64,000 bases of DNA. Source: Verrucomicrobiia bacterium. Lineage in GTDB: Bacteria > Verrucomicrobiota > Verrucomicrobiia > Verrucomicrobiales > DEV007. Below are positions 1 through 64,000 of the stretch, piece by piece. Every line of letters begins with the position of its first letter. Position 1 is the stretch's first letter. The stretch covers positions 1-64,000 of the forward strand of contig JAUIAH010000020.1 in NCBI GenBank assembly GCA_030425385.1. Direction: 5' to 3'. The translations under genes and the position numbers were made by a program. The notes beneath the pieces were generated by a model. It had not been told where the DNA came from. It ran no database searches and saw only the letters and a list, made by a program, of their open reading frames with translations.

Positions 1-50
1 AGCACACATCAATAGATAGCCCGAAGAGAAGCCAAAGTTAAGATTGCACG

Positions 51-72
51 AATGCCGAACGAGGGCATTTTT
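51..72 (+). terminator. Possible intrinsic terminator of a gene left of the window
   Basis: A 6-bp inverted repeat (AATGCC at 51-56, GGCATT at 64-69) with a 7-nt loop runs into a short T run at 68-72. It reads as a plus-strand terminator for a gene that would lie upstream of the window. On the minus strand it sits just beyond the stop codon of the giant propeller gene but has no T run there. The stem is short, so confidence is moderate. Confidence 0.45.
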
Positions 73-99
73 GACTCGTCATCAGCGAGTTACGCTCCT

Positions 100-3000
100 T
101 CATGCTCCGCTATGGGATGCCTGTGAAGTGATCTTGTTATTCGCCACGGCCACAAGACGCGCCGGGATGCTGGAGTCTTCTTTCTCCACCGAGTAAATGG
201 CCATCTTGGGCTCATTCGTCTTCGTATCGACGTAATCGACCAAGACCCATGGATCAGAAGTGTACTCTTTGTGGGTCTTGTCGTTGGTAGTATCCTTATC
301 GGTATTCTCGGCAAGGGCCTTCACGTTGAGATCCCCATCACGCAGCGCAAAGGCCGCATTCGGCGGCTCTGGCAGCGAGGCGAACTGCAGCGAAGGCGCC
401 ACCACCGCATGCTCCTCATTGGGATTGTAACCGGGCAAGTCAGCGTCGGGTTGGTTGTAGACAGCGAGATCCGCTACCAGATCTGCCCCAAACACTCGCT
501 GAGGATTACCATCTGACGACATCCCCTCGGATCCCAGGCGGCTTGCGATAGCAATGCGAGGCGGCGAACCAACATTGGGATCAAGGATCGCGATTCCTTG
601 CTTGTGGGAAACAAGCAACTGTCGACCATCGGGCGAGAGCGTCGTGTGGTACGGCTCCTCTAAACTAAGCGTCTGTCCACCAAACTTGGCGCCGTGCACG
701 TAGCTGCGGCTAAGAACAGGTCGAGTCGGTTCTGACACATCGAACACGGACACGGAATCATCCTCGAAGGAAGCCACGTAGAGGCGGGTCTTATCTTGAG
801 AGAAAGCGCCAGCTGTGACACGCCTTAGATTGGCACCACCAGCACCATCTTTGACCTCGGCCAATAGCTGCGGTTTACGCGGATCCGTAACGTCAATAAG
901 CGTGAACCCTTTCGCGTCTCCACCTCCGACGAAGAGCCACTTATCATCATGAGAAAGAGACATCCTGCCTAAATCTCCACCGAGCAAAGAGTAGCCATCA
1001 GCTCCGTTTCGAATAACCGCCCCCCCAGCCTCGTTGAACTTTACACTGCTAGGTGTGTTTGCTTGCCCGGCTGCTAGAAACTTTGCTAAATCGATCATCG
1101 TAACGGCACTCGATCGAGATCCAGAATGCACAAACGCCAGATCGGCTGAATTAGAAACTACGACAGTTCCTGCACCGTGCAGCGTTGTCCATCCAGTACC
1201 AGATAAAAGCCTCTCATCCACGGCGAAAGCTTCATTTCCGCCCTGTAATTTAGGCACTCTCAGGCTCACCCCCCCATCTGTGGCAGTCGTAAAACGATAA
1301 TCATTAAAGTAAGCAATGCCGCTTCCAACAGACTCTCTAAATACCGCCTGAAACTTACTTGGGTCCACGATATTTTTCACAAATATACTTGTGCCATTTC
1401 CTCCAGACCAAATCATTCTCTGCCCGTCTTTTCGCACCGCAATCTCGACCGCCCCAATTGGGCCGCTGGGTCGACTCTGAGTTTCGAGCACAGCCGACAA
1501 TTTCGGATTGGCAGGGTCCGCTAGATTGATGCGAGTGATCGACTTGTCGTCATTAGATGCTACGAGAAAATCTTTCGTTCCTGGTATGAAATCCATGTCG
1601 CGACCGCCTGCCAATTTATCAAATCCTCCCTCACCATCCTTGATTTGCTTTATGATTGGGTTCGGAGCTTTCTCTGGCCAAGCCGCTTGGTATTTCGCTG
1701 GACGCCACGGCCATTCCACCCCGACCTTCTTCTCATACCACGTGACGATCAGATCGTCTTTGGGATCGCCCGTGAAATGACGATTCACCGGATAGATCGG
1801 GCCTGTCGCCGTCGAGCGATCATAGATCGCCGCGTTGTAGCGCGCTTTCTCATGCACGATGAATCCAGACTGTCGCCCAGCCGTGTCATAGGTGCCGTCA
1901 ATGAGTCGTTTACCGATGGTCGCCTCGCCCCCATCAGCAATCATCGCCGTGGCCTTGGCCAACGTGCCGTCCCATCCTCCAGGACTGGTACTGTCCCAGC
2001 GACGGGTTTCTAACACGCGCACGATGGCTTTCTCTCGAGAGAGATCGCCCACGGCAGCCCCGGAGAGGGACTCCGTCATGATGAGGACGTGCTTGCCTTC
2101 GCTTTCTGCTAGGGTTGTGTCTGAAACGGCGAAGCTGAGTGAGGCGTCATCCGTCTGCGGGGTGATTGCGGGCGGACTGAGGTCTTCGATTTCGATGTCC
2201 GTGCCTTTCAAGGGATTCAAGGCAGCTGAGAAGGCCACGCGGTGAAAAGCAAAGGCATCGGTGGCATCTGGATCGAGAGCCACTGGCGGCAGCTCAGGAT
2301 GAAGGACCTGACGGAGGTCGCGCGCTTCACCCGGAAAGACAGCATTGGCCACGCCTTTAAAGATAGGGTGCCGGATCTGGTCACCCGCGAAGCCGGCGGT
2401 GACTTCCATCGTGATGGTGTCCCCAGAATTGTCATTGGTAGACCACTCCATGAGGTAGCGGCCAGGACGGGTGATGTAGGCCTTCTTATCTCCACCGGAC
2501 CAAATCAGCACATCATTCAGTTCCGTCGCGGGTGGTGCATCAATGATGCTCAGCATTCGTGGCCGGGTCAGGGAAATCTTGGCAGCGGTCGTCTTGTCTA
2601 ACACATCGGCTGGCTGCGCAGGGGCCGGGATCTTGGGGTCCAGCTTATCGTCCAGGCTGATGGGCGTGCCCAAGGTCGTGAAGGCACGGAAGACCTTATC
2701 ACCATATTCCCACACCACGTTGGCGCCTTCCCGCAAGTCGGGAATCTTGACCCCTCGATAGGATTGACTGTTATGGGTGAAGGTGTCTGTCAGACTCCCA
2801 CGCTGCTTGCTATCTGAAGTCTTCAGGGCCCCGTTTGCGCTTAGGATCGAACGCATGCTGATTGCTTGCGTGGCATGATCAGAAGCGCCCACGATCACAT
2901 CCTTGGTTCCACGGTCCAACCAGAACGTCCCCGATCCAGAACTCACCGCAGTGCCCGCTTGGATGCCAGGCAAGTTCTCCGACTCTGTGGAACTCGTGCC

Positions 3001-5613
3001 TACCGTGATGCTGTGCTGCATCTTCCACTTGTACTTGATGGTTGCTGGGCCCGATATCGTGAATTTGGGCACCTGTTGCCGTTGAAGCGGATTTACCCAA
3101 TTCACGGTGCCGCTTCCAGCCACACCTGAACGTTCATAACCCGTCACCAGATAGCGGGTTCCAACTTCGGTGAGAGACGTGACGATGCCGTCAATCTGCG
3201 CGGTAACCACCTCGTTTTCTGAGATCCAGTGTTTGTTGACCCTTGGGCTGGGATTGCCCAGAGCCAAACCACTGGCTGCCGAGACCCCAGCTAAACCACC
3301 GACATCTGAGTCAATTTGCAAAGCATGCGCTACTTCAAAGAAGAACGTCACGGTCACATCTTTGTCTCTGATAAAGATCTCCGAGGATCGACCAGTTCCT
3401 ATTGTGGTACTACTCGAACCTTCCTCCAGGATACTAAAATTCGTGGGGGTGTAACGGGTCACGACATCCGCCGCACGGACGATCTGCTCAAGTTGGCTTG
3501 CGCTCTGCCCGGACAATTGCACCGGCTGCCCGTTCGTCCGCACATAAACATGCTCAGGCACCTGAACCGTGTAGTTCGTATCTTGCGAAGCACGAATGAT
3601 CCCAAGCCCGGGCTTGACGTCACTCGGACTCACAGGAACCGCCACTTCCGTGCCATTTGATCTTCTCACGACCGCGTTCACCGTGAGCTTCAGGTTCTCT
3701 GCCAGCTTCAGATCCGATTGATTGGAGAGCAAATAGAAGGCCTTGTTATCGACAGTACCGTTGGATGGACCAGGTTTAAACCCACCGCCTTTGGATGACC
3801 CACCAATGATCACGGATGCGCCGAGGCCGCCGAGCGCCCCTTTTCCAATCGCTGGGCCCGACGACGCCGGAAGAACCGAACGCGCCTTCCATCGCAAATC
3901 CCCCCCCAGATGGGCCACGAGGTAATTCCCACCGGAGGAGATAGGAGCGAGAGCTGCACCTGAACTTCCGCCACCATCGTCCTTTAGCGTCAGCGAAGTA
4001 TCACTGAACCGAGTAATCACATTCACACCATTTGCTGATGCCATTAGATCATCAGAGAACAGCTTATTGGATTCGGAAGCCCCGCCCCTCTCTATCAATG
4101 CTTGCCCTAACAACTCCAGATTTCCCGGCGAAAACTTGCTAACGATCGATTTCTCACCCTGTAGAATATTCGCAGGTCGAAATGACCTGGTACCTCCATC
4201 CGTTAACAAATAAGGAAAACCTTGACTAACAACAATTTTCCGAACCTGGCCGTTCACTACGTTAAATTTCTGCAAATCCGCCGTCCCGCTTTTTATTTCC
4301 AATTTGGCGATAAAGGTAACCCAACTACTATCAACAGGAGATGGTCTGCTCTGCGGGCTAGCGTGAATCGTTCGACTTAGATCTAATTTAACGTCAACAT
4401 AGGGAAGGATCTTAGGTTTAACAAAAGCGTTCCCTTGGCGATACTCAATCGTAAAGCCAGCATCCCCGGAATACTCAATGTGTGTTACCTGAATCGATAT
4501 GGGACCAGGAGCCAGAAGGTTCGCTCCCGTTGGATCCAGCTCATACGTCCTTCCGGGCTGGATTGGGCTCACGACGACCTTCCGGCCTCTCTGATCTGTG
4601 AGTTCAACACGCGCCAAGTCACGGTCTGCGACAGAGAAGCGAAATAGAGGACTCGAAGCACCACTCGGGTCATAGTTGAACGTCCCTGAAATTATTGACC
4701 CTGTCTGCTCCTGACCTGCCAAGAAGCCCTGAAAGAAAGAGACTTCATTATCACTAAACACTCCACTCTTTGCACGCCAAGGGTTAAGTTCTCTCACACT
4801 GTCCAATTGACTATTCAATTCCTTCTCTGTAGAGCCAGTATTCTTATAGCCCGAGATCTGGTCCAACGGCATACTCAAAAACCACGCTTTTTGATGAGCA
4901 GACGCATCTCGTTCACCCGCCACCAAATATCCTATATCTCCGATTACGGCGATCTTTGGCTTATTGTAAACATCTGCGGGCACATTACTTTGATCTCGGA
5001 AACTTGCTACTCTTTTGCTAAGATCTCCCTCAAAAACTGTTGCGCCGACTTCACCGCCATTTCTAGTGGTATAAGTTGCCCCCCAGACCCTACCTGATTG
5101 ATCCACAGCGATGCTGGAAAACAGGAAAAGGTCATTGTTTCGTGTTATTCGTCTGTTAGTTCGAGCAAAGCCTGTTCCGGCGACTGAGGCATGCTCAATG
5201 TGAGTTGGAGTAGCAAAGTAGAAATCATTGCCCCGAGCCGCCAGCGCAACCACATTCTTTAGCCCAGTCAATTCCGCTACCTTAACGCCACCCTGAAGCA
5301 TCACAATCTTCGTTCCATCGACAAGGATGTAGGATCTTCCAGTATCGGGATCAGAAACGATCTCGGTCACGTCAGCTTTGGCGCCCAGGTCTCCAATAAA
5401 GGTGTCACCGGCGTGAGCCGGCAAGATGAGGAGCGTGAACAGAGCGAAGATTGCTGCGCTCACGCTCGCAGTAGCGCTTCGCGCGGTGTGAAGACTCGCT
5501 GCGCTCGTAGTGTGATGAGAGAGACGAGTGTGATGAGTGTGCATGGTGTGATGGGTCGCTCCGCGCCCGGAAGCGCTTCGCGCAGTGTGATGAGTGTGCA
5601 TGGTGTGAGACAT
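100..5613 (-). CDS. Giant secreted beta-propeller protein
   Basis: This 1837-aa protein is probably exported. A hydrophobic core around residues 51-68 (AIFALFTLLILPAHA) ends in an AHA-type signal peptidase site. Ahead of it lies an odd His/Thr/Ser-rich stretch of about 50 residues that is the translation of a nucleotide repeat, so the true start may lie further in; Met24 (5544) and a GTG at residue 51 (5463) are alternatives. The C-terminal 500 residues hold propeller-like repeats of the form LSHDDKWLFVGG and SVFDVSEPTRPVLSR, as in surface-layer YVTN/LVIVD propellers. The middle resembles bacterial Ig-like surface modules, but I cannot name a family there. It starts only 10 nt after the stop of the preceding minus-strand gene, so the two are probably co-transcribed. 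Base composition is patchy: 4.0-5.4 kb is visibly more AT-rich than 2.0-3.2 kb. A surface or extracellular role is inferred; the substrate is unknown. Confidence 0.75.
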   Translation of the reverse strand: MSHTMHTHHTARSASGRGATHHTMHTHHTRLSHHTTSAASLHTARSATASVSAAIFALFTLLILPAHAGDTFIGDLGAKADVTEIVSDPDTGRSYILVDGTKIVMLQGGVKVAELTGLKNVVALAARGNDFYFATPTHIEHASVAGTGFARTNRRITRNNDLFLFSSIAVDQSGRVWGATYTTRNGGEVGATVFEGDLSKRVASFRDQSNVPADVYNKPKIAVIGDIGYLVAGERDASAHQKAWFLSMPLDQISGYKNTGSTEKELNSQLDSVRELNPWRAKSGVFSDNEVSFFQGFLAGQEQTGSIISGTFNYDPSGASSPLFRFSVADRDLARVELTDQRGRKVVVSPIQPGRTYELDPTGANLLAPGPISIQVTHIEYSGDAGFTIEYRQGNAFVKPKILPYVDVKLDLSRTIHASPQSRPSPVDSSWVTFIAKLEIKSGTADLQKFNVVNGQVRKIVVSQGFPYLLTDGGTRSFRPANILQGEKSIVSKFSPGNLELLGQALIERGGASESNKLFSDDLMASANGVNVITRFSDTSLTLKDDGGGSSGAALAPISSGGNYLVAHLGGDLRWKARSVLPASSGPAIGKGALGGLGASVIIGGSSKGGGFKPGPSNGTVDNKAFYLLSNQSDLKLAENLKLTVNAVVRRSNGTEVAVPVSPSDVKPGLGIIRASQDTNYTVQVPEHVYVRTNGQPVQLSGQSASQLEQIVRAADVVTRYTPTNFSILEEGSSSTTIGTGRSSEIFIRDKDVTVTFFFEVAHALQIDSDVGGLAGVSAASGLALGNPSPRVNKHWISENEVVTAQIDGIVTSLTEVGTRYLVTGYERSGVAGSGTVNWVNPLQRQQVPKFTISGPATIKYKWKMQHSITVGTSSTESENLPGIQAGTAVSSGSGTFWLDRGTKDVIVGASDHATQAISMRSILSANGALKTSDSKQRGSLTDTFTHNSQSYRGVKIPDLREGANVVWEYGDKVFRAFTTLGTPISLDDKLDPKIPAPAQPADVLDKTTAAKISLTRPRMLSIIDAPPATELNDVLIWSGGDKKAYITRPGRYLMEWSTNDNSGDTITMEVTAGFAGDQIRHPIFKGVANAVFPGEARDLRQVLHPELPPVALDPDATDAFAFHRVAFSAALNPLKGTDIEIEDLSPPAITPQTDDASLSFAVSDTTLAESEGKHVLIMTESLSGAAVGDLSREKAIVRVLETRRWDSTSPGGWDGTLAKATAMIADGGEATIGKRLIDGTYDTAGRQSGFIVHEKARYNAAIYDRSTATGPIYPVNRHFTGDPKDDLIVTWYEKKVGVEWPWRPAKYQAAWPEKAPNPIIKQIKDGEGGFDKLAGGRDMDFIPGTKDFLVASNDDKSITRINLADPANPKLSAVLETQSRPSGPIGAVEIAVRKDGQRMIWSGGNGTSIFVKNIVDPSKFQAVFRESVGSGIAYFNDYRFTTATDGGVSLRVPKLQGGNEAFAVDERLLSGTGWTTLHGAGTVVVSNSADLAFVHSGSRSSAVTMIDLAKFLAAGQANTPSSVKFNEAGGAVIRNGADGYSLLGGDLGRMSLSHDDKWLFVGGGDAKGFTLIDVTDPRKPQLLAEVKDGAGGANLRRVTAGAFSQDKTRLYVASFEDDSVSVFDVSEPTRPVLSRSYVHGAKFGGQTLSLEEPYHTTLSPDGRQLLVSHKQGIAILDPNVGSPPRIAIASRLGSEGMSSDGNPQRVFGADLVADLAVYNQPDADLPGYNPNEEHAVVAPSLQFASLPEPPNAAFALRDGDLNVKALAENTDKDTTNDKTHKEYTSDPWVLVDYVDTKTNEPKMAIYSVEKEDSSIPARLVAVANNKITSQASHSGA
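5507..5608. repeat. GTGTGATGAGTGTG repeat cluster with small palindromes
   Basis: A 25-bp sequence beginning AGTGTGATGAGTGTGCATGG is present twice, exactly, at 5527-5551 and 5584-5608, with a shorter variant at about 5510-5520. Between the copies are small palindromic blocks such as GAAGCGCTTCGCGC. The cluster occupies the first 35 or so codons of the giant propeller gene, where it gives the His/Thr-rich N-terminus. Related sequence lies at the 5' end of the next gene (about 6285-6350). It looks like a REP-type dispersed element rather than a coding invention. Confidence 0.65.
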
Positions 5614-5623
5614 GGCGGCTCTG

Positions 5624-6370
5624 CTAGTTCAGACGATCGACGTCGCTGACGCGATCAATGCTGAAGGTGCCTGTCATTTTGATAGGCGTGCTGGCCTTTC
5701 GGAGGCCTTTAAGGGTTTCTTCGTAAGTTCCTACCAACCTGGTAACTCCGAAAGCGGGGCCTTGGCTGGCGGGGTCATTGGTCGCGGTTTGCGGTGTGAG
5801 TTTGATCTCGCGCTCGACTTTCACGCCTTTGGCGTGGTCGGGATGGTACTTGTGTTTGAACGGGTTGGTCGGGTGTTCTTCACCGATGGTGATCGTTCCG
5901 GTGAGGTCCTTCGCATTTTCTAAGGTTCCTGTGAGGGCTTGCTCATTGGCTGGGGTGTTATTGCCCGCGCCCGAGCCAAAGTCGTAAGCGGCGGTGCCAT
6001 AGCGGAGGCCGACTTTCTTGCCATCGCGTCGTAAGACTCCGGCGTAGTTCGGCACGGCCGCAGGATCCGTGACGAGGACGATGGATCCGTCTGTCTTCTT
6101 CATCACGGTGACGTCTTTGAGCAGTTTGACGGCGCCAGAGGCATCGACATGGAGGAGAATCCGGTATTCTAACACACCACCCGAGGGCGTTTCGGGGAGG
6201 GCCGCGTCCGTGGCGTCGGTGACTTTATTGATTTGAACCTTTCCAACCCAGAGACCTGTGTTCTGCGCATTCGCGCAGAACACAGGTAGTGTGATAAGTG
6301 TGAGGGCGAGCTTTGCTCGCAGTGTAATGAGTGGGAATAGAGTGATGCGTGTGAAGGGTTGACGGGGCAT
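5624..6370 (-). CDS. Secreted protein of unknown function
   Basis: A 248-aa protein with a signal peptide: a basic start (MPRQPFTR), a Leu/Ile/Thr-rich core around residues 10-30, and a likely cleavage site near CANAQ. The signal core is itself the translation of the short nucleotide repeat seen at the start of the downstream gene, but in another frame. The mature part has GLWVGKVQINKV near its start and alternating beta-type strands, which suggests an all-beta extracellular domain. I do not recognise a family. It lies between two other secreted-protein genes on the same strand and ends 10 nt before the giant propeller gene begins, so a shared operon and a joint surface role are likely but inferred. 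Confidence 0.7.
   Translation of the reverse strand: MPRQPFTRITLFPLITLRAKLALTLITLPVFCANAQNTGLWVGKVQINKVTDATDAALPETPSGGVLEYRILLHVDASGAVKLLKDVTVMKKTDGSIVLVTDPAAVPNYAGVLRRDGKKVGLRYGTAAYDFGSGAGNNTPANEQALTGTLENAKDLTGTITIGEEHPTNPFKHKYHPDHAKGVKVEREIKLTPQTATNDPASQGPAFGVTRLVGTYEETLKGLRKASTPIKMTGTFSIDRVSDVDRLN
6283..6350. repeat. Divergent copy of the GTGTGATGAGTG repeat
   Basis: The segment contains GTAGTGTGATAAGTGTGAGG, then a hairpin (GGCGAGC-TT-TGCTCGC-like), then AGTGTAATGAGTGGG and a further decayed unit. Order and sequence match the repeat at 5507-5608: a palindromic block followed by AGTGTRATGAGTG. It forms the signal-peptide core of the overlapping gene. Confidence 0.5.
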
Positions 6371-6395
6371 TGGGCTTAGGTAGTAGGACGGCTAT

Positions 6396-6530
6396 GTGAG
6401 TGATGAATTGAAGGAGGTGATGAAGAAGCGGACGAAGGCGTTTGCTTTGCGGGTGATGAATCTACTCGATGCGCTTCCGCAATTTCAGAAGGGGCGCCCC
6501 CGGAGGCTTCCACACTGCGAAGCGACCTAA
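6396..6530 (+). pseudogene. 5' remnant of a four-helix-bundle (23S rRNA IVS-type) protein gene
   Basis: A 44-codon plus-strand ORF starts with GTG (a downstream ATG lies at 6420) and has a strong AAGGAGG stretch at 6411-6417. Its product contains KKRTKAFALRVMNLLDALPQ followed by KGR. This matches the N-terminal helix of the four-helix-bundle/S23 family, typically RTK-FALRV--L---LP----GR. Family members continue for about 80 more residues with a QLLRSGTSVGANYRAA-like helix. Here the reading diverges right after KGR and stops at 6528-6530, overlapping the stop of the facing gene. It is therefore a truncated relic. The family assignment rests on motif memory only. Confidence 0.55.
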
Positions 6531-7498
6531 AGCGAAGCTTTCACGGGTACAAATTGAATGAAACCGCTTGAGGTGACTTTGAGGTAGGCTTCGCCCGCTG
6601 CGGTCATTTCCTGACGAGCCGGAGCGATGACGATATCCCTTGCTTTCCCCGCAGGAATGGATGGCAAGATGCGGGTCGTCAGCGGCTCATACGTGGCGAG
6701 GCTGGTGGTTCGATCCAACTGGCGATAGCGTAGTGGCAGGGTGCTCTGGACGGGCTCGACGGTGACGGTGGCATCGCTGTTAGCGTGGTTGATGAAAGAG
6801 AGTTTTCTTGTTTCTCCCTGCTTCCCGAAATCGATGCCGCCGATGCCGTGATAGCGCACTTCCAGCGGACCCTGGTATTGGGTGTTTCCCTCACAAAGCA
6901 CCCAGACGGCTTCGCCGGGTTGGATGTGTTGAGTCGCTGGGTTGGCGATCATCGCCCAGCGACCGGCAACCAAGCGGTAGATCTGCTTGCCGAGTTTCCC
7001 CTCGGCCCCTGCAAAGTAGTCTCCATAAGTCGGCGGGTTCTGGGGATCGACTTCGAAGCCGATGAAGTTGTAGGTATTGAGCTTCCATCGATAAGGTTTG
7101 GCTTTGCGAGTGCCGGTGACCTGCCAGTTCACCGCCTCGGTGGCGTGAATGAGGTAGGCCGTGTTTCCGTGGATTCGGTGGAGGTTTGTCAGGAAAGCTT
7201 CCTCACTACTTGGGGCAAACCACGTGCCCCAGCCGGCTTCATTCCAAGGAGCGTCGGCGGGGTCAGAGATGAATTGGGTGGAGGTGACGGGCTGGAGGAA
7301 ACGGGCGACTTTGTCGATGGGCAGGCCTTTGAAGACCTGGTCTGGGTGGTTATTCTCTGGCTCAACGCCCAACCACACCGCATTCCAACCTTGATTCAGT
7401 TTAATCGTTTCCGTTTGCGCGGAAAGGGTCGCGGCTAGGACCCATGAGCCTAGGGCAAACACGATCCAGCGAGGGAAAGAAAGGTGGCACGGATGCAT
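6527..7498 (-). CDS. Secreted beta-rich protein of unknown function
   Basis: The chosen start is the ATG at 7498 (MHPCHLSFPRW), because it gives a compact signal peptide with the core IVFALGSWVLAATLSAQ; 13 further upstream codons are open but add nothing. The mature protein begins TETIKLNQGWNAVWLGVEP, an opening I associate with verrucomicrobial exported proteins without a named function. The rest is all-beta in character with many Trp and Tyr residues. It is first in transcription order of a three-gene secreted set followed by the 248-aa and giant propeller genes. Between it and the next gene lies a decayed gene on the other strand. Function is unknown; an extracellular location is well supported. 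Confidence 0.75.
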   Translation of the reverse strand: MHPCHLSFPRWIVFALGSWVLAATLSAQTETIKLNQGWNAVWLGVEPENNHPDQVFKGLPIDKVARFLQPVTSTQFISDPADAPWNEAGWGTWFAPSSEEAFLTNLHRIHGNTAYLIHATEAVNWQVTGTRKAKPYRWKLNTYNFIGFEVDPQNPPTYGDYFAGAEGKLGKQIYRLVAGRWAMIANPATQHIQPGEAVWVLCEGNTQYQGPLEVRYHGIGGIDFGKQGETRKLSFINHANSDATVTVEPVQSTLPLRYRQLDRTTSLATYEPLTTRILPSIPAGKARDIVIAPARQEMTAAGEAYLKVTSSGFIQFVPVKASL

Positions 7499-7567
7499 CT
7501 CACCGGTCCCAACGCCGCCGGACGATGATATTAACAAGGTCGCCTACTTTATTTCAGTATGTGGGTG

Positions 7568-10500
7568 TTAGGGCTTCGCTTCCCAGAAGGTGGCGGCGAG
7601 GTGCGCGGCGGAGATGAGCGTGTGCCCATCGGGACTGAGATCGAGCGCGTGCACGGGGCCGTAGGCACTGCGGAGCGTGAGGAGATGGCGGGGGCTTTCT
7701 GGATCCCATACCCGGATGGTGCCATCCATGGATCCGGTGAAGAAACGCCGCCCGTCTGGTGAGACGGCAAGAGCGCCCACGCCGCCCGTGTGACCTTCAA
7801 AGGTACGAATCGCTTCACCCGTCTTGGTATCCCAGAGCTTGGCATCATGGTCCTGGCTCGCGGTGAGGAAGCGTTTCCCATCGGGTAGGAAACGAACTTC
7901 GGCGACCCAGGAACCGTGAGGGGAGGTCGCCAACTGCAGTTCCCCGGTTTCGGCATTCCAAAGGCACGCGGTCCGATCGTCGCCTCCCGTGAGGATGAGC
8001 GTGTCATCTGGCGAGAAGGCGACGGCGGACACCGCATCCTCGTGGACGAGTGTGTGCACCTTGCTTCCAGTAACGGCATCCCAAACGATGGCCCACTTGT
8101 CTGAGCCGCCCGTGACGAGAAAGCGTCCATCGTGGGAAACGGCGGCACACCAGAGTTCGCCGGTGTGCTCGGTAAGCTGAAGGCGCACCTCGCCGGTCGT
8201 GGCGTCCCATACCTTCGCCACGCCATCATTGCTTGCGGTGAGCACTTCACGCCCATTGGGAAGAAAGACGGCGGTGCTGGCGGGATCTTGGTGCAGTTCC
8301 ACGGTGAGGAGCAGCTTTCGACTATCAGTTTCCCAAACGCGCGCACAACGATCGTTGGCACCGGTGACCACTTTGCTGCCGTCTGGCGAGAAATCCACCG
8401 TGGGCACTCGATGATTGTCTGCGGTCAAGCTCCCATGCCCTAACAAGGAGTCATCCCAGGCCGAACGGTGCCAAAGTCTGGCCTGATTATCATGGTTGAC
8501 CGAAAGCAGCGCGTTCCCGTCGGGCGAGAACTGGAGTTCCATCGTTCCTTGCTCGCCACTGTCAAACAAGCGGCACTTCACTTTCTGGTACCTGTTCCGC
8601 AACTCAACACCCCCCGTTCCGGCCAAAGCCAGCCAGTTCCCATCTGGTGAGAGGGCAGGTCTAGAGTACTTGGTCGCAGCCGGAGCAGCGAAGGTCACGG
8701 CACCCGTTTCGACATCGTAGAGCGCGCCTTTGAAGGCAATTTCCCGACCATTCGGCGCGTAAACAAGCCGCCCAATCTCATTCCAAATCGGTCCGAAGTC
8801 ATGGACCAGTTCACCAGACTGGAAATCCCAGATGGTTCCAGGATGCGTGGCGAGGCGCTTCCCATCCGGCGAGAAGGCGAAGGCACTACCAATGCTAGGC
8901 CCACCTATGGGAACAAACTCTCGGACGGGCGCTCCCGTTGGCCACTCATGAAGCATGATGGTGTGGCCAAAGGAGGCGGTGGCGATCTGTGTCGGAGCGC
9001 CGGGCACCAAACTGAGCGTCGAAATGCTACGATCTTCGCCCGGATGATGCGGGAACTGCACCAGGAGCTGCCCGCTCTGAAGGTCCCACACACTGATGCG
9101 AGGTCCACCGGCGACGACGAGCCGCTGGCTGCCCGGTATGAAGAGGAGGTGATCGATCTTAGCGCCGTGCCCTCGAAAGGTCTGAAGCTTCTGACCGCTC
9201 TCAAGCCCCCACAAATCGACCAAGAACTCCTCGCCATCCTCGCGGGCAATGGCCGCGGTTTTCCCATCTGGAGAGAAGGCGGCAGCGTCAAGGCGCCCTC
9301 CCAGCGTCCAACTGCGATGCATCTTAGCCTGGCTGTGCCCCTGCCAATAGTACCATTCAAATCCGCGATCAGGGTAGGCGGCGCAATCCTGCAGGAGTTG
9401 TTGAACACGTGCGTCGGCAACCTCTCGATCGGTATCGAGCAGAATCATGTTTCCATGATAGAGCAAGCTCAGTGTTTCTGCTTGTTTCGCTTCAGCGATC
9501 TCACGATGGGTCACAGCCACCTGCCATTGCCATGTCACTCCCACGATGCCTAACAACGTCGCCAGAACCACCAGGCAACTCAAGGCCACGCGAATGGGAT
9601 GGCGCTTGGCCAGGAGCATGGCGCGTTTCCAGAGGGAAGGAGGACGAGCCACGATTGGTTCATTTCGGGCAAAGCGTTGGAGATCGAGCCCCAAAGCTCC
9701 GGCACTTTCATAGCGCTCGCTGGGTTCGTGGGCCATGGCTTTGAGACAAATGGTTTCCAGGTCTAAGGGAATGTCAGAACGGTGGATCGACGGCGATGTG
9801 AGCTTTCCGGCTCGCACTTGTTCGATCGTGCTAATCGTCGTCGCTCCTTGATGCGGGGGCTTGCCTGTGAGGACGTCGTAGAGAATGGCGCCAATCCCAT
9901 AGACATCCGTCGCCGTGGTGGCCGAATCCCCGCAGGCCTGCTCGGGCGCCATGTAACTCGGAGAACCCAAAGCTTCAGAGTCTAGCGTAAGCGTCAATGC
10001 GTCCGCAGCGTCTTCACTGATGATCTTTGCAAGACCGAAGTCGGCGACATAAGGCGTGTCCCCTTCTTCCAACAGTACATTGTTAGGCTTCAAGTCACGA
10101 TGCAAGATGCCCAAGCGATGGGCGTGATCCACGGCGCCTGCCACTTGGGCGAGGATCTGCGCCACCTGCCGTTGGTCCCGGCAATCGCGAAGAGACACGA
10201 TACTCTGCGCGCCCTCGACGAGTCGCATAGTGTAGTAGGGTCTCCCATTCTCGACGCCAAAGTCGTAGACTGGCAGCGTGTTAGGGTGCTCCAAGCGCGC
10301 AGCGGCGGCGGCTTCCACATTGAAACGTTGAATCGCACTGGCAGAGGCACGTTCTGCCGAAAGCGTCTTCAAGGCGACTTCGCGACCGAGATGATCATCG
10401 TAAGCCCGATACACGACCCCCATCCCACCTTTACCCACGACGCTCAGCAATTCATAGCCACCCATCGTTTGCTCCGAGTCTTGGCCGCTGTCGGTGGTCT

Positions 10501-10633
10501 CGTCATCCCCACGAAATAAGTAATCCATGCCCGCTCCAAGGAGGCATGAGGTACACTGGTGCCGGAACTCCGTGGCCTCCATTTCGGCACCGCACTGCGT
10601 GCAGGTGGTCTTTTGAGCATCCATCGATTTCAT
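7568..10633 (-). CDS. Transmembrane Ser/Thr protein kinase with WD40 propeller
   Basis: About 1021 aa from the ATG at 10633 (a GTG three codons earlier is possible). Order of parts: a zinc-ribbon-like CxxC pair (Cys11, 14, 27, 30); a Hanks-type kinase domain from about residue 58 with a Gly loop (GKGGMG, 67-72), VALK Lys89, HRDLKPNN with Asp180, DFG at 198-200 and MAPEQ; a single membrane span (about 340-365); then WD40 repeats with many SPDG turns to the C-terminus. All catalytic residues are present, so it should be active. The propeller would face the other side of the membrane from the kinase, consistent with a sensor or scaffold role (inferred). It follows an ECF sigma gene on the same strand by about 80 nt, a pairing common in Planctomycetes and Verrucomicrobia. 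Its substrate is not evident. Confidence 0.92.
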   Translation of the reverse strand: MKSMDAQKTTCTQCGAEMEATEFRHQCTSCLLGAGMDYLFRGDDETTDSGQDSEQTMGGYELLSVVGKGGMGVVYRAYDDHLGREVALKTLSAERASASAIQRFNVEAAAAARLEHPNTLPVYDFGVENGRPYYTMRLVEGAQSIVSLRDCRDQRQVAQILAQVAGAVDHAHRLGILHRDLKPNNVLLEEGDTPYVADFGLAKIISEDAADALTLTLDSEALGSPSYMAPEQACGDSATTATDVYGIGAILYDVLTGKPPHQGATTISTIEQVRAGKLTSPSIHRSDIPLDLETICLKAMAHEPSERYESAGALGLDLQRFARNEPIVARPPSLWKRAMLLAKRHPIRVALSCLVVLATLLGIVGVTWQWQVAVTHREIAEAKQAETLSLLYHGNMILLDTDREVADARVQQLLQDCAAYPDRGFEWYYWQGHSQAKMHRSWTLGGRLDAAAFSPDGKTAAIAREDGEEFLVDLWGLESGQKLQTFRGHGAKIDHLLFIPGSQRLVVAGGPRISVWDLQSGQLLVQFPHHPGEDRSISTLSLVPGAPTQIATASFGHTIMLHEWPTGAPVREFVPIGGPSIGSAFAFSPDGKRLATHPGTIWDFQSGELVHDFGPIWNEIGRLVYAPNGREIAFKGALYDVETGAVTFAAPAATKYSRPALSPDGNWLALAGTGGVELRNRYQKVKCRLFDSGEQGTMELQFSPDGNALLSVNHDNQARLWHRSAWDDSLLGHGSLTADNHRVPTVDFSPDGSKVVTGANDRCARVWETDSRKLLLTVELHQDPASTAVFLPNGREVLTASNDGVAKVWDATTGEVRLQLTEHTGELWCAAVSHDGRFLVTGGSDKWAIVWDAVTGSKVHTLVHEDAVSAVAFSPDDTLILTGGDDRTACLWNAETGELQLATSPHGSWVAEVRFLPDGKRFLTASQDHDAKLWDTKTGEAIRTFEGHTGGVGALAVSPDGRRFFTGSMDGTIRVWDPESPRHLLTLRSAYGPVHALDLSPDGHTLISAAHLAATFWEAKP

Positions 10634-10722
10634 GGCGCCCACCGTTCATTTGGAAACCCAGGAGCGATCATCTTCAGTGGATTCCAACGCTGTCAGTGCT
10701 CACGATAAACAAGCAAACTCTC

Positions 10723-11448
10723 TCAGTTCCGTGCGCTTTGGAGCTTGAGAAGGTAACGCAACTCGTCTTCAACATCCTCCGGCTGATTAACCGTGCGTTC
10801 GACTTCTTGCCTGAGATAATGGCCGAAGCGCTCCCGCATGCGCTTCACCGCCATGCGGACAGCCATGGCGGTCATGTCTAGGCGCTCACCCATGTCGTCA
10901 TAACAGATGGTCCTATCGTGGTTGGCGAGAAGGGGGGAGACCGTTTCAAACAACGGTAGCTGCTGATTGCGCTCACGATAGCTCGTCTCCAGGCGCGAGA
11001 ACGCGATGTCCACTAACGAATCTGCCCAAGCTTGATCGAACATCTGTTCCGCCTGAGGGGCCTCAGCATTCACGTCGGCGCTCAGCGGCACAAATTCAAT
11101 GTCTCCGCCACGCTTCTGCCTGTTGGCCGCGCGTTGCTGATCGAGGATGAAATTCTTGAAAGTCCGGAGAAGAAAGGCGCGGAACCGTCCATCCTCGGGC
11201 TGAACATTTCCGATGTGAGCCCGCCTGAACATCCGTTCAAAGAAGGCTTGAACCAGATCTTCAGGCTCGTGGCCTGTCCCGCCAAATCTGCGCGCGTAGA
11301 TGAGCAGGGGCGACCAGTAGGCCTTTGCCAGGACCTCCAGCTTCTGCAATTGCTGAGATTCGGAGCCACTCCACGCATCGAGGATCACACTCCAACGCGT
11401 GGTTTGAAAGATGTCTTGAGAGACGCAATCCTTGGGAGCCGAGGGCAT
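10723..11448 (-). CDS. ECF-type RNA polymerase sigma factor
   Basis: A 241-aa sigma-70 family factor of extracytoplasmic-function size. The N-terminus carries FQTTRWSVIL, then a region-2 helix pair with EPEDLVQAFFERMF (the DLVQ-type core-binding segment) and RFRAFLLRTFKNFILDQ. A region-4-like helix-turn-helix follows near the end (YDDMGERLDMTAMAVRMAVKRMRERF). The TTRW start is typical of the sigma factors that sit beside protein kinases in PVC bacteria. It lies between the phosphodiesterase-sulfotransferase fusion and the WD40 kinase, all on the minus strand, so it may be controlled by the kinase and may transcribe this locus. No anti-sigma factor of the usual zinc type is seen next to it. 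Confidence 0.88.
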   Translation of the reverse strand: MPSAPKDCVSQDIFQTTRWSVILDAWSGSESQQLQKLEVLAKAYWSPLLIYARRFGGTGHEPEDLVQAFFERMFRRAHIGNVQPEDGRFRAFLLRTFKNFILDQQRAANRQKRGGDIEFVPLSADVNAEAPQAEQMFDQAWADSLVDIAFSRLETSYRERNQQLPLFETVSPLLANHDRTICYDDMGERLDMTAMAVRMAVKRMRERFGHYLRQEVERTVNQPEDVEDELRYLLKLQSARN

Positions 11449-11491
11449 TGGGGGATGCTAAACGCAAGCCCAACTAGATTTCCAGAATTTT

Positions 11492-11518
11492 CACGAAGAT
11501 TAGAATCATCTCTTCGTG
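11492..11518. other. Perfect 8-bp dyad between fusion gene and sigma gene
   Basis: CACGAAGA (11492-11499) pairs with TCTTCGTG (11511-11518) across an 11-nt loop. It lies in the 112-nt gap after the fusion gene's stop and before the sigma gene's start, read on the minus strand. There is no T run on either side, so it is not a classic intrinsic terminator. It may instead be a processing or attenuation hairpin, or an operator for the sigma/kinase pair. Confidence 0.35.
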
Positions 11519-11560
11519 GATCTTGCATCGGCCTACGTTCACACCGCCTCCAACATACCC

Positions 11561-14227
11561 TCAGGAGGCGGCTTCGGAAGCGCGACCTTCATGCCACAGA
11601 TCGGCGTCCACCACGGAAGCCGCAGTTGAAGGGTCGAATCGCGCCTCACCTAAGAAGGCCGCAATCTCCTTGGCAGCCGCATTAGGACGCCGGATGGTGT
11701 CTTCGTAGCAGAGATTGAGCACCCGCACATGGCCCTCGTCTTGCCAGTAGGCAAGTTGCGAAGCGACTTGCGCCATTTGCTTTCGATAGGTTGCGATCAA
11801 GGCTTCGGTCGAGAGTTGTGCGCCTTGCCGTTTCAACCGAGCTAACATCTTGCGTTGGGACTCGGCCACGGCCTCGAAGGACCGATGCATCATGATGATC
11901 TCGTAGGTACCCTCGCGGGGTAGAAAGTGGAGAAGTTGCGCGACGACCTTAACTGCTTTGCCAGGGCATTTCGCAAGCCAACCCGCGTCGCGGGCCAAGC
12001 CTTTTGCAAGACGGTGTTCACTGTAACCTCGCGGGTTGCTCTCATCCGCGGGACGCTCGTCATCCATGAACAATGGGATGCCGCCAGCCGCTAGCATTTG
12101 CATCATCATGGAGGTACCTGAACGCGGGAGCCCGGAGACGATAATGGTTGATTTGCTAGACTGATTCAGACGGGACGGCGGCGAGGGGCTCTCCAAGCAC
12201 AAGTTGGGCAACGAAACCAACGAATTCGCCGTGGCATTCGCTTGCGACGTTTGCTGCTCGAGTTGCTGGAGGAATGGCTGGGCCTCGGCGCGGCAGCCGA
12301 GCCGCTCATAAGCAGAGGCGACGAGGGCATGGGCAGCGGGATGGAAATAGTGTCTCCCGAGGCTGGCCAGTCCATGCTCCACCGCCTGGCGAAAGTCGTC
12401 ACGGGCGAAGGCCGTCTGGGCAAGACCAAAGTGGGCTTGAGCATTGTCTGAATCTAATTCTAACATTTCCCCATAAGCAACCAGTGCCGTGTCGAAATCA
12501 TCTAGACAGCGAGCACTATCGCCCTTGAGCTGCTGAATGTCTAACTGCAGGTGTTGAGGGGCCGCATCCAGGCCCTCTAACAACTCAAGTGCCTGACGCG
12601 GGTTTCCCTCCGCATGCAACAGGCTGGCCTCTAGAAATGGGAAAGCGTGAGGGTTCGTCTGCGCCCGCGCACGCAGACGGCGCAAGCGCCGCTGACTCGC
12701 TGGATCCGACTCCTCTTCGATTGGACGGCGCTGGGCGAGCGCCTGCCGGGCATGCTGAGCCAACGCGACCTTGCGTTGGCGAAGCTGCATGAGACATTCC
12801 CGTGCCTGCGCGTGCTCCCCCGAGTGCAACCGGGCCTGGAAGAGCTGGACTCCGAAGCGACTCTCCTCTGGCCAGGACTCCCACAGGCCTTCTAAAATAG
12901 GCATGGCTTCCGCGTAGGCTAGCCTATCCAGCAGGGCGCGGGCCTGATTGGCTTGAAGCTCTCTCAGACACTCTTTCTTCGCACGGTCTTTGTTAGGGTT
13001 CGGTTCGTCGATGTATCCCAGATCCACGAGTTGACGGAGGGCCTCCTGCGCCTCAAGTGGCTCCAATTGGGTCTGAGCCGGATGCCGTCCATCCTCGCCT
13101 GGTATCGCCTCCCAAGAGGCCAAAGGCGCTACCACCTCGGAAGAGGTGAAGATCTCTAACACACGCCCATCCATGTCCTCGCCCATGGGCAAGCCAAAGG
13201 TCTGCAAGATCGTGGGCGTGACATCTAACAAACTGGCCCCAAAGACGAGTTCATCCTCTTTGATCCCCGGTCCGCTAGCCAGGAAGACGCCCAGAGGCCG
13301 ATGCTCAGCTGCGGGCCCTGCAGGTTCATTGGGCAGGATCCGAGGGCGCAAGTGATCTGATTGGAAGCCATGATCACTCACTAGCATGACCGTGGTGTCC
13401 TCATTCGCTAGCTCCATGAGCCGACCTAGCATCATGTCATGAAAGACGTAAGCGCCGCGGATGACTTCGGAATATAGGGCGAAGTCATCCGCGTTCACCC
13501 AATCCAGACGCGGTGGATGATAGCGCATGAAAGCATGACTAAAGTGATCGATCCCATCGTAGTAGATGCCGGCAAAGTCCCAGTCGGGATCACTTTCTAA
13601 CAAATGCGTGGCGGCAGCGTGGGTTCCTACCGTCTCGGCCAAGATCTTTGCTAGCGTGTGCAAGCGTTTGTCCTTTGTCTGATCGATCTCAGGTGCCCGC
13701 GGGACAAAGTGGCGGAGCAGATCGCCATCGAGCTCATGAGGATGCACACGCAAGGAGGCCAAGGCGCTTTCCTCTTCGGGCGGATGCACGGCGCCAGTGA
13801 TGATGGGCCAATCCTCCCCGAGAGGAGCTACGGATCCCTGGAAGAGATTGGACACCATGGAACCTCGAATGGGTTCCGCAGGATGACTGGGCCACCAGCC
13901 GACCACGTGAGAGCGCTTCCCCGCTTGGTTGAGGATGTTCCAGATCGCCTTGCACTTGCGCGAAAGCTGCGTGATGGGACGAATCGCTCCTGTCTGCGGG
14001 TCTGGCTCGACGAAGCCGTGGATCCCGTGCTGATGCGGTCGTTTCCCAGTAGCCATAGATGTCCACAGCATCGGGGAATACATGGGCTGGAGCGTGGCGA
14101 GATTTCCCATGACGCCGGTCTCCATGAGCCGGGCCACATTGGGCATGAGGCCGTCCTCGAGCAACGGGTTGATGACCTTCCAATCCGCTGCGTCCCACCC
14201 CACTAACAAGACTCGCTGTTTCCCCAT
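11561..14227 (-). CDS. Alkaline-phosphatase-superfamily hydrolase / TPR / sulfotransferase fusion
   Basis: An 888-aa three-part protein. Residues 1-400 are an alkaline-phosphatase-superfamily (type I phosphodiesterase-like) domain. It has VLLVGWDAADW with metal-ligand Asp12, SPMLWTSMATGKRPHQHGI in which Ser51 sits where the nucleophile (usually Thr) is expected, then YYDGIDHFSH and VSDHGFQSDH metal-binding motifs. Residues 430-670 are TPR-like helical pairs (LDSDNAQAHFGLAQTAF and similar). Residues 690-888 are a sulfotransferase domain with the PAPS 5'-phosphate loop VSGLPRSGTS. There is no signal peptide, so it should be cytoplasmic. It starts 26 nt after the PEP-CTERM gene. One protein may thus remove one group and add sulfate, or recognise sulfated or phosphorylated glycans; the substrate is inferred only. 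The domain combination is unusual. Confidence 0.88.
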   Translation of the reverse strand: MGKQRVLLVGWDAADWKVINPLLEDGLMPNVARLMETGVMGNLATLQPMYSPMLWTSMATGKRPHQHGIHGFVEPDPQTGAIRPITQLSRKCKAIWNILNQAGKRSHVVGWWPSHPAEPIRGSMVSNLFQGSVAPLGEDWPIITGAVHPPEEESALASLRVHPHELDGDLLRHFVPRAPEIDQTKDKRLHTLAKILAETVGTHAAATHLLESDPDWDFAGIYYDGIDHFSHAFMRYHPPRLDWVNADDFALYSEVIRGAYVFHDMMLGRLMELANEDTTVMLVSDHGFQSDHLRPRILPNEPAGPAAEHRPLGVFLASGPGIKEDELVFGASLLDVTPTILQTFGLPMGEDMDGRVLEIFTSSEVVAPLASWEAIPGEDGRHPAQTQLEPLEAQEALRQLVDLGYIDEPNPNKDRAKKECLRELQANQARALLDRLAYAEAMPILEGLWESWPEESRFGVQLFQARLHSGEHAQARECLMQLRQRKVALAQHARQALAQRRPIEEESDPASQRRLRRLRARAQTNPHAFPFLEASLLHAEGNPRQALELLEGLDAAPQHLQLDIQQLKGDSARCLDDFDTALVAYGEMLELDSDNAQAHFGLAQTAFARDDFRQAVEHGLASLGRHYFHPAAHALVASAYERLGCRAEAQPFLQQLEQQTSQANATANSLVSLPNLCLESPSPPSRLNQSSKSTIIVSGLPRSGTSMMMQMLAAGGIPLFMDDERPADESNPRGYSEHRLAKGLARDAGWLAKCPGKAVKVVAQLLHFLPREGTYEIIMMHRSFEAVAESQRKMLARLKRQGAQLSTEALIATYRKQMAQVASQLAYWQDEGHVRVLNLCYEDTIRRPNAAAKEIAAFLGEARFDPSTAASVVDADLWHEGRASEAAS

Positions 14228-14253
14228 CTCTCTCTCCGTCCACGTGAAGAATG

Positions 14254-14940
14254 CTAGTCTTTCTGGAGCCGCCGTCTGTAACAGGCTAAACCGGCCGCGC
14301 CTGCGGCAAGCAAGGCGAGCGAACTCGGCTCTGGAATGGGAGACGTGGCACCCACCTGGATAGCCTGACCAGGCTGCGCCTCATAGTAGGCTTCCTGAAT
14401 CTGAAAGCCCGCGCCCTTCGGTGTGCCCATGAGGGCCAACTTTCCCCAGCCGAAGTGCTCCTGCCCGCCGCTCTCAAACTTAAACCCAAAGTTCCCTACA
14501 TCCCCAACCTTCCATCCACCAGCAGCCGCCCCCACACCCACCGCACCTTTGTAAGTGATGGAATTGAACGACTGCACGTTGGCATGAAACTTGTAAGCGG
14601 GGCCGAGGACGGGGCCCACCGTCGCTCCGTCTGGCAGTTTGGCGATTCCTCCCAGGGTCGCCCCTGTCGGTGCGACAAGACGCCCGCCATTCTGATCGTC
14701 GAAGAGGCCAAACGTCGCGCTGATGAAGGTGATGGCCGAGTGCTCTAACTGAAAGTCATCCATGCCATCATTGTCCACATCCCAAACGACCGAACCAGGC
14801 GCTGTTGGTGCGGCAATGCCAGAGGGCGTGATCGTACGCGAAAGGGTCACCGCACCGGATGCGGCGGGGACAAGAACGGCAGTCGCCGCGACGGCGGACA
14901 ACTTGCTGGTCAGAGAGCGATCATGAGGGCTTGGATTCAT
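14254..14940 (-). CDS. PEP-CTERM sorting-domain protein
   Basis: A 228-aa exported protein. It has a signal peptide (core AVAATAVLVPAASGA) and a C-terminal PEP-CTERM tail: PIPEPSSLALLAAGAAGLA followed by CYRRRLQKD. That is the Pro-Glu-Pro motif, a hydrophobic span and a basic end recognised by exosortase. The middle has DVDNDGMDDF, a Ca-binding-like Asp/Asn loop, and a beta-rich body. PEP-CTERM proteins are usually tied to exopolysaccharide or the outer envelope. No exosortase gene lies in this window, so it must be encoded elsewhere. Spacing is 16 nt from the upstream 586-aa gene and 26 nt to the downstream fusion gene, which argues for one transcript. Confidence 0.85.
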   Translation of the reverse strand: MNPSPHDRSLTSKLSAVAATAVLVPAASGAVTLSRTITPSGIAAPTAPGSVVWDVDNDGMDDFQLEHSAITFISATFGLFDDQNGGRLVAPTGATLGGIAKLPDGATVGPVLGPAYKFHANVQSFNSITYKGAVGVGAAAGGWKVGDVGNFGFKFESGGQEHFGWGKLALMGTPKGAGFQIQEAYYEAQPGQAIQVGATSPIPEPSSLALLAAGAAGLACYRRRLQKD

Positions 14941-14956
14941 TGAGTCAGTAGGCAGT

Positions 14957-16717
14957 TCAGAGTGTCAGGGGCGGAAGCGGATTTCGGTCAACCTGGTTGA
15001 AGTCACCGTAGATGGCCCGGCGACGAGAGATCTGGGGGATCTCGTGAGAAATGGGTAGCCCCCGGCGAACGAGAGACGCTTGATAGTCTTCGGAGAGGTT
15101 TCGCACCCAACCGAGAGCGACTAATCGCTCAACTTGGAACATGGGCTCTTCCGTCACGAAGTCCTTTGCCCTGCTCATACGAAGTAACATGCGCGGCCGA
15201 ACCTCGGGCGAGCGATGGAAGGCGACCAGAAGGGACCGGCCCACCTCTGACTCCCGTTCAGCGTACGCATAGAAGGTCCCAGGCTGATCGGGCGTGGTCA
15301 GCGCCACTGACACGTAGCGATCTTGATCTGAGAAGGATCGATTGTAGTATTCTGACAACTCGGCAAAGACACGCATCTCAGCGCTCTCTACCCGCCCTGA
15401 AACGACTTCTTCCCAGCCTGCGGAACCCAGCCGAGCGAAGCTCGCCCAATCGACGTAGACCCCCGTGCGATCATCGACCAGAGGCAACCAACGATCCTCA
15501 CCGGACGCGTAGGCCACGTGGAAGCAATGATAGGACATTCCCTGTACCATACGGCGTCCGAGCGCGCGCAACGAAGCCACGTCCCCAGGATTCTGAGCGA
15601 AGAACTCTCGAGCGAGTGGTGCATGGCGAGGATCTCGCAGCACTTGCAGGCGTTTCTCCAGTTCATTCCCGTAGACAAACGTCCGCGCCACGCCCTCGGG
15701 ATCCCTCGAAGCCATCGACACGCCCTCTTTCGCCGTCTCGATGGGAATGGGCCGAGCAAACTGGATCACATCCCGGGCGACCACGCCTATCAGAATGGCG
15801 AGCGCGGCAAAGACAAGCCCCTGGACACACGCCTTCTCGCGAGATAAAGCACTTGGACCTGGGGAACCCCCAGGCTTCTCCCAAGCCGATTCCCGCGCCG
15901 GAATCGGCAGCGCTGGTTGAAAGGGTTTCCCTAACATCGGATCTCGAGGTCGGAAGGCCTTCGCTCGTCGCACCTGAGTTCGGCGATCCTCAGGGGTGGG
16001 CTGAAGGCGGGAGATTTGTTCTCCGCGCTCCACGAGCACTTCAGCGAGAGATTCCGCCACTTGCCTCACGAAGGTGGGCGATCCTGTCGTCGAAAGCTCT
16101 GACATTGGCACGATCACAGCAGGCGTTGGCACTCGACGAGGTAGTTCCATCACCTTGGCCCCCGCTTGCTTGCAGGTCGGCCCCACACGCTCCAACCACC
16201 GGCTTAGTCCACGATCCCCGGAAACAAACTGATGGAGAGCTGCCAGGTAGAAGCCGACGTCATCGGCCTCGGATTCAAGAAACGAAGTCAATCGCTCCAA
16301 GCAGCCCAAATAAACCGCGCGACGACCCCGACGGTCGGCCACCGAAAGGCCAAGCTCGATGGAGAAGACCACGCCAAAGGCAATCTCAGGATCAGCCGGC
16401 GGACCGACCATCTCCAAGTAGGCCTCGGCCATGGCCAGCGAGGCCTGCAACGACTCGGCCAATTCCGAACCCTCCCGCGTGCGCAGCGAACTCGCCATCA
16501 TTCGGTGTAGTCCAAGTACTACCCCAGCGACCGATCCTGCGATCAACTCGTCGCTCAATCCGTCACCCATCACCCACTCCGCCGTCTCCCAGGCATCTCG
16601 CTCCTCACCCGTTGACAACCAGTGACTTAGGCAGTCTTGCTGAGATCTCAGGATATCAGTGAACGCAGCCCAGCGAGGGCGAGATTTGGTGATCAACGTT
16701 GGCGAACCTGGCTCCAT
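14957..16717 (-). CDS. Single-pass membrane protein of unknown function
   Basis: A 586-aa protein. The N-terminal 240 residues are helical and acidic, a Pro/Arg/Ser-rich linker covers about 240-295, and one clear membrane span lies around 300-320 (GLVFAALAILIGVVARDVI). A C-terminal domain of about 260 residues contains VYVDWASFARLGSAGW and RYVSVALTTPDQPGTFYAYAE. I do not recognise either soluble domain. It is the first gene of the tight minus-strand run leading to the PEP-CTERM, sulfotransferase-fusion and sigma genes, so it could be the membrane sensor or assembly factor for that locus (inferred). A 498-codon plus-strand ORF overlaps it but is Arg/Pro-rich and judged spurious. Confidence 0.75.
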   Translation of the reverse strand: MEPGSPTLITKSRPRWAAFTDILRSQQDCLSHWLSTGEERDAWETAEWVMGDGLSDELIAGSVAGVVLGLHRMMASSLRTREGSELAESLQASLAMAEAYLEMVGPPADPEIAFGVVFSIELGLSVADRRGRRAVYLGCLERLTSFLESEADDVGFYLAALHQFVSGDRGLSRWLERVGPTCKQAGAKVMELPRRVPTPAVIVPMSELSTTGSPTFVRQVAESLAEVLVERGEQISRLQPTPEDRRTQVRRAKAFRPRDPMLGKPFQPALPIPARESAWEKPGGSPGPSALSREKACVQGLVFAALAILIGVVARDVIQFARPIPIETAKEGVSMASRDPEGVARTFVYGNELEKRLQVLRDPRHAPLAREFFAQNPGDVASLRALGRRMVQGMSYHCFHVAYASGEDRWLPLVDDRTGVYVDWASFARLGSAGWEEVVSGRVESAEMRVFAELSEYYNRSFSDQDRYVSVALTTPDQPGTFYAYAERESEVGRSLLVAFHRSPEVRPRMLLRMSRAKDFVTEEPMFQVERLVALGWVRNLSEDYQASLVRRGLPISHEIPQISRRRAIYGDFNQVDRNPLPPLTL

Positions 16718-17078
16718 CTACGGAACCAACGTCATCTGGAACCCAGAATAACACGCTATTTGCACTCATTTCACACACGCACCTATGAAACTTCGCGGTG
16801 ACCACCTCCAGCGGGGCCCGGTAGCGCCCCGGGGGGGACGACATCAACGCACATCTTTGTTCAAGCTTCATCAACCAAGCCACCTAAACCAAGACTAACA
16901 CACATAGAGTCCATCTTGAAAAGTCTCTGGAGATAGACTACCACTGCCCGGGTAAATCGCTCGTAAATCTTCCGATCGATTGGCTCCGCTTTCTCAGCCA
17001 CCTCAGTCCCTGCTTGTCTGTCGGCTCATCCGGCGATCCCACTTGGCAAGTGCGGATCCCGCCGTCATGGTGCTGCCC
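16718..17078. promoter_or_regulatory. Divergent intergenic region
   Basis: This stretch separates the minus-strand 586-aa gene from the plus-strand PQQ-propeller gene, so it should contain both promoters. I see no confident -35/-10 pair. It holds a very GC-rich stem-like patch around 16814-16835 (GGGGC ... GCCCC followed by a G run) and one CTAACA hexamer at about 16894. A small minus-strand ORF here is not convincing. Confidence 0.35.
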
Positions 17079-18320
17079 ATGAATGCCCGTGCGCTCTCGC
17101 TTTTCCTCTTTGTCCCGTCGCTCAGTGCTTCCTTTGCCTTTGATTGGCCACAGTTTCGCGGTCCGTTAGGACAGGGACATGCGCCGGGAGCTACCGTTCC
17201 TACGGAGTGGTCTGCTGAGAAAGCAGTGGCCTGGAAAGTCCCGGTGGGTGGCAAGGCGTGGTCGTCTCCGGTGATCGCTGGCGGGACCATCTATTTGACG
17301 ACTGCGGTGACAGATGACGACGGCTTGTCGCTACGCGCTCAAGCGCGGTCCTTGAAAGATGGCAAATTGTTATGGGACCGGGAGGTGTTTCAGCGCGACG
17401 ACGAGGGTGGGTTTCATAAGAAGAACAGCCACGCTTCCCCTACGCCTATCATTGACACAGAGACTGGGCGCCTCTTCGTCCACTTTGGCCATCACGGCAC
17501 GGCTTGCCTTTATCCCTCTGGGAAGATTCTGTGGAAACAAGAGTCGCTCTCGTATCCTCCTGTGCATGGCAACGGTGGGTCCCCCATCCTTCATGATGGG
17601 AAGCTCTATTTCTCCTGCGATGGGAAAACCGATCCGTTCATGGTGGCTCTGGCGGCGGATAGCGGCAAGGTCGCGTGGAAAGTGCCGCGCGCGGTGGACG
17701 TGTCTCGCCCTTTTTCGTTTAGCACGCCCCTCGCGATTCAAGTGGGCGATTCCTGGCAAATCGTTAGCCCGGGTTCTGGTGCCGTGATCAGTTATGCCCC
17801 TGATACCGGCAAGGAACTCTGGCGCTTTGATTATGACGAGGGCTATTCCGTCGTTCCCCGCCCGCTTTACGCGCATGGCTTGGTCTACGTCTGTTCTGGA
17901 TTCAACACGGCCTCGCTCTTCGCCATCGATCCGACGGGCGCGGGCGATGTGACCAAGACGCACTTGCGCTGGAAAGTGGACAAGCGCGTGCCAAAGGAGA
18001 GTTCGCCCATCATTGTGGGTGATCATCTTTATATGAACGACGACAAGGGCATCGCCACCTGCCTCGACGCCCGTACGGGTGAACAGGTCTGGCAGAAACG
18101 CCTCGATGGCAGCGGCGGCTATTCCGCCTCACCAGTTCACGCTGGCGGTCATCTCTATTTCCACAATGGTGATGGGATCACTACGGTGATCAAACCCGCC
18201 ACCTCCTTTGAGGAAGTGGCGGAGAATTCGCTTGGTGCCTACGGGCTGTCCTCCTTTGCGGTGACGCCTGACAGTTTCGTTGTGCGCACGGAGGGCCATC
18301 TTTGGCGCCTCCGTGACTGA
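17079..18320 (+). CDS. Secreted PQQ-type beta-propeller protein
   Basis: The ATG at 17079 (MNARALSLFLFVPSLSASFA) is preferred because it gives a standard signal peptide; 33 open codons upstream do not. The mature part starts FDWPQFRGPLGQG, the usual opening of PVC outer-membrane PQQ-repeat proteins. It continues with repeated blades such as AWSSPVIAGGTIYLT, ASPTPIIDTETGRLFVHFG and SSPIIVGDHLYMND. About 413 aa, one full propeller. These proteins resemble BamB/PQQ dehydrogenase blades, but no PQQ-binding or catalytic residues are evident, so an enzyme role is not claimed. A paralogue lies at 62169-63494. It is convergent with the CotH giant that follows. Confidence 0.85.
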   Translation: MNARALSLFLFVPSLSASFAFDWPQFRGPLGQGHAPGATVPTEWSAEKAVAWKVPVGGKAWSSPVIAGGTIYLTTAVTDDDGLSLRAQARSLKDGKLLWDREVFQRDDEGGFHKKNSHASPTPIIDTETGRLFVHFGHHGTACLYPSGKILWKQESLSYPPVHGNGGSPILHDGKLYFSCDGKTDPFMVALAADSGKVAWKVPRAVDVSRPFSFSTPLAIQVGDSWQIVSPGSGAVISYAPDTGKELWRFDYDEGYSVVPRPLYAHGLVYVCSGFNTASLFAIDPTGAGDVTKTHLRWKVDKRVPKESSPIIVGDHLYMNDDKGIATCLDARTGEQVWQKRLDGSGGYSASPVHAGGHLYFHNGDGITTVIKPATSFEEVAENSLGAYGLSSFAVTPDSFVVRTEGHLWRLRD

Positions 18321-18351
18321 ATGATTGCCCTTCTACCCTGATTTGCTTCGC

Positions 18352-21300
18352 CTAAGGCTCGATGCGGAGCCGGAGGAAATGAGCGGGTGACCCTTCGGGC
18401 GCGGCGAATTCATAACGGATCTGCTCGGTGCCCGGCGGGGTCTCAGAGAGAACCTCCATGGAATCGGGCGCGGCAGCTGTCCACGGATCCTGGAGAGTGG
18501 CGGACCATTCTCCCGAGAGATCTTGGTAACTGGCGGTCTTCTCAATGCTTAACTCCACGCGGAGATACAGCCGATCGCCGTCCTGACGGATCTGCACGCG
18601 CTCCTGAGTTTGCGCACGTTCGGCCGCACTGGCAGGAACGTTAGGATCTAGATTGGCCAAGAATTCGATGATGTTGCGCAGACCATCTCCATCAGGGTCT
18701 CCGTTAGGATCGCTGATACCATTGGCCGCGGCCCAGTCTGCGTAGGAGCGGCCAGTGGGTGCTTGATCGGTGTTGGCATTCCCTGGTGTGGGTGTGAGGA
18801 CATCGCTAAGAGTCTCCGCTCCGTCAGGCAAGCGGCCGCGACTTTGCGTCGCGCTCGTTTGCACGCCAAATCCGATGGCATCGATGACGGCTTCGGCAGC
18901 TGCGCCCGATGCCAATCGCAGAAACTCACCACCGCGCGCGATATCGAACGGGAAGCGGGCGGGATTCGATGTGCCACCATCAGAAGTGAACGTCGCGTAG
19001 CCACCCGGCGCGACATAACTCAGCGCTGGCACTTGCCATTTGCGACGGCCGACCTCGCTCGGTTCATCACTCAACCAAAGGCCAGCCAGAACCACAGGCA
19101 TCGCACTTGTGTTATGGATCTCGAGGAAGCTATTCTCAATCACACTATCCCCTTCCGCAGCGAACCATTCGTTGATCCGAAGAGCAGCCGTCTCACCCAG
19201 GGCAGCGGCGTCACCGTTGGCAGCTCCTCGACTCGGCGAGGCGAGCAACGCCCACTGGTCGTCTGCGAGACGCCCAATGCTTTGGTTAGGCAATTGCAAT
19301 CCCCAGGCAATGCGATCGACGATCTGTCCGACGGGATTGAGGAGTTCCACGCCCCAGTGGGCATAAGTCTCATCGAGCGGCAAATCCGTCTCCACCACAT
19401 GGAAGGCACCGGCACTCACATTCCCCTCAGGGAAGGACCAACTACGTGGCGCATGACTTTGTGTCCGCAGTTGCCAACCCGCGAGATCGACAGGACCGGA
19501 CGCTTCCAATTCAATCCAGCCCCCCGCGCCGATGAGCACTTCGCTCAAGGCGAGCACGCCAGCATTGGACACCTCATTGGGAAGTCCTGGGCTCGGGTAA
19601 TCGAGCGCGGCGACCTCGCCGGTGCCATCGGGAACGCGACCGGAGGACACTCCCTGCGTTTGGCGACCATAAGCGATGGTTTCAAACACATCGCCATTGG
19701 ATTCCGCTAATGTCAGGGTCGCCCCCGCGGCGGGCAGTTGAAACCAGAGGGCATCGGCACGGCGAGCCCCGCGATCCGCGATCAACTGAAGCGTTGCTCC
19801 TGGCTCGATGACGGCGGGCGCCGTGATGAGAAACTGCTCATCGTTCACCTGGGCTCGTAATCCTGTGAGGATGACAGGCATTGCGGCATTCACATTGATC
19901 AGCTCAAACCAATCGTCGAATCCCGGCAGGGGATCTGCCAGCCATTCATTGATACGCAACTCGGTGAGGGCTGCGCTCTCCGTGGGAGTGGCTGCGCCCT
20001 CACGCGATGGGAGCCCTAGCACCCAAGCGCCGTCTTGGCGATGAAAGGAAAGGCCATCGGCTTGCGGACCATACCGCACACCGTCGACCACCGCCCCATC
20101 GGCATCCATGAGGGCCACCGATCCCCAGGTGGCGGGCAGGCTAACAGTAACCGCAAGATAGGCATTGGGAGCCAGCGTCGTTCCTGCAGCGAGGATCACG
20201 GCATCCTCGGCATCTCGGGGTGCTATTTGCCAACCGCTCAGATCCACGGGATCCGCGCCCACGTTTTGCAACTCAATGAAGTCTTCGTCGCCCTTGGCCA
20301 GGAATTCGCTGATCACGACATCGGGAACACTGACCACGCTATTCACCAACCCCGCGGACCCATTGTCGCGACGACTGGCACGCCAGTTGTAGGGCGATTG
20401 TGGATCTCCGTGAGGATCCACGACCGACATGGAAGGCCCCTCGTTGTCTGCCGTCTCTGGCCACGGAGCGTCGTCTGAGAATTCCACGGCAGTGACGAGA
20501 TTGCCACGACCGTCTAGCAAGGCAATGCGCTCACCATCATTGGCCAATCGGCCCTTGTAATAACCGACCACCTGCACACCAGGGTGCTGCGCGTGAAAGA
20601 TGTTGGGCGCATCATTACTCGCAACCACCACGCGGGCGCCTGGTCCCACGATGGTTCCCCACGGAAAGACAAACTCGATTCCTTGGAAGGACCATTTCCC
20701 AAGATCGACAGGAGCTGAGCCGACATTCTGCACCTCGATAAACTCCGCCGCCGAACCACCCAGCGAGCCTTTAGCATTGTAATGAATTTCGGTGATCCGC
20801 ACGCTCGGCGCGGTGGGACCGACGACAAAGGTGGCCTCCATGAGCGCGCTCCAATTGCCGCGATCCAATGCCCGCGCCTTCACCACCGTGGTTTCACTGA
20901 TTTCTAGAGGGGAGGTGTAGGCCTGTGCCGTCGGTGACACGGCTCCTGTCGTATCGAAATAAACGCTCGGGTCGGCGCCATCGGTCGTGTAATAGATGGT
21001 GCCGCCTGCGAAGACTGATGCCTTGGCAATGGCCAATTGAAATCCGGGCGCCACCCGCTTGGACCCGATGACCGTGACCCCATCTTTGAATTGGGGTGCC
21101 TGAACAGACGGATAAAGACCGCGATTACGCAATTGCCTCAGGACAATGTCAGGGCGCTGTGGAAACCACGTCTCCGTGAGACGTTTCTGTTCCGTGATCC
21201 ATTGATCCGTCCAGGTGAAGAGCGGGTAGGGCCCACTCTGATGCCGGTGGACATCGCGACGATAGTCTCCCCAACGAGCGGCTTCACAGGCGATGGCATC

Positions 21301-23961
21301 CTGCACCACAGCGCGCCACTTGTTCCAACGCGCAATATTATTCTCAGGACGTAACGCACCGTCGGGCGCGACCAGATGCTTGTGCACGCGATCAGCGAAG
21401 TCTAAGAGATACTGATCATTACTCACCAGCTTGGTATGCAGGCCACCGGGAGGCCCGCTGATACCAGTGCGATCCACGTCCTCATCCCACATGAGATTCT
21501 CCATATCCCAAGGCAGAAATCGGAACGTGCCTTCTTTGTGCCTAACCGTGTACCAGTTCTTATTGATGTTATCACCCCAGTCCTGGTGACCGAGGAAGAA
21601 GTGCAAGAGCATGTAGTCGGCATACCAATCCACGTCGAGATACTCTTTCATCAGCTCGTACTTCTCATTCGTGATGGGGGCAGAAATGGCTAACATATCG
21701 TCATAAGCCTCTTTCGAGCCGCTCTTGAGATCTCCTTGCTCGACCACGTCATAGTCCTCGCTGTCACCACCAAAGGTATTGGCGGCAAAGCCGTGGTTCT
21801 CTTGTTCGGTGGGATCGTAGAGCCCCCAGTAGATCCCATTGATGAAGAGATGGACATAGCGGCAATGTCCGGCCGCCCGTCCCATGTCGCGGAACGTATC
21901 TTTGCAGAAGGCGTCGCGCATCCGCGTGCCGTGCGGACGCTGCCGTCCCCCATCCCAATGCAACCAACTGGAGTTGAAATCGCCTCGGAGGATGATGTCG
22001 TCGAATTCACGCGATGGCGAATCCGGGAATAGGGCATAAACCAATTTCGCAGCGCCAAACGAACTTTTGAAATTCAGTTTGAATCCATGTTTGGGACATT
22101 TACGAGGCTCACGACTTGCATTTCCGTGCATGCGAATGCCGCAGGTGGTGTCAAATCCCGTCGTGCCGTCGGGCATGAGCAACTCGATCGAACAGGGAAA
22201 TTCGAAGCGCGTGCCTTTCTGCGTGGAGTTCGGATGCAATCCCCGCGATCCAAACATCTCGTTATTGTTCATGACCACGGACATCAACGGCAAGGTGCGG
22301 AACGCGCGCTCCATGCGCTCGCGATTCGTGATCCCGTTAGGGTCAATCTCTCCGTCGTCATTATATTTGTTTGGATCATCCATGATCTCGGGATCCATCC
22401 CGTAGTCGGCAGGAGCCGCATTGCTCGGGAGGTTATCGATCTCACCAGGAAAGCCAGCCCCACCTTGCGAGCCCCAGGTGATGGGGAAGGTCGCATTTCC
22501 CACTTTGGGCAGCGGCGGGTTGTCATTGTCATCATCCCGATCGGGATTGTCATAGGGCGGACTCGGTTGCTCAAATACCTGGTCCAGGAAGATGTAGGAA
22601 TGTGTCACCGTGGCGCTGGACACCTTACCAGTGGCGGATGCGACCACACGCAGGACCGTCGTTTGATCAATAGTCAAGGGCCCTGTGTAAACTGGGCTGA
22701 AGGTGGTCGGTTCACTACCATCTAATGAATAACGAATGGTCGCTCCAGGATCTGATGAACTAACAATGACTTCAAATGGCTCCACAAAGAAGCCGCGTCC
22801 CACACTCACCGTCGGTTGCGAGGTCAACTCGGTCAGGCCATTGCCCACATTCTCTTTGTCAGGAGTCGGTTGGGAGAAATACACCAGATCACCGGCACTA
22901 TTCATCCCATAACTGAAATCCACGCGCTGCTCCGGATAGTCCTCAAAGACCGCCACCACTTCGCGGGGAGACTCGGGGCTATGAAGGGAAAGATGCCCGC
23001 CATCGAGATCGAGCGTGAAATTCGTGTGCAGTTTACCAAAGATCGAATTGGTGTCTTTACCAGAAGCAAAGATGATCAAATACTCCCCGGGGCCGATCGA
23101 TTTCGACGGCATCACCCAGCGTTCCGGTTGGTCCGCATCGGGAGTCATCGACCAGCCTAGCAAATTGACGGCTTGATCACCTGGATTGTAGAGTTCAATC
23201 CAGTCTGGCGTATCGTCATCATTATCCGTAATGCCGGTGGCGTTTGAGGCGGCAAATTCCGTGATTTGAATCTCACCGCGCTCGCCTGGAGCCAGATCCA
23301 CTTGCCAGGTCCCGCCTCCGAAGGCATTTCCCGCGAGATCGGCGATAGCTTGGCTTGCCCCCCATTCGAAAGAGACATTGCCGGCGTTGGGTTCCGTAAA
23401 GGTGAACACGTAGGGACCTGCTCCCTCACCTTCCACACTGGTAGCCGCCGAGCCGTTCACGAGCAAATCGCTTGCCTGAACGCCCGTGACGATCTCATTG
23501 AAACGCACTTCCGTCTGCTTAAGATGATTCACCTTGGCACCTGGGATAGGCACGATGGACTCCAATGTTTGCCCTTCACGCACGGTCCCGATCTGAGGTG
23601 GTAAAGTGTCCATGAGGAGGTACGTCCACCCATCCTCCGGCGCGTAGGCGCCTTCACCGGCCACACTAGCAATGCCGTGGTCCGCATCCCAGGAAATGGC
23701 CACATCCCCGGGCAACGGCTGCGTGAAACTGAATTCGTAGGGGCCCTGGCCCGTACCGGTGACGGCGGCCGCCGCCTCCGCATTGATGACCAAATCATCA
23801 GGATCCACGCCCGTTACGGGTTCATTAAACGTGACCTTGATCGTGGTGAGCGCGGGCACGGTAGCACTCGGGGCCGGCACGGTTTCGGTCACGATCGGCG
23901 CAGCGAAAGCGAGTGGAGGCGAGGCTAAGGCCAAGCCAAGGATAAGTCGTAGGGGCTTCAT
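18352..23961 (-). CDS. Giant secreted CotH-kinase / lamin-tail surface protein
   Basis: A 1869-aa protein. A signal peptide (LILGLALASPPLAFA) is followed by two Ig-like repeats (about 22-225) sharing FNE-VTGV--DLLVN. Then come a lamin-tail domain (about 230-360; EFAASNATGITDNDDD, DWIELYNPGDQAVNL) and a chitobiase-C-like domain (ATIRYSLDGSEPT). A CotH-type kinase domain spans roughly 490-900, with YVHLFINGIYWGLYDPTEQ and FRFLPWDMENLMWDED. More chitobiase-like and several lamin-tail repeats follow. The C-terminus has a Ca-binding-like NGDPDGDGLRNIIEF and a final module ending FLRLRIEP. CotH domains can phosphorylate secreted proteins; here the DxD-like motif reads DME. The protein is presumably displayed on the cell surface, which is inferred. 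Confidence 0.88.
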   Translation of the reverse strand: MKPLRLILGLALASPPLAFAAPIVTETVPAPSATVPALTTIKVTFNEPVTGVDPDDLVINAEAAAAVTGTGQGPYEFSFTQPLPGDVAISWDADHGIASVAGEGAYAPEDGWTYLLMDTLPPQIGTVREGQTLESIVPIPGAKVNHLKQTEVRFNEIVTGVQASDLLVNGSAATSVEGEGAGPYVFTFTEPNAGNVSFEWGASQAIADLAGNAFGGGTWQVDLAPGERGEIQITEFAASNATGITDNDDDTPDWIELYNPGDQAVNLLGWSMTPDADQPERWVMPSKSIGPGEYLIIFASGKDTNSIFGKLHTNFTLDLDGGHLSLHSPESPREVVAVFEDYPEQRVDFSYGMNSAGDLVYFSQPTPDKENVGNGLTELTSQPTVSVGRGFFVEPFEVIVSSSDPGATIRYSLDGSEPTTFSPVYTGPLTIDQTTVLRVVASATGKVSSATVTHSYIFLDQVFEQPSPPYDNPDRDDDNDNPPLPKVGNATFPITWGSQGGAGFPGEIDNLPSNAAPADYGMDPEIMDDPNKYNDDGEIDPNGITNRERMERAFRTLPLMSVVMNNNEMFGSRGLHPNSTQKGTRFEFPCSIELLMPDGTTGFDTTCGIRMHGNASREPRKCPKHGFKLNFKSSFGAAKLVYALFPDSPSREFDDIILRGDFNSSWLHWDGGRQRPHGTRMRDAFCKDTFRDMGRAAGHCRYVHLFINGIYWGLYDPTEQENHGFAANTFGGDSEDYDVVEQGDLKSGSKEAYDDMLAISAPITNEKYELMKEYLDVDWYADYMLLHFFLGHQDWGDNINKNWYTVRHKEGTFRFLPWDMENLMWDEDVDRTGISGPPGGLHTKLVSNDQYLLDFADRVHKHLVAPDGALRPENNIARWNKWRAVVQDAIACEAARWGDYRRDVHRHQSGPYPLFTWTDQWITEQKRLTETWFPQRPDIVLRQLRNRGLYPSVQAPQFKDGVTVIGSKRVAPGFQLAIAKASVFAGGTIYYTTDGADPSVYFDTTGAVSPTAQAYTSPLEISETTVVKARALDRGNWSALMEATFVVGPTAPSVRITEIHYNAKGSLGGSAAEFIEVQNVGSAPVDLGKWSFQGIEFVFPWGTIVGPGARVVVASNDAPNIFHAQHPGVQVVGYYKGRLANDGERIALLDGRGNLVTAVEFSDDAPWPETADNEGPSMSVVDPHGDPQSPYNWRASRRDNGSAGLVNSVVSVPDVVISEFLAKGDEDFIELQNVGADPVDLSGWQIAPRDAEDAVILAAGTTLAPNAYLAVTVSLPATWGSVALMDADGAVVDGVRYGPQADGLSFHRQDGAWVLGLPSREGAATPTESAALTELRINEWLADPLPGFDDWFELINVNAAMPVILTGLRAQVNDEQFLITAPAVIEPGATLQLIADRGARRADALWFQLPAAGATLTLAESNGDVFETIAYGRQTQGVSSGRVPDGTGEVAALDYPSPGLPNEVSNAGVLALSEVLIGAGGWIELEASGPVDLAGWQLRTQSHAPRSWSFPEGNVSAGAFHVVETDLPLDETYAHWGVELLNPVGQIVDRIAWGLQLPNQSIGRLADDQWALLASPSRGAANGDAAALGETAALRINEWFAAEGDSVIENSFLEIHNTSAMPVVLAGLWLSDEPSEVGRRKWQVPALSYVAPGGYATFTSDGGTSNPARFPFDIARGGEFLRLASGAAAEAVIDAIGFGVQTSATQSRGRLPDGAETLSDVLTPTPGNANTDQAPTGRSYADWAAANGISDPNGDPDGDGLRNIIEFLANLDPNVPASAAERAQTQERVQIRQDGDRLYLRVELSIEKTASYQDLSGEWSATLQDPWTAAAPDSMEVLSETPPGTEQIRYEFAAPEGSPAHFLRLRIEP

Positions 23962-24190
23962 TGTTAACGAGAAACAGGGATTGGAAGTTATCGAGAAACT
24001 CTGCGGACGCGAATGTTACCGATTCGCTACGAAATCAGCAAGCACCTTCGTTTCCAGTTTCCCACGTCTCAGGCAGAGGTCCCTCGGTCGTAACAATACA
24101 CAGGAAATGACGCAACCATACAAGTTTCTAGGAAGCCAAGAAGCTATATCATTATCCTTGCGTCCCCACCAAACCAGCGGGAGCGACGCC
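23962..24190. promoter_or_regulatory. Divergent promoter region of two giant secreted proteins
   Basis: 229 nt lie between the start of the CotH giant (minus) and that of the carbohydrate-binding-like giant (plus). The segment is more AT-rich than the flanking genes, as expected for promoters. I cannot point to a specific box. A GGGAG about 7 nt before the plus-strand ATG is one of the few plausible ribosome-binding sites in the window. The arrangement suggests that the two giants are expressed together. Confidence 0.35.
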
Positions 24191-27100
24191 ATGAAATCCA
24201 GAAACCCTATGTACCCTACCCTATTCTCACCTCGCCGTGCGCTTATGGCCACCCTTGGCCTCTGCTCGCTCGCAACCCTCCATGCCCAGTTCACCCTCGA
24301 AATGGAGGACTACAATTTCGAGAACGGCCAATTCATCGACAACCCGGTTGCGGGCGATTTCGCCGACAAAGGAGTGGCCACGCCCGGCGTCGATTTCCGC
24401 GACAATACGCCCACCACACGCGGGGCAAATGAATACCGTTCACCTGCCCCGGGAGCTGGAGGCCTCCCCCAAACGGCCGCAAGCGGCGATGCCGAGCGGA
24501 CAGCAGGCACGGCAGAAGTCGATCTCTCCAGTGTTGAACTGGGTGAATGGACAAACTACACCCGGACCTTCCCCGCTGGCACTTACAGTGTCACGGCCCG
24601 TGTCCAGGCCCTCGATACGGTGGATCCCTTCATCGCACGCCTGGAGAAAGTGACGAGCGATCCCACCACCGGAGACCAGACGAGCACCGCCTATGGCGTC
24701 TTTCTCGGTCGCAATGCGAGCGAAAGCTACGGCGACCTGGAGATGACCGATGTGACGGGACAGCCCATCACCATTTCCCTGGATGGCGAGGAGACCCTGC
24801 GTCTGGCGACCCAGGTGGGCAGCTACAACATCAACTACCTCAGCTTCACTCCTGCAGCCACAGACACCCCGATGCCCCGCGTGGATATCACGGCTCCTGA
24901 CAATGATACCGGCGTGATGCCGGGGGTGGACCTGGAGATCACGCTCGCTCCTGCCAATGAGGCCAGCGTGGCAGCGGTGCAGATCCTTGCTAACTCGGCC
25001 GAAGGCGATGAAATTGTGTTAGCGGAACTCGGTGCACCGCCATTCACCGCCACCTGGTCTGGCGTTCCCGAAGGCACGTGGCGTTTGTTAGGCATCGTCG
25101 CCGATGCCTCAGGATTGGTTGGCCTTTCTTCGGAAGTCACCATCTTTTCCGATGGCACGCCGCCGGAATTGCAACAAGTGCGAGGACGCACGACGGAAGA
25201 TGTCATCCTGACATTCTCCGAATCCATGAGCCCCGCCACTGCTGGTGATCCCGCCAACTACTCCGCCGTCGATACCGATGGCAATCCGCTAGAGATTCTC
25301 AGCGCAAGCGTGACGGCGGATGGGCGAGTGATCCTTGGGACAGCTGTCCAATCGGTAGGCACGAATTACACGCTCACGGTGAACAATCTCACGGACCTGG
25401 CAGGCAATCCCCTACCCAATGGCAGCACTGCCGAATTCTTTGGCAATGGGCCCCTTCTCCAAACGAACCTTGGGTTTGTCGTCTTCGAAGCCGAACACTT
25501 CGATCGCAACAATGATGGCCTCTGGCTGGAAGAGACCGACTGGGGCACGCCCTCGGGTGGCGTCTCCATGGTTGTTCCCAACGGCGGGGGCGGCAGCGAG
25601 GCTGAGACTCAGCTGCAGTATGATATCAATTTCGTCAAAACGGGCACGCACTATCTCTGGTATCGCGCTTCTGCCGAAACGGGCAATGACGACTCTGCCT
25701 GGCTGTGGATAGACGGCGCTCGGCCGCGTGGGCGCGAAGACGCCAATTTCGCCTCGATGTCAGGATTTGGCAACCAATTGGACTTTGTTTGGAACAGCAA
25801 TGCACAAGATGGCGGTGGGCTGATGTCGTTTGAAATCGACACGCCCGGTTTCCACACCATCGCCATCGCGCAGCGAGAAGATGGTGCCCACTTTGACAAA
25901 TTCGTTGTCACCACAGATCCTAACTTTGATCCAGCAGATCCCGCCTTCGGCGACTTTGGACCGCCTCTCACACCACGAGAAGGCGAAGACGTGCAAGGAG
26001 GCAATCAAGTGGAGATCACGCTCGATCCCCTCGATGTCACCTTCAACGAACACGACACCTTACTGTTAGAGGCAGACGGCACCGGCACGGAGGGTGCTGT
26101 CATCGTCTACCAGTGGCAACGTCAGGATGGCGAGGTGTGGAATGACATCCCGAATGCGACGGATACGACATTCTCCATCGAGCGCGTGGGCCTCGAGTGG
26201 AATGGTGTGGTTGTCAGGATGGCCATCCGCACAGACGGGGATGAAGATCTCTCGGATCCCGCCACCATTACCATCAATCCCGAGACGGTCGCTCCCGAAC
26301 TCATCAGCGCGAACGGTCAGGGCGAGCGCATCTTTGTCCTCTTCTCGGAACCTGTGGACCCCGCTACCGCTGGAGACGCAGGCAACTACCAAGTGAGCGA
26401 CGGTCTCCAGATCAACGACATCACTCTTCTTCCCAGCGGTGTCAGTGTGATTCTCGGAACCTCTGCTCAGACGGTTGGAACGAAATACACAGTCACGGTG
26501 AGTAACGTCGCCGATCTCGCGGCGACTCCCAATGTGATGGCGAGCAGTACATCCAAGTTCTACAGCTTGGGCGAGCTGCTCCCGCAATCGGAAGATGGTC
26601 TCCTTGTCTTTGAGGCAGAGAATTTCGATGAGAATTCCGATGGTCTTTGGGAAACCGATAGTGCCTACGGCGTTCCCTCTGGAGGCCTCTCCGTGGTCAT
26701 CCCCAACGGCAACGGCGGCAATGAAGAAAGCAAGTTGGAGTATGAACTGACATTCACACAGACGGGCGAACACATTCTCTGGTATCGCGCGGCGGGACCT
26801 TCTGGCACGGACGATTCCGCCTGGTTCCATTTGGACGGCGCGCGTCCGGAAAACCGTATTGATGGCAACACAGCAAGCATGACCGGCTTCGCCGAAACGG
26901 ATGACTTTGTGTGGCTCAGCAACCCTCAAGAAGGCGGGGGGCAGATGACCTTCAATATCCCTTCGCCCGGTGTCTACAGAATAGGCCTGGCCCGTCGGGA
27001 AGACGGTTCGCAGTTCGATAAATTCGTCGTCACCACGGATCCCGAGTTTGATCCCGCGAGCTTCGGAGCGTTTGGCCCAGCCGAAACGCGGGCGGGCGCT

Positions 27101-28288
27101 CCCGCTCAGCCTACGATGACCTTGCCTGACATTGCCACCGTGCCTGAAGGCGGCAATCTCGAAGTCACCCCTGACATTTCTGCCACGGAGCGCTCCATCG
27201 CCAAGGTGGAGTATTTCGCCGACGGCGAGAAGATCGGTGAATCCACCAGTGCGCCGTTCACCTTCACCTGGGCGCGTCCCGAGCCGGGATTCTACGCCAT
27301 TTCCGCAGTGCTCGTCGACGATGTCGGAGATCGCGTTTCCGCCATGGCGGTGGACGTGACCGTCGAAGGCGACCTCGGAGGCGGCGGGGGCGGCACGCCC
27401 ACCGTTGACGGCGCTGGCAAGTCAGTGGTGTGGATCACGCAAGTGGCCTCTCCTGCAGGCGAAGAGTTCCAACAATTGTTAGCCCAGAGTGCCTTCGAAG
27501 TGACCGAACTGATGATTGAGGACCCCTCCGCGGCCGAGCAGGAAACGCTCAACGCTGCCGATGTGGTTATCGTGACTCGCAAGGTGAGCAGCGGCAATTA
27601 TAACAATGACACCTGGGACACGCAGATCAGTTCGCCCCTCATTCTCATGTCTGCCTATCTCTCGCGGGCCAATCGCTGGGCCTGGCTCGGGGGTGATGGC
27701 CTGATCGACGATACGCCGGAGACCATTGTGGCTGAAATGCCAGAACATCCCATCTTCCAGAATGTGGTGCTAACAGACAGCGTATCCGGGCCTTGGCACA
27801 CGGCCGTGGATCGCGGGACGTCCATCCCCACGGATCCGATCGCCAATGGCGGCACGGTTCTGGCCACGGGCAATGGCAACATCATTGCCGCCGAATGGCC
27901 CGCAGATGCCGTTGCGGCGGGGCCTCGCATGCTCTTCGCGGCAGGCAGTCGCGAACCTGCGGATCCTGGTGCCATTGACGAGGCGGGTAGGTTCAACCTC
28001 ACGGAAGAGGGTGGCCAAGCATTCCTCAACGCAGTCCTCTACATGGCGAATCAAGACGGTGAGCCTGATCCTGGCGGCGGTGACGATGATCTCGCCATCA
28101 GCGTCTCGCGCACTGCCAACGGAGTCATGGTGGAGTTGTCAGGCGCGGCTGCCTTCGATGTGGAGTACAGTCCCTCGCTCGCAGCAGATTCCTGGACAGT
28201 CATCGCCTCGGATGTGACTAGCTTTGAAGACACCGACGCCGCACGCGTCGCTTCTGGCAGCGGTTACTACCGCGGCATCGCCAAGTAA
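24191..28288 (+). CDS. Giant secreted multi-domain carbohydrate-binding-like protein
   Basis: The start at 24191 (MKSRNPMYPTLFSPRRALM) gives a signal peptide ending LHAQ; 144 open codons upstream overlap the divergent CotH gene and are rejected. The product is 1365 aa. An N-terminal CBM6-like domain (FTLEMEDYNFENGQFIDNP) comes first. Two copies of a unit of about 370 residues follow, each an SbsA-type Ig domain plus a CBM6/35-like domain (VFEAEHFDRNNDGLW and VFEAENFDENSDGLW, each ending FDKFVVTTDP). Next are an Ig-like domain and a Gly run, then a ThuA/GATase-like domain (SVVWITQVASPAGEEFQQLL). A GGGDDD linker leads to a final module of about 63 residues ending GYYRGIAK. Glycan binding is inferred from the fold resemblance. 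The same C-terminal module ends the protein at 43632-47720. Confidence 0.85.
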   Translation: MKSRNPMYPTLFSPRRALMATLGLCSLATLHAQFTLEMEDYNFENGQFIDNPVAGDFADKGVATPGVDFRDNTPTTRGANEYRSPAPGAGGLPQTAASGDAERTAGTAEVDLSSVELGEWTNYTRTFPAGTYSVTARVQALDTVDPFIARLEKVTSDPTTGDQTSTAYGVFLGRNASESYGDLEMTDVTGQPITISLDGEETLRLATQVGSYNINYLSFTPAATDTPMPRVDITAPDNDTGVMPGVDLEITLAPANEASVAAVQILANSAEGDEIVLAELGAPPFTATWSGVPEGTWRLLGIVADASGLVGLSSEVTIFSDGTPPELQQVRGRTTEDVILTFSESMSPATAGDPANYSAVDTDGNPLEILSASVTADGRVILGTAVQSVGTNYTLTVNNLTDLAGNPLPNGSTAEFFGNGPLLQTNLGFVVFEAEHFDRNNDGLWLEETDWGTPSGGVSMVVPNGGGGSEAETQLQYDINFVKTGTHYLWYRASAETGNDDSAWLWIDGARPRGREDANFASMSGFGNQLDFVWNSNAQDGGGLMSFEIDTPGFHTIAIAQREDGAHFDKFVVTTDPNFDPADPAFGDFGPPLTPREGEDVQGGNQVEITLDPLDVTFNEHDTLLLEADGTGTEGAVIVYQWQRQDGEVWNDIPNATDTTFSIERVGLEWNGVVVRMAIRTDGDEDLSDPATITINPETVAPELISANGQGERIFVLFSEPVDPATAGDAGNYQVSDGLQINDITLLPSGVSVILGTSAQTVGTKYTVTVSNVADLAATPNVMASSTSKFYSLGELLPQSEDGLLVFEAENFDENSDGLWETDSAYGVPSGGLSVVIPNGNGGNEESKLEYELTFTQTGEHILWYRAAGPSGTDDSAWFHLDGARPENRIDGNTASMTGFAETDDFVWLSNPQEGGGQMTFNIPSPGVYRIGLARREDGSQFDKFVVTTDPEFDPASFGAFGPAETRAGAPAQPTMTLPDIATVPEGGNLEVTPDISATERSIAKVEYFADGEKIGESTSAPFTFTWARPEPGFYAISAVLVDDVGDRVSAMAVDVTVEGDLGGGGGGTPTVDGAGKSVVWITQVASPAGEEFQQLLAQSAFEVTELMIEDPSAAEQETLNAADVVIVTRKVSSGNYNNDTWDTQISSPLILMSAYLSRANRWAWLGGDGLIDDTPETIVAEMPEHPIFQNVVLTDSVSGPWHTAVDRGTSIPTDPIANGGTVLATGNGNIIAAEWPADAVAAGPRMLFAAGSREPADPGAIDEAGRFNLTEEGGQAFLNAVLYMANQDGEPDPGGGDDDLAISVSRTANGVMVELSGAAAFDVEYSPSLAADSWTVIASDVTSFEDTDAARVASGSGYYRGIAK

Positions 28289-28311
28289 GCCCAATCCATT
28301 CCCCCCCTTTC

Positions 28312-28349
28312 AGGAACCCCATCGAGTCCTCGGTGGGGTTCCTTTGTTT
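28312..28349 (+). terminator. Strong intrinsic terminator
   Basis: A perfect 10-bp stem, AGGAACCCCA (28312-28321) with TGGGGTTCCT (28334-28343), closes a 12-nt loop and is followed by TTGTTTC. It lies 24 nt after the stop of the 1365-aa gene and 25 nt before the next start. The metalloprotease-like gene that follows therefore probably has its own promoter or depends on readthrough. Confidence 0.85.
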
Positions 28350-28367
28350 CCAAGCACTGCCCATTCC

Positions 28368-29306
28368 ATGAACCGCCCCCTTCTCTTCGCGATCTCCCTT
28401 TCCTTGACGACTGCTGGCATCTCTCTGGCACAGACCGATCCGCAACGTCTTCAGCATGAACCCACAGCCCCTGTGGACGCCACCACCACCTCCAAATGGG
28501 GACGTCATCTCATCACGGAGCCACCTGCGGCCCTGGGACTCGATCCATTCTATCATAAATACATCGACGTGGGAGGGTATCCCGTGGTGAGCTCGGAGAA
28601 GGTCTCCGACTATGCGCTGCTAGAAGCCGCCTACTTGATCGAGGCGATGTTAGCGAAACGCCCTGACATTCTTCGCGCTCTCGGCGACACGCAATCGCGC
28701 ATGACCGTGATGGCCTACAATGAATTCACCACCGACGTGCCGGAGCACGCGCGCCTGGGCAAGAATGAGGGCGGCAAATCCTCCGACTGGTGGGACCGTC
28801 GGGCACGTGGCCTCGGAGGAAGCAAGACCGATCCTGTCGCCAGCTGTGGCGAAGAGAATCTGCTCTGCTTTGAGGGGGATCCCTACCACCACGAGAACCT
28901 CCTCATCCACGAGTTCGCCCACACCATTCATCTCCGTGGCATGAATCACCTGGACCCAACCTTTGATGATCGCTTGAAGGAAGCCTACGAGAAAGCCATG
29001 ACGAAAGAGTTATGGAAAGGCAAATACGCCGCTACCAATCACCACGAGTACTTTGCCGAAGGCGTGCAATCCTGGTTCAACAACAATCGCCCACCCGATC
29101 ACGATCACAACCATGTGGACACCCGTGAAGAATTGTTAGATTACGATCCGGTTCTCGCCGAAATGGTTCGGGAAGTCTTCCGCGACACCCAATTCGACTA
29201 CGTCCGCCCTCCCGAGCGGAAAGAGAAGGCCCATCTCACGGGCTACGACTTTAGTGGTTCCCCCACCTTCAAATGGCCCAAGCGCCTCAAGTTCGCGCTC
29301 GATTGA
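28368..29306 (+). CDS. Secreted HExxH zinc-metalloprotease-like protein
   Basis: Starting at the ATG at 28368 gives a 312-aa protein with a signal peptide (FAISLSLTTAGISLAQ); the longer frame would run through the terminator. The zinc motif HEFAH is at residues 181-185 (LLIHEFAHTIHLRGM). About 41 residues later comes HHEYFAEGVQSWF, whose Glu227 or Glu231 is a good third ligand candidate. This spacing resembles the anthrax-lethal-factor-like metalloprotease fold. Two conserved-looking Cys lie at SCGEENLLCF. It probably acts outside the inner membrane. The substrate is unknown, but the neighbouring secreted giants are candidates for processing (inferred). Confidence 0.75.
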   Translation: MNRPLLFAISLSLTTAGISLAQTDPQRLQHEPTAPVDATTTSKWGRHLITEPPAALGLDPFYHKYIDVGGYPVVSSEKVSDYALLEAAYLIEAMLAKRPDILRALGDTQSRMTVMAYNEFTTDVPEHARLGKNEGGKSSDWWDRRARGLGGSKTDPVASCGEENLLCFEGDPYHHENLLIHEFAHTIHLRGMNHLDPTFDDRLKEAYEKAMTKELWKGKYAATNHHEYFAEGVQSWFNNNRPPDHDHNHVDTREELLDYDPVLAEMVREVFRDTQFDYVRPPERKEKAHLTGYDFSGSPTFKWPKRLKFALD

Positions 29307-29326
29307 AGGAAGATGCCCATCGCGTA

Positions 29327-29920
29327 TCACCGCCCGATGGCATGGTGTGATTGGCGGTAGAATTCGTACCAATGCTTCCATTCATCGGAGGGGCCATCGA
29401 TCACGAAATCACCTAACAGAGGCACCAACACTTGCAATTGGGCATAGACTTCGAGGTAGGCGTCTAACGGTTTCTCATGGGGATCGGGAACGTCGAGCCC
29501 GCGTTCCGCTTCATCAGGGCTGAAATCGCGCGCCAGGTAGACCTTTCCGCGGGCGTTGGGGTAGCGCTGAAGGATGGTCTTAAGATGAACATCACCCATC
29601 ACGAAGATGTAGTTTGCCCGGTCGACATAGGCCGATGAGATCTTGTGCGTGACGAGCCCATCCGTGCTGTAACCGTGCGTCTGCAAGACTGTCAGAGCTT
29701 CTGGCGTGGGCGAGAAACCGGGCACACTCTTGGTCCCGCAAGAAGCCACGGTAATCTCGGGCCATTCTTGCACTTCATGTCGAAACATTGCCTCCGCCAT
29801 GGGGCTGCGACTGAGGTTGGCCGTGCACACAAAGACGACCAACGTGTTGCCCTCTGGGACGTCCAACGGAAAGGCCTCCGCCTCTTTCCCAGACTTCTTG
29901 CCTTTTAACCAACCGAACAT
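29327..29920 (-). CDS. Low-molecular-weight protein tyrosine phosphatase
   Basis: The ATG at 29920 (MFGWLKGKKSG) is preferred over a 20-codon upstream extension; the product is 197 aa. The P-loop C-x5-R is at Cys32-Arg38 (VFVCTANLSRSPMAEAM), and the acid Asp is in LDVPDPHEKPLDAY. The rest follows the LMW-PTP order, including YIFVMGDVH and YLARDF. The N-terminal basic extension is not part of the domain. These enzymes remove phosphate from Tyr residues, often on exopolysaccharide-related kinases; some relatives act on protein arginine phosphate or arsenate. No tyrosine kinase lies beside it, so its partner is unknown. It is convergent with the metalloprotease-like gene. Confidence 0.88.
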   Translation of the reverse strand: MFGWLKGKKSGKEAEAFPLDVPEGNTLVVFVCTANLSRSPMAEAMFRHEVQEWPEITVASCGTKSVPGFSPTPEALTVLQTHGYSTDGLVTHKISSAYVDRANYIFVMGDVHLKTILQRYPNARGKVYLARDFSPDEAERGLDVPDPHEKPLDAYLEVYAQLQVLVPLLGDFVIDGPSDEWKHWYEFYRQSHHAIGR

Positions 29921-30003
29921 GCTGCATTCAAGCGAACGCCAGCGCCCCCTGTCAATGCCGCGAATGTCACGGTGGCGCAAGGCAGCGCCGCCTCACGTCC
30001 TAC

Positions 30004-30234
30004 TCACCGGCGTTGCTTCGCCAGGCCCAGCACGCCGAGCACGATCATCGCAATGCCCACGAGGGCGAAGGCGAGGACGATGAGGTTCAGAGTGGATGGG
30101 GCAATCTCGCGGCCCCACAACAGGAGCGTGGCTCCAGCTTCCATCGCCTCTTCGTTGGACGGTTCTGCTTTGGATTTGATGACAACGGAACCGATGAGAA
30201 CGGCAATGCCGAGGATGACACGGATGAGATTCAT
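30004..30234 (-). CDS. Small two-span membrane protein
   Basis: A 76-aa protein with two hydrophobic segments: VILGIAVLIGSVVI near the N-terminus and LNLIVLAFALVGIAMIVLGVLGLA before a basic end (KQRR). A loop of about 25 residues between them is acidic. It resembles small DUF3185-type proteins in layout, but I cannot confirm the family. Its ATG overlaps the stop of the upstream pseudokinase gene (ATGA at 30231-30234), so translation of the two is probably coupled and they may work together at the membrane. Confidence 0.7.
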   Translation of the reverse strand: MNLIRVILGIAVLIGSVVIKSKAEPSNEEAMEAGATLLLWGREIAPSTLNLIVLAFALVGIAMIVLGVLGLAKQRR

Positions 30235-32798
30235 GAGGAGGAATCGTTCGTTTTCACAGGAGCACTGGTGCGGAGGGCCTCCAATGCATCGCGGATGCGA
30301 CCATCCTTAGGCCGTTTGCTCACCAGACTCTGAAGAATCTGCTCGGCGCGCGCAAGATATTCTTGGGCTTTGCTAGCCTCTTGCGCCATCTCCAGAGCAT
30401 GCCCATGACCCACGAGGACAGCCGCCCGACGGAACTCGTAGACATGATCGGGAACACCCGGCGACGCCGTTCCATCATCGATCTTTCTAAAGAGAGCCTC
30501 TGCCGTGTCGAACCGGGCCACCCCGCCTTTCGTATCCTTCACATCAAGGAGGAAATCCCCCTCCATCGCGGTAACCAAGGCGAGGTGATAGGTCACATCC
30601 GCATCTTGTGGCTGTTCCTTATGGAGCTCTGTCAGGACGGTGATCGCCTGACTGAGATTCTCCACGGCTTCTTCGCGTTCACCGCCGTCACGTGCCATGG
30701 CGGCGAGGTCGACAAAGACGAGCGCAAGGTAGAATTGATAATTGCGATTGGCCTCATCGTTAGTCAACAGCAATTTGAGCAACTCTAACATCGCCTTACG
30801 CGCATCAGCAGCCACCTCAGAATCCCCCTTCTCTTGGAAGGCCAATTCGCCTAGATAATAGTAACAGCGCGCGAGTTGAAATCGATACTCTGGGATCTGT
30901 GGCTTCTGATCCATCAGTCGCGAATAGCCCTGACTGGCTAACTGAAAAGCTTCCCACGCCTCGATCCCCTCATTCTCCCACACGCGAATGAGGCCCACTT
31001 CGAACTGGCACCTCGCGAGGTAATACTCGTCCTCTTCACGAGCGTCGCCGCTCTGTGCCAAGGACTCGAGCACTTGCATAGCACTCTGCTGGCTTCGCAG
31101 TGCCTGCTCAAGATCACCGCTGCGAGCCAACTGTTGCCCGTAGAAGAAGAGCGCCTTGCCAAACTTTCGCTTGAGATTGAGATTCTTGGGGTCGGCCGTG
31201 ACCAGGCGATTGTAGACCTTCACACTTTCCTGAAGGGATTGGAGGGCTCCCCCCCGCATCCCGGCTAACATCTTTGCTTTACCGGCTTCCAACTGCGCAC
31301 CGGCCAGAGTCTCCTGGACTTCTTGGACCTGACTTTGTTGATCTGCCAGGGTTTGAATTTCTCCCACCAAGGCATTTAACATGGATGCGGCTTTCTCCGG
31401 CTCACCGAGTTGCGCCTCGATGCGTGCCAGGCCCAATTGCGCACGGAGACGTTCCACGATCAGAGTGGGATCGCCCTCGGCGGTCCGCAGCACCCGTTCG
31501 TAGTGCTCCTGCGCGGAACTGAGATAACCATCGATCGATTGATATTCTGGCGAATTGGGATTCTTCGCGTTGAGGAGAAACTCCAAGAACGCGTCTGCCG
31601 TCGCTTGAGAATAGGTGAGATTGCTCTTGAGACGCACCGCATCGTTGAGCGCTCTTTCCTCTCTCGCCTGCGATTCGGACACTTCACGCGTGGCGGCGCT
31701 TTGGATCTCCTTGATCTCTTTGCGACGCTTGGACAAGCGCGTTTCCGACGTGATATTGAACAGGAAGGAAACGATCAATCCGCCTAACAATAAGGCGGCG
31801 ATCTTGCGATATTGCGCAAAGCGTTTCTCGCTTGTCTCCGCTTTGTCACTGAGTGCCCGCTCACGCTCCTGCGCTTCCCGCCGTTCCAAGGCCAGCTTCT
31901 CTTCGCGATCGATCCGTTTGAAATGATCGAGCACATCACGAAGATCCGCGTAGCGATCGGCGGGATCTAGCTGCAAGCACTTCTCCAAAACCCGCTGACG
32001 CTGCTCGGCAAAGCCGTCCTGCGTTCCTGGCCACGACACTTCCGGTTGCCCAGAGATGACATCGGCGTAGGCCAGTGGATGAAAGGCAACGGCACCCTCA
32101 CGCATACGCGAAATCCACTGATTCCCCCGTGGGAACTGTCGATAAAGCATGCGGTAAGCGGTCGCACCGAAAGCATACACGTCCCAACGTGTCCCCTGCC
32201 CTTCGTACATTTCTTGAGGAGCACGGAGCTGCTCCGGTGGGGCATAGAGATAGCTCTCACTGAAATCGATGTGGCTGATTTCCGCGACCCATCCTTGTGC
32301 GAAGTCTGTCACTTTCACCTCGGGCCGATCGGGATCGGCGACCATGATGTTGCGCGGATTCAAGCTGGCGTGGACCACTCCGTGCCGGTGCAGGTGGGCG
32401 CCGGCTTCGTTGACCTGACGAATGATGTCCCAGGCCAACTCGGGATCCATGCTCCCGCACTGCCCCTCCAGACTATACCCCTGCTGTTCCCCCTCCTTGG
32501 TGGTATGGGTGTGGAGGCTGGTGACCACATAGAGCGGCCGTCCATCCACCGCGAAGTCGATGATATCGACGACATTGGGATGCGGAGGCACTCGCCGCAA
32601 TCTGCTAACACTATAACCAATAAGCTGTCGATTGACCGCAAGCCGTTTGAGGATCTTGAGCGCCACCGGACGGTCGCCTTGCTTGGCCGCATAGACTTGG
32701 CCCGTGGCACCTTCGCCGAGAAAGGCCGTGTACTCGTAGTCCTTGATCGGCGGAAGGTTCATCGCAGAAGACGTTGGCATATCCTTGGGAGGTTCCAT
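30231..32798 (-). CDS. Membrane-anchored TPR pseudokinase
   Basis: An 855-aa Hanks-type kinase fold with the catalytic residues lost. It keeps a Gly loop (GEGATG, 28-33), VALK Lys48 and an activation-segment YAPPEQL. The HRDLKPxN loop reads HASLNPRN (143-150), so the catalytic Asp is Ser145 and the following Lys is Asn. DFG reads DFA (165-167), with the metal-binding Asp kept. It could bind ATP but should not phosphorylate in the usual way. After a coiled stretch comes one membrane span (about 332-352, LLLGGLIVSFLF), another coiled region, and about 450 residues of TPR-like helices (GDLEQALRSQQSAMQVLESL and similar). It is coupled to the small membrane protein by a 4-nt overlap. A scaffold or sensor role is inferred. 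Confidence 0.85.
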   Translation of the reverse strand: MEPPKDMPTSSAMNLPPIKDYEYTAFLGEGATGQVYAAKQGDRPVALKILKRLAVNRQLIGYSVSRLRRVPPHPNVVDIIDFAVDGRPLYVVTSLHTHTTKEGEQQGYSLEGQCGSMDPELAWDIIRQVNEAGAHLHRHGVVHASLNPRNIMVADPDRPEVKVTDFAQGWVAEISHIDFSESYLYAPPEQLRAPQEMYEGQGTRWDVYAFGATAYRMLYRQFPRGNQWISRMREGAVAFHPLAYADVISGQPEVSWPGTQDGFAEQRQRVLEKCLQLDPADRYADLRDVLDHFKRIDREEKLALERREAQERERALSDKAETSEKRFAQYRKIAALLLGGLIVSFLFNITSETRLSKRRKEIKEIQSAATREVSESQAREERALNDAVRLKSNLTYSQATADAFLEFLLNAKNPNSPEYQSIDGYLSSAQEHYERVLRTAEGDPTLIVERLRAQLGLARIEAQLGEPEKAASMLNALVGEIQTLADQQSQVQEVQETLAGAQLEAGKAKMLAGMRGGALQSLQESVKVYNRLVTADPKNLNLKRKFGKALFFYGQQLARSGDLEQALRSQQSAMQVLESLAQSGDAREEDEYYLARCQFEVGLIRVWENEGIEAWEAFQLASQGYSRLMDQKPQIPEYRFQLARCYYYLGELAFQEKGDSEVAADARKAMLELLKLLLTNDEANRNYQFYLALVFVDLAAMARDGGEREEAVENLSQAITVLTELHKEQPQDADVTYHLALVTAMEGDFLLDVKDTKGGVARFDTAEALFRKIDDGTASPGVPDHVYEFRRAAVLVGHGHALEMAQEASKAQEYLARAEQILQSLVSKRPKDGRIRDALEALRTSAPVKTNDSSS

Positions 32799-32834
32799 TT
32801 ACCAGGAGAACTAGATATTCCACATTAGGAACCG

Positions 32835-32869
32835 CTGAGTCCAACAGATTGGCTGGCCAATCTTCTCAG
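32835..32869. promoter_or_regulatory. Inverted repeat upstream of the pseudokinase gene
   Basis: AGATTGGC (32846-32853) and GCCAATCT (32856-32863) form a near-continuous palindrome around a 2-nt centre. An outer CTGAG/CTCAG pair (32835-32839, 32865-32869) flanks it. It lies between the MBL-hydrolase stop and the pseudokinase start on the minus strand. With no T run it fits an operator or an mRNA hairpin better than a terminator. Confidence 0.4.
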
Positions 32870-32927
32870 GATTCTCGCTCCTGCAACTCATAACGGTCAC
32901 CGCCACCAACGCTGCGAAACGGAACCG

Positions 32928-33545
32928 CTACGCGCGCACGAACGGATTGGACCGTTTCTCCGCGCCGATGGTCGTTGGAGCCCCGTGCCCCGGGTAGATC
33001 TGGAGGTCGTCATCGAGCTCGTAGAGCTTCTCTCGAATCCCGCGCCGCAGCAAGGCGCCATCACCGCCTGGGAGGTCATCGCGACCAATGCCCATTTGAA
33101 AGAGAACATCGCCTCCGAAGAGAACACCTGTTCCCTCAGGGGCGAAGGTCACGCTGTCCGGGGAGTGGCCGGGGATGTGCAGCACGTCAAAGGCCGTGCC
33201 TGCAAGGGTCAGGGGTTCCCCTTCGACCACGTGGTGATCCACAGAATAGGGGCGGACTTGGAGGCTGGGGCCCGCCGAGGCCAGCATGGCCTCGAGAGTC
33301 AACTCCGGCGTGGGATCAGTGAAGGCGTAGGTGGGGCATTTCCACCCTTCCTGCACAGCAGCCGCGTCCAGGACGTGATCAAAGTGGGCGTGTGTGAGCA
33401 AGAGCGCATCGACAGACGCGCCGCGCGCGCGCAGCCAATCGACGATGCCATCGGGAGCATCGATGAGGATTTGAGCGTCATTGAGATGGCAAAGATAGCC
33501 GTTCGTTTCGGCGATTCCGCCCGTGTAGGTTGCGATGTCCAGCAT
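32928..33545 (-). CDS. Metallo-beta-lactamase-fold hydrolase (glyoxalase II-like)
   Basis: A 205-aa cytoplasmic protein with the complete metal site of the MBL fold: THAHFDH at 51-57, HIPGHSPDS, FGGDVLF and YPGHG. The length and ligand order match short glyoxalase II-like or persulfide-dioxygenase-like hydrolases that release an acid from a thioester. The exact substrate cannot be read from sequence. It starts about 90 nt from the divergent Prc protease gene and is followed by the pseudokinase gene after a 129-nt gap with an inverted repeat. Confidence 0.85.
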   Translation of the reverse strand: MLDIATYTGGIAETNGYLCHLNDAQILIDAPDGIVDWLRARGASVDALLLTHAHFDHVLDAAAVQEGWKCPTYAFTDPTPELTLEAMLASAGPSLQVRPYSVDHHVVEGEPLTLAGTAFDVLHIPGHSPDSVTFAPEGTGVLFGGDVLFQMGIGRDDLPGGDGALLRRGIREKLYELDDDLQIYPGHGAPTTIGAEKRSNPFVRA

Positions 33546-33637
33546 GGAAATATGAAATGAAGAGATGGACTTTCCAGGCTTACTGGAGGAGGATTCCGCG
33601 CAGTAGCAACTCCAAAACCAAGCTACGGACTTTGTTT

Positions 33638-35923
33638 ATGAGAACCCCTAGGAAATCTCTGCTTCTTCTCACGCTTCTCAGTGTCGGTGCCATGGCACTG
33701 CCACCAGCAGCCACAGCGGCCACGGACTTCGGCGATGTGGCGATGCGAGTGGCTTACATGCTTCGCAATCGGCATTATTCGCGGACGAATTTCGACGATG
33801 CCATGTCGAAGCGGGTCTTTGAGAACTACCTCGAATACCTCGACTTCAATCGGATGTATTTCACGGAACAAGACATCAACGAGTTCCGCGAGAAATACGA
33901 GACGTCGCTCGATGACAAGGTCTTCTCCGTGAATATCAATCCAGCTCATGAAATGCATGAGCGGCGGTTGCAACGCGTTGAGGAACGGGTGGCCAAGATT
34001 GAGAAAGAGTTAGCGGAAGGCAAATTCACCTTCGAAACGGATCGCGTGGTCAAACAAACTCGCAAGGAAGCCGATTGGCCCAAGGACATGGCGGAGGCTG
34101 ATCAATTGTGGCACGACATCTTGGAGGCTGAACTCCTGCAAGAGAAGCTCCGCATCGAGGGTCTGGAAGAATCCGAGGCCGAGGAGGATGACGATAATGA
34201 GACTCCTGAAGCCAACGAGGAGGAAGAAGAGGAAACGCCCGAGCAGAAGATTCTCAAACGCTACACCCGCTTCCTCGAGAGCATCAAACAAGAGGAAGAG
34301 GAAGACGTGGCCAATCTCTTCCTGACCGCGTTGGCGACCGCCTACGACCCGCATTCCGAGTATTTCTCACAGTCGGAGCTCGATAGTTTCCAGACGAACA
34401 TGAAGAAGAAGCTCCAAGGCATCGGCGCGCTTCTCAGCATGCGCGACAGCCGCGTGGCAGAAATTCAGGGCATCGTTGTGGGTGGGCCCGCTGACAAGGC
34501 AGATAACCTCCACGTGGGCGATCGGATCACCGCCGTAGGCGAAGGAGACGATGGCGAATTGGTCGACGTGACCTACATGAAGCTCCAGAAAGTGGTGGAT
34601 CTCATCCGTGGCGAACGCGGCACCAAGGTCCGCCTGAAGATTATCCCGGCCGATGCCGCTGATGAGTCTCAGACCCAGATGATCGAGATCGTTCGCGATG
34701 AGGTGAAGCTGAAGGACAAGCTCGCCACGGCGGAATTGATCGAAATGAAAGGCCACGACAATGCTGAGCGCCGCATTGGATGGATCCATCTACCCTCATT
34801 CTACGCGGACATGGAGGGCGGCTCTACCAGCATGACCAAAGACGTGATTCGTTTGCTAGAGCGCCTCCAGAAGGAAGGGATCGACGCGCTCGTGGTGGAT
34901 GTGCGCGGCAATGGTGGCGGTTCCCTCGATGAAGCGATCAAGATGACCGGTCTCTTTGTCCCCCGCGGTCCCATTGTCCAATCGAAGGATTTCAAGAACG
35001 AGATGGAGCCTCGTTTCTCTCGTCGACCCGAGCCGGTCTACGATGGACCCTTGGTGATTCTGCAAGACCGCATCAGCGCTTCTGCTAGTGAGATTCTCGC
35101 AGCGGCGCTTCAGGATTACAACCGTGCCCTGATCGTGGGTGGCAACAGTTTCGGCAAAGGAACGGTGCAGACCATCTATCCTGTCTCCAAGCGTCTCCCC
35201 TTCTTTGCGGACAAGTCCCGTGCGGGCGCTGTGAAGGTGACCATTCAGAAATTCTACCGGATCTCTGGCGGCTCGACCCAAGAGCGCGGTGTGATTCCCG
35301 ATGTCACTCTACCATCCATCTATGATGTGTTAGAGCGAGGTGAAGCATCGCTTAAATTCCCCTTGGCCTGGGATGAAGTCGCCAAGCTCCGTTACAATCC
35401 GACACAGAAGGAAGGCGGCTTTCCCGTCTCCGAGCTTCAGAAGCGTTCTGATAGTCGCGTGGAAGAAGACCTCGATTTCCAGTATCTCCGTGAGGACATG
35501 AATCGCCTCAAGAAGCAGCTCGATGAGAACGCGATTTCCTTGAACATTGAGAAGCGCCGCGCCGAGAATGAGAAGACCCGTGATCGCACAAAGACTCGCA
35601 ATGCGAAACGTCGCGAGGTCTACGCCACGATGGAGGCGGAACAGGGAGAGGCGTTAAAGGTCTACAAACTGACCTTGGACAACGTGGACGCTGCTGGGCT
35701 CACGTTGGCCGCTGATTTCACCGATGAAGAGAATACTGGCTTTCGCCTCGGCAAAGATGAAGACGAAGATGAGAACCCTGACAAAACGCCAGATTACCCC
35801 TTCGATCTCGATCCCATGAAGCGGGAGACTCTGCACATTGTCGATGATTTGCTAGCAATCACGGGCCGCCCAGAGACCGCTGCCGTCGACACCGCGCCAG
35901 CGAACGAACCTGCCAAGAACTGA
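33638..35923 (+). CDS. prc: Carboxy-terminal processing protease (Prc/Tsp family)
   Basis: From the ATG at 33638 (MRTPRKSLLLLTLLSVGAMA) the product is 761 aa with a signal peptide; the longer frame overlaps the divergent MBL gene. Domain order is that of tail-specific proteases: an N-terminal helical domain, a PDZ domain (VGGPADKADNLHVGDRI), the S41 peptidase core and a C-terminal DUF3340-type region. By alignment with the E. coli spacing the dyad is Ser482 (in RISASASE) and Lys507 (NSFGKGTVQT). A VDVRGNGGGSLDEAI motif precedes it. An acidic low-complexity insertion (EEDDDNETPEANEEEEEE) near residue 180-200 is unusual. It should degrade or trim periplasmic proteins from their C-termini, which is relevant to the many exported giants nearby. 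Confidence 0.93.
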   Translation: MRTPRKSLLLLTLLSVGAMALPPAATAATDFGDVAMRVAYMLRNRHYSRTNFDDAMSKRVFENYLEYLDFNRMYFTEQDINEFREKYETSLDDKVFSVNINPAHEMHERRLQRVEERVAKIEKELAEGKFTFETDRVVKQTRKEADWPKDMAEADQLWHDILEAELLQEKLRIEGLEESEAEEDDDNETPEANEEEEEETPEQKILKRYTRFLESIKQEEEEDVANLFLTALATAYDPHSEYFSQSELDSFQTNMKKKLQGIGALLSMRDSRVAEIQGIVVGGPADKADNLHVGDRITAVGEGDDGELVDVTYMKLQKVVDLIRGERGTKVRLKIIPADAADESQTQMIEIVRDEVKLKDKLATAELIEMKGHDNAERRIGWIHLPSFYADMEGGSTSMTKDVIRLLERLQKEGIDALVVDVRGNGGGSLDEAIKMTGLFVPRGPIVQSKDFKNEMEPRFSRRPEPVYDGPLVILQDRISASASEILAAALQDYNRALIVGGNSFGKGTVQTIYPVSKRLPFFADKSRAGAVKVTIQKFYRISGGSTQERGVIPDVTLPSIYDVLERGEASLKFPLAWDEVAKLRYNPTQKEGGFPVSELQKRSDSRVEEDLDFQYLREDMNRLKKQLDENAISLNIEKRRAENEKTRDRTKTRNAKRREVYATMEAEQGEALKVYKLTLDNVDAAGLTLAADFTDEENTGFRLGKDEDEDENPDKTPDYPFDLDPMKRETLHIVDDLLAITGRPETAAVDTAPANEPAKN

Positions 35924-35982
35924 CGGAACGCGCTTGGTGCGCGCCGCCATTTCCCTCAACCTCGGCCGTCACTCTTCGGTCG

Positions 35983-38457
35983 ATGGACGACTCCCTCTTT
36001 CAGAAACTCACGCTTCCCGACCTCTGGCAGCAGCAGGCCGTCAGCGCTCTGCGCGAAGGGCGCGATGTCATCGTCGATGCGCCCACTGGTGCGGGAAAGA
36101 CACGTGTCTTCGAGCTCATCGCCGGCCCCCCTGCCTGGCGTAAGTCTCACAGACAAGCTATCTACACCGTCCCCACCCGCGCCCTCGCCAATGACAAATG
36201 GGCGGAGTGGGACGAAGCTGGATGGGACGTGGGAATCGCCACTGGAGACATCGCGATCAACACCTCGGCACCCGTGGTGGTCGCTACACTAGAGACCCAA
36301 CGAGAGCGCTTTCTCCGAGGAGACGGGCCCGCGCTCTTGGTCGTGGACGAGTATCAAATGATCTCAGATCCCACGCGCGGGCTGCACTATGAGTTGGTGC
36401 TCACTTTAGCTCCGCGAGAAACCCAGCTCCTCCTTCTCAGTGGCAGTGTGGGCAATCCCGAGCGCATTGCCAAATGGCTCGCGGCTTCCGAGCGCGAAGT
36501 GGAAGTCGTGCAAGTGAAAGAGCGTCCCGTGCCACTCGATGAGGTCCACGTGTTAGGACTTCCTCACCAAGCCCCCAAGGCCATCAAGGGATTCTGGCCG
36601 CGGCTCGCCGCCGAAGTCCTTCTCGCGGACATGGCACCGCTGCTCATCTTTGTCCCCCACCGCAAAGGCACGGAGAAAGTGGCTCGACAGATCGCCGAAG
36701 TCCTCCCCGCCCGCGATCCTCTGGTCCTCACACCCCTACAAGAGCAGCTTGCCGGAAAAGAGCTCTCCCGGCTCTTGGCCAAGCGCATCTGCTACCATCA
36801 CAGCGGTCTGCACTATGAACTACGCGCTAGTTTGTTAGAACCGCTCGCCCGGAGCGGTCAACTCCGCGTGATTGTAGCAACCATGGGCCTTGCGGCTGGG
36901 ATCAATTTCTCCGTGCGGTCCGTCTTTGTTGCTGAGTCCACTTACCACGACGGCCCCTTCCTCCATCACTTGCAGCCGGATGAACTCTTACAAATGTTCG
37001 GTCGAGCAGGTCGACGCGGAAAGGACACTGTAGGCTATGTGGTCCATGGCGATAAGAATCCACGCCTCACGGACGCACGCCATCGTGATCTCCGTCGCGC
37101 CAATGAGATTGATTGGCCCACGCTGATCCGCATCATGCACCAAGCGGCGACTCACGGCATCGCCCCTTTCCAAGCCGCCGCCGATTTCTCTGGACGCCTC
37201 TTCAGCGATCAACCAATCGCTCTTGGCAGCGAAGGCAAGGCTCCCACAGATTCTTCTGACACTCCCACAGGAAATCAGAATCGCTTTGGACTTCGCCCCA
37301 CGCGCCGCGAAATTCTCAACGCGCAAGGCCAGTGGGAGCCCTTCGATAAGGCACGATGGGGCACCATCACCCTCACAGAAGCCAAAGTTTACCGCCAAGA
37401 CGCCTGGCGCGAGGCGAAGCGCGACTTTGACCTCATCGCCAAACGCACCCGCTTGGGCCGAGCCAAGAAGCTTGAAGATGACACCGGCCCATTCCTCGCG
37501 AAAGAGATTGTGTTAGCCACTCGCCCAGATACGGAAAGCCCTTGGCGGGTCAGCAAAGCCTTGCGCAAACGCCTGCCTCGTTCGTTGGGAAAGCCCTTTG
37601 AAGATGCGCACGCGCACCTTCCCGCCATCCTCCAGGAACTCACTCCTCAGTTGGAAGGTGGAAGGCCCCTTACACCCTCACAGACAGACACGCTTCTCGC
37701 AGTCGATGTCGACTTTCGTGCGATTGACGTGCGTGCCTACCGAGATCAGTCAAACAGCTATCTCATCGATCCGCCTGAACGAATGGCAGACCTTGAGCAA
37801 GACACAGGCATCGTCGCGGCTCATGCGGCCACCACTGTCGAGCCGCCTCCAGACAGCCCGGTCCACGCCTGGCGCGCCCTCGGTCTGATCGATGCGGACG
37901 GCACGCCTACCCGGCGCGGCATCCTCTTCAGCTACTTTTATCACGGTGAAGGTCTCGCCATCGCCGCTGGATTGGAACAGGAATCCTACCCAATCGATGA
38001 GCTTCTCTGGCACTTGGCAAACTTGCGCAGCGGGCACCGATTTCGTTCTTTGGAAGATGGTGAGGGTGAACGCCTCAGCACAGTCTGCCGGCAAACTTAC
38101 GGGCCCGTGCATCACGCGGGCTATCTGCGCCTGGGGCTACCCTTACAATATGGCGAAGGTGCCGCAGAAGCCCTCCGTTCGCACTTCGAAGGGCGTCGGC
38201 CGACATCCCACGACGAAGATGGCTTCGGACGCGGCGACATCGAGCGGGTCGTGCACGAATGGCTCAGCCTCCTTCGACAGATCGTCCACGCGCCAGAGTA
38301 TCCATGGGAGAGATGGCAATCTTTCCAGGCACAAGCCGCCCTTCTGTTAGACCAGTATAAGCCCAAGCAGCAACACCTTGCTCTCTCTAGCCTGAACGCG
38401 CAACAGCGCCAACCCTTCACCCGTCACCGCCTGCATTTCTCCGACTTGCGACGATGA
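35983..38457 (+). CDS. Ski2-like superfamily 2 helicase
   Basis: An 824-aa cytoplasmic helicase. Walker A is APTGAGKT (33-40), motif II is DEYQ (122-125), motif III is SGSVGN, and motif VI is QMFGRAGRRG (about 336-345). GRAGRRG is typical of the Ski2-like/MTR4 group. It binds and remodels RNA or DNA using ATP. The C-terminal 400 residues show no domain I recognise, although the end is rich in Gln and Leu. It starts 59 nt after prc on the same strand. DEYQ in place of DExH is a family variant, not an inactivating change. Confidence 0.85.
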   Translation: MDDSLFQKLTLPDLWQQQAVSALREGRDVIVDAPTGAGKTRVFELIAGPPAWRKSHRQAIYTVPTRALANDKWAEWDEAGWDVGIATGDIAINTSAPVVVATLETQRERFLRGDGPALLVVDEYQMISDPTRGLHYELVLTLAPRETQLLLLSGSVGNPERIAKWLAASEREVEVVQVKERPVPLDEVHVLGLPHQAPKAIKGFWPRLAAEVLLADMAPLLIFVPHRKGTEKVARQIAEVLPARDPLVLTPLQEQLAGKELSRLLAKRICYHHSGLHYELRASLLEPLARSGQLRVIVATMGLAAGINFSVRSVFVAESTYHDGPFLHHLQPDELLQMFGRAGRRGKDTVGYVVHGDKNPRLTDARHRDLRRANEIDWPTLIRIMHQAATHGIAPFQAAADFSGRLFSDQPIALGSEGKAPTDSSDTPTGNQNRFGLRPTRREILNAQGQWEPFDKARWGTITLTEAKVYRQDAWREAKRDFDLIAKRTRLGRAKKLEDDTGPFLAKEIVLATRPDTESPWRVSKALRKRLPRSLGKPFEDAHAHLPAILQELTPQLEGGRPLTPSQTDTLLAVDVDFRAIDVRAYRDQSNSYLIDPPERMADLEQDTGIVAAHAATTVEPPPDSPVHAWRALGLIDADGTPTRRGILFSYFYHGEGLAIAAGLEQESYPIDELLWHLANLRSGHRFRSLEDGEGERLSTVCRQTYGPVHHAGYLRLGLPLQYGEGAAEALRSHFEGRRPTSHDEDGFGRGDIERVVHEWLSLLRQIVHAPEYPWERWQSFQAQAALLLDQYKPKQQHLALSSLNAQQRQPFTRHRLHFSDLRR

Positions 38458-38538
38458 TTATCGCTCTCGAAGGCCCCAAAGATGCGATAACCGTCGACAC
38501 CTCGCCCTAGCAAGCCTCCCATTCTCTCCTCACTCATC

Positions 38539-39171
38539 TCACTCATCTCCTCTCAACAACGCTTCAATCCCATTCCAAACGGTTTCCGCCATGATCTTAT
38601 GCCCGTCTTCGTTGGGATGGACGCGATCATCAAGGTTATAGCGTTCCACCCCTGCGATGCCTTTGAGGAGGAAGGGAATCAACGTGAGCTTCTCTGACTC
38701 TGCCACACGCGGATAGACGGCTTGAAAGGCCTCCACGTATTCCTTACCCATGTTGTCTGGCATCTCCATGCCGACGAGCACGATGGCAATGTCAGGCGAC
38801 TTCTCCCGCGCCATGGCCACCATCGCCTTCAGGTTCTTCTCCATTTCGTCCGCCTTGAGCCCACGCAAGCCATCGTTTCCTCCCAGAGCGATAATCAACA
38901 TGTCCGCAGGCCGCTTCATGAGCCATCGCAAACGCGCAAGCCCATTCTTGGTCGTGTCTCCACTGCGACCGCCATTGATGACTTTCCAAGGCTCACCGGC
39001 GGCCTCGAGCCGCTTCTGAATCAAGGCCGGGTAGGCATCTTCTTTGGCGATGCCATAGCCCGCCGTCAGGCTATCGCCCAGGATGACGAGGCGCTTCTCC
39101 GCCGCGAGTAATGGGAAAAGGAGGTTGCCGAGCCACCAAATCAAGGCCCCTGTCAGGCATACATTTCGCAT
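38539..39171 (-). CDS. tesA: SGNH-family esterase/lysophospholipase (TesA-like)
   Basis: The ATG at 39171 (MRNVCLTGALIWWLGNLL) gives a 210-aa exported protein, close to the E. coli TesA length. The blocks of the SGNH family are all there: GDSLTAGYG with Ser34, GGRSGDT, GGND at 97-100, and a final DDRVHPNEDGH supplying Asp and His. TesA-type enzymes hydrolyse acyl esters and thioesters in the periplasm. It is divergent from the ABC ATPase/permease pair, with 40 nt between the starts, the same arrangement as tesA-ybbA-ybbP in E. coli, which strengthens the assignment. Confidence 0.9.
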   Translation of the reverse strand: MRNVCLTGALIWWLGNLLFPLLAAEKRLVILGDSLTAGYGIAKEDAYPALIQKRLEAAGEPWKVINGGRSGDTTKNGLARLRWLMKRPADMLIIALGGNDGLRGLKADEMEKNLKAMVAMAREKSPDIAIVLVGMEMPDNMGKEYVEAFQAVYPRVAESEKLTLIPFLLKGIAGVERYNLDDRVHPNEDGHKIMAETVWNGIEALLRGDE

Positions 39172-39211
39172 GCGACACGTTATCGTAGGGACAACCTCAA
39201 CGCAATCTTTC

Positions 39212-39895
39212 ATGCCCATCCTCCACGTCGACCAAGTTAGTAAAGTCTACCCCTCCGGTGAGGGTGATCTCACCGTGTTAGAGAATGTGAGCTTCCATCT
39301 AGATGCCGGCGCCACCTGCGCCATCGTTGGCCCTTCGGGAAGCGGCAAGACCACCTTGTTAGGGCTCTGTGCCGGGCTCGACGTGCCGACCAGCGGTGAC
39401 GTACGACTGGATAATCAGGCCTTGAAGGACTTGAATGAAGACGGTCGCGCCGCGCTCCGTCGTGAACGCACCGGATTCATCTTCCAGAATTTCCAACTCA
39501 TGCCCAGCCTGACAGCCTTGGAGAATGTGCTCATTCCGTTAGAGCTGCTGGGCAAGCGGCCGCAGCCGCCTCACGCTCTGGATTTGCTGGAGCGCGTCGG
39601 ATTGAAGGAACGCGCCACCCACTATCCCTCACAAATGTCTGGTGGAGAACAACAACGCGTGGCTATCGCGCGCGCCTTCATTCATCAACCCGCGCTTCTC
39701 TTTGCAGACGAGCCCACCGGCAATCTCGACGAGAGCACCAGTCATCTCATTGAAGACATGCTCTTCGAACTGAATCGGGAGGCAGGCACCGCGCTCCTCC
39801 TCGTCACCCATGACCCCGAGTTGGCCAAACGCACCGAACGCACCCTCACCATGGCCGGGGGTCGCCTGCAGAGCACCACACAGAACGCGTCATGA
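39212..39895 (+). CDS. ybbA: ABC transporter ATP-binding protein (YbbA/LolD-like)
   Basis: From the ATG at 39212 the product is 227 aa, essentially the YbbA length. Walker A is GPSGSGKT (40-47), the signature is MSGGEQQRVAIARAF, Walker B is LLFADEPTG, and the switch His is in LLLVTHDPELA. This is the MacB/LolD class of ATPases, which drive mechanotransmission or lipoprotein/lipid extraction rather than ordinary import. Its TGA overlaps the ATG of the permease gene by 4 nt, so they form one complex. Confidence 0.93.
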   Translation: MPILHVDQVSKVYPSGEGDLTVLENVSFHLDAGATCAIVGPSGSGKTTLLGLCAGLDVPTSGDVRLDNQALKDLNEDGRAALRRERTGFIFQNFQLMPSLTALENVLIPLELLGKRPQPPHALDLLERVGLKERATHYPSQMSGGEQQRVAIARAFIHQPALLFADEPTGNLDESTSHLIEDMLFELNREAGTALLLVTHDPELAKRTERTLTMAGGRLQSTTQNAS

Positions 39896-42453
39896 ATCGC
39901 AGCTTTTGGCAACAATGGCAGTGGCGCCTCACCATGGCCTGGAGAGACAGTCGGCAGAGTCGGCAACGCCTCCTCCTCTTCTCTAGCCCGCTCGTCTTCG
40001 GCGTTGCCACCTTGGTCGCCATCCAATCCCTGCGCGACAACATTGACGACTCGATCGATGAGCAATCGAAAGCTCTGTTAGGTGCCGATCTCTTACTGTC
40101 TTCTCGACAACCTCTCACAGAAGAGGGCCAAGCACTTCTCCGTGAGATTGGCGGAGATCAGATCCGAGAAGTTTCCTTCACGACCATGGCCTACAGTTCG
40201 AAGGCTGATGAGGCCCGTTTGGTGCATTTGCGAGGAGTGGAAGAAGGGTTTCCCCACTTCAACACCATGGACGTGGCTCCGCTAGACGCCTGGGATCCTT
40301 TCGTGGTGCCTGGCTCTCACGTGATGGAACAAAGCCTCGCCGAGCAGTTGGCGCTTGAGCCCGGAGACACGTTGAAGCTCGGCGATTTGGAATCGCGCAT
40401 GGCTGGCACCCTTCTCTCCTCACCTCCACGGGCGTCCTACTTTGCTGCTTTCTCGCCTCAAGTCGTGCTTCCGTTAGAAGACATCGCCAAGACAAACTTG
40501 CTCACGGAACGCAGCCTCATGTTTCACCGGTATTACATCCGCCTCACGGATGGCACAGACCCTGATGCTCTCGTTGACCGCTTGAAAGACCGCTTCAAGA
40601 CCGAGCGACTCAGTTGGCAAACGGCCGAGAAACGCCGGCGCGACATCAGCAAACAGCTTGATCGCCTCTATCGCTTTCTCAGCCTGGTGAGCCTCGCCTC
40701 CGTCGTCTTGGGTGGCATTGGTATTGGCAGCGCCATTCATCAGCACGTCTCCCGCCGCCTGCGCAGCATTGCCATCCTCCGCTGTTTGGGAGCCACCTCA
40801 AGAGATGCTCTCGCGATCTACCTCCTCCAGGCGCTCGCTTTAGGAGCTCTCGGATGCTTCTTTGGCAGTTTGTTAGGCGTTGCGATTCAGGCCTCCGTGC
40901 CCGCCGTGCTCTCTCAGATCACGCCGCTCGATATCCATTTCAAGCTATCTCTTCCTGCCATTCTCACCGCTGCTGGGCTCAGCCTTCTCATTTGCCTGAG
41001 CTTCGCCATTCTCCCTCTGCTCAAGATCCGACACGTCCCACCTCTGGCCGCGATTCGCGCCGCCCTCCTTCGTCATGGTCGCGGCCGTAGGGAACCATGG
41101 GCCTGGGGTATCGGCGTGATCCTGGCGAGCGCTATTCTTGGGTTTTCCCTCTGGAACCAAGGAGTCTCCTGGCGAGCTCTGGGGACAGGGGGTGGATTGA
41201 TAGGCGTCTTCCTCCTGCTCTGGCTCTTCGCCAAACTCACGATCCTAGCGAGCAGGCGCGTGGTGCGCCCCTGGTGGCCATTCACCTTGCGCCAAGGCCT
41301 CAACAACCTTCACCGTCCTAACAATCAGACCTTAGCCGTCATCATGGCTCTCGGACTCGGCGTGTTCCTGATCGTGACTCTCCTGCTCGTGCAGCGCTTG
41401 CTCCTTGATCAGCTCCGCCAAGAACGGCTCGCGGAGAACGGCAATCTCGTCCTTGTCGACGTACAACCAGACCAGGCCGAGGGCGTGCGGGCTCTCCTGA
41501 CGGAACAACAAACGGAAATCATTCAAAGTGCTCCCATGGTTTCCATGCGGATCGAATCCATCAAAGGACGCTCCGTGGCCGACCTCGTCAAGGATCCTGA
41601 CGCCGATGTGCCCGGGTGGACCGTGCGCCGCGATTTCCGGTCCACCTATCGAGCGCATCTGGACAGCTCGGAGAAACTCATCCAAGGGCAATGGATTGCC
41701 CGCGTTGACAACTACGACTTTGAGTCACCCGCACCCGTCTCACTGGAGGAAGAGATCGCCAAAGATCTCGGGCTCACCATCGGGGACACATTCACCATGA
41801 ATGTCCAGGGGCTCTCACTTCCCATGAAAGTGGTGAATCTGCGAGAGGTCGACTGGGGAAATCTCGGGCTCAACTTCTTCATGGTCTTTCCCGAAGGCAT
41901 CTTCGAGGAAGCACTCGCCTTCTTCGTCTACACCGCCTATGTCCCCGATCCCGCCCAATCAGGTCGTCTGCAAACGGAGCTAGCCAAGGCGTATCCTAGC
42001 ATTTCCGTCATCGACCTCACTCTCATCATCCGCGCCCTGCAGGACATTCTTGATAAAGTCGCCCTCGCCATCCGCTTCATGGCAGCCTTCACCATCCTCA
42101 CAGGCATTCTCATTCTCATCGCCACGCTCATTTCCGGCCGCACCGAGCGCATCCAGCAAATGGCGTTTCTGCGAACGTTAGGCGCGTCCAACAAACAGAT
42201 CTGGCGCATCCTCGCATCGGAATACGCCGCTCTGGGAGCTCTTGCCACCCTCATCGGCATCGGCCTTGCTCTCCTCGCCTTCTGGCCCCTCTCCATGAAG
42301 GTCTTCGACGCATCCTTCCACGTGCCCTTAGGCATCATTGCTAGTGCTCTCGCCATCGGCTCGCTGGCAACACTGTGCATCGGCCTGCTTCTCAGCCGCG
42401 GCCTCACGACGGCACCACCCTTAGAAACCGTCCGTCGCGAGGAAATGAGTTAG
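39892..42453 (+). CDS. ybbP: ABC transporter permease, FtsX/LolC type (YbbP-like)
   Basis: An 853-aa inner-membrane protein (E. coli YbbP is about 804). It has an N-terminal span, a periplasmic domain, two FtsX-like membrane blocks (SLASVVLGGIGIGSAIHQHV with RSIAILRCLGATS; and a C-terminal block with QMAFLRTLGASNKQIW), and a second periplasmic domain between them. The paired LRCLGA/LRTLGA motifs are typical of coupling helices in this family. It acts with the upstream ATPase. The presence of the divergent TesA-like gene suggests a shared role in envelope lipid handling; this is inferred. TTA leucine codons here are mostly followed by G, an example of a wider sequence bias. Confidence 0.92.
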   Translation: MNRSFWQQWQWRLTMAWRDSRQSRQRLLLFSSPLVFGVATLVAIQSLRDNIDDSIDEQSKALLGADLLLSSRQPLTEEGQALLREIGGDQIREVSFTTMAYSSKADEARLVHLRGVEEGFPHFNTMDVAPLDAWDPFVVPGSHVMEQSLAEQLALEPGDTLKLGDLESRMAGTLLSSPPRASYFAAFSPQVVLPLEDIAKTNLLTERSLMFHRYYIRLTDGTDPDALVDRLKDRFKTERLSWQTAEKRRRDISKQLDRLYRFLSLVSLASVVLGGIGIGSAIHQHVSRRLRSIAILRCLGATSRDALAIYLLQALALGALGCFFGSLLGVAIQASVPAVLSQITPLDIHFKLSLPAILTAAGLSLLICLSFAILPLLKIRHVPPLAAIRAALLRHGRGRREPWAWGIGVILASAILGFSLWNQGVSWRALGTGGGLIGVFLLLWLFAKLTILASRRVVRPWWPFTLRQGLNNLHRPNNQTLAVIMALGLGVFLIVTLLLVQRLLLDQLRQERLAENGNLVLVDVQPDQAEGVRALLTEQQTEIIQSAPMVSMRIESIKGRSVADLVKDPDADVPGWTVRRDFRSTYRAHLDSSEKLIQGQWIARVDNYDFESPAPVSLEEEIAKDLGLTIGDTFTMNVQGLSLPMKVVNLREVDWGNLGLNFFMVFPEGIFEEALAFFVYTAYVPDPAQSGRLQTELAKAYPSISVIDLTLIIRALQDILDKVALAIRFMAAFTILTGILILIATLISGRTERIQQMAFLRTLGASNKQIWRILASEYAALGALATLIGIGLALLAFWPLSMKVFDASFHVPLGIIASALAIGSLATLCIGLLLSRGLTTAPPLETVRREEMS

Positions 42454-42462
42454 CCGCGGACC

Positions 42463-43470
42463 TCATTTCACAACTGGGGCCAAGTAGATATTCCGGTACT
42501 TCACCGCCGTGTGATCCCCTTGAAGGTGGATGGGGCCGGGGGCTCCTGGGTCCGTGTGCACCGCCCCGCCCGTGGGGTTTCGCACAGGTTGGTTATCGAT
42601 CACCTTGACGCCATTGAGCACCACGGTCACGTGCTGATCGACGAGGGTGAGATCATAGGTCTGCCATTCGCCTCCCACCTTACCCGCGTTTACCGACGGC
42701 TCAATGAGACCAAAGATAGCGCCGACTCCCTGAATGCCTTGCATGGGGCTGTCGCGATCAACGACCTGGGCTTCATACATGCCGCGCAAATAGACTCCGC
42801 TGTTACGCTTAGCCTCGACGAGGAACTCAAGGTGCAACCAGAAGTCTTCGAACTCGCCATCCGTCCGAAGATTCGCGTAGGCACCCGTGGCACTGAAGTC
42901 CGTCTTAGGTGTTTCGTTGACTAACAACCCCTCCTTCACGCTCCAGCCATTGATCTTGTTAGGCTCATGAGGACGCCAGCCGGTGAGGTCCTTGCCATTG
43001 AAGAGCGCCACAGGATGGCCAAAGCGCACCTTGGCGAGATCAGGCGCCTCCGGCATGGCGGGGAACGGCACGCCATTGAAGTGAGTCGTCGTGGGGGCAC
43101 CGTCCTTCGGTGTGCGCACCAGAGTTCCCTGGAGGTTGCCATTGGTGAGACCCACCTCAACCACCGGGGGCGCTGCACCAGCGTCCTTGCGGCGATCACG
43201 ATTCCGCTTCATGACAAATGTAAGGCGCCCATCGCGCACCTCTTGGACTTCCCACGGACCATCCGGACCCACGTGCAGCCGCATGTAGACGATTGGGGTC
43301 CCCTCATTCTCCTCAAAACGCATCCACGCGGGTTCTCCCGAATCGAGCGTCAACGACCAGCCACCTAACATTGCTCTCGGAATGTAGGGAGCTTTCCTTT
43401 CGCGTTCGGGGGCGACTTGAGCCGACAGGCTTGCTGCAGATAATGTTAGAAGGAGGAGTATCTTGTGCAT
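42463..43470 (-). CDS. Secreted DUF1080 (3-keto-disaccharide hydrolase-type) protein
   Basis: A 335-aa protein with a signal peptide (ILLLLTLSAASLSAQ). Residues 150-335 form the DUF1080 domain, a concanavalin-like fold: LFNGKDLTGWR, GWSVKEGLLVN, EFLVEAKRNSGVYLRG, GEWQTYDLTLVD and a closing GPIHLQGDHTAVKYRNIYL. The N-terminal 130 residues are a separate beta-rich domain. Members of this family act on 3-keto sugars or bind glycans. DUF1080 genes are strongly expanded in Verrucomicrobia and Planctomycetes. It is convergent with ybbP with only 9 nt between the stops. Confidence 0.88.
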   Translation of the reverse strand: MHKILLLLTLSAASLSAQVAPERERKAPYIPRAMLGGWSLTLDSGEPAWMRFEENEGTPIVYMRLHVGPDGPWEVQEVRDGRLTFVMKRNRDRRKDAGAAPPVVEVGLTNGNLQGTLVRTPKDGAPTTTHFNGVPFPAMPEAPDLAKVRFGHPVALFNGKDLTGWRPHEPNKINGWSVKEGLLVNETPKTDFSATGAYANLRTDGEFEDFWLHLEFLVEAKRNSGVYLRGMYEAQVVDRDSPMQGIQGVGAIFGLIEPSVNAGKVGGEWQTYDLTLVDQHVTVVLNGVKVIDNQPVRNPTGGAVHTDPGAPGPIHLQGDHTAVKYRNIYLAPVVK

Positions 43471-43507
43471 CTTAAGGGAATCGAAACTTGGAGAATATGC
43501 TCATGGA

Positions 43508-43620
43508 TCAGACAATCGTCCAGCCGCCATCGACGACCAGAGTGTGTCCCGTGATCATGGGCACATGCCCATCCCCGCATGCTTGACGCGAAGCCCGCAA
43601 GCTGGATGTCTGGGCGATCT
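43508..43620 (-). pseudogene. 3' remnant of a short-chain dehydrogenase/reductase gene
   Basis: The minus strand reads VPMITGHTLVVDGGWTIV then TGA (43508-43510). That is the typical C-terminal strand of classical short-chain dehydrogenases (ITGH-L-VDGG), preceded by a stretch that no longer aligns well. No Rossmann motif, catalytic Tyr-x3-Lys or start codon exists upstream, because the second CotH giant's stop codon lies at 43632. Only the tail of a once complete gene is left, in the 161-nt gap between two intact genes. Confidence 0.7.
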
Positions 43621-43631
43621 GCGACCGCTGC

Positions 43632-46600
43632 TTACTTCACAATACCCCGGTAATATCCGGTCGTTCCTTGAACACGGGCGTCGTCCACGTCTTCGTAAGC
43701 GTCGGTGATGTCTGTAGCAATGACCGTCCAGTTGACCAAGTCCGTGGAGAACTCCAAATCATAGGTGGTTCCTTCAGGCAAGGCGATGGCGACACCAGCG
43801 GCGGTGGTTGCAATGCCAGTGATCTCGATGTTCCCATCGGGATCTCCACCACCAGATCCACTATTCTCTGATTCGGTGTAGGCACCAGGCGAACCACCAT
43901 CGGTGGCGATCCAATTGCTTGCTTGATTGCCATAGGTGGTGAGTCCGCGCCGCTCAAGCGATGCGCCCCCGCCATCTGCTTCGGAAGGCCATGGACTGCC
44001 ATTGTCATAATCAATGCGATCCACCGTGACATAGCGATAGTCGAGTCCTCCATTCCCATCCTCCACGGCTTCTCCTGGACGTTGAAGTCTTAGAGACTCG
44101 CCCGCATTGTCCAGGCGACCCGAGAAGGGGCCAAAGACTTGCACCGAGGATGGAAGCCCGTGCGCCGCTCGGAAAGTGTCAGGATCCGTGGAGACGATCA
44201 GGGCCAATTCTCCGGCACCTAATTGACTGCCGGAAGGGAACTCAAAGTCAATCCCACTCACGCGCCAGACATGGTCAGGATAGGCTGGATCGTGGAGGAG
44301 CGCGGCGGCGTCCGTGTGATTCTTGATTTCCACGTACTCAACGCCGTCCGATTCCAGAGGATGATACATCACTTCCGTGATGACGACCGGACTGATGGCC
44401 GGACCCGCATTGGGACCTCCCAACGTGGGCTCCTGTTGCAACACATCCTGCGCATCACCGTCACGCGTGACATAGCGGCCCACTGTGGTGCCAGGATCCG
44501 TGTCCCCAAATGAGAACCCATCGCGATAGCCAGTCAATTCCCCTTCCGGCGTGGCAGAGAAGAGCCACACACTTTCTCCTTCCGACCGCAGGCCAAAGGC
44601 ATTGCCAAAGAATCCGTCCGGGAGATCCGTATTGTTCGCCGGATCGTTGTCATTGTCCGCTCGAAAGACCAGATAGGCTCCCGCCGGAAGCATGGTTCCT
44701 GACGGAATGGCGAATTTCATGGGCTCGCTGGCCTGATCCGTGAGCCACCAGCCGCTGATATCCACGGCGGCATCACTGGCATTGTAGATCTCAATGGCAT
44801 CACTCTCATTAGGGCTAGGGTTTGCCAACACCTCGTTAACGACCACAGCAGGCGGTGTGTCCCCCACGGCTCCGGGAGAGCCACCCTTCGCTGAGGTATC
44901 GACCGTCCACTGGGCGGGGTCTGATAAGTCCACGCCCGGAGCCGGATCAGCGAGAGTGAGTGAGAATCCAAACGTATCGGGAGTCGTCGGCCACGGGGCG
45001 CGATCATTGTAAGCGAAACGGTGCACCATTTCTTCCCCGCGGTGAATGGCGATGGTTTCTCCACCATTTGCCAATTGTCCCACATACTCGCCCGCGATCC
45101 TCACATCTCCATAGCGGGCGGCAAACGCTTCTTCATCAGAGACGATCACCACGCGCTGCCCCGGCTTGAGCAATTGCACTTCCGACTCCGAGAAATCAAA
45201 CGCGATCCCCTCTGTCAAACGCACGTCGCCTAAGTACATCGAACGGTCACTGACATTCATCAATTCAATAAACTCGAACAAATCCTCATGGAAGTATCCT
45301 TCCCCTTGCTCATCGGTATTCCCATCATTGGGGTGATACTGGATCTCGCTTACTAACAGATTCTCAGCACTCGCGGGGACACCATCCATGACCACGGCAG
45401 TACGAGCGACCCCCGCCCAGTGCTCTTCGCGCTTGGCTCGATAGGTGATTTCCATATCCTCCGTCACCTCAATGGTCTTCCCAGCTTTGATCGCCTGAGG
45501 GTTCACTTCGCCACCAGGCAGACGCGGATCGGACCCGTCTAGGGTGTAGTAGACTTCCTGGGGAGAGAAGAGTGTGCCTCCAGAGCGCACCGTGATCTGA
45601 TCCCCAGAAGCCAACACGCCCGCATGGTCCATGCCCGCTTGGATCGTGAATTGCTCGTCCATCCACTCCATACGAGCCGTGAACCACCCTTTCAAATGCA
45701 CCACCTCGCCTTCCCATCCCGTGACGCCATCATTGTAGTCCTTCACATTTCCGGAGTCTGGGCGCGTGCCGGTCCACCGGGCAAAGTTGCGCTCCTGTGC
45801 TTCGCGGATCTGTGCGGCGAAGTCATCGATGATGGCATGGATATTCTCGTCCCGCCACACCGTTCGGCGCAGCTCATGATAGCGATCAATCCACTCCTGC
45901 CAGAATTCCGGCAACACGGCCGTGCCTCCTTTCCGATTGACGCCACTTCCTAACATGTAGCGATACCATCCATGCGTGGCAAAGTAGCTCACCCACTGAT
46001 TGACCACGCGCGCCCGATCATCTGAATCACAGCCCATCGTTCTATCAAAGTCCCAGACAGGACCGTAGAAGAGCTTCCCATTGATCGGCTTGTGGATGTA
46101 TGTGCTCAGGCGCAATCCATCCGGATCACGCGTGAGCGTCCGCAAGAGATACTCATCGATCCACGATTTCGTATCAATGTAATTGCGGTAGCCGGTCTCG
46201 GGATTCTCAGGGTCATCGGAACGCATCGCTTCCACGGCTTGATCCATGTAGCCCTTGAGGGCCGTGTTCTGCTGATTGGTGACGTAGTCTCCCTGGGGCT
46301 CCACCCACACCACGGTCTGGCCTGCTGCTGAGAAGGATTTGTCCCCGCCCGCCTTGCTCACGCGGTCCACTTTCACGATGAAACCGCCATCCTTCCCGCC
46401 GGAAGCCTCCTCTATCTGCACCCGATCATCAGAAATCTTGATCTTCTCCATGAAGGTGTAGACACCGTAGTAGTCATTCTCGTCCAATTCACCGCCATCC
46501 AGATTCATAAACACTTCCACAAAGCGCGTGCGTGGGGCCCACCAGCCCATTTGACGAAAGATCTCATAGGCTAACGGATTCCGCATCAAGGCCCGATCGA

Positions 46601-47720
46601 ATTGCATGCGCCCGCTGAGCACCCAGTCAGAATCGGCAGGCAACCCGAGGGGCTCGATATCTTTGTCTGCCCAATTGGCATCGTCATACCAAGCTTCGAC
46701 GGCGAGCGACATCTTCTGATTGCCCGAGGTGGACGATCCGCGCACGCGAATCCCTGCACGCGTGTGCAAGTCGGCGATCTGATCCAAACGCGTGCGCTTC
46801 TCATCGCTCCCATCCTGCGCCTTGGGCTCCAAGATCATCCAGGAGGAAGGCTCAAACCGGCTCGTCGAGGGACGCCCCCCATTATCATTGTCTAACACGA
46901 TCACTGGCAAATTGGTACTCCAATCCCGGAAAGACTCTCCCACTTGCACAAAGGTCTCCGTTTCCACCTCACTATCCAATTTGCCAGGCTCAAAGACCCG
47001 CGCCCGGATCTGTGTCGTTTCCGTGATCTCGATAGGCTCAGTGTAACGCTTTGGAGGCGTGAAGAGGGATACCTTGGGAATGCTCCCGTCATCCGTGTAG
47101 CCAATGTAGGCCCCCTCAGGCAAATCGTCCGCATACAATTCCAGGGTGAGCGGTTCGAAGAAGGTCTGGCTGCGGATGCTGAATTCCACACCAGTGGAAG
47201 GCGGATCTACCGCCTCAGTGTTAGGAGCGCCTGGGGTCGGCTGTGTCATGTAACCTTCGGGCCCATAGGAAACGCGATCATACATCTTGGGCAAGGGATC
47301 GAACTCCTGCAGGATCTCGCCCTCAGGACTCACCAATGCCAGATACTCACCCGATCGGCTCAAACTGAAATTCGTATGCGGGATACTCGCAAACAAGCCG
47401 GTCTTGCTTTTCCCAGACGCGTAGACAGTGAGATATTCGCCTGGCTCGATGCGTTGATTCGAGGAGAAGCTCCATTTCTGGAGCTCGTCTTTGTCATCCG
47501 TGAGAGCGTATCCCTTAAGGGAAATCGTCTCATCGCCCGCATTGTGAACCTCGATGATATCAGAAAGATGGCCGTCTTCATCCTGATACTGATCGGGCTC
47601 CACGCCTCTCTCATCGGCCACCGCGATGGCGATGACCTCCGAGATAGACAGTTGGGCCCAACTTGAGGGGGCAAGCAGAGCAAGCAGGGCAAAGGTGTGC
47701 AGCAAGAGTCGGTTTCGCAT
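43632..47720 (-). CDS. Giant secreted CotH-kinase / lamin-tail protein, second copy type
   Basis: A 1362-aa protein. It has a signal peptide (LLLHTFALLALLAPSSWAQ), a lamin-tail domain (about 24-170; DIIEVHNAGDETISLKGYAL), a chitobiase-C-like domain (YIGYTDDGSIPK), and a CotH-kinase domain of about 400 residues with RVRGSSTSGNQKMSLAVEAW, YYGVYTFMEKIKI and GPVWDFDRTMG. A second chitobiase-like domain and three lamin-tail repeats follow. A GSGGGDPDG linker leads to a C-terminal module of about 65 residues ending GYYRGIVK. The kinase motif WDFD is intact, unlike WDME in the larger relative. It shares its last module with the 1365-aa protein at 24191-28288. Probably cell-surface; the target is unknown. 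Confidence 0.88.
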   Translation of the reverse strand: MRNRLLLHTFALLALLAPSSWAQLSISEVIAIAVADERGVEPDQYQDEDGHLSDIIEVHNAGDETISLKGYALTDDKDELQKWSFSSNQRIEPGEYLTVYASGKSKTGLFASIPHTNFSLSRSGEYLALVSPEGEILQEFDPLPKMYDRVSYGPEGYMTQPTPGAPNTEAVDPPSTGVEFSIRSQTFFEPLTLELYADDLPEGAYIGYTDDGSIPKVSLFTPPKRYTEPIEITETTQIRARVFEPGKLDSEVETETFVQVGESFRDWSTNLPVIVLDNDNGGRPSTSRFEPSSWMILEPKAQDGSDEKRTRLDQIADLHTRAGIRVRGSSTSGNQKMSLAVEAWYDDANWADKDIEPLGLPADSDWVLSGRMQFDRALMRNPLAYEIFRQMGWWAPRTRFVEVFMNLDGGELDENDYYGVYTFMEKIKISDDRVQIEEASGGKDGGFIVKVDRVSKAGGDKSFSAAGQTVVWVEPQGDYVTNQQNTALKGYMDQAVEAMRSDDPENPETGYRNYIDTKSWIDEYLLRTLTRDPDGLRLSTYIHKPINGKLFYGPVWDFDRTMGCDSDDRARVVNQWVSYFATHGWYRYMLGSGVNRKGGTAVLPEFWQEWIDRYHELRRTVWRDENIHAIIDDFAAQIREAQERNFARWTGTRPDSGNVKDYNDGVTGWEGEVVHLKGWFTARMEWMDEQFTIQAGMDHAGVLASGDQITVRSGGTLFSPQEVYYTLDGSDPRLPGGEVNPQAIKAGKTIEVTEDMEITYRAKREEHWAGVARTAVVMDGVPASAENLLVSEIQYHPNDGNTDEQGEGYFHEDLFEFIELMNVSDRSMYLGDVRLTEGIAFDFSESEVQLLKPGQRVVIVSDEEAFAARYGDVRIAGEYVGQLANGGETIAIHRGEEMVHRFAYNDRAPWPTTPDTFGFSLTLADPAPGVDLSDPAQWTVDTSAKGGSPGAVGDTPPAVVVNEVLANPSPNESDAIEIYNASDAAVDISGWWLTDQASEPMKFAIPSGTMLPAGAYLVFRADNDNDPANNTDLPDGFFGNAFGLRSEGESVWLFSATPEGELTGYRDGFSFGDTDPGTTVGRYVTRDGDAQDVLQQEPTLGGPNAGPAISPVVITEVMYHPLESDGVEYVEIKNHTDAAALLHDPAYPDHVWRVSGIDFEFPSGSQLGAGELALIVSTDPDTFRAAHGLPSSVQVFGPFSGRLDNAGESLRLQRPGEAVEDGNGGLDYRYVTVDRIDYDNGSPWPSEADGGGASLERRGLTTYGNQASNWIATDGGSPGAYTESENSGSGGGDPDGNIEITGIATTAAGVAIALPEGTTYDLEFSTDLVNWTVIATDITDAYEDVDDARVQGTTGYYRGIVK

Positions 47721-47864
47721 GGGTCAAAGAGGTTTAAGTGACGATCTTGCGACACACGCTACGCTATCTGAAGGGCGCTTGCCCATCTCAAAAGCTCGAA
47801 TTCTCCGTTGCCAAGTAAGCAAGCTCCTTGGTTCCATCAGAAAGGTTCTCCGCCGACTCCGCCC

Positions 47865-49616
47865 ATGAGAAATGCGCTTCGACTCTCCAATTGGTTGTGT
47901 CTCTATCTCCTGACTCACATCATCACCAAGGCTCAAGATCCCTTCGATGTGACTGGTCGGGCAGACGGCATCATCGCCTTCGCGTCATTAGGACCTCAGC
48001 ATTGGGATCTCTACGCCTCAAGTCCCGAGGAGGAGGCACAGCCGATCACTCGTCACCCTGCTCTCGACTACAACGCGGCGTACTCACCCGATGGCAATCG
48101 CATTGCCTTTGTCTCAGAACGCCACGGCAACGTCGACCTCTACTCCATGGCTACGGATGGCTCTGACCAACGGCGCCTCACCCATTCCCAGCCAATGGAC
48201 GACCATCCTTCGTGGTCTCCCGATAGCAAGGAGGTTGTCTTCGTCAGCACGCGCATCGCCGCCCCGGCAGGGCAGGCGTGGAATCAACTCTTTGTGATGG
48301 ATGCGAATGGCGATCATGTTAGACCTCTTTCTGACGGCCAGGCTGCCGACTACTCGCCCGCCTGGTCGCCACGCGGCGATCTCATCGCCTTCGCCTCGGG
48401 ACACTCTCAGGCAGAGGATCTCTTTCTCATCAAGCCGGACGGGACCGAGCGCCGTTTGCTCATGAAGAATGGCGGTTGGCCAACTTTCGTTGATGGAGGA
48501 GAATCGGTCGTCTTTCACCGGCTGAATGATGCAGGAGATGCGTGGGATCTCTGGATCGTGTCGGTGGACGGCTCTAATGCTAAACGTTTGCTAGAGAAGG
48601 CCTGCATGCCCCACGCGTCTGCCGACGGGTCTGCCATTGCCTTCGTTCAGCAGGGCGGCGACCACCATCAGATCGCGGTGCTCCATCGCCACACCGGGGA
48701 GGTATCACCGCGAACCTCCGCTCCTACCACCCACTGGAATCCTACCATTGCTCCTGATGGAAAGCGTGTGATCTATCATCGTACCACACCCGGCCAGTCC
48801 ACTCCAAACCAGCGCTGGTGGGCCGCACCTCCCGAAACCAACGTGACCATGATGCAGATCGATGGCGCTTTCCCCGCCTTTTCGAAAGACCATACCCGCA
48901 TCGCCTTCACCAGCCAGAGCTTCAGCAAGGTCGACGTCATGAAGGTCGATGGCAGTGAACGACACACCGTCTTTCAGGGCACTCATCGCAGTCTCTTCGG
49001 CATGACATGGGCACCAGCCCCTCACGAGCGCATCGCGTTTGGCCATGGCGTTCTCTTTGCGAGTGCTGCTGCCGAAGTGACCATCAAGTCTGTGCTTCCC
49101 GATGGTCGCGAGACGAGCACGATCACCACAGACTCCAGTAACAACGGATTTCCCAGTTACGCACCGGATGGCTCGGAGATGGTCTTCCGCTCTGGTCGCG
49201 ACGGTGGCAAGAATCTCTACATCATGGACACTGCGACGCGAGCGGTTCGTCGCCTAACCAATGGCGCGTGGACAGATACCATGGGCGATTGGTCACCCGA
49301 TGGACAATGGATCGCCTTCTCCAGCACGCGCGGGGGCGACTACGAGATATGGATCGTACGGCCTGATGGGAGTGGGCTCCGCAAACTGATCGGTGGGGGT
49401 GGTCGCAACACGCACCCCATCTTCTCCCCGAACAGTGATTGGGTCGTCTTCACGAGCCAACGCGCTGGATTCTCCGCCGAACGGGTTTCCCAACCCCATC
49501 AGCCGCAACCCTACGGCGACCTCTTTATCATCCGACTCGACGGCAGCGGCCTTACCCGCTTAACCCACAACAGCTTCGAAGAAGGCACGCCCGCCTGGGG
49601 GCGGGACGTTCGGTGA
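47865..49616 (+). CDS. TolB-like PD40 beta-propeller protein
   Basis: The ATG at 47865 (MRNALRLSNWLCLYLLTH) gives 583 aa with an N-terminal hydrophobic segment that probably serves as a signal peptide ahead of KAQDPF. The body is a run of PD40/WD40-like blades: AYSPDGNRIAFVSERHGNVDLY, SWSPDSKEVVFVSTR, AWSPRGDLIAFAS, DWSPDGQWIAFSSTRGGDYEIW and others. This is the TolB C-terminal type of propeller, but the TolB N-terminal domain is absent. No catalytic domain is attached, so binding or scaffolding outside the inner membrane is the safest reading. It is divergent from the second CotH giant (144 nt between starts). Confidence 0.82.
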   Translation: MRNALRLSNWLCLYLLTHIITKAQDPFDVTGRADGIIAFASLGPQHWDLYASSPEEEAQPITRHPALDYNAAYSPDGNRIAFVSERHGNVDLYSMATDGSDQRRLTHSQPMDDHPSWSPDSKEVVFVSTRIAAPAGQAWNQLFVMDANGDHVRPLSDGQAADYSPAWSPRGDLIAFASGHSQAEDLFLIKPDGTERRLLMKNGGWPTFVDGGESVVFHRLNDAGDAWDLWIVSVDGSNAKRLLEKACMPHASADGSAIAFVQQGGDHHQIAVLHRHTGEVSPRTSAPTTHWNPTIAPDGKRVIYHRTTPGQSTPNQRWWAAPPETNVTMMQIDGAFPAFSKDHTRIAFTSQSFSKVDVMKVDGSERHTVFQGTHRSLFGMTWAPAPHERIAFGHGVLFASAAAEVTIKSVLPDGRETSTITTDSSNNGFPSYAPDGSEMVFRSGRDGGKNLYIMDTATRAVRRLTNGAWTDTMGDWSPDGQWIAFSSTRGGDYEIWIVRPDGSGLRKLIGGGGRNTHPIFSPNSDWVVFTSQRAGFSAERVSQPHQPQPYGDLFIIRLDGSGLTRLTHNSFEEGTPAWGRDVR

Positions 49617-49733
49617 ATCCTCCCTTTGGCCAGCACGACGCTGCCTATTAGCTCTTCCAACGATCATGAGCCGTGTTTTTCGAAGGGCTCTACAGGATGA
49701 TGTTAGTATACAGCACGTCCTGCTTGAATCGCA

Positions 49734-51848
49734 TCACGATACGCCTTCGTGATCGCGGATCACTTGCAGAAAGGCGTCCAAATACTTGTTCGCGCGGTGT
49801 TTTCCCACGCCACGGATCCGCTCCCCGGCAGCGCGCGTCTTGGGACGGAGACGCGTGAAGAATTCGAGGGTTGCGTTAGGGAATACCTTGTAGACTGGCT
49901 GATCGCCAGCAAGTTCCGCACGTTTCTCTTTCAATTTCTCAAAGAGGGCCTGATCGAAGCCCATCTCCTCCAAGTGGGCCGCAGCGCTCTCCGCGGGCTT
50001 CTTCGTCGGCGAGACGGTGGGCACGCGATCGGGAAAGCGCATGCGAAAGGACTGACGCGCATGCATCACCGCTTCCCCCTTCGCTGTGAGCGTGATCAAT
50101 GGATACTCGCCGATGCTGATTCTCACGAGACCGATCTCTTGCATTTCCCGAAAGAGCGCATTGAGATACGCCGTCCCGATATCTTTGAGAAGGCCATAGG
50201 TGCTGAGTTCATCCAGGCGCGCATTGAGCACTTCACGCGAGCGGCTCCCTACTAACATCTGCACGACTCGCCCCCGACCAAATTTCCCTTGCCAGGTATC
50301 CCCCGATCGCTCAGACATTCGGGCGACACCGCTGAGGGCTTTCCTCACAATGAGACATTCCTCTTCATTGGGTTCGCGAAACTCGCGCCCACCTTGTGCT
50401 TGGCATCGATCGCAGGATCCACAGATCCCGGCATCGTCCTCTCCAAAGTAGCGGAGGATGTCTTGTTGACGGCAGTCCGCGCTATAACAAATCTGCACCA
50501 TCGCCTCCAACTTGGATCGGTCTCGCCGTTCCTTCTCTCGCAGGGCAGCCCAGTCCAGTTGCAGCCCCATGGCAGTGACATCGGGCTGCAAGAGACGCGT
50601 CCCGCGGATGCGCTCCCCTGGAATGTCAAAGCGTGCGATATAGCGATGCCGCGCCAGGATGGATAGAGCGGTGCTGAGCGCCATGCTATTCTTCAGATCG
50701 GCGATTCTAGCAAGATCCTTCAACGGCACACGAATCTCGTGTTTCTCATCCTGGCATTGTTGCAGGCAACGATAGGTCTGCTGGATGACTTCAGGGCCAG
50801 GGTTGTTTCCCTCAATGAAGAATTCCTGCGTGCGGGTATCGGCGTAGTTGAAGAGCAGTTCACAGACCGACGGTTCTCCATCGCGCCCTGCCCTACCCGC
50901 TTCCTGGTAGTAGGCTTCCACACTGCCAGGCACTTCATAGTGCGCCACAAAGCGCACGTCTGATCGATCGATGCCCATGCCAAAGGCGTTGGTGGCCACG
51001 GCTACCTGGCGTTCCTTACGAATGAACAATTCCTGGGCGCGCACCCGTTGATCATCCGTCATGCCTCCATGATAGGGCACCACGGAGAGCCCATCCTCGT
51101 GAAGCAACTCCGCTAGTTCATCCACACTCTTACGCGTGGAACAGTAGATGATGCCCGTTTGATGGGCCTCGACGATGGCTTTCAATCGCCGGAACTTCTG
51201 ATCCTTCTTATCGACGTGTCGAATGGTGAAACTGAGATTGGGGCGTTCGAATCCCGTGACACATTGATAGGGATCTCGCAGACGCAAATGCGTGAGGATA
51301 TCGTCGCGAACCTCGGGGGTCGCCGTGGCCGTCAGCGCCACGGTCTGCGGATACCCCAGCCATTCACGCGCCTGCCCCAGGCGAACATAGTCCGGCCGGA
51401 AATCGTGCCCCCACTGCGAGAGACAATGGGCCTCATCCACCGCCAAGAGAGCAATCGATGCCTCCTTCAGAGCGCGTGTGAACGTCTCGCTACGGAAGCG
51501 TTCGGGAGCGATGTAGACCAGTCGATAAGCACCATCACGCAAGCGCTGAATCCGCTCACGCTGTTCGCTGTGCCCGATGGCACTATTAATCATGGTCGCC
51601 GCAATGCCCTTGGCCACGAGCGCATCCACCTGATCTTTCATCAAGGCGATCAACGGGCTCACCACGATCGTCACCCCATCCATGATCACCGCCGGCAATT
51701 GATAACAGAGTGACTTTCCCCCACCCGTGGGCATGACCACCAACGCATCTTGACCCTGGAGAATGGAGGAAATGATGCGTTCCTGCCCATTGAGAAATTT
51801 CCGGAATCCAAAGTGCTGTTCCAGGGCCTCAAGGGGATCGCGTGTCAT
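49734..51848 (-). CDS. recQ: ATP-dependent DNA helicase RecQ
   Basis: The ATG at 51848 (MTRDPLEALEQHFGFRKFL) matches the usual RecQ start, and a GGGGA lies just upstream; ten more open codons are possible. The product is about 704 aa. It carries motif 0 (FGFRKFLNGQ), Walker A MPTGGGKSLCYQLP, the DEAH box (AVDEAHCLSQWGHDFRP) with the RecQ aromatic loop, motif VI (YYQEAGRAGRDG), an RQC zinc site (Cys pair in QQDILRYF followed by CGSCDRC), a winged helix and a C-terminal HRDC-like tail (RIRGVGKHRANKY). It unwinds DNA in recombination repair. A topoisomerase III gene, the usual RecQ partner, lies 3 kb away. Confidence 0.95.
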   Translation of the reverse strand: MTRDPLEALEQHFGFRKFLNGQERIISSILQGQDALVVMPTGGGKSLCYQLPAVIMDGVTIVVSPLIALMKDQVDALVAKGIAATMINSAIGHSEQRERIQRLRDGAYRLVYIAPERFRSETFTRALKEASIALLAVDEAHCLSQWGHDFRPDYVRLGQAREWLGYPQTVALTATATPEVRDDILTHLRLRDPYQCVTGFERPNLSFTIRHVDKKDQKFRRLKAIVEAHQTGIIYCSTRKSVDELAELLHEDGLSVVPYHGGMTDDQRVRAQELFIRKERQVAVATNAFGMGIDRSDVRFVAHYEVPGSVEAYYQEAGRAGRDGEPSVCELLFNYADTRTQEFFIEGNNPGPEVIQQTYRCLQQCQDEKHEIRVPLKDLARIADLKNSMALSTALSILARHRYIARFDIPGERIRGTRLLQPDVTAMGLQLDWAALREKERRDRSKLEAMVQICYSADCRQQDILRYFGEDDAGICGSCDRCQAQGGREFREPNEEECLIVRKALSGVARMSERSGDTWQGKFGRGRVVQMLVGSRSREVLNARLDELSTYGLLKDIGTAYLNALFREMQEIGLVRISIGEYPLITLTAKGEAVMHARQSFRMRFPDRVPTVSPTKKPAESAAAHLEEMGFDQALFEKLKEKRAELAGDQPVYKVFPNATLEFFTRLRPKTRAAGERIRGVGKHRANKYLDAFLQVIRDHEGVS

Positions 51849-52126
51849 CGGTCCCCAAACCTTAACGGCAGGAATCACGGATTCCAGAAATCCTTTCCTC
51901 TTCTAACGGATGCCCGATATCTTCCCGTGACACTCTCGGTGTGCGGCCTAGCGTCTTGCAGCAAGATCAATCAATCCATCCATTCTTGGACTACGTGCAG
52001 CCTGCTACCGCTTTCGTGAGCCACCCCGCTGGCCACGGCCTCCGCTGCTAGGCTGGCGTTCGGGGGAAAACGGCTGTAGACATCCGCAGTCCAATGGCCT
52101 CGCCTTCTTTATCCACGATTACTCCC

Positions 52127-53071
52127 ATGAATAGTTGCAATGTGATGATCCTAGCCTTGGTCGCGATGACGGCCTGGACACAGGCAACCAACGTGATGGT
52201 CTCCACGCTGAATGACGTCCCCAGCACCTTGCGGGCTGCAGATGGCGCGAGTCTTCCCGCAGGATGTCTCGCCCAATTGGGAACGTTTGCTTTCACTGAC
52301 GAACTGATTGAAGGCACTCTCAACACCACCGGCATCCTGGGTGTGATGGCTGCCATGCGACCTTTCGGTTCCGCAGTGGCGGTAGGAGATGGAACAAACG
52401 GCGTCGCTGGCCAGCTTCAAGTTGAGGTGCAAGAGACGCTGCCTGCTGAGGGTAATCCTCATGGAGATGCCGATATGTGCCTCCTCGTGCTGAACGGCCC
52501 AAGCGCCGAGGCTTCCACTGAGATCCTCCTCCTTCGTTGGGACAATCGCACCATCCCTCCAGATGGAGTCGGTGGATTGGGCGGGGTGCTTTCCGTGCAT
52601 GTGCGCGATTCGGTCGTGGTCCTTGGGACTTCAGACCCGACCCAGCGCCGCGCTCGGATGGACGATCACGCCACGCCCTTTGCCAAATGGATCCACGCGC
52701 AACTCGGTGACGATGACCCCCTAGCACTCTCCCTGACGGCAGACGCCGATGACGACGGGGAAAGCAACCTGGTCGAGTATGCGCTCGCAGGCGCTGCTGG
52801 CGATTCCAGCCAGAGTGGACGTGTCGACGGACTGAGTGAAGGCGTTCTGACATTCCCTCGCCTCGATGTGGCCGCCGACGGCCGGGTCGACTACACGGTG
52901 GAATTCACCGACGATCTTCGCAGGCCATGGATTCCACTTACCAATCCCCTCCCCCGAGAATTCGATCCAAGCTTACCTGAAGGCTACACGCTCGCCCGAA
53001 CCACTTTCAGTCAAGACATCCGCATCTTTGTGAGGGTACGCATCGCTTACCTCACCGATCCAGGAATCTAA
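52127..53071 (+). CDS. Exported protein with verrucomicrobial-type C-terminal module
   Basis: The ATG at 52127 (MNSCNVMILALVAMTAWTQAT) gives a signal peptide; the product is 314 aa. The N-terminal half is beta-rich and contains LRWDNRTIPPDG, with no family I can name. Near residue 210 is TADADDDGESNLVEYALAG, a Ca-loop-like DxDxDG motif of the kind that precedes C-terminal domains in these bacteria. It is followed by a module with VDYTVEFTDDLRRPW that resembles the tail of the CotH and carbohydrate-binding giants. It is convergent with the RlpA-like gene, with 2 nt between the stops. Probably surface-located. Confidence 0.7.
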   Translation: MNSCNVMILALVAMTAWTQATNVMVSTLNDVPSTLRAADGASLPAGCLAQLGTFAFTDELIEGTLNTTGILGVMAAMRPFGSAVAVGDGTNGVAGQLQVEVQETLPAEGNPHGDADMCLLVLNGPSAEASTEILLLRWDNRTIPPDGVGGLGGVLSVHVRDSVVVLGTSDPTQRRARMDDHATPFAKWIHAQLGDDDPLALSLTADADDDGESNLVEYALAGAAGDSSQSGRVDGLSEGVLTFPRLDVAADGRVDYTVEFTDDLRRPWIPLTNPLPREFDPSLPEGYTLARTTFSQDIRIFVRVRIAYLTDPGI

Positions 53072-53073
53072 CA

Positions 53074-53967
53074 CTATCCACGTGGCGTCACCGGGACACT
53101 GCTCTGGCGACTGCGACGCATGGAATTGGCACGCGCCTCGTAAAGATCTTCGATCGTTGGTTTGGGCTTGGGTGGTGCGGCCGTGCGATTCTTCACAAAG
53201 TGGTTGTTACTGCCGTAATGCTTCCATGGGCCAGGACGCACTTGAGAAGTCGATACGAAACGCCAGTCCACTTTGGCCCCACTCTTGATCCGCAAATAGT
53301 CCCGCACCGCCGGGGAGAGATCGATGCCGGCACTCTTGTTCTGAGTATTCCGTGGGCGTGCCCGCCCGAAGACATATTGCCAGTCATCCGTTACAAAGGG
53401 ACCGCAATCCTCCCATTGCGCGAAACAGAAGCGGTCCTTGTGCCGGATGACCAACCATTGCCCTTTCAGCACGGTCTTGCCATCACGCTGGTAACGCTCT
53501 TTGAACCATGGAATCACGCGGCGGGCCTCCGCCTTTGTCCCGTGCTTATCCACATCATTGTAAGGCAACGCCACATAGAAAGGATTCTGACCAGGCACAA
53601 AGGAGACCGGGCGATACCCTACCGTCCGACGTGCTGGATTCGGATCGTCATAGCCGCCGTAGTTCAGTTGCCAGCGCGTATCCCACGAGCTGGCACAGTT
53701 TGGGGTCGGGTTATTCGCCGTAGGCTGTTCGCCGATCCAGAAGATGGTGGCGGTGATGTTGCGCTTCCACGGAAAGCCCTTGGGGATGCTGCGAAACTGA
53801 TAGGTCGAGGGCGTGTAGACTTTGGGCTTGGCTTTCGGGGCCGTCTTGGGCTTGGGAGTGACGGCGCGCGGGAGACGCTGGGACGACGTTTGCCCTAAAA
53901 CAGTGGGCACACTAGCGACCGCGATAGCGAGGAAGGCCATGGATGCAAAGGCGCGACGGGGGCTCAT
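53074..53967 (-). CDS. Exported double-psi beta-barrel (RlpA-like) protein
   Basis: From the ATG at 53967 (MSPRRAFASMAFLAIAVAS) the product is 297 aa with a signal peptide ending VLGQ and a Lys/Pro-rich linker (TPKPKTAPKAKPK). The core has FCFAQWEDCGPFVTDD followed by AGIDLSPAVRDYL. This matches the DxGPF ... IDLSPAAxxxL pattern of RlpA and other double-psi barrels that bind or cut peptidoglycan. The Arg of DRGPF is Cys here (DCGPF), so lytic activity is uncertain. The C-terminus is basic. A cell-wall-associated role is inferred from the fold resemblance. Confidence 0.65.
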   Translation of the reverse strand: MSPRRAFASMAFLAIAVASVPTVLGQTSSQRLPRAVTPKPKTAPKAKPKVYTPSTYQFRSIPKGFPWKRNITATIFWIGEQPTANNPTPNCASSWDTRWQLNYGGYDDPNPARRTVGYRPVSFVPGQNPFYVALPYNDVDKHGTKAEARRVIPWFKERYQRDGKTVLKGQWLVIRHKDRFCFAQWEDCGPFVTDDWQYVFGRARPRNTQNKSAGIDLSPAVRDYLRIKSGAKVDWRFVSTSQVRPGPWKHYGSNNHFVKNRTAAPPKPKPTIEDLYEARANSMRRSRQSSVPVTPRG

Positions 53968-54067
53968 GCACGCCAAACTAGAGGTCTGGACGCTGGAGGC
54001 AAGGCAGAAACGGTGACAGAGAGAGAAGGCATTGACCCGTCCAGACCACGCCCGCTATCGTTTTCCC

Positions 54068-54949
54068 ATGTCCACACACACCCGTCGTCACTTCCTCGGA
54101 CTCAGCACCGCCGCCCTCGCCGGACTTGCCCAGGCTCGCCCACCTATCGCTCGCGAAGGTACCCCGCGGTTACGCACCAGTTTGGCCGCCTATTCATTCC
54201 GCGATTCTTTCAAAGAGCCAGGCACCTTGGACATGTTCCAGTTCATCGACTACTGCGCGGACCACGGTTTCGATGGCACGGAGCTGACCAGCTACTTCTT
54301 CCCCGTTGACGCCGATGACGCCTACTTTCAACGCATCAAACAACACGCCTTCCTACGCGGGATCGCCATCAGCGGAACGGCAGTGGGCAACAATTTCGCG
54401 CTGCCCGATGGTGACGAACTGTCGAAACAAATCGCCGATACCAATGCATGGATCGATCGCGCGGCCGTCATGGGTGCCCCGCATGTCCGCGTCTTCGCCG
54501 GAGCCCCGAAAGGGATCGACGCCAAGACGGCGATGACCCAATGCATCCAGTCGTTGGAGGCCTGCTGCCACCACGCGGGTGAGCACGGCATCTTCCTAGG
54601 CTTAGAGAATCACGGCGGGATCGTGGCGGAGGCTGATGCCTTGTTAGAAATTGTCGAAGCCGTCAAGAGCCCGTGGTTAGGCATCAATCTGGACACGGGG
54701 AATTTCCGTACAGCTGATCCTTACGGAGACCTCAAACGCTGCGCTCCCTACGCCGTGAATGTGCAAGTGAAAGTGGAGATTCAGAAACGCGGCGGCCCCA
54801 AAGTTCTCGCCGATCTCCCGCGTTTGATGTATCTGTTAAGGGAAGCGAACTACCAAGGCTATGTCGCTCTGGAATACGAAGCGAAGGAAGATCCCTGGGA
54901 AGCGCTTCCAGAGTGGATCACGCGTTTCCAACGCCTGACGCGAGGCTGA
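54068..54949 (+). CDS. Tat-exported sugar phosphate isomerase/epimerase-like TIM barrel
   Basis: The ATG at 54068 (MSTHTRRHFLGLSTAALAG) gives a twin-arginine signal, so the folded protein is exported; the product is 293 aa. The barrel has the AP-endonuclease-2/xylose-isomerase-like order: SLAAYSFRDSF, FDGTELTSYFF, PHVRVFAG, LGLENHGG with the metal-ligand Glu, LGINLDTGNF with the Asp, VNVQVKVEI and YVALEYEA with the final Glu. These residues would hold a divalent metal and move a proton on a sugar or keto-sugar. Tat-exported members are abundant in Verrucomicrobia and Planctomycetes and often accompany DUF1080 and oxidoreductase genes. Substrate unknown. Confidence 0.87.
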   Translation: MSTHTRRHFLGLSTAALAGLAQARPPIAREGTPRLRTSLAAYSFRDSFKEPGTLDMFQFIDYCADHGFDGTELTSYFFPVDADDAYFQRIKQHAFLRGIAISGTAVGNNFALPDGDELSKQIADTNAWIDRAAVMGAPHVRVFAGAPKGIDAKTAMTQCIQSLEACCHHAGEHGIFLGLENHGGIVAEADALLEIVEAVKSPWLGINLDTGNFRTADPYGDLKRCAPYAVNVQVKVEIQKRGGPKVLADLPRLMYLLREANYQGYVALEYEAKEDPWEALPEWITRFQRLTRG

Positions 54950-54954
54950 TCTGA

Positions 54955-57540
54955 TTAACTCGCCTTCTTCTTGGCGACGGCCTGAGCCTTCTTCTTCGCC
55001 ACGGCATCGGCCGTGGCTTTCTTGGGCCGAGGCGGGAAGCGCCAGTTGATAAAACGCGTTCCCTCGGGATCCATCTCCAGGTAGGCCTTGAAGGGCCGGC
55101 CTTTCTTGGAAATGAAGTCTTCGATCACGCTCGTCTTGCCCTCGGTGAAGAATTTCTTGGCTTCCTCCCGGCTGAGGGTGACTTTGCATTGTACTTTCTT
55201 CAAACGCACCTTACGGAACTCCTTATCGCCCCGCACGGCTAGGTCGAGCACATAGGCTTCGGGTGCTTCGTAGATCTTGCCATTCTTGTCGCCGCTCGGT
55301 GGATAGTCACAAACGAAATTCTCAGGCACCAATGCATTCTCTTCCGCCTCACGTTCCTCATCCGTCTGCGTGACGATTTCCAATTCGTTCTCTTTGTCTA
55401 ACCGAATCATCGCGTCATACAACTGGCCAAAGCGGGAACGAAACCCTGTCAGAGGCCCCACAATGCGATTGGTTAGCAGTTCCTGCACCTCGCTCGGCTG
55501 GAACTCGCGCTGGGAGAATTTCTTCCACAGCTTGTATTCGCAGTCATCTGCCGGACAACTGTAAGTACGCTCATCCTGCTTCAGCGGACGGCTTCCACAA
55601 ACAGGACACGGGGCATCGAGCTCGGGGTAGACGCGCGCTTTGGCCACCTTGGCATGCTCACGCGCCTTATCGACGACATCCACGGCGAGCTTGCGGATCT
55701 CTTGCATGAACGCCGAACGATCCAGTTTCCCCTCCTCCATTTGCTTGAGCTTATACTCCCACTCGCCCGTCATCTCGGGAGAACAGAGGACGTTCGCCCC
55801 CATCTCATCGAGCAGATCCACCAGGCGGATACCTTGCTCCGTGGGCATCAGCTCGCGCTCCACGCGCATCACATAGTTGTCATAGATCAGTCCCTCGATC
55901 GTCGCCGCACGGGTAGCAGGAGTTCCCAGGCCACGCTCGCTCATCGCACTACGCAGTTCTTCATCATCGACCAGTTTCCCCGCCGTCTCCATGGCCGAGA
56001 GCAAGGTCGCTTCCGTGTAGCGCGCTGGAGGACGTGTCTCCTTCTCTAACACGTCAATGCCAGCTGTCTTCGCCGCTTCCCCTTGTTCCACTGCGACCAG
56101 CTCCCCGTCCTTGCCGGACGACACGCCCGCCTTCTTCCCATAAACCGCCATCCATCCAGGAACCATGAGGATCTTCCCGTCAGTCTTGAAGTGATCCTCA
56201 CCAATCTTCGTGATCCGTTGCGTCACATTGAACTCCGCCGGCGGATAGAAAGCCGCGATGAAACGGCGGGTCACCATGTCGTAGACCTTGCGCTCGGGCT
56301 CCGTCAGCTTCTTGGGAATCTCTCCCGTGGGAATGATCGCAAAGTGATCGCTGATCTTCGCGTTGTTGAAGATGCGTTTGTTAGGCTTGACCATCCCCTT
56401 GGCCACCGCGTGCCCCGCGTGCTTCGGAAGATCGTCCGGAAAGCCTTCCGCCGTGTGGTCTAAATGTGAGAATTTGCTCAGCATGGTCTCCGCCTGCTTG
56501 ACGTAATCTTCAGGCAAACAGCGAGAATCCGTCCGCGGATAGGTGAGCACTTTGTGCTTCTCGTAGAGCGCTTGGGCAATCCCCAAAGTATTCTTTGCAC
56601 TAAAGCCAAAGCGGCTACTCGCTTCCCGCTGCAGCGTCGTCAGATCATAAAGCTGCGGAGCCGATTGCTTGCTCGGCTTCGTCTTCTCCTCCACCACACC
56701 CGTCTTCCCCTGACACCGCGCGTCGATCGCCTCCGCCTCCTCCTTCTTCCAAATCCGCTCCGCCCGCTGATGCGGATCATTGGGATCCTTCTTGTGCTCT
56801 GGATTGAACCAACGCCCACGATACTGCCCCGCCGTCACATCGAAGTCGCCATACACTTCCCAGTACGTGCGGGGCTCAAAGGCACGGATCTCTTTCTCAC
56901 GCGAAACGAGCAAGGTGAGCGTCGGGGTCTGCACTCGACCGACAGGCGTCTTCTGAAATCCACCGTTCCGGGAATTGAACGCCGTGACCGCTCGCGTCCC
57001 ATTCATTCCCATGAGCCAATCACTCTCCGAGCGACACACCGCCGCACTCTCTAGAGGCAACATTTCCCTCCCATCGCGGAGCTTGCTAAAGGCCTCCTGG
57101 ATCGCCTGATTCGTCATGGATTGCATCCACAAACGCTTCACCGGCTTGTCGACCTTACAGATCTCCTTCACGTAGTGAAAGATCAGCTCCCCTTCCCGCC
57201 CCGCATCACACGCATTGACGATCTCACTCACGTCCTTCCGCTTCATCAGCTTCTTGATGACGTTCAAGCGATCCTTCGTCCTTTCGATCGGCTCAAGGCC
57301 AAAGTGATCCGGCAAGATCGGCAAGGCATCGAAGTTCCACTTTGCCTTCGGCTTCTCTAACTGCACGAGGTGCCCGATGGCCGAAGTGATCACGTGGGTG
57401 TCATTCTCGTAGAAATCATTCCCCTTCGAGGCCTTGGTCGCTTTGTGCGCCTTGAATTTCGTCATGCCCGGGAGCTTTCCGAGCACGCGCTGGAGGTCGG
57501 TGGCGACGCTCGGTTTCTCCGCGATGACTAAGGTCTTCAT
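54955..57540 (-). CDS. topB: DNA topoisomerase III (type IA)
   Basis: An 861-aa type IA topoisomerase of the TopB class. The TOPRIM domain has VIAEKPSVA and DAGREGE. The active-site Tyr334 is in [10 protein letters not shown] (E. coli TopB uses Tyr328). [13 protein letters not shown] follows. The C-terminal part has a CPVCGS-type zinc finger with a later CPADDC pair, then a repeat domain with [20 protein letters not shown]. The protein ends in a Lys/Ala-rich tail ([15 protein letters not shown]) similar to histone-H1-like or DNA-binding tails. It passes single DNA strands to resolve recombination intermediates, usually with RecQ, which is encoded 3 kb away. It is convergent with the sugar isomerase-like gene. 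Confidence 0.95.
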
Positions 57541-57754
57541 GTTGAAATTCTCAAAATTACGAATCTAGAGATCTACCCGTAACGGGAAATCTTCGGGCAG
57601 CAAACGGATTCCAGTTTTTTTAAGGAACCCCGCTTCCAGAGTGCGTTCCACGCCTTTTAGCGTCACCCAGGTCACGCCCACCCACATACACGAGGGTTCA
57701 AGTCGTCCCCTCTGCCGCCTTGACCTGCTTCACCTCCAAAGCATCGTCCCCCCA

Positions 57755-58687
57755 ATGGCAAGATTCCTGATTCTCCCGTTGCTGGTCCTCGCCATGACGG
57801 GCTGCGGACCCGAGAAGGTTCCTCTTTCGGGGGCAACTGAGCAGACACAGAAACCGAGCGTCTACGTCGTCAACTACCCCCTCGCCTACTTCACTCAGCG
57901 GCTTGGCGGAGAGCATGTTGACGTGGTTTTCCCGGTTCCTTCGGATGTCAATCCAGCGCATTGGGAGCCGGATGGGGAGATGATCGCCAGGTATCAGCAA
58001 GCCGACTTGATCCTCCTGAACGGGGCCGATTTCGCAAAGTGGACGCTTCGGTCCACGCTGCCATCCTCACGACTGGCGTTGACCACACGCACGTTCCAAG
58101 ACGACTTGATCGAAGTTCCGGACGCCATCACCCACCGTCACGGCGACGAAGGCGAGCATTCGCATGCGGAGTTGGCCACCAAAACCTGGCTCGACCCCCA
58201 ATTAGCCATCGCTCAAGCAACGGTGATCCGGGAAGAGATCGACCATCTGTTGGCGGGATCCCCAGAAATGCTCACGGTCCCGTTTGAGAAACTTGTGGCC
58301 GAACTCAAAGACCTCGAAAAGCAATTTGAATCAACTTTTGAAACCGGGTCCGCCCGGTGGATCGCGTCGCACTCCGATTTGGCGTATTTCGGACGTCGTT
58401 TCGACCTTGAGTTGACATTCGCGACCTGGCTGAACAACGACGAGCCGCCGTCGGAAGAGAAATGGGAGAAGTTGAAAGCCGGTTTGGATCAAAACGAACG
58501 GGCCTACGTGTTGTTTGAAGGCAAGCCGAGCGGTGACGTTCGCACCAAGCTGCAAGAGCTTGGCGTCGGTATCGTGATCTTCGAGACCGGTGCGAATCGT
58601 CCCGAATCAGGCGACTACGTTGACGTCATGCAAAGAAACCTGGATCGCTTGAAAGCCGCTCTCAGCAACGCTCCAGCGGCCAACTGA
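57755..58687 (+). CDS. Zinc/manganese-type ABC substrate-binding lipoprotein (ZnuA-like)
   Basis: The ATG at 57755 (MARFLILPLLVLAMTGC) gives a lipoprotein signal with lipobox MTGC; the product is 310 aa. It follows the metal-binding cluster A-I fold: VYVVNYPLAYFTQRLGGEHV, VNPAHWEPDG with a ligand His, a His-rich loop HRHGDEGEHSHAE typical of zinc binders, ASHSDLAYFGRRF with the next His, and a late acidic ligand region. It would capture Zn or a related metal for import, but no permease or ATPase gene is adjacent. Together with the next gene it differs in codon use from the left part of the window, suggesting transfer. Confidence 0.87.
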   Translation: MARFLILPLLVLAMTGCGPEKVPLSGATEQTQKPSVYVVNYPLAYFTQRLGGEHVDVVFPVPSDVNPAHWEPDGEMIARYQQADLILLNGADFAKWTLRSTLPSSRLALTTRTFQDDLIEVPDAITHRHGDEGEHSHAELATKTWLDPQLAIAQATVIREEIDHLLAGSPEMLTVPFEKLVAELKDLEKQFESTFETGSARWIASHSDLAYFGRRFDLELTFATWLNNDEPPSEEKWEKLKAGLDQNERAYVLFEGKPSGDVRTKLQELGVGIVIFETGANRPESGDYVDVMQRNLDRLKAALSNAPAAN

Positions 58688-58732
58688 TGAATCTCGTCAC
58701 GCTCAAATTAACCCCCTTCATCATTCAATTCT

Positions 58733-59452
58733 ATGACTTCCAATCGCCTGCTCAAGATTCTGATCACGACGCTCTCAACCAATCTCATCCTCTGGGCTCC
58801 AGCCTTCGCGCACAATCTTTTCGTCCTGATCGAGAAGCAGGAAAATGGACCGGATAAGGTTGATGTGATCTTCGAACACTCCCCTTATCCCGGGAAGGGA
58901 ACTTACAACCAGCCACTGCTCGACCGAGGCAAAACATGGATCAAGGAACTCGGCAACAGCGAGGCGACCTCGCTGACTCTCAAAGAAACCGACAGACTTG
59001 GGAAAAAGTTCCTCCAAACGGAAACCACGACGAAACGGCCTCGTGTGGCTCTGCACAGTTGTGAATGGGGCGTCTACAACGGCCGGCTTGACTATTTCCA
59101 CGGAAAATATCTCGACGCCTCCTCGCCAGAAAACCTGAGTGAACTGGCACGCACTCCCGAATTACCACTCGATTTCGTCATCACCCCATCGGAAGAGGGC
59201 CTATCTGTTCGGGTGCTATTTGAGGGCAAGCCATTGGCCAATAAAAAGGTCTGGATCTGGATGCCAGGCGCCAACGAAACCACCAAGACCACGGATGCTG
59301 AAGGCAACCTGGCCATCACCAATATGAAAGAAGGCCTCTATTGCTTCGCGGCCGCCCATCAAGTCGATGGACCAAAGGGCACTTTCGACGGCAAAGCCTA
59401 CGAAGGTCTCATGCATGGCTCGACGGTCAATCTACGGTGGCCATTAAAGTGA
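58733..59452 (+). CDS. Exported DUF4198-type metal-uptake-associated protein
   Basis: A 239-aa protein with a signal peptide (LITTLSTNLILWAPAFA) directly followed by HNLFVLIEK, the His start typical of DUF4198 proteins, where the mature N-terminal His can take part in metal binding. The body has beta strands with LSVRVLFEGKPLANKKVWIW and TTDAEGNLAITNMKEGLYCF, a carboxypeptidase-like regulatory fold. DUF4198 proteins often sit with nickel, cobalt or zinc transporters. It follows the ZnuA-like gene by 45 nt, so the two form a small metal-handling unit. The assignment to DUF4198 is by pattern only. Confidence 0.75.
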   Translation: MTSNRLLKILITTLSTNLILWAPAFAHNLFVLIEKQENGPDKVDVIFEHSPYPGKGTYNQPLLDRGKTWIKELGNSEATSLTLKETDRLGKKFLQTETTTKRPRVALHSCEWGVYNGRLDYFHGKYLDASSPENLSELARTPELPLDFVITPSEEGLSVRVLFEGKPLANKKVWIWMPGANETTKTTDAEGNLAITNMKEGLYCFAAAHQVDGPKGTFDGKAYEGLMHGSTVNLRWPLK

Positions 59453-59498
59453 TCAAGTGAGAATAGGACCTATATAATCACAGCTTGAGCCGTCTCAA

Positions 59499-60440
59499 TC
59501 ACTCAGCCATCTGTCGCTGGCTCTCGATAACCTCAGCAGTGTCCTCCATTCCCATCTTTTGAAACGCAATCATCTGCTCTTGGTTGGCTTGAAAAGTCGC
59601 TAACTGCGCTTCATCCAAAAACTCGGCTGCCCGTTCGACGATGGCCCGATTCACTGCCTGCATCTCGTCTATGAATCGATCCACTTTCGCTCTGGTCCAC
59701 TTCGATTGATCCTTGCCTCTTTCACCGATGAAATCATAGTGAAAGGGATAAGAAATACGCTCCTCGTACATGACCTCGACCAGGGATTCCATGCCTGCCT
59801 TTTCCAAGGGAACGCCCGCCGATGCCATAGCGGCCCTTATATCCTTCATTTGCTTGCGCTCATACATCTGGTCCGCGTAAATCTGAAACCGTTCAATGTC
59901 GTCTCGGTCATTGAGAAAAGTCTCGATTTGCTCTGTGATCGCGTCCTTCTTCTCCTTTTGTTTCGCGGCAAGGGCTGCCCGCACTGCCGAATCTTCCGTG
60001 GCCATCATTTGCATGCTTTCCGCCATGCCCGCCAAGGCTCTTTCGGCCATCAAGTCCACGAAATGCTCACGCTCGTTGTCATCAAAGTCGAAGGCTTCGA
60101 TCAAATCACCATAGTCCGATTTCACATGCCTTTTCCGCCGGCTCTTTGCCTTCTCTTTCAGGGCAGGATTCCCCATGATTTCAACCCACCGATCGGCTCT
60201 TGAGGAAGTGAAAGAATTCTCTGATGGTTCTTTCGAGGGCACTTGCTTCTGTGCGACACGCTCGGCCCCTCCAGGTTTCAAGGAAGGCGCCACCGATGTC
60301 GAGAGGACGGACTCTGGATCGCCAACCGATACAGGTTCATAGAGGCGCTCTTTAAGTCGACCATTCTCAAGGTATTGATACACACTCAGACCAAGGAATC
60401 CAAGACAAAGGAGCGACAACAAGGCGACAAGCACTTTCAT
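59499..60440 (-). CDS. Membrane-anchored helical protein of unknown function
   Basis: The ATG at 60440 (MKVLVALLSLLCLGFLGLSV) is preferred over a TTG eight codons upstream. The product is 313 aa: an N-terminal membrane anchor, a Ser/Pro-rich stretch of about 50 residues, then an almost wholly helical, charged domain of about 220 residues rich in Met, Glu and Lys (ERALAGMAESMQMMATE, EFLDEAQLATFQANQ). I do not recognise the family. It may face the periplasm as a coiled-coil spacer or chaperone-like protein. It is convergent with the DUF4198 gene. Confidence 0.65.
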   Translation of the reverse strand: MKVLVALLSLLCLGFLGLSVYQYLENGRLKERLYEPVSVGDPESVLSTSVAPSLKPGGAERVAQKQVPSKEPSENSFTSSRADRWVEIMGNPALKEKAKSRRKRHVKSDYGDLIEAFDFDDNEREHFVDLMAERALAGMAESMQMMATEDSAVRAALAAKQKEKKDAITEQIETFLNDRDDIERFQIYADQMYERKQMKDIRAAMASAGVPLEKAGMESLVEVMYEERISYPFHYDFIGERGKDQSKWTRAKVDRFIDEMQAVNRAIVERAAEFLDEAQLATFQANQEQMIAFQKMGMEDTAEVIESQRQMAE

Positions 60441-60700
60441 TACGCTCTTAATTATTGAGGCCAAGCCACCGCTCTCCCACTACAATCTAGCCAAGCAATT
60501 GTAACGAGTGCGACCAAGCTATGCGCTTCTCCGCCGCATAAAAACCGGCACACCACACCGGTGGCCACGCCGTGTCGTGGAAGGTGTCAGAACCTCAATC
60601 TGATGAAGTGTTTGAGCGCCCCATAACTTAACACAATGGTTATCATGTAAAGTTTGCTTGATGTCGCTATTTTCTCGTGGATTCAAAGCTCTGCGAAACC

Positions 60701-60823
60701 ATGATACCTCCTATGAACCTTAATCTTCGAAGGATCTCAGCTCCAATTCTACCGATCACGATTCTTCTTAGCTTTCAAAGCCTTGCCGCACAGAACAACT
60801 CGACGCTCTCCGGACGAGGTTAG
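60701..60823 (+). pseudogene. Signal-peptide stub
   Basis: A 40-codon ORF (or 36 codons from the ATG at 60713) encodes MNLNLRRISAPILPITILLS, then FQSLAAQNNSTLSGRG, then TAG. This is a textbook signal peptide with cleavage after LAAQ or just before it, and almost no mature protein. It is most likely the 5' end of a lost secreted-protein gene. It lies in a 438-nt gap (60441-60878) that otherwise shows only AT-rich sequence and a few weak dyads. A functional microprotein cannot be excluded. Confidence 0.45.
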
Positions 60824-60878
60824 CTGCGAGGAGCTTCGGACTCTCCTTCTATCACAGCGTTAGTTAAATGGCACCTAA

Positions 60879-61229
60879 CTAAATACCTTTGTAGCGAATA
60901 GATTTCCCGTCGGCGTCAAGCGGTCGAGCGTCTTTCCGTTCCTTGCGTTCGCCGGCGTCGGACCGCCTCCTTTGAAATGACTGTTTCGGCCGGTCCTCGG
61001 CTTCTCTGACGGCCAATTCCCTGCCCCCAAGTTCAATGCCTTCGATCTTCGTGATGGCTGCCTGGCCGGTTTCGTCATCCTTTAACGTGGCAAAGGCAAA
61101 GCCCCGTGGTTGGCCGGTTTCCCTATTCAGAGGGCGATAAAATTCGAGGATCGGTTCGAACTCTTTAAGGAGGTCCATCACCTCGTGGTCGGTCGTTTCG
61201 TAAGAGAGATTGCCTATAAAAAGTTTCAT
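60879..61229 (-). CDS. RRM-type RNA-binding protein
   Basis: The ATG at 61229 (MKLFIGNLSYETTDHEV) gives 116 aa; a longer frame adds a non-homologous 24 residues. A single RNA recognition motif fills residues 1-80, with RNP2 (LFIGNL) and RNP1 (RGFAFATL), followed by a basic tail (QRRRSDAGERKERK). Such single-RRM proteins bind single-stranded RNA, often under cold stress in cyanobacteria and PVC bacteria. It is last in a minus-strand set with a SpoU-type methyltransferase and a truncated DEAD-box helicase, so an RNA-handling cassette is likely. Confidence 0.9.
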   Translation of the reverse strand: MKLFIGNLSYETTDHEVMDLLKEFEPILEFYRPLNRETGQPRGFAFATLKDDETGQAAITKIEGIELGGRELAVREAEDRPKQSFQRRRSDAGERKERKDARPLDADGKSIRYKGI

Positions 61230-61297
61230 ATTAGTTTGTAGAATATTAGAATCAAGTGACGTGAGCGCATTGGGTTGGATTAGAAGAGAGCACAAAT

Positions 61298-61798
61298 TCA
61301 CCCCTTTGGATATTGTCGACAGTATTCGTAAAGGCAGAGGCTGGTGGCAGTGGCTACATTGTGACTAAAGGGCAAACCCCAAACAGGGATCTCAACCACA
61401 ACATCCATCAGATCCAAGCATGCTTGTGAAATGCCCTCACGCTCAGCGCCGATAACAAGCACGCATCTCTGTGGAAACTGATAGTGATGAAGGGAGACGG
61501 AATCGGTCGCCTGCTCCAGCCCAATCAATGTGTAATTCTCAAACTTCAGTTTCCGCAGGATAGGAACCAGCGATCGCCTCACCGTCAAACTGACTCGGTC
61601 TGCACCGTCCCGGGCGATACGGGAGTCGATTTTCGCGTTTCCTGAGGCAATGACTTCCGTCACTCCGCAGCAGCCTGCTGTTCGAACGATGGCTGACAGA
61701 TTGGCGTGGCTTCGCAGTGGCGAACAGGCAACAATCACCGTACGAGCTGAAAGCAGAGGACTGGACGGCTTGTGCCGAATATGTCTAAATCTAGCCAA
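61298..61798 (-). CDS. SpoU/TrmH-family RNA 2'-O-methyltransferase
   Basis: A 166-aa protein, the size of a bare SpoU domain. All three motifs are present: NLSAIVRTAGCCGV (motif 1), VLVIGAEREGIS (motif 2) and VEIPVWGLPFSHNVATATSL (motif 3, with the Asn usual in this family). It forms the trefoil-knot fold that binds S-adenosylmethionine and methylates ribose 2'-OH in tRNA or rRNA. There is no ATG; the open frame begins with TTG at 61798, 4 nt after the stop of the helicase remnant. The start is therefore uncertain, and the gene may rely on translation from upstream. Confidence 0.85.
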   Translation of the reverse strand: MARFRHIRHKPSSPLLSARTVIVACSPLRSHANLSAIVRTAGCCGVTEVIASGNAKIDSRIARDGADRVSLTVRRSLVPILRKLKFENYTLIGLEQATDSVSLHHYQFPQRCVLVIGAEREGISQACLDLMDVVVEIPVWGLPFSHNVATATSLCLYEYCRQYPKG

Positions 61799-61802
61799 AC
61801 TG

Positions 61803-62133
61803 TCAGACTGCCGCTACGCGTGGCTTGCGATTCCATCGGCGGCTTCGTCTTCGTTTAGCCTCCGATGAACTCTTCGTTGTCTTTTGACCGGGCTTCGAGG
61901 GGCCGCTTCCTTTCTTACGTTGGCTTGGCGGCGTGTTGGGGCCTTTGCCAGAAGGTTCCAAGCCCTCGACAGTTTGGCAGTTAACTTTGCTATTCGTGAG
62001 CTTCTGGATATTCGAGAAGAGCTCGCTTTCTTCTGGGCCCACGAGTGAGATGGCAGTCCCCGTAGCGCCAGCGCGACCGGCTCTACCAATGCGATGAATG
62101 TAATCTTCGCCAACCATGGGCAGGGTTTTTTAT
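61803..62133 (-). pseudogene. 3' remnant of a DEAD-box RNA helicase (RhlE-like)
   Basis: The frame opens abruptly after two in-frame stop codons and reads LPMVGEDYIHRIGRAGRAG. This is motif VI of DEAD-box helicases with its usual lead-in (DLP-VPEDYVHRIGR). About 85 more residues follow, including AISLVGPEESELF and a basic, low-complexity tail (KRRRSRRWNRKPR). The ATP-binding and DEAD motifs are absent, so 250-300 N-terminal residues are missing. The break lies near 62125-62135, beside the end of the PQQ-propeller gene, which points to a recombination junction there. Confidence 0.8.
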
Positions 62134-62168
62134 TAGTTCCGTTAATCTCCGTGGATCTATCATTATCT

Positions 62169-63494
62169 CTACGGCGCAATGCAGTAGAGGTGTTTTGTAG
62201 ACCTAACTATTAGCCGGCCTCTACTGATGGCAGGGGTTGAAAGAAACTCTCCACCACCATCGAAGCTGGTTCTGCTCAGTTCCTCGAATCGTTCTCCTAA
62301 CTGGATCGTCACCATCTCTCCATTGTGCCGTAAATGATACATATTGCTGCCTGCAGCGACTGGCGAGGCGTAGTCGCCACTGGATCGAGACAGCCTCCCT
62401 GCGTTGCTCCTGCCTCTGGCGATCCTCGTCCGGTAGACACCTTTTCCTGTTTTCGCATCGAGGCAATATGCTGTATCACTGTTGATCCAATAAAGACGAT
62501 CCGAGTAGTAAATAGGTGATGCGACCAGCCCACTACGCCCGCTTTCCCAAAGAACATGTGTTTGGTTGACATTCCCCTTGCCTCCAGACCGAACCGCAAA
62601 CGTTCCTCCACCCCTGCCGCCAATGCCATAGACCATACCGTCATGGGCAATGACACTAGAAGTAGCGGTGTTGTCTTGAGAGCCGTCACAATGCCAAAGT
62701 GGCTCACCAGTGTCAGGGTTGAAGCCAAGAGCCTTATTAGGCACGCTCAGAACTAATTCTGTTCGGCCACCTCCAATGACTAAAACTGGCGTTCCCCAGG
62801 TGTTGCCGAAGTCCTCACTCTGCTGTCTCCAGACCTCTCGTCCTGTCTCTTTGTCGATAGCTACCAGCGCACTAGCTTCGATGGACGCGGTTACAATGAC
62901 TAAGTTCTTATGGAGGATGGGGCTGGCCGCCGAACCCCTTTCTCGCGAATTGAGTTCTTTGCCGACTTTGGCTTGCCAGACCTTCGCTCCTTTCATGTCG
63001 AAGGCAACGACACCCGTCGTTCCAAAGAATGCGTAGATCTTCTCTCCATCGGAAACAGGAGTATGGCTAGTGTAGCCGTGGAGAGCTAGATTGCCCCCGT
63101 ATTCATCTATAGGAAGCACCGGTTCAATTTCCTGATCCCAAACCGTCGCGCCATCCTTGCTGTCTACACAAAGCAGATGAAACCTGAGGTGTTCTTGATC
63201 TCCGAGATTGTCGGGATCTATCCCATATCCTGTCCAGTAAGTGAGAAATATATGATTCCCGACGACAATAGGACTGGAATGCCCAGGGCCTGGCAAGGAG
63301 ATTCGCCACTTCGTATTCTTGCTAACACTCCAGTTGGCAGGCAACACTTGCCCGTCTGCATAGATTCCTGATCCATTGGGCCCACGAAATCGCGCCCAAT
63401 CGGCAGATTCAGCCTGCGTGCGACATGCCAATCCCGATGTGAGAACGAGCAAAATAAGCAATGCAGGGAATATCACGGATTTACAACAATTCAC
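62169..63494 (-). CDS. Secreted PQQ-type beta-propeller protein, paralogue
   Basis: A 441-aa protein starting with GTG at 63494, with a signal peptide (VIFPALLILLVLTSGLAC) that could also be a lipobox ending at Cys24. The mature start ADWARFRGPNGSGIY and blades such as SSPIVVGNHIFLTYW, ASPILHKNLVIVTAS and ASPIYYSDRLYWINSD match the propeller protein at 17079-18320. Its codon use is more AT-rich than that of the paralogue. Function is probably in the periplasm or outer membrane; no catalytic residues are evident. Its stop lies about 40 nt from the break point of the helicase remnant. Confidence 0.85.
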   Translation of the reverse strand: MNCCKSVIFPALLILLVLTSGLACRTQAESADWARFRGPNGSGIYADGQVLPANWSVSKNTKWRISLPGPGHSSPIVVGNHIFLTYWTGYGIDPDNLGDQEHLRFHLLCVDSKDGATVWDQEIEPVLPIDEYGGNLALHGYTSHTPVSDGEKIYAFFGTTGVVAFDMKGAKVWQAKVGKELNSRERGSAASPILHKNLVIVTASIEASALVAIDKETGREVWRQQSEDFGNTWGTPVLVIGGGRTELVLSVPNKALGFNPDTGEPLWHCDGSQDNTATSSVIAHDGMVYGIGGRGGGTFAVRSGGKGNVNQTHVLWESGRSGLVASPIYYSDRLYWINSDTAYCLDAKTGKGVYRTRIARGRSNAGRLSRSSGDYASPVAAGSNMYHLRHNGEMVTIQLGERFEELSRTSFDGGGEFLSTPAISRGRLIVRSTKHLYCIAP

Positions 63495-63563
63495 TTCTTT
63501 TATGTTGTTGATGGAATCAGCTATCCAGGACTAATTGTTCATGTTAGATGAACAGCAGTAATC

Positions 63564-63713
63564 TCACTCCCCCCCCTTTTTTTTGGGTGCTAAGGTGCTA
63601 TTTGAAAGCTTCTTACGTTCAATGAGGCTACTCTTCTTCTTTGCCGCAGCATTCGCCTGCTTAAGTTTTTGATCTTTGTTCTTCTGTTTGGATTTAGGTG
63701 ATTTGTCGCCCAT
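63564..63713 (-). CDS. Small Lys-rich protein (MGDKSPKSK type)
   Basis: A 49-aa ORF begins MGDKSPKSKQKNKDQKLKQ and continues with AAAKKKSSLIERKK to an end of APKKKGGE. I recall short, highly basic proteins with the MGDKSPKSK start from many bacteria, function unknown. A mononucleotide tract (coding strand A8G8, plus strand C8T8 at 63569-63584) lies in the last codons. Slippage in it would change the C-terminus. It is preceded by AAAGCATACC and has no clear Shine-Dalgarno sequence. Confidence 0.6.
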   Translation of the reverse strand: MGDKSPKSKQKNKDQKLKQANAAAKKKSSLIERKKLSNSTLAPKKKGGE

Positions 63714-64000
63714 GGTATGCTTTAGTTATAGGTTTGGTCTCGTGAGATTCGTTAAAGAGGGTGATTCTTCTTATGGCGGGCGCGCAGTTTCTAGTGAGGC
63801 GCGGCAGGTGCTGAGACCGTTTCTGCCGCTTCTAGGAATTCAGTTCCGGGCAAGCTCGGCCAGCCCAACTTGGCTCAGGGACCTGAAGCGCTAACGCTAG
63901 CTTTAATTCCCCAGAACTAGGCACGCGGCAGAGCGCATTTTCTAGCATCAATCCCACTACGCTTTCGTAAGACAATCCGTTGGCTATCTCACATGCTCTG
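63714..64000. other. Right-end segment without a convincing gene
   Basis: I see no supported gene in these 287 nt. The short frames on both strands (for example VSSEARQVLRPFLPLLG on plus and SSGELKLALALQVPEPSWAG on minus) look like chance readings or a dispersed non-coding repeat. It is a gap beyond the small Lys-rich gene and may hold that gene's promoter. Confidence 0.4.

Follow-up and report, generated by a model that had tools for sequence, protein, structure and literature searches.

To our knowledge, very few cases of protein sulfation are known in bacteria. In the RaxX-RaxST system, sulfation reportedly takes place before export. Published accounts place the sulfotransferase gene of Xanthomonas beside the gene of the exported substrate (PMC6637879, PMC4216712). 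The gene pair described here, M and F, resembles RaxX-RaxST in that a sulfotransferase gene again lies next to the gene of an exported protein. It differs in that F adds phosphodiesterase and TPR domains, and in that M is a sorted surface protein of 200-300 aa whereas RaxX is a peptide of 60 residues. Moreover, M and F occur together in several phyla and with several sorting routes, the sulfation of M being a prediction. A second related system is PEP-CTERM/exosortase sorting (PF07589, PF09721), to which the M protein of our locus and part of its family belong. A third is formed by ECF43, ECF59 and ECF60 sigma factors with Ser/Thr kinases; according to PMC8103513, the DAED charges of sigma region 2 are replaced by uncharged residues in kinase-regulated ECF groups. 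Among open-licence PMC papers, none combined sulfotransferase, tetratricopeptide and alkaline phosphatase superfamily, and the accessible portions of those on PEP-CTERM or exosortase together with sulfotransferase contained nothing on this system.

Two of five adjacent genes form the conserved unit

The window is a stretch of 64,000 nucleotides from a Verrucomicrobiia bacterium (contig JAUIAH010000020.1). Five of its genes follow one another on the minus strand (Table 1), and the ORF coordinates confirmed the gaps given in an earlier note, which are 16, 26, 112 and 80 nt from P0008 through P0007, P0006 and P0005 to P0004. The domains claimed for these genes were also recovered in Pfam/NCBIfam searches. 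P0008 has a single hydrophobic segment near residues 297-313.

Table 1. Genes of the five-gene stretch and their assignment
Gene	Position	Strand	Assignment
P0008	14957-16717	minus	member of a multi-copy family of one-pass membrane proteins; neighbour, not part of the M+F unit
P0007 (M)	14254-14940	minus	surface protein, beta-rich and exported, that ends in a PEP-CTERM tail; probably a substrate of F or its partner
P0006 (F)	11561-14227	minus	fusion of alkaline-phosphatase-superfamily phosphodiesterase, TPR and PAPS-type sulfotransferase; predicted cytosolic
P0005	10723-11448	minus	ECF-type sigma factor; neighbour, not part of the M+F unit
P0004	7568-10642	minus	membrane-spanning Ser/Thr kinase that carries a WD40 propeller and forms a pair with P0005; neighbour, not part of the M+F unit

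The earlier note took the five genes for one self-regulated system, in which the sigma-kinase pair would control M and F and P0008 would be a structural partner. The common strand and the short gaps are in favour of such a system. However, the minus-strand run goes on past 7568 for three more genes (6527-7537, 5624-6370 and 100-5613, with gaps of 30, 156 and 10 nt), and both P0005 and P0004 are located downstream of F. No excess of promoter-like sites (4 against 2.9 expected) or terminator-like sites (2 against 8.7 expected) was found at any of the gaps. Together with the continuing run, this means that a five-gene unit is not delimited by the sequence alone.

We then compared the neighbours of F with those in other genomes. 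P0005 matched Sigma70_r2 (E 1.5e-9), and P0004 matched Pkinase (4e-40) and WD40 (Pfam/NCBIfam). The genome contains 34 matches of P0005, itself included, among 90 Sigma70_r2 matches and 60 kinase matches. For 13 of the 34 P0005 relatives, including the one in the window, a kinase domain lies on the same strand within 700 nt after the sigma gene, as counted with 55 of the 60 kinase matches after five weak or partial ones were dropped. This order of sigma gene and kinase gene is shared with the ECF43, ECF59 and ECF60 systems. P0005 nevertheless retains acidic residues in its region 2 motif, EPED, whereas the kinase-regulated groups lack these charges according to PMC8103513, so P0005 is not an ECF43-type kinase-regulated sigma factor. 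No relative of P0005 or P0008 was detected near F in any other of the 110 loci with F by BLAST clustering, and a kinase of the P0004 cluster was found at a single one (L088), many of these loci having short flanks. Likewise, the sigma-kinase arrangement was beside F in none of 20 longer regions from genomes of the same order; in one region a sigma match and a kinase were present but oriented differently (L180), and in another there was a kinase (L187). Sigma gene and kinase gene thus make up a recurring module of their own.

P0008 had no Pfam/NCBIfam family, and an ORF of 498 aa lies on the strand opposite to it. We consider it a real gene despite this ORF, because its own genome contains 12 further matches (13 with itself) and a match was present in 42 of the 95 genomes examined, its own included. 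The family has multiple copies and no fixed partner. A role of P0008 as an anti-sigma factor was rejected, since a sigma gene lies within 4 kb of only the window copy among the 13 matches.

Altogether, three of the five genes (P0008, P0005 and P0004) are separated from F in related genomes, an outcome that the earlier note had named as counting against its reading. On the strength of synteny and the genome-wide sigma-kinase count we reject a five-gene operon and hold a self-regulated system of all five genes to be highly improbable. What holds of the earlier reading is the association of the PEP-CTERM protein with the fusion enzyme, which was kept across phyla; the real unit is P0007 and P0006 only (14940-11561).

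F is a predicted cytosolic PAPS-dependent fusion enzyme

P0006 carries Phosphodiest (PF01663, E 2.2e-28), TPR and Sulfotransfer_3 (PF13469, E 9.1e-10) domains (Pfam/NCBIfam). The sulfotransferase match scored 39.6 bits against a family cut-off of 27, and the same family was matched by 39 of 40 members of the F C-terminal domain. One full-length copy of F is present in the genome. In an alignment of 59 F sequences, S51, D227, H231, D285, H286 and H309 were invariant or nearly so and D12 was nearly invariant; we take these to be the metal ligands of known structures with their Ser/Thr nucleophile. The loop 699-706, R782 and S790 were also invariant or nearly so, presumably as the PAPS loop and its accompanying R782/S790 pair. 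The AlphaFold2 model of F had a mean pLDDT of 89.9, and its phosphodiesterase part resembled the nucleotide pyrophosphatase/phosphodiesterase 7n1s (Foldseek, E 4.4e-9). Fold and metal-ligand set with the Ser/Thr nucleophile place this part among type I phosphodiesterases/nucleotide pyrophosphatases, while the match above cut-off, the PAPS loop and the R...S pair place the C-terminal part among PAPS-dependent sulfotransferases. When the sulfotransferase profile was compared with solved structures, small-molecule phenol sulfotransferases matched best (7.3e-6), followed by tyrosylprotein sulfotransferases (1.5e-4).

The F protein of the window has no strong hydrophobic segment and no export signal, and the former indicates that it should be cytosolic. 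PAPS, the product of APS kinase, is made in the cytosol. An APS kinase gene is present in the genome, and by sequence reading such a gene adjoins F at four loci (L016, L028, L059 and L070). These features suggest that F is a PAPS-dependent enzyme and that the modification would be sulfation, possibly of tyrosine.

Full-length F was found in Planctomycetota, Pseudomonadota, Nitrospirota, Bacteroidota, Verrucomicrobiota, Thermodesulfobacteriota, Myxococcota, Cyanobacteriota, Acidobacteriota and Armatimonadota. This gives a spread over at least nine phyla among the best 80 of 578 confirmed stretches, with one genome per species searched and with phyla taken from record titles, whose taxon names may be wrong for metagenome-assembled genomes.

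M is a surface protein with exchangeable sorting tails

The C-terminus of P0007 matched PEP-CTERM (PF07589, E 3.6e-6), and its AlphaFold2 model (pLDDT 78.8) ends in a C-terminal helix at 207-227. A PEP motif, a hydrophobic stretch and a basic end, along with exosortase in the genome, identify P0007 as a PEP-CTERM protein. The exosortase, which the earlier note had proposed to look for, gave five matches over the cut-off; in addition, exosortase-family-like genes were read from the sequence near F at L046, L072 and L100. The M+F family as a whole is, however, not tied to exosortase. Among 76 M proteins, 32 have a PEP-CTERM tail, 13 a T9SS tail and 6-7 an IPTL-CTERM tail. The M proteins of Bacteroidota have no exosortase tail, and the Desulfocapsa-type ('FNWN') loci have neither a usual tail nor the peptide S described below.

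Apart from the tails, little was found for the M domain in Pfam and NCBIfam. No Foldseek match of M to the PDB was obtained at E 0.001, and a structural match to HmuY 3h8t (VIA-align Z 6.1, rmsd 3.6, 116 residues) was too weak to assign M to a known domain family. M contains no invariant serine, threonine or tyrosine, and no single conserved acceptor residue was found. The best tyrosine columns were 78% Tyr with mostly Phe or Trp in the remainder, which suggests a structural rather than a modification role. In 63 of the 76 M proteins, two or more acidic residues lie no further than five positions from a tyrosine, a raw count without a control.

The lack of an invariant acceptor residue would also fit a different target. 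Nucleotide phosphodiesterases and sulfatases act on nucleotides, lipids and glycans, and the phosphodiesterase domain of F folds like both of them. The target of F might accordingly be a glycan or a lipid, such as the anchor of the sorted M, with the pairing of the two genes reflecting their joint use at the cell surface, and the order of the solved sulfotransferase matches, small-molecule enzymes first, agrees with this. However, what co-varies with F from phylum to phylum is a protein partner, which also leaves the surface-polymer pathway of the earlier note unsupported. No glycosyltransferase was seen among the recurrent neighbour clusters that were read, and the presence of at least three sorting routes of M argues against a single shared anchor. 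We regard a glycan or lipid target as possible, though rather unlikely.

M and F are inherited together across phyla

By all-against-all BLAST, the P0007 family formed one large partner cluster of 74 proteins at 57 F loci, a count that includes both the window and L001. An iterated profile of M gave a match at 85 of the 110 F loci, at 79 of them within 3 kb and on the same strand; this profile also picks up S, which is alone at three of the 85 loci (L079, L093 and L107), and the 110 loci include two pairs that are apparently the same places (L006/L075 and L007/L110). At F loci with flanks of at least 1.5 kb on each side, an M match was found within 3 kb in 42 of 48 and none in the other 6. M is usually upstream of F, as in the window, and in Bacteroidota mostly downstream, sometimes in two to four tandem copies. 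In regions from the same order, a relative of M adjoined F in 15 of 20; in one of these the relative is a fragment encoded on the opposite strand. The F loci of Phycisphaerales carry a different partner in place of M.

The association was also seen at the level of genomes. Of 190 related genomes, 38 had an F match, 52 had the M core and 28 had both; the M core was thus present in 28 of 38 genomes with F and in 24 of 152 without F (Fisher p 1.6e-11). M is also common where F is absent, and its neighbours are then often proteins of about 1500-2200 aa, indicating that the M domain is wider than the cassette and that F is not always needed. A strict dependence of M on F was rejected on this ground.

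M and F distances were correlated over 48 loci (r 0.685), and the correlation persisted when the comparison was confined to cross-phylum pairs (r 0.485, 967 pairs); none of 1000 permutations was as high in either case. Three Planctomycetota loci (L033, L035 and L057) were nearest to the window for both F and M, and the window F fell inside a Planctomycetota clade (99*; quick tree without bootstrap). When mapped onto the F tree, the tail classes (PEP, IPTL, FNWN and S) required 3 changes, as few as four states allow, against 23 for host phylum. L075 and L110, which repeat L006 and L007, were excluded from this tree, as were L036 and L056, which have no focal ORF in the F cluster, and L112, whose ORF is split; the alignments were made from chosen subsets of loci. 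The simplest reading of the correlated distances and the F tree is that the pair was transferred between phyla as a unit. We propose that M+F is a mobile two-part cassette, present in at least nine phyla.

A short peptide is strictly linked to F

Directly upstream of F, at all 11 Bacteroidota loci and at L064, L103 and L112, lies an ORF of 52-86 aa with the motif EGSLGLLALGxxGLxAWR, which we call S. No S was found at any of the 51 loci that have a PEP or IPTL tail. Across 198 genomes from a single order, S was present in 31 and F in 35, and all 31 genomes with S had F; S was 0-400 nt upstream of F in 26 of these 31. The four F genomes without S include one with a fragment (G239) and one with a sulfotransferase-only match (G287). 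S was single in 13 of 14 S genomes, and the second copy in the remaining one was also upstream of an F. Among 10 control genomes, a strong S was identified in G211, again beside an F, and weak matches in two more.

S belongs to no curated family. Its best models were NF050011 PFE-CTERM (9.4e-4, in 8 of 14) and PEP-CTERM (0.014, in 6 of 14). Being a free ORF with no significant match to a curated sorting tail, it is not classed as a PEP-CTERM protein, and its hydrophobic stretch, weak and sometimes with charged residues, makes a transmembrane anchor doubtful. Its resemblance to PEP-CTERM tails is suggestive of homology. S is an undescribed peptide strictly linked to F.

This linkage bears on the view that F is a general metabolic enzyme, acting in nucleotide or PAPS turnover, with M adjacent by chance or through shared regulation. 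A protein without an export signal, whose neighbours beyond M and S vary, would be compatible with that view. In contrast, the co-inheritance of M and F over phyla and the strict S-F linkage speak against it, and we consider it improbable.

Discussion

Our proposal is that F, working in the cytosol and depending on PAPS, modifies M ahead of its export, and that the two travel as a mobile cassette; we put the probability of this reading at roughly one in two. F would stay in the cytosol and use PAPS through its C-terminal sulfotransferase domain, while its TPR superhelix would hold the M precursor or what M carries. M would be modified before it is exported or while it is being exported. The phosphodiesterase domain at the N-terminus may perform a coupled hydrolysis, such as removal of a phosphodiester-linked group or clearance of the nucleotide product. 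M would then be exported and sorted by the route of its host, either by exosortase with PEP-CTERM or IPTL-CTERM tails or by type IX secretion. In Bacteroidota and a few others, whose M lacks an exosortase-type tail, the tail-like S probably docks on F. The sequence data speak for F having M and, in one clade, S as partners, whereas the sulfation and the roles of M as substrate, of the phosphodiesterase domain and of S are inferred.

A bolder version holds that F is a new protein-modifying machine that reads a helix of the form 'LLALGxxGLxAWR', offered in cis by the M tail or in trans by S, and that M is sulfated by it ahead of export. We offer it tentatively and think it unlikely as a whole. 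If it were true, a modifying enzyme would dock on some PEP-CTERM-like tails, which would then signal more than sorting, and bacteria with exosortase and those with type IX secretion would use one and the same cassette.

M and F constitute a pair of a sulfotransferase and a surface protein that occurs over many phyla, with a partner ready for testing. S, owing to its strict linkage to F, provides a way to ask what recognises PEP-CTERM-like helices. Finally, the exchange of sorting tails on a single passenger domain illustrates how a surface protein can pass between bacteria that differ in their export systems.

Neighbours of the fusion enzyme

The phosphodiesterase-TPR-sulfotransferase fusion enzyme (F) is accompanied at some loci by tandem copies of the surface-protein family M (Table). 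At L067, L077, L082 and L095, from Phycisphaerales and a relative, no M was found; here the end of F shares a few bases with the next gene downstream, of ~540 aa, whose sequence reads like a second alkaline-phosphatase-superfamily protein. M-like PEP-CTERM proteins were also found immediately adjoining proteins of ~1500-2200 aa, in F-less genomes (L158, L159, L161, L165, L166, L169 and L172) and once in the window's own genome (L177).

The one-pass membrane protein P0008 is a member of a family that has no name, matched in 42 of the 95 genomes examined, own genome included, with 13 matches in the latter (P0008 among them). Elsewhere in the window, the neighbour of the second Ser/Thr kinase is a metallo-beta-lactamase-fold gene, not a sigma factor.

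Coordinates of features
Feature	Location	Copies
P0008	window 14957-16717	
CotH-kinase/Lamin-tail-domain protein (large), first of two	window 18352-23961	
CotH-kinase/Lamin-tail-domain protein (large), second of two	window 43632-47720	
Second Ser/Thr kinase, with TPR repeats	window 30231-32798	
Metallo-beta-lactamase-fold gene, adjoining this kinase	window 32928-33545	
Tandem M adjoining F	L087:6162-10018	four
Tandem M adjoining F	L105:12553-15436	three, downstream
Tandem M adjoining F	L100:3934-9901	five

A small peptide is linked to F

Immediately 5′ of F, a peptide of 52-86 aa with a PEP-CTERM-like helix (S) is encoded at L064, L078, L079, L087, L089, L091-L093, L102-L105, L107 and L112. The S-F linkage was strict across 198 genomes, and peptide S is undescribed.
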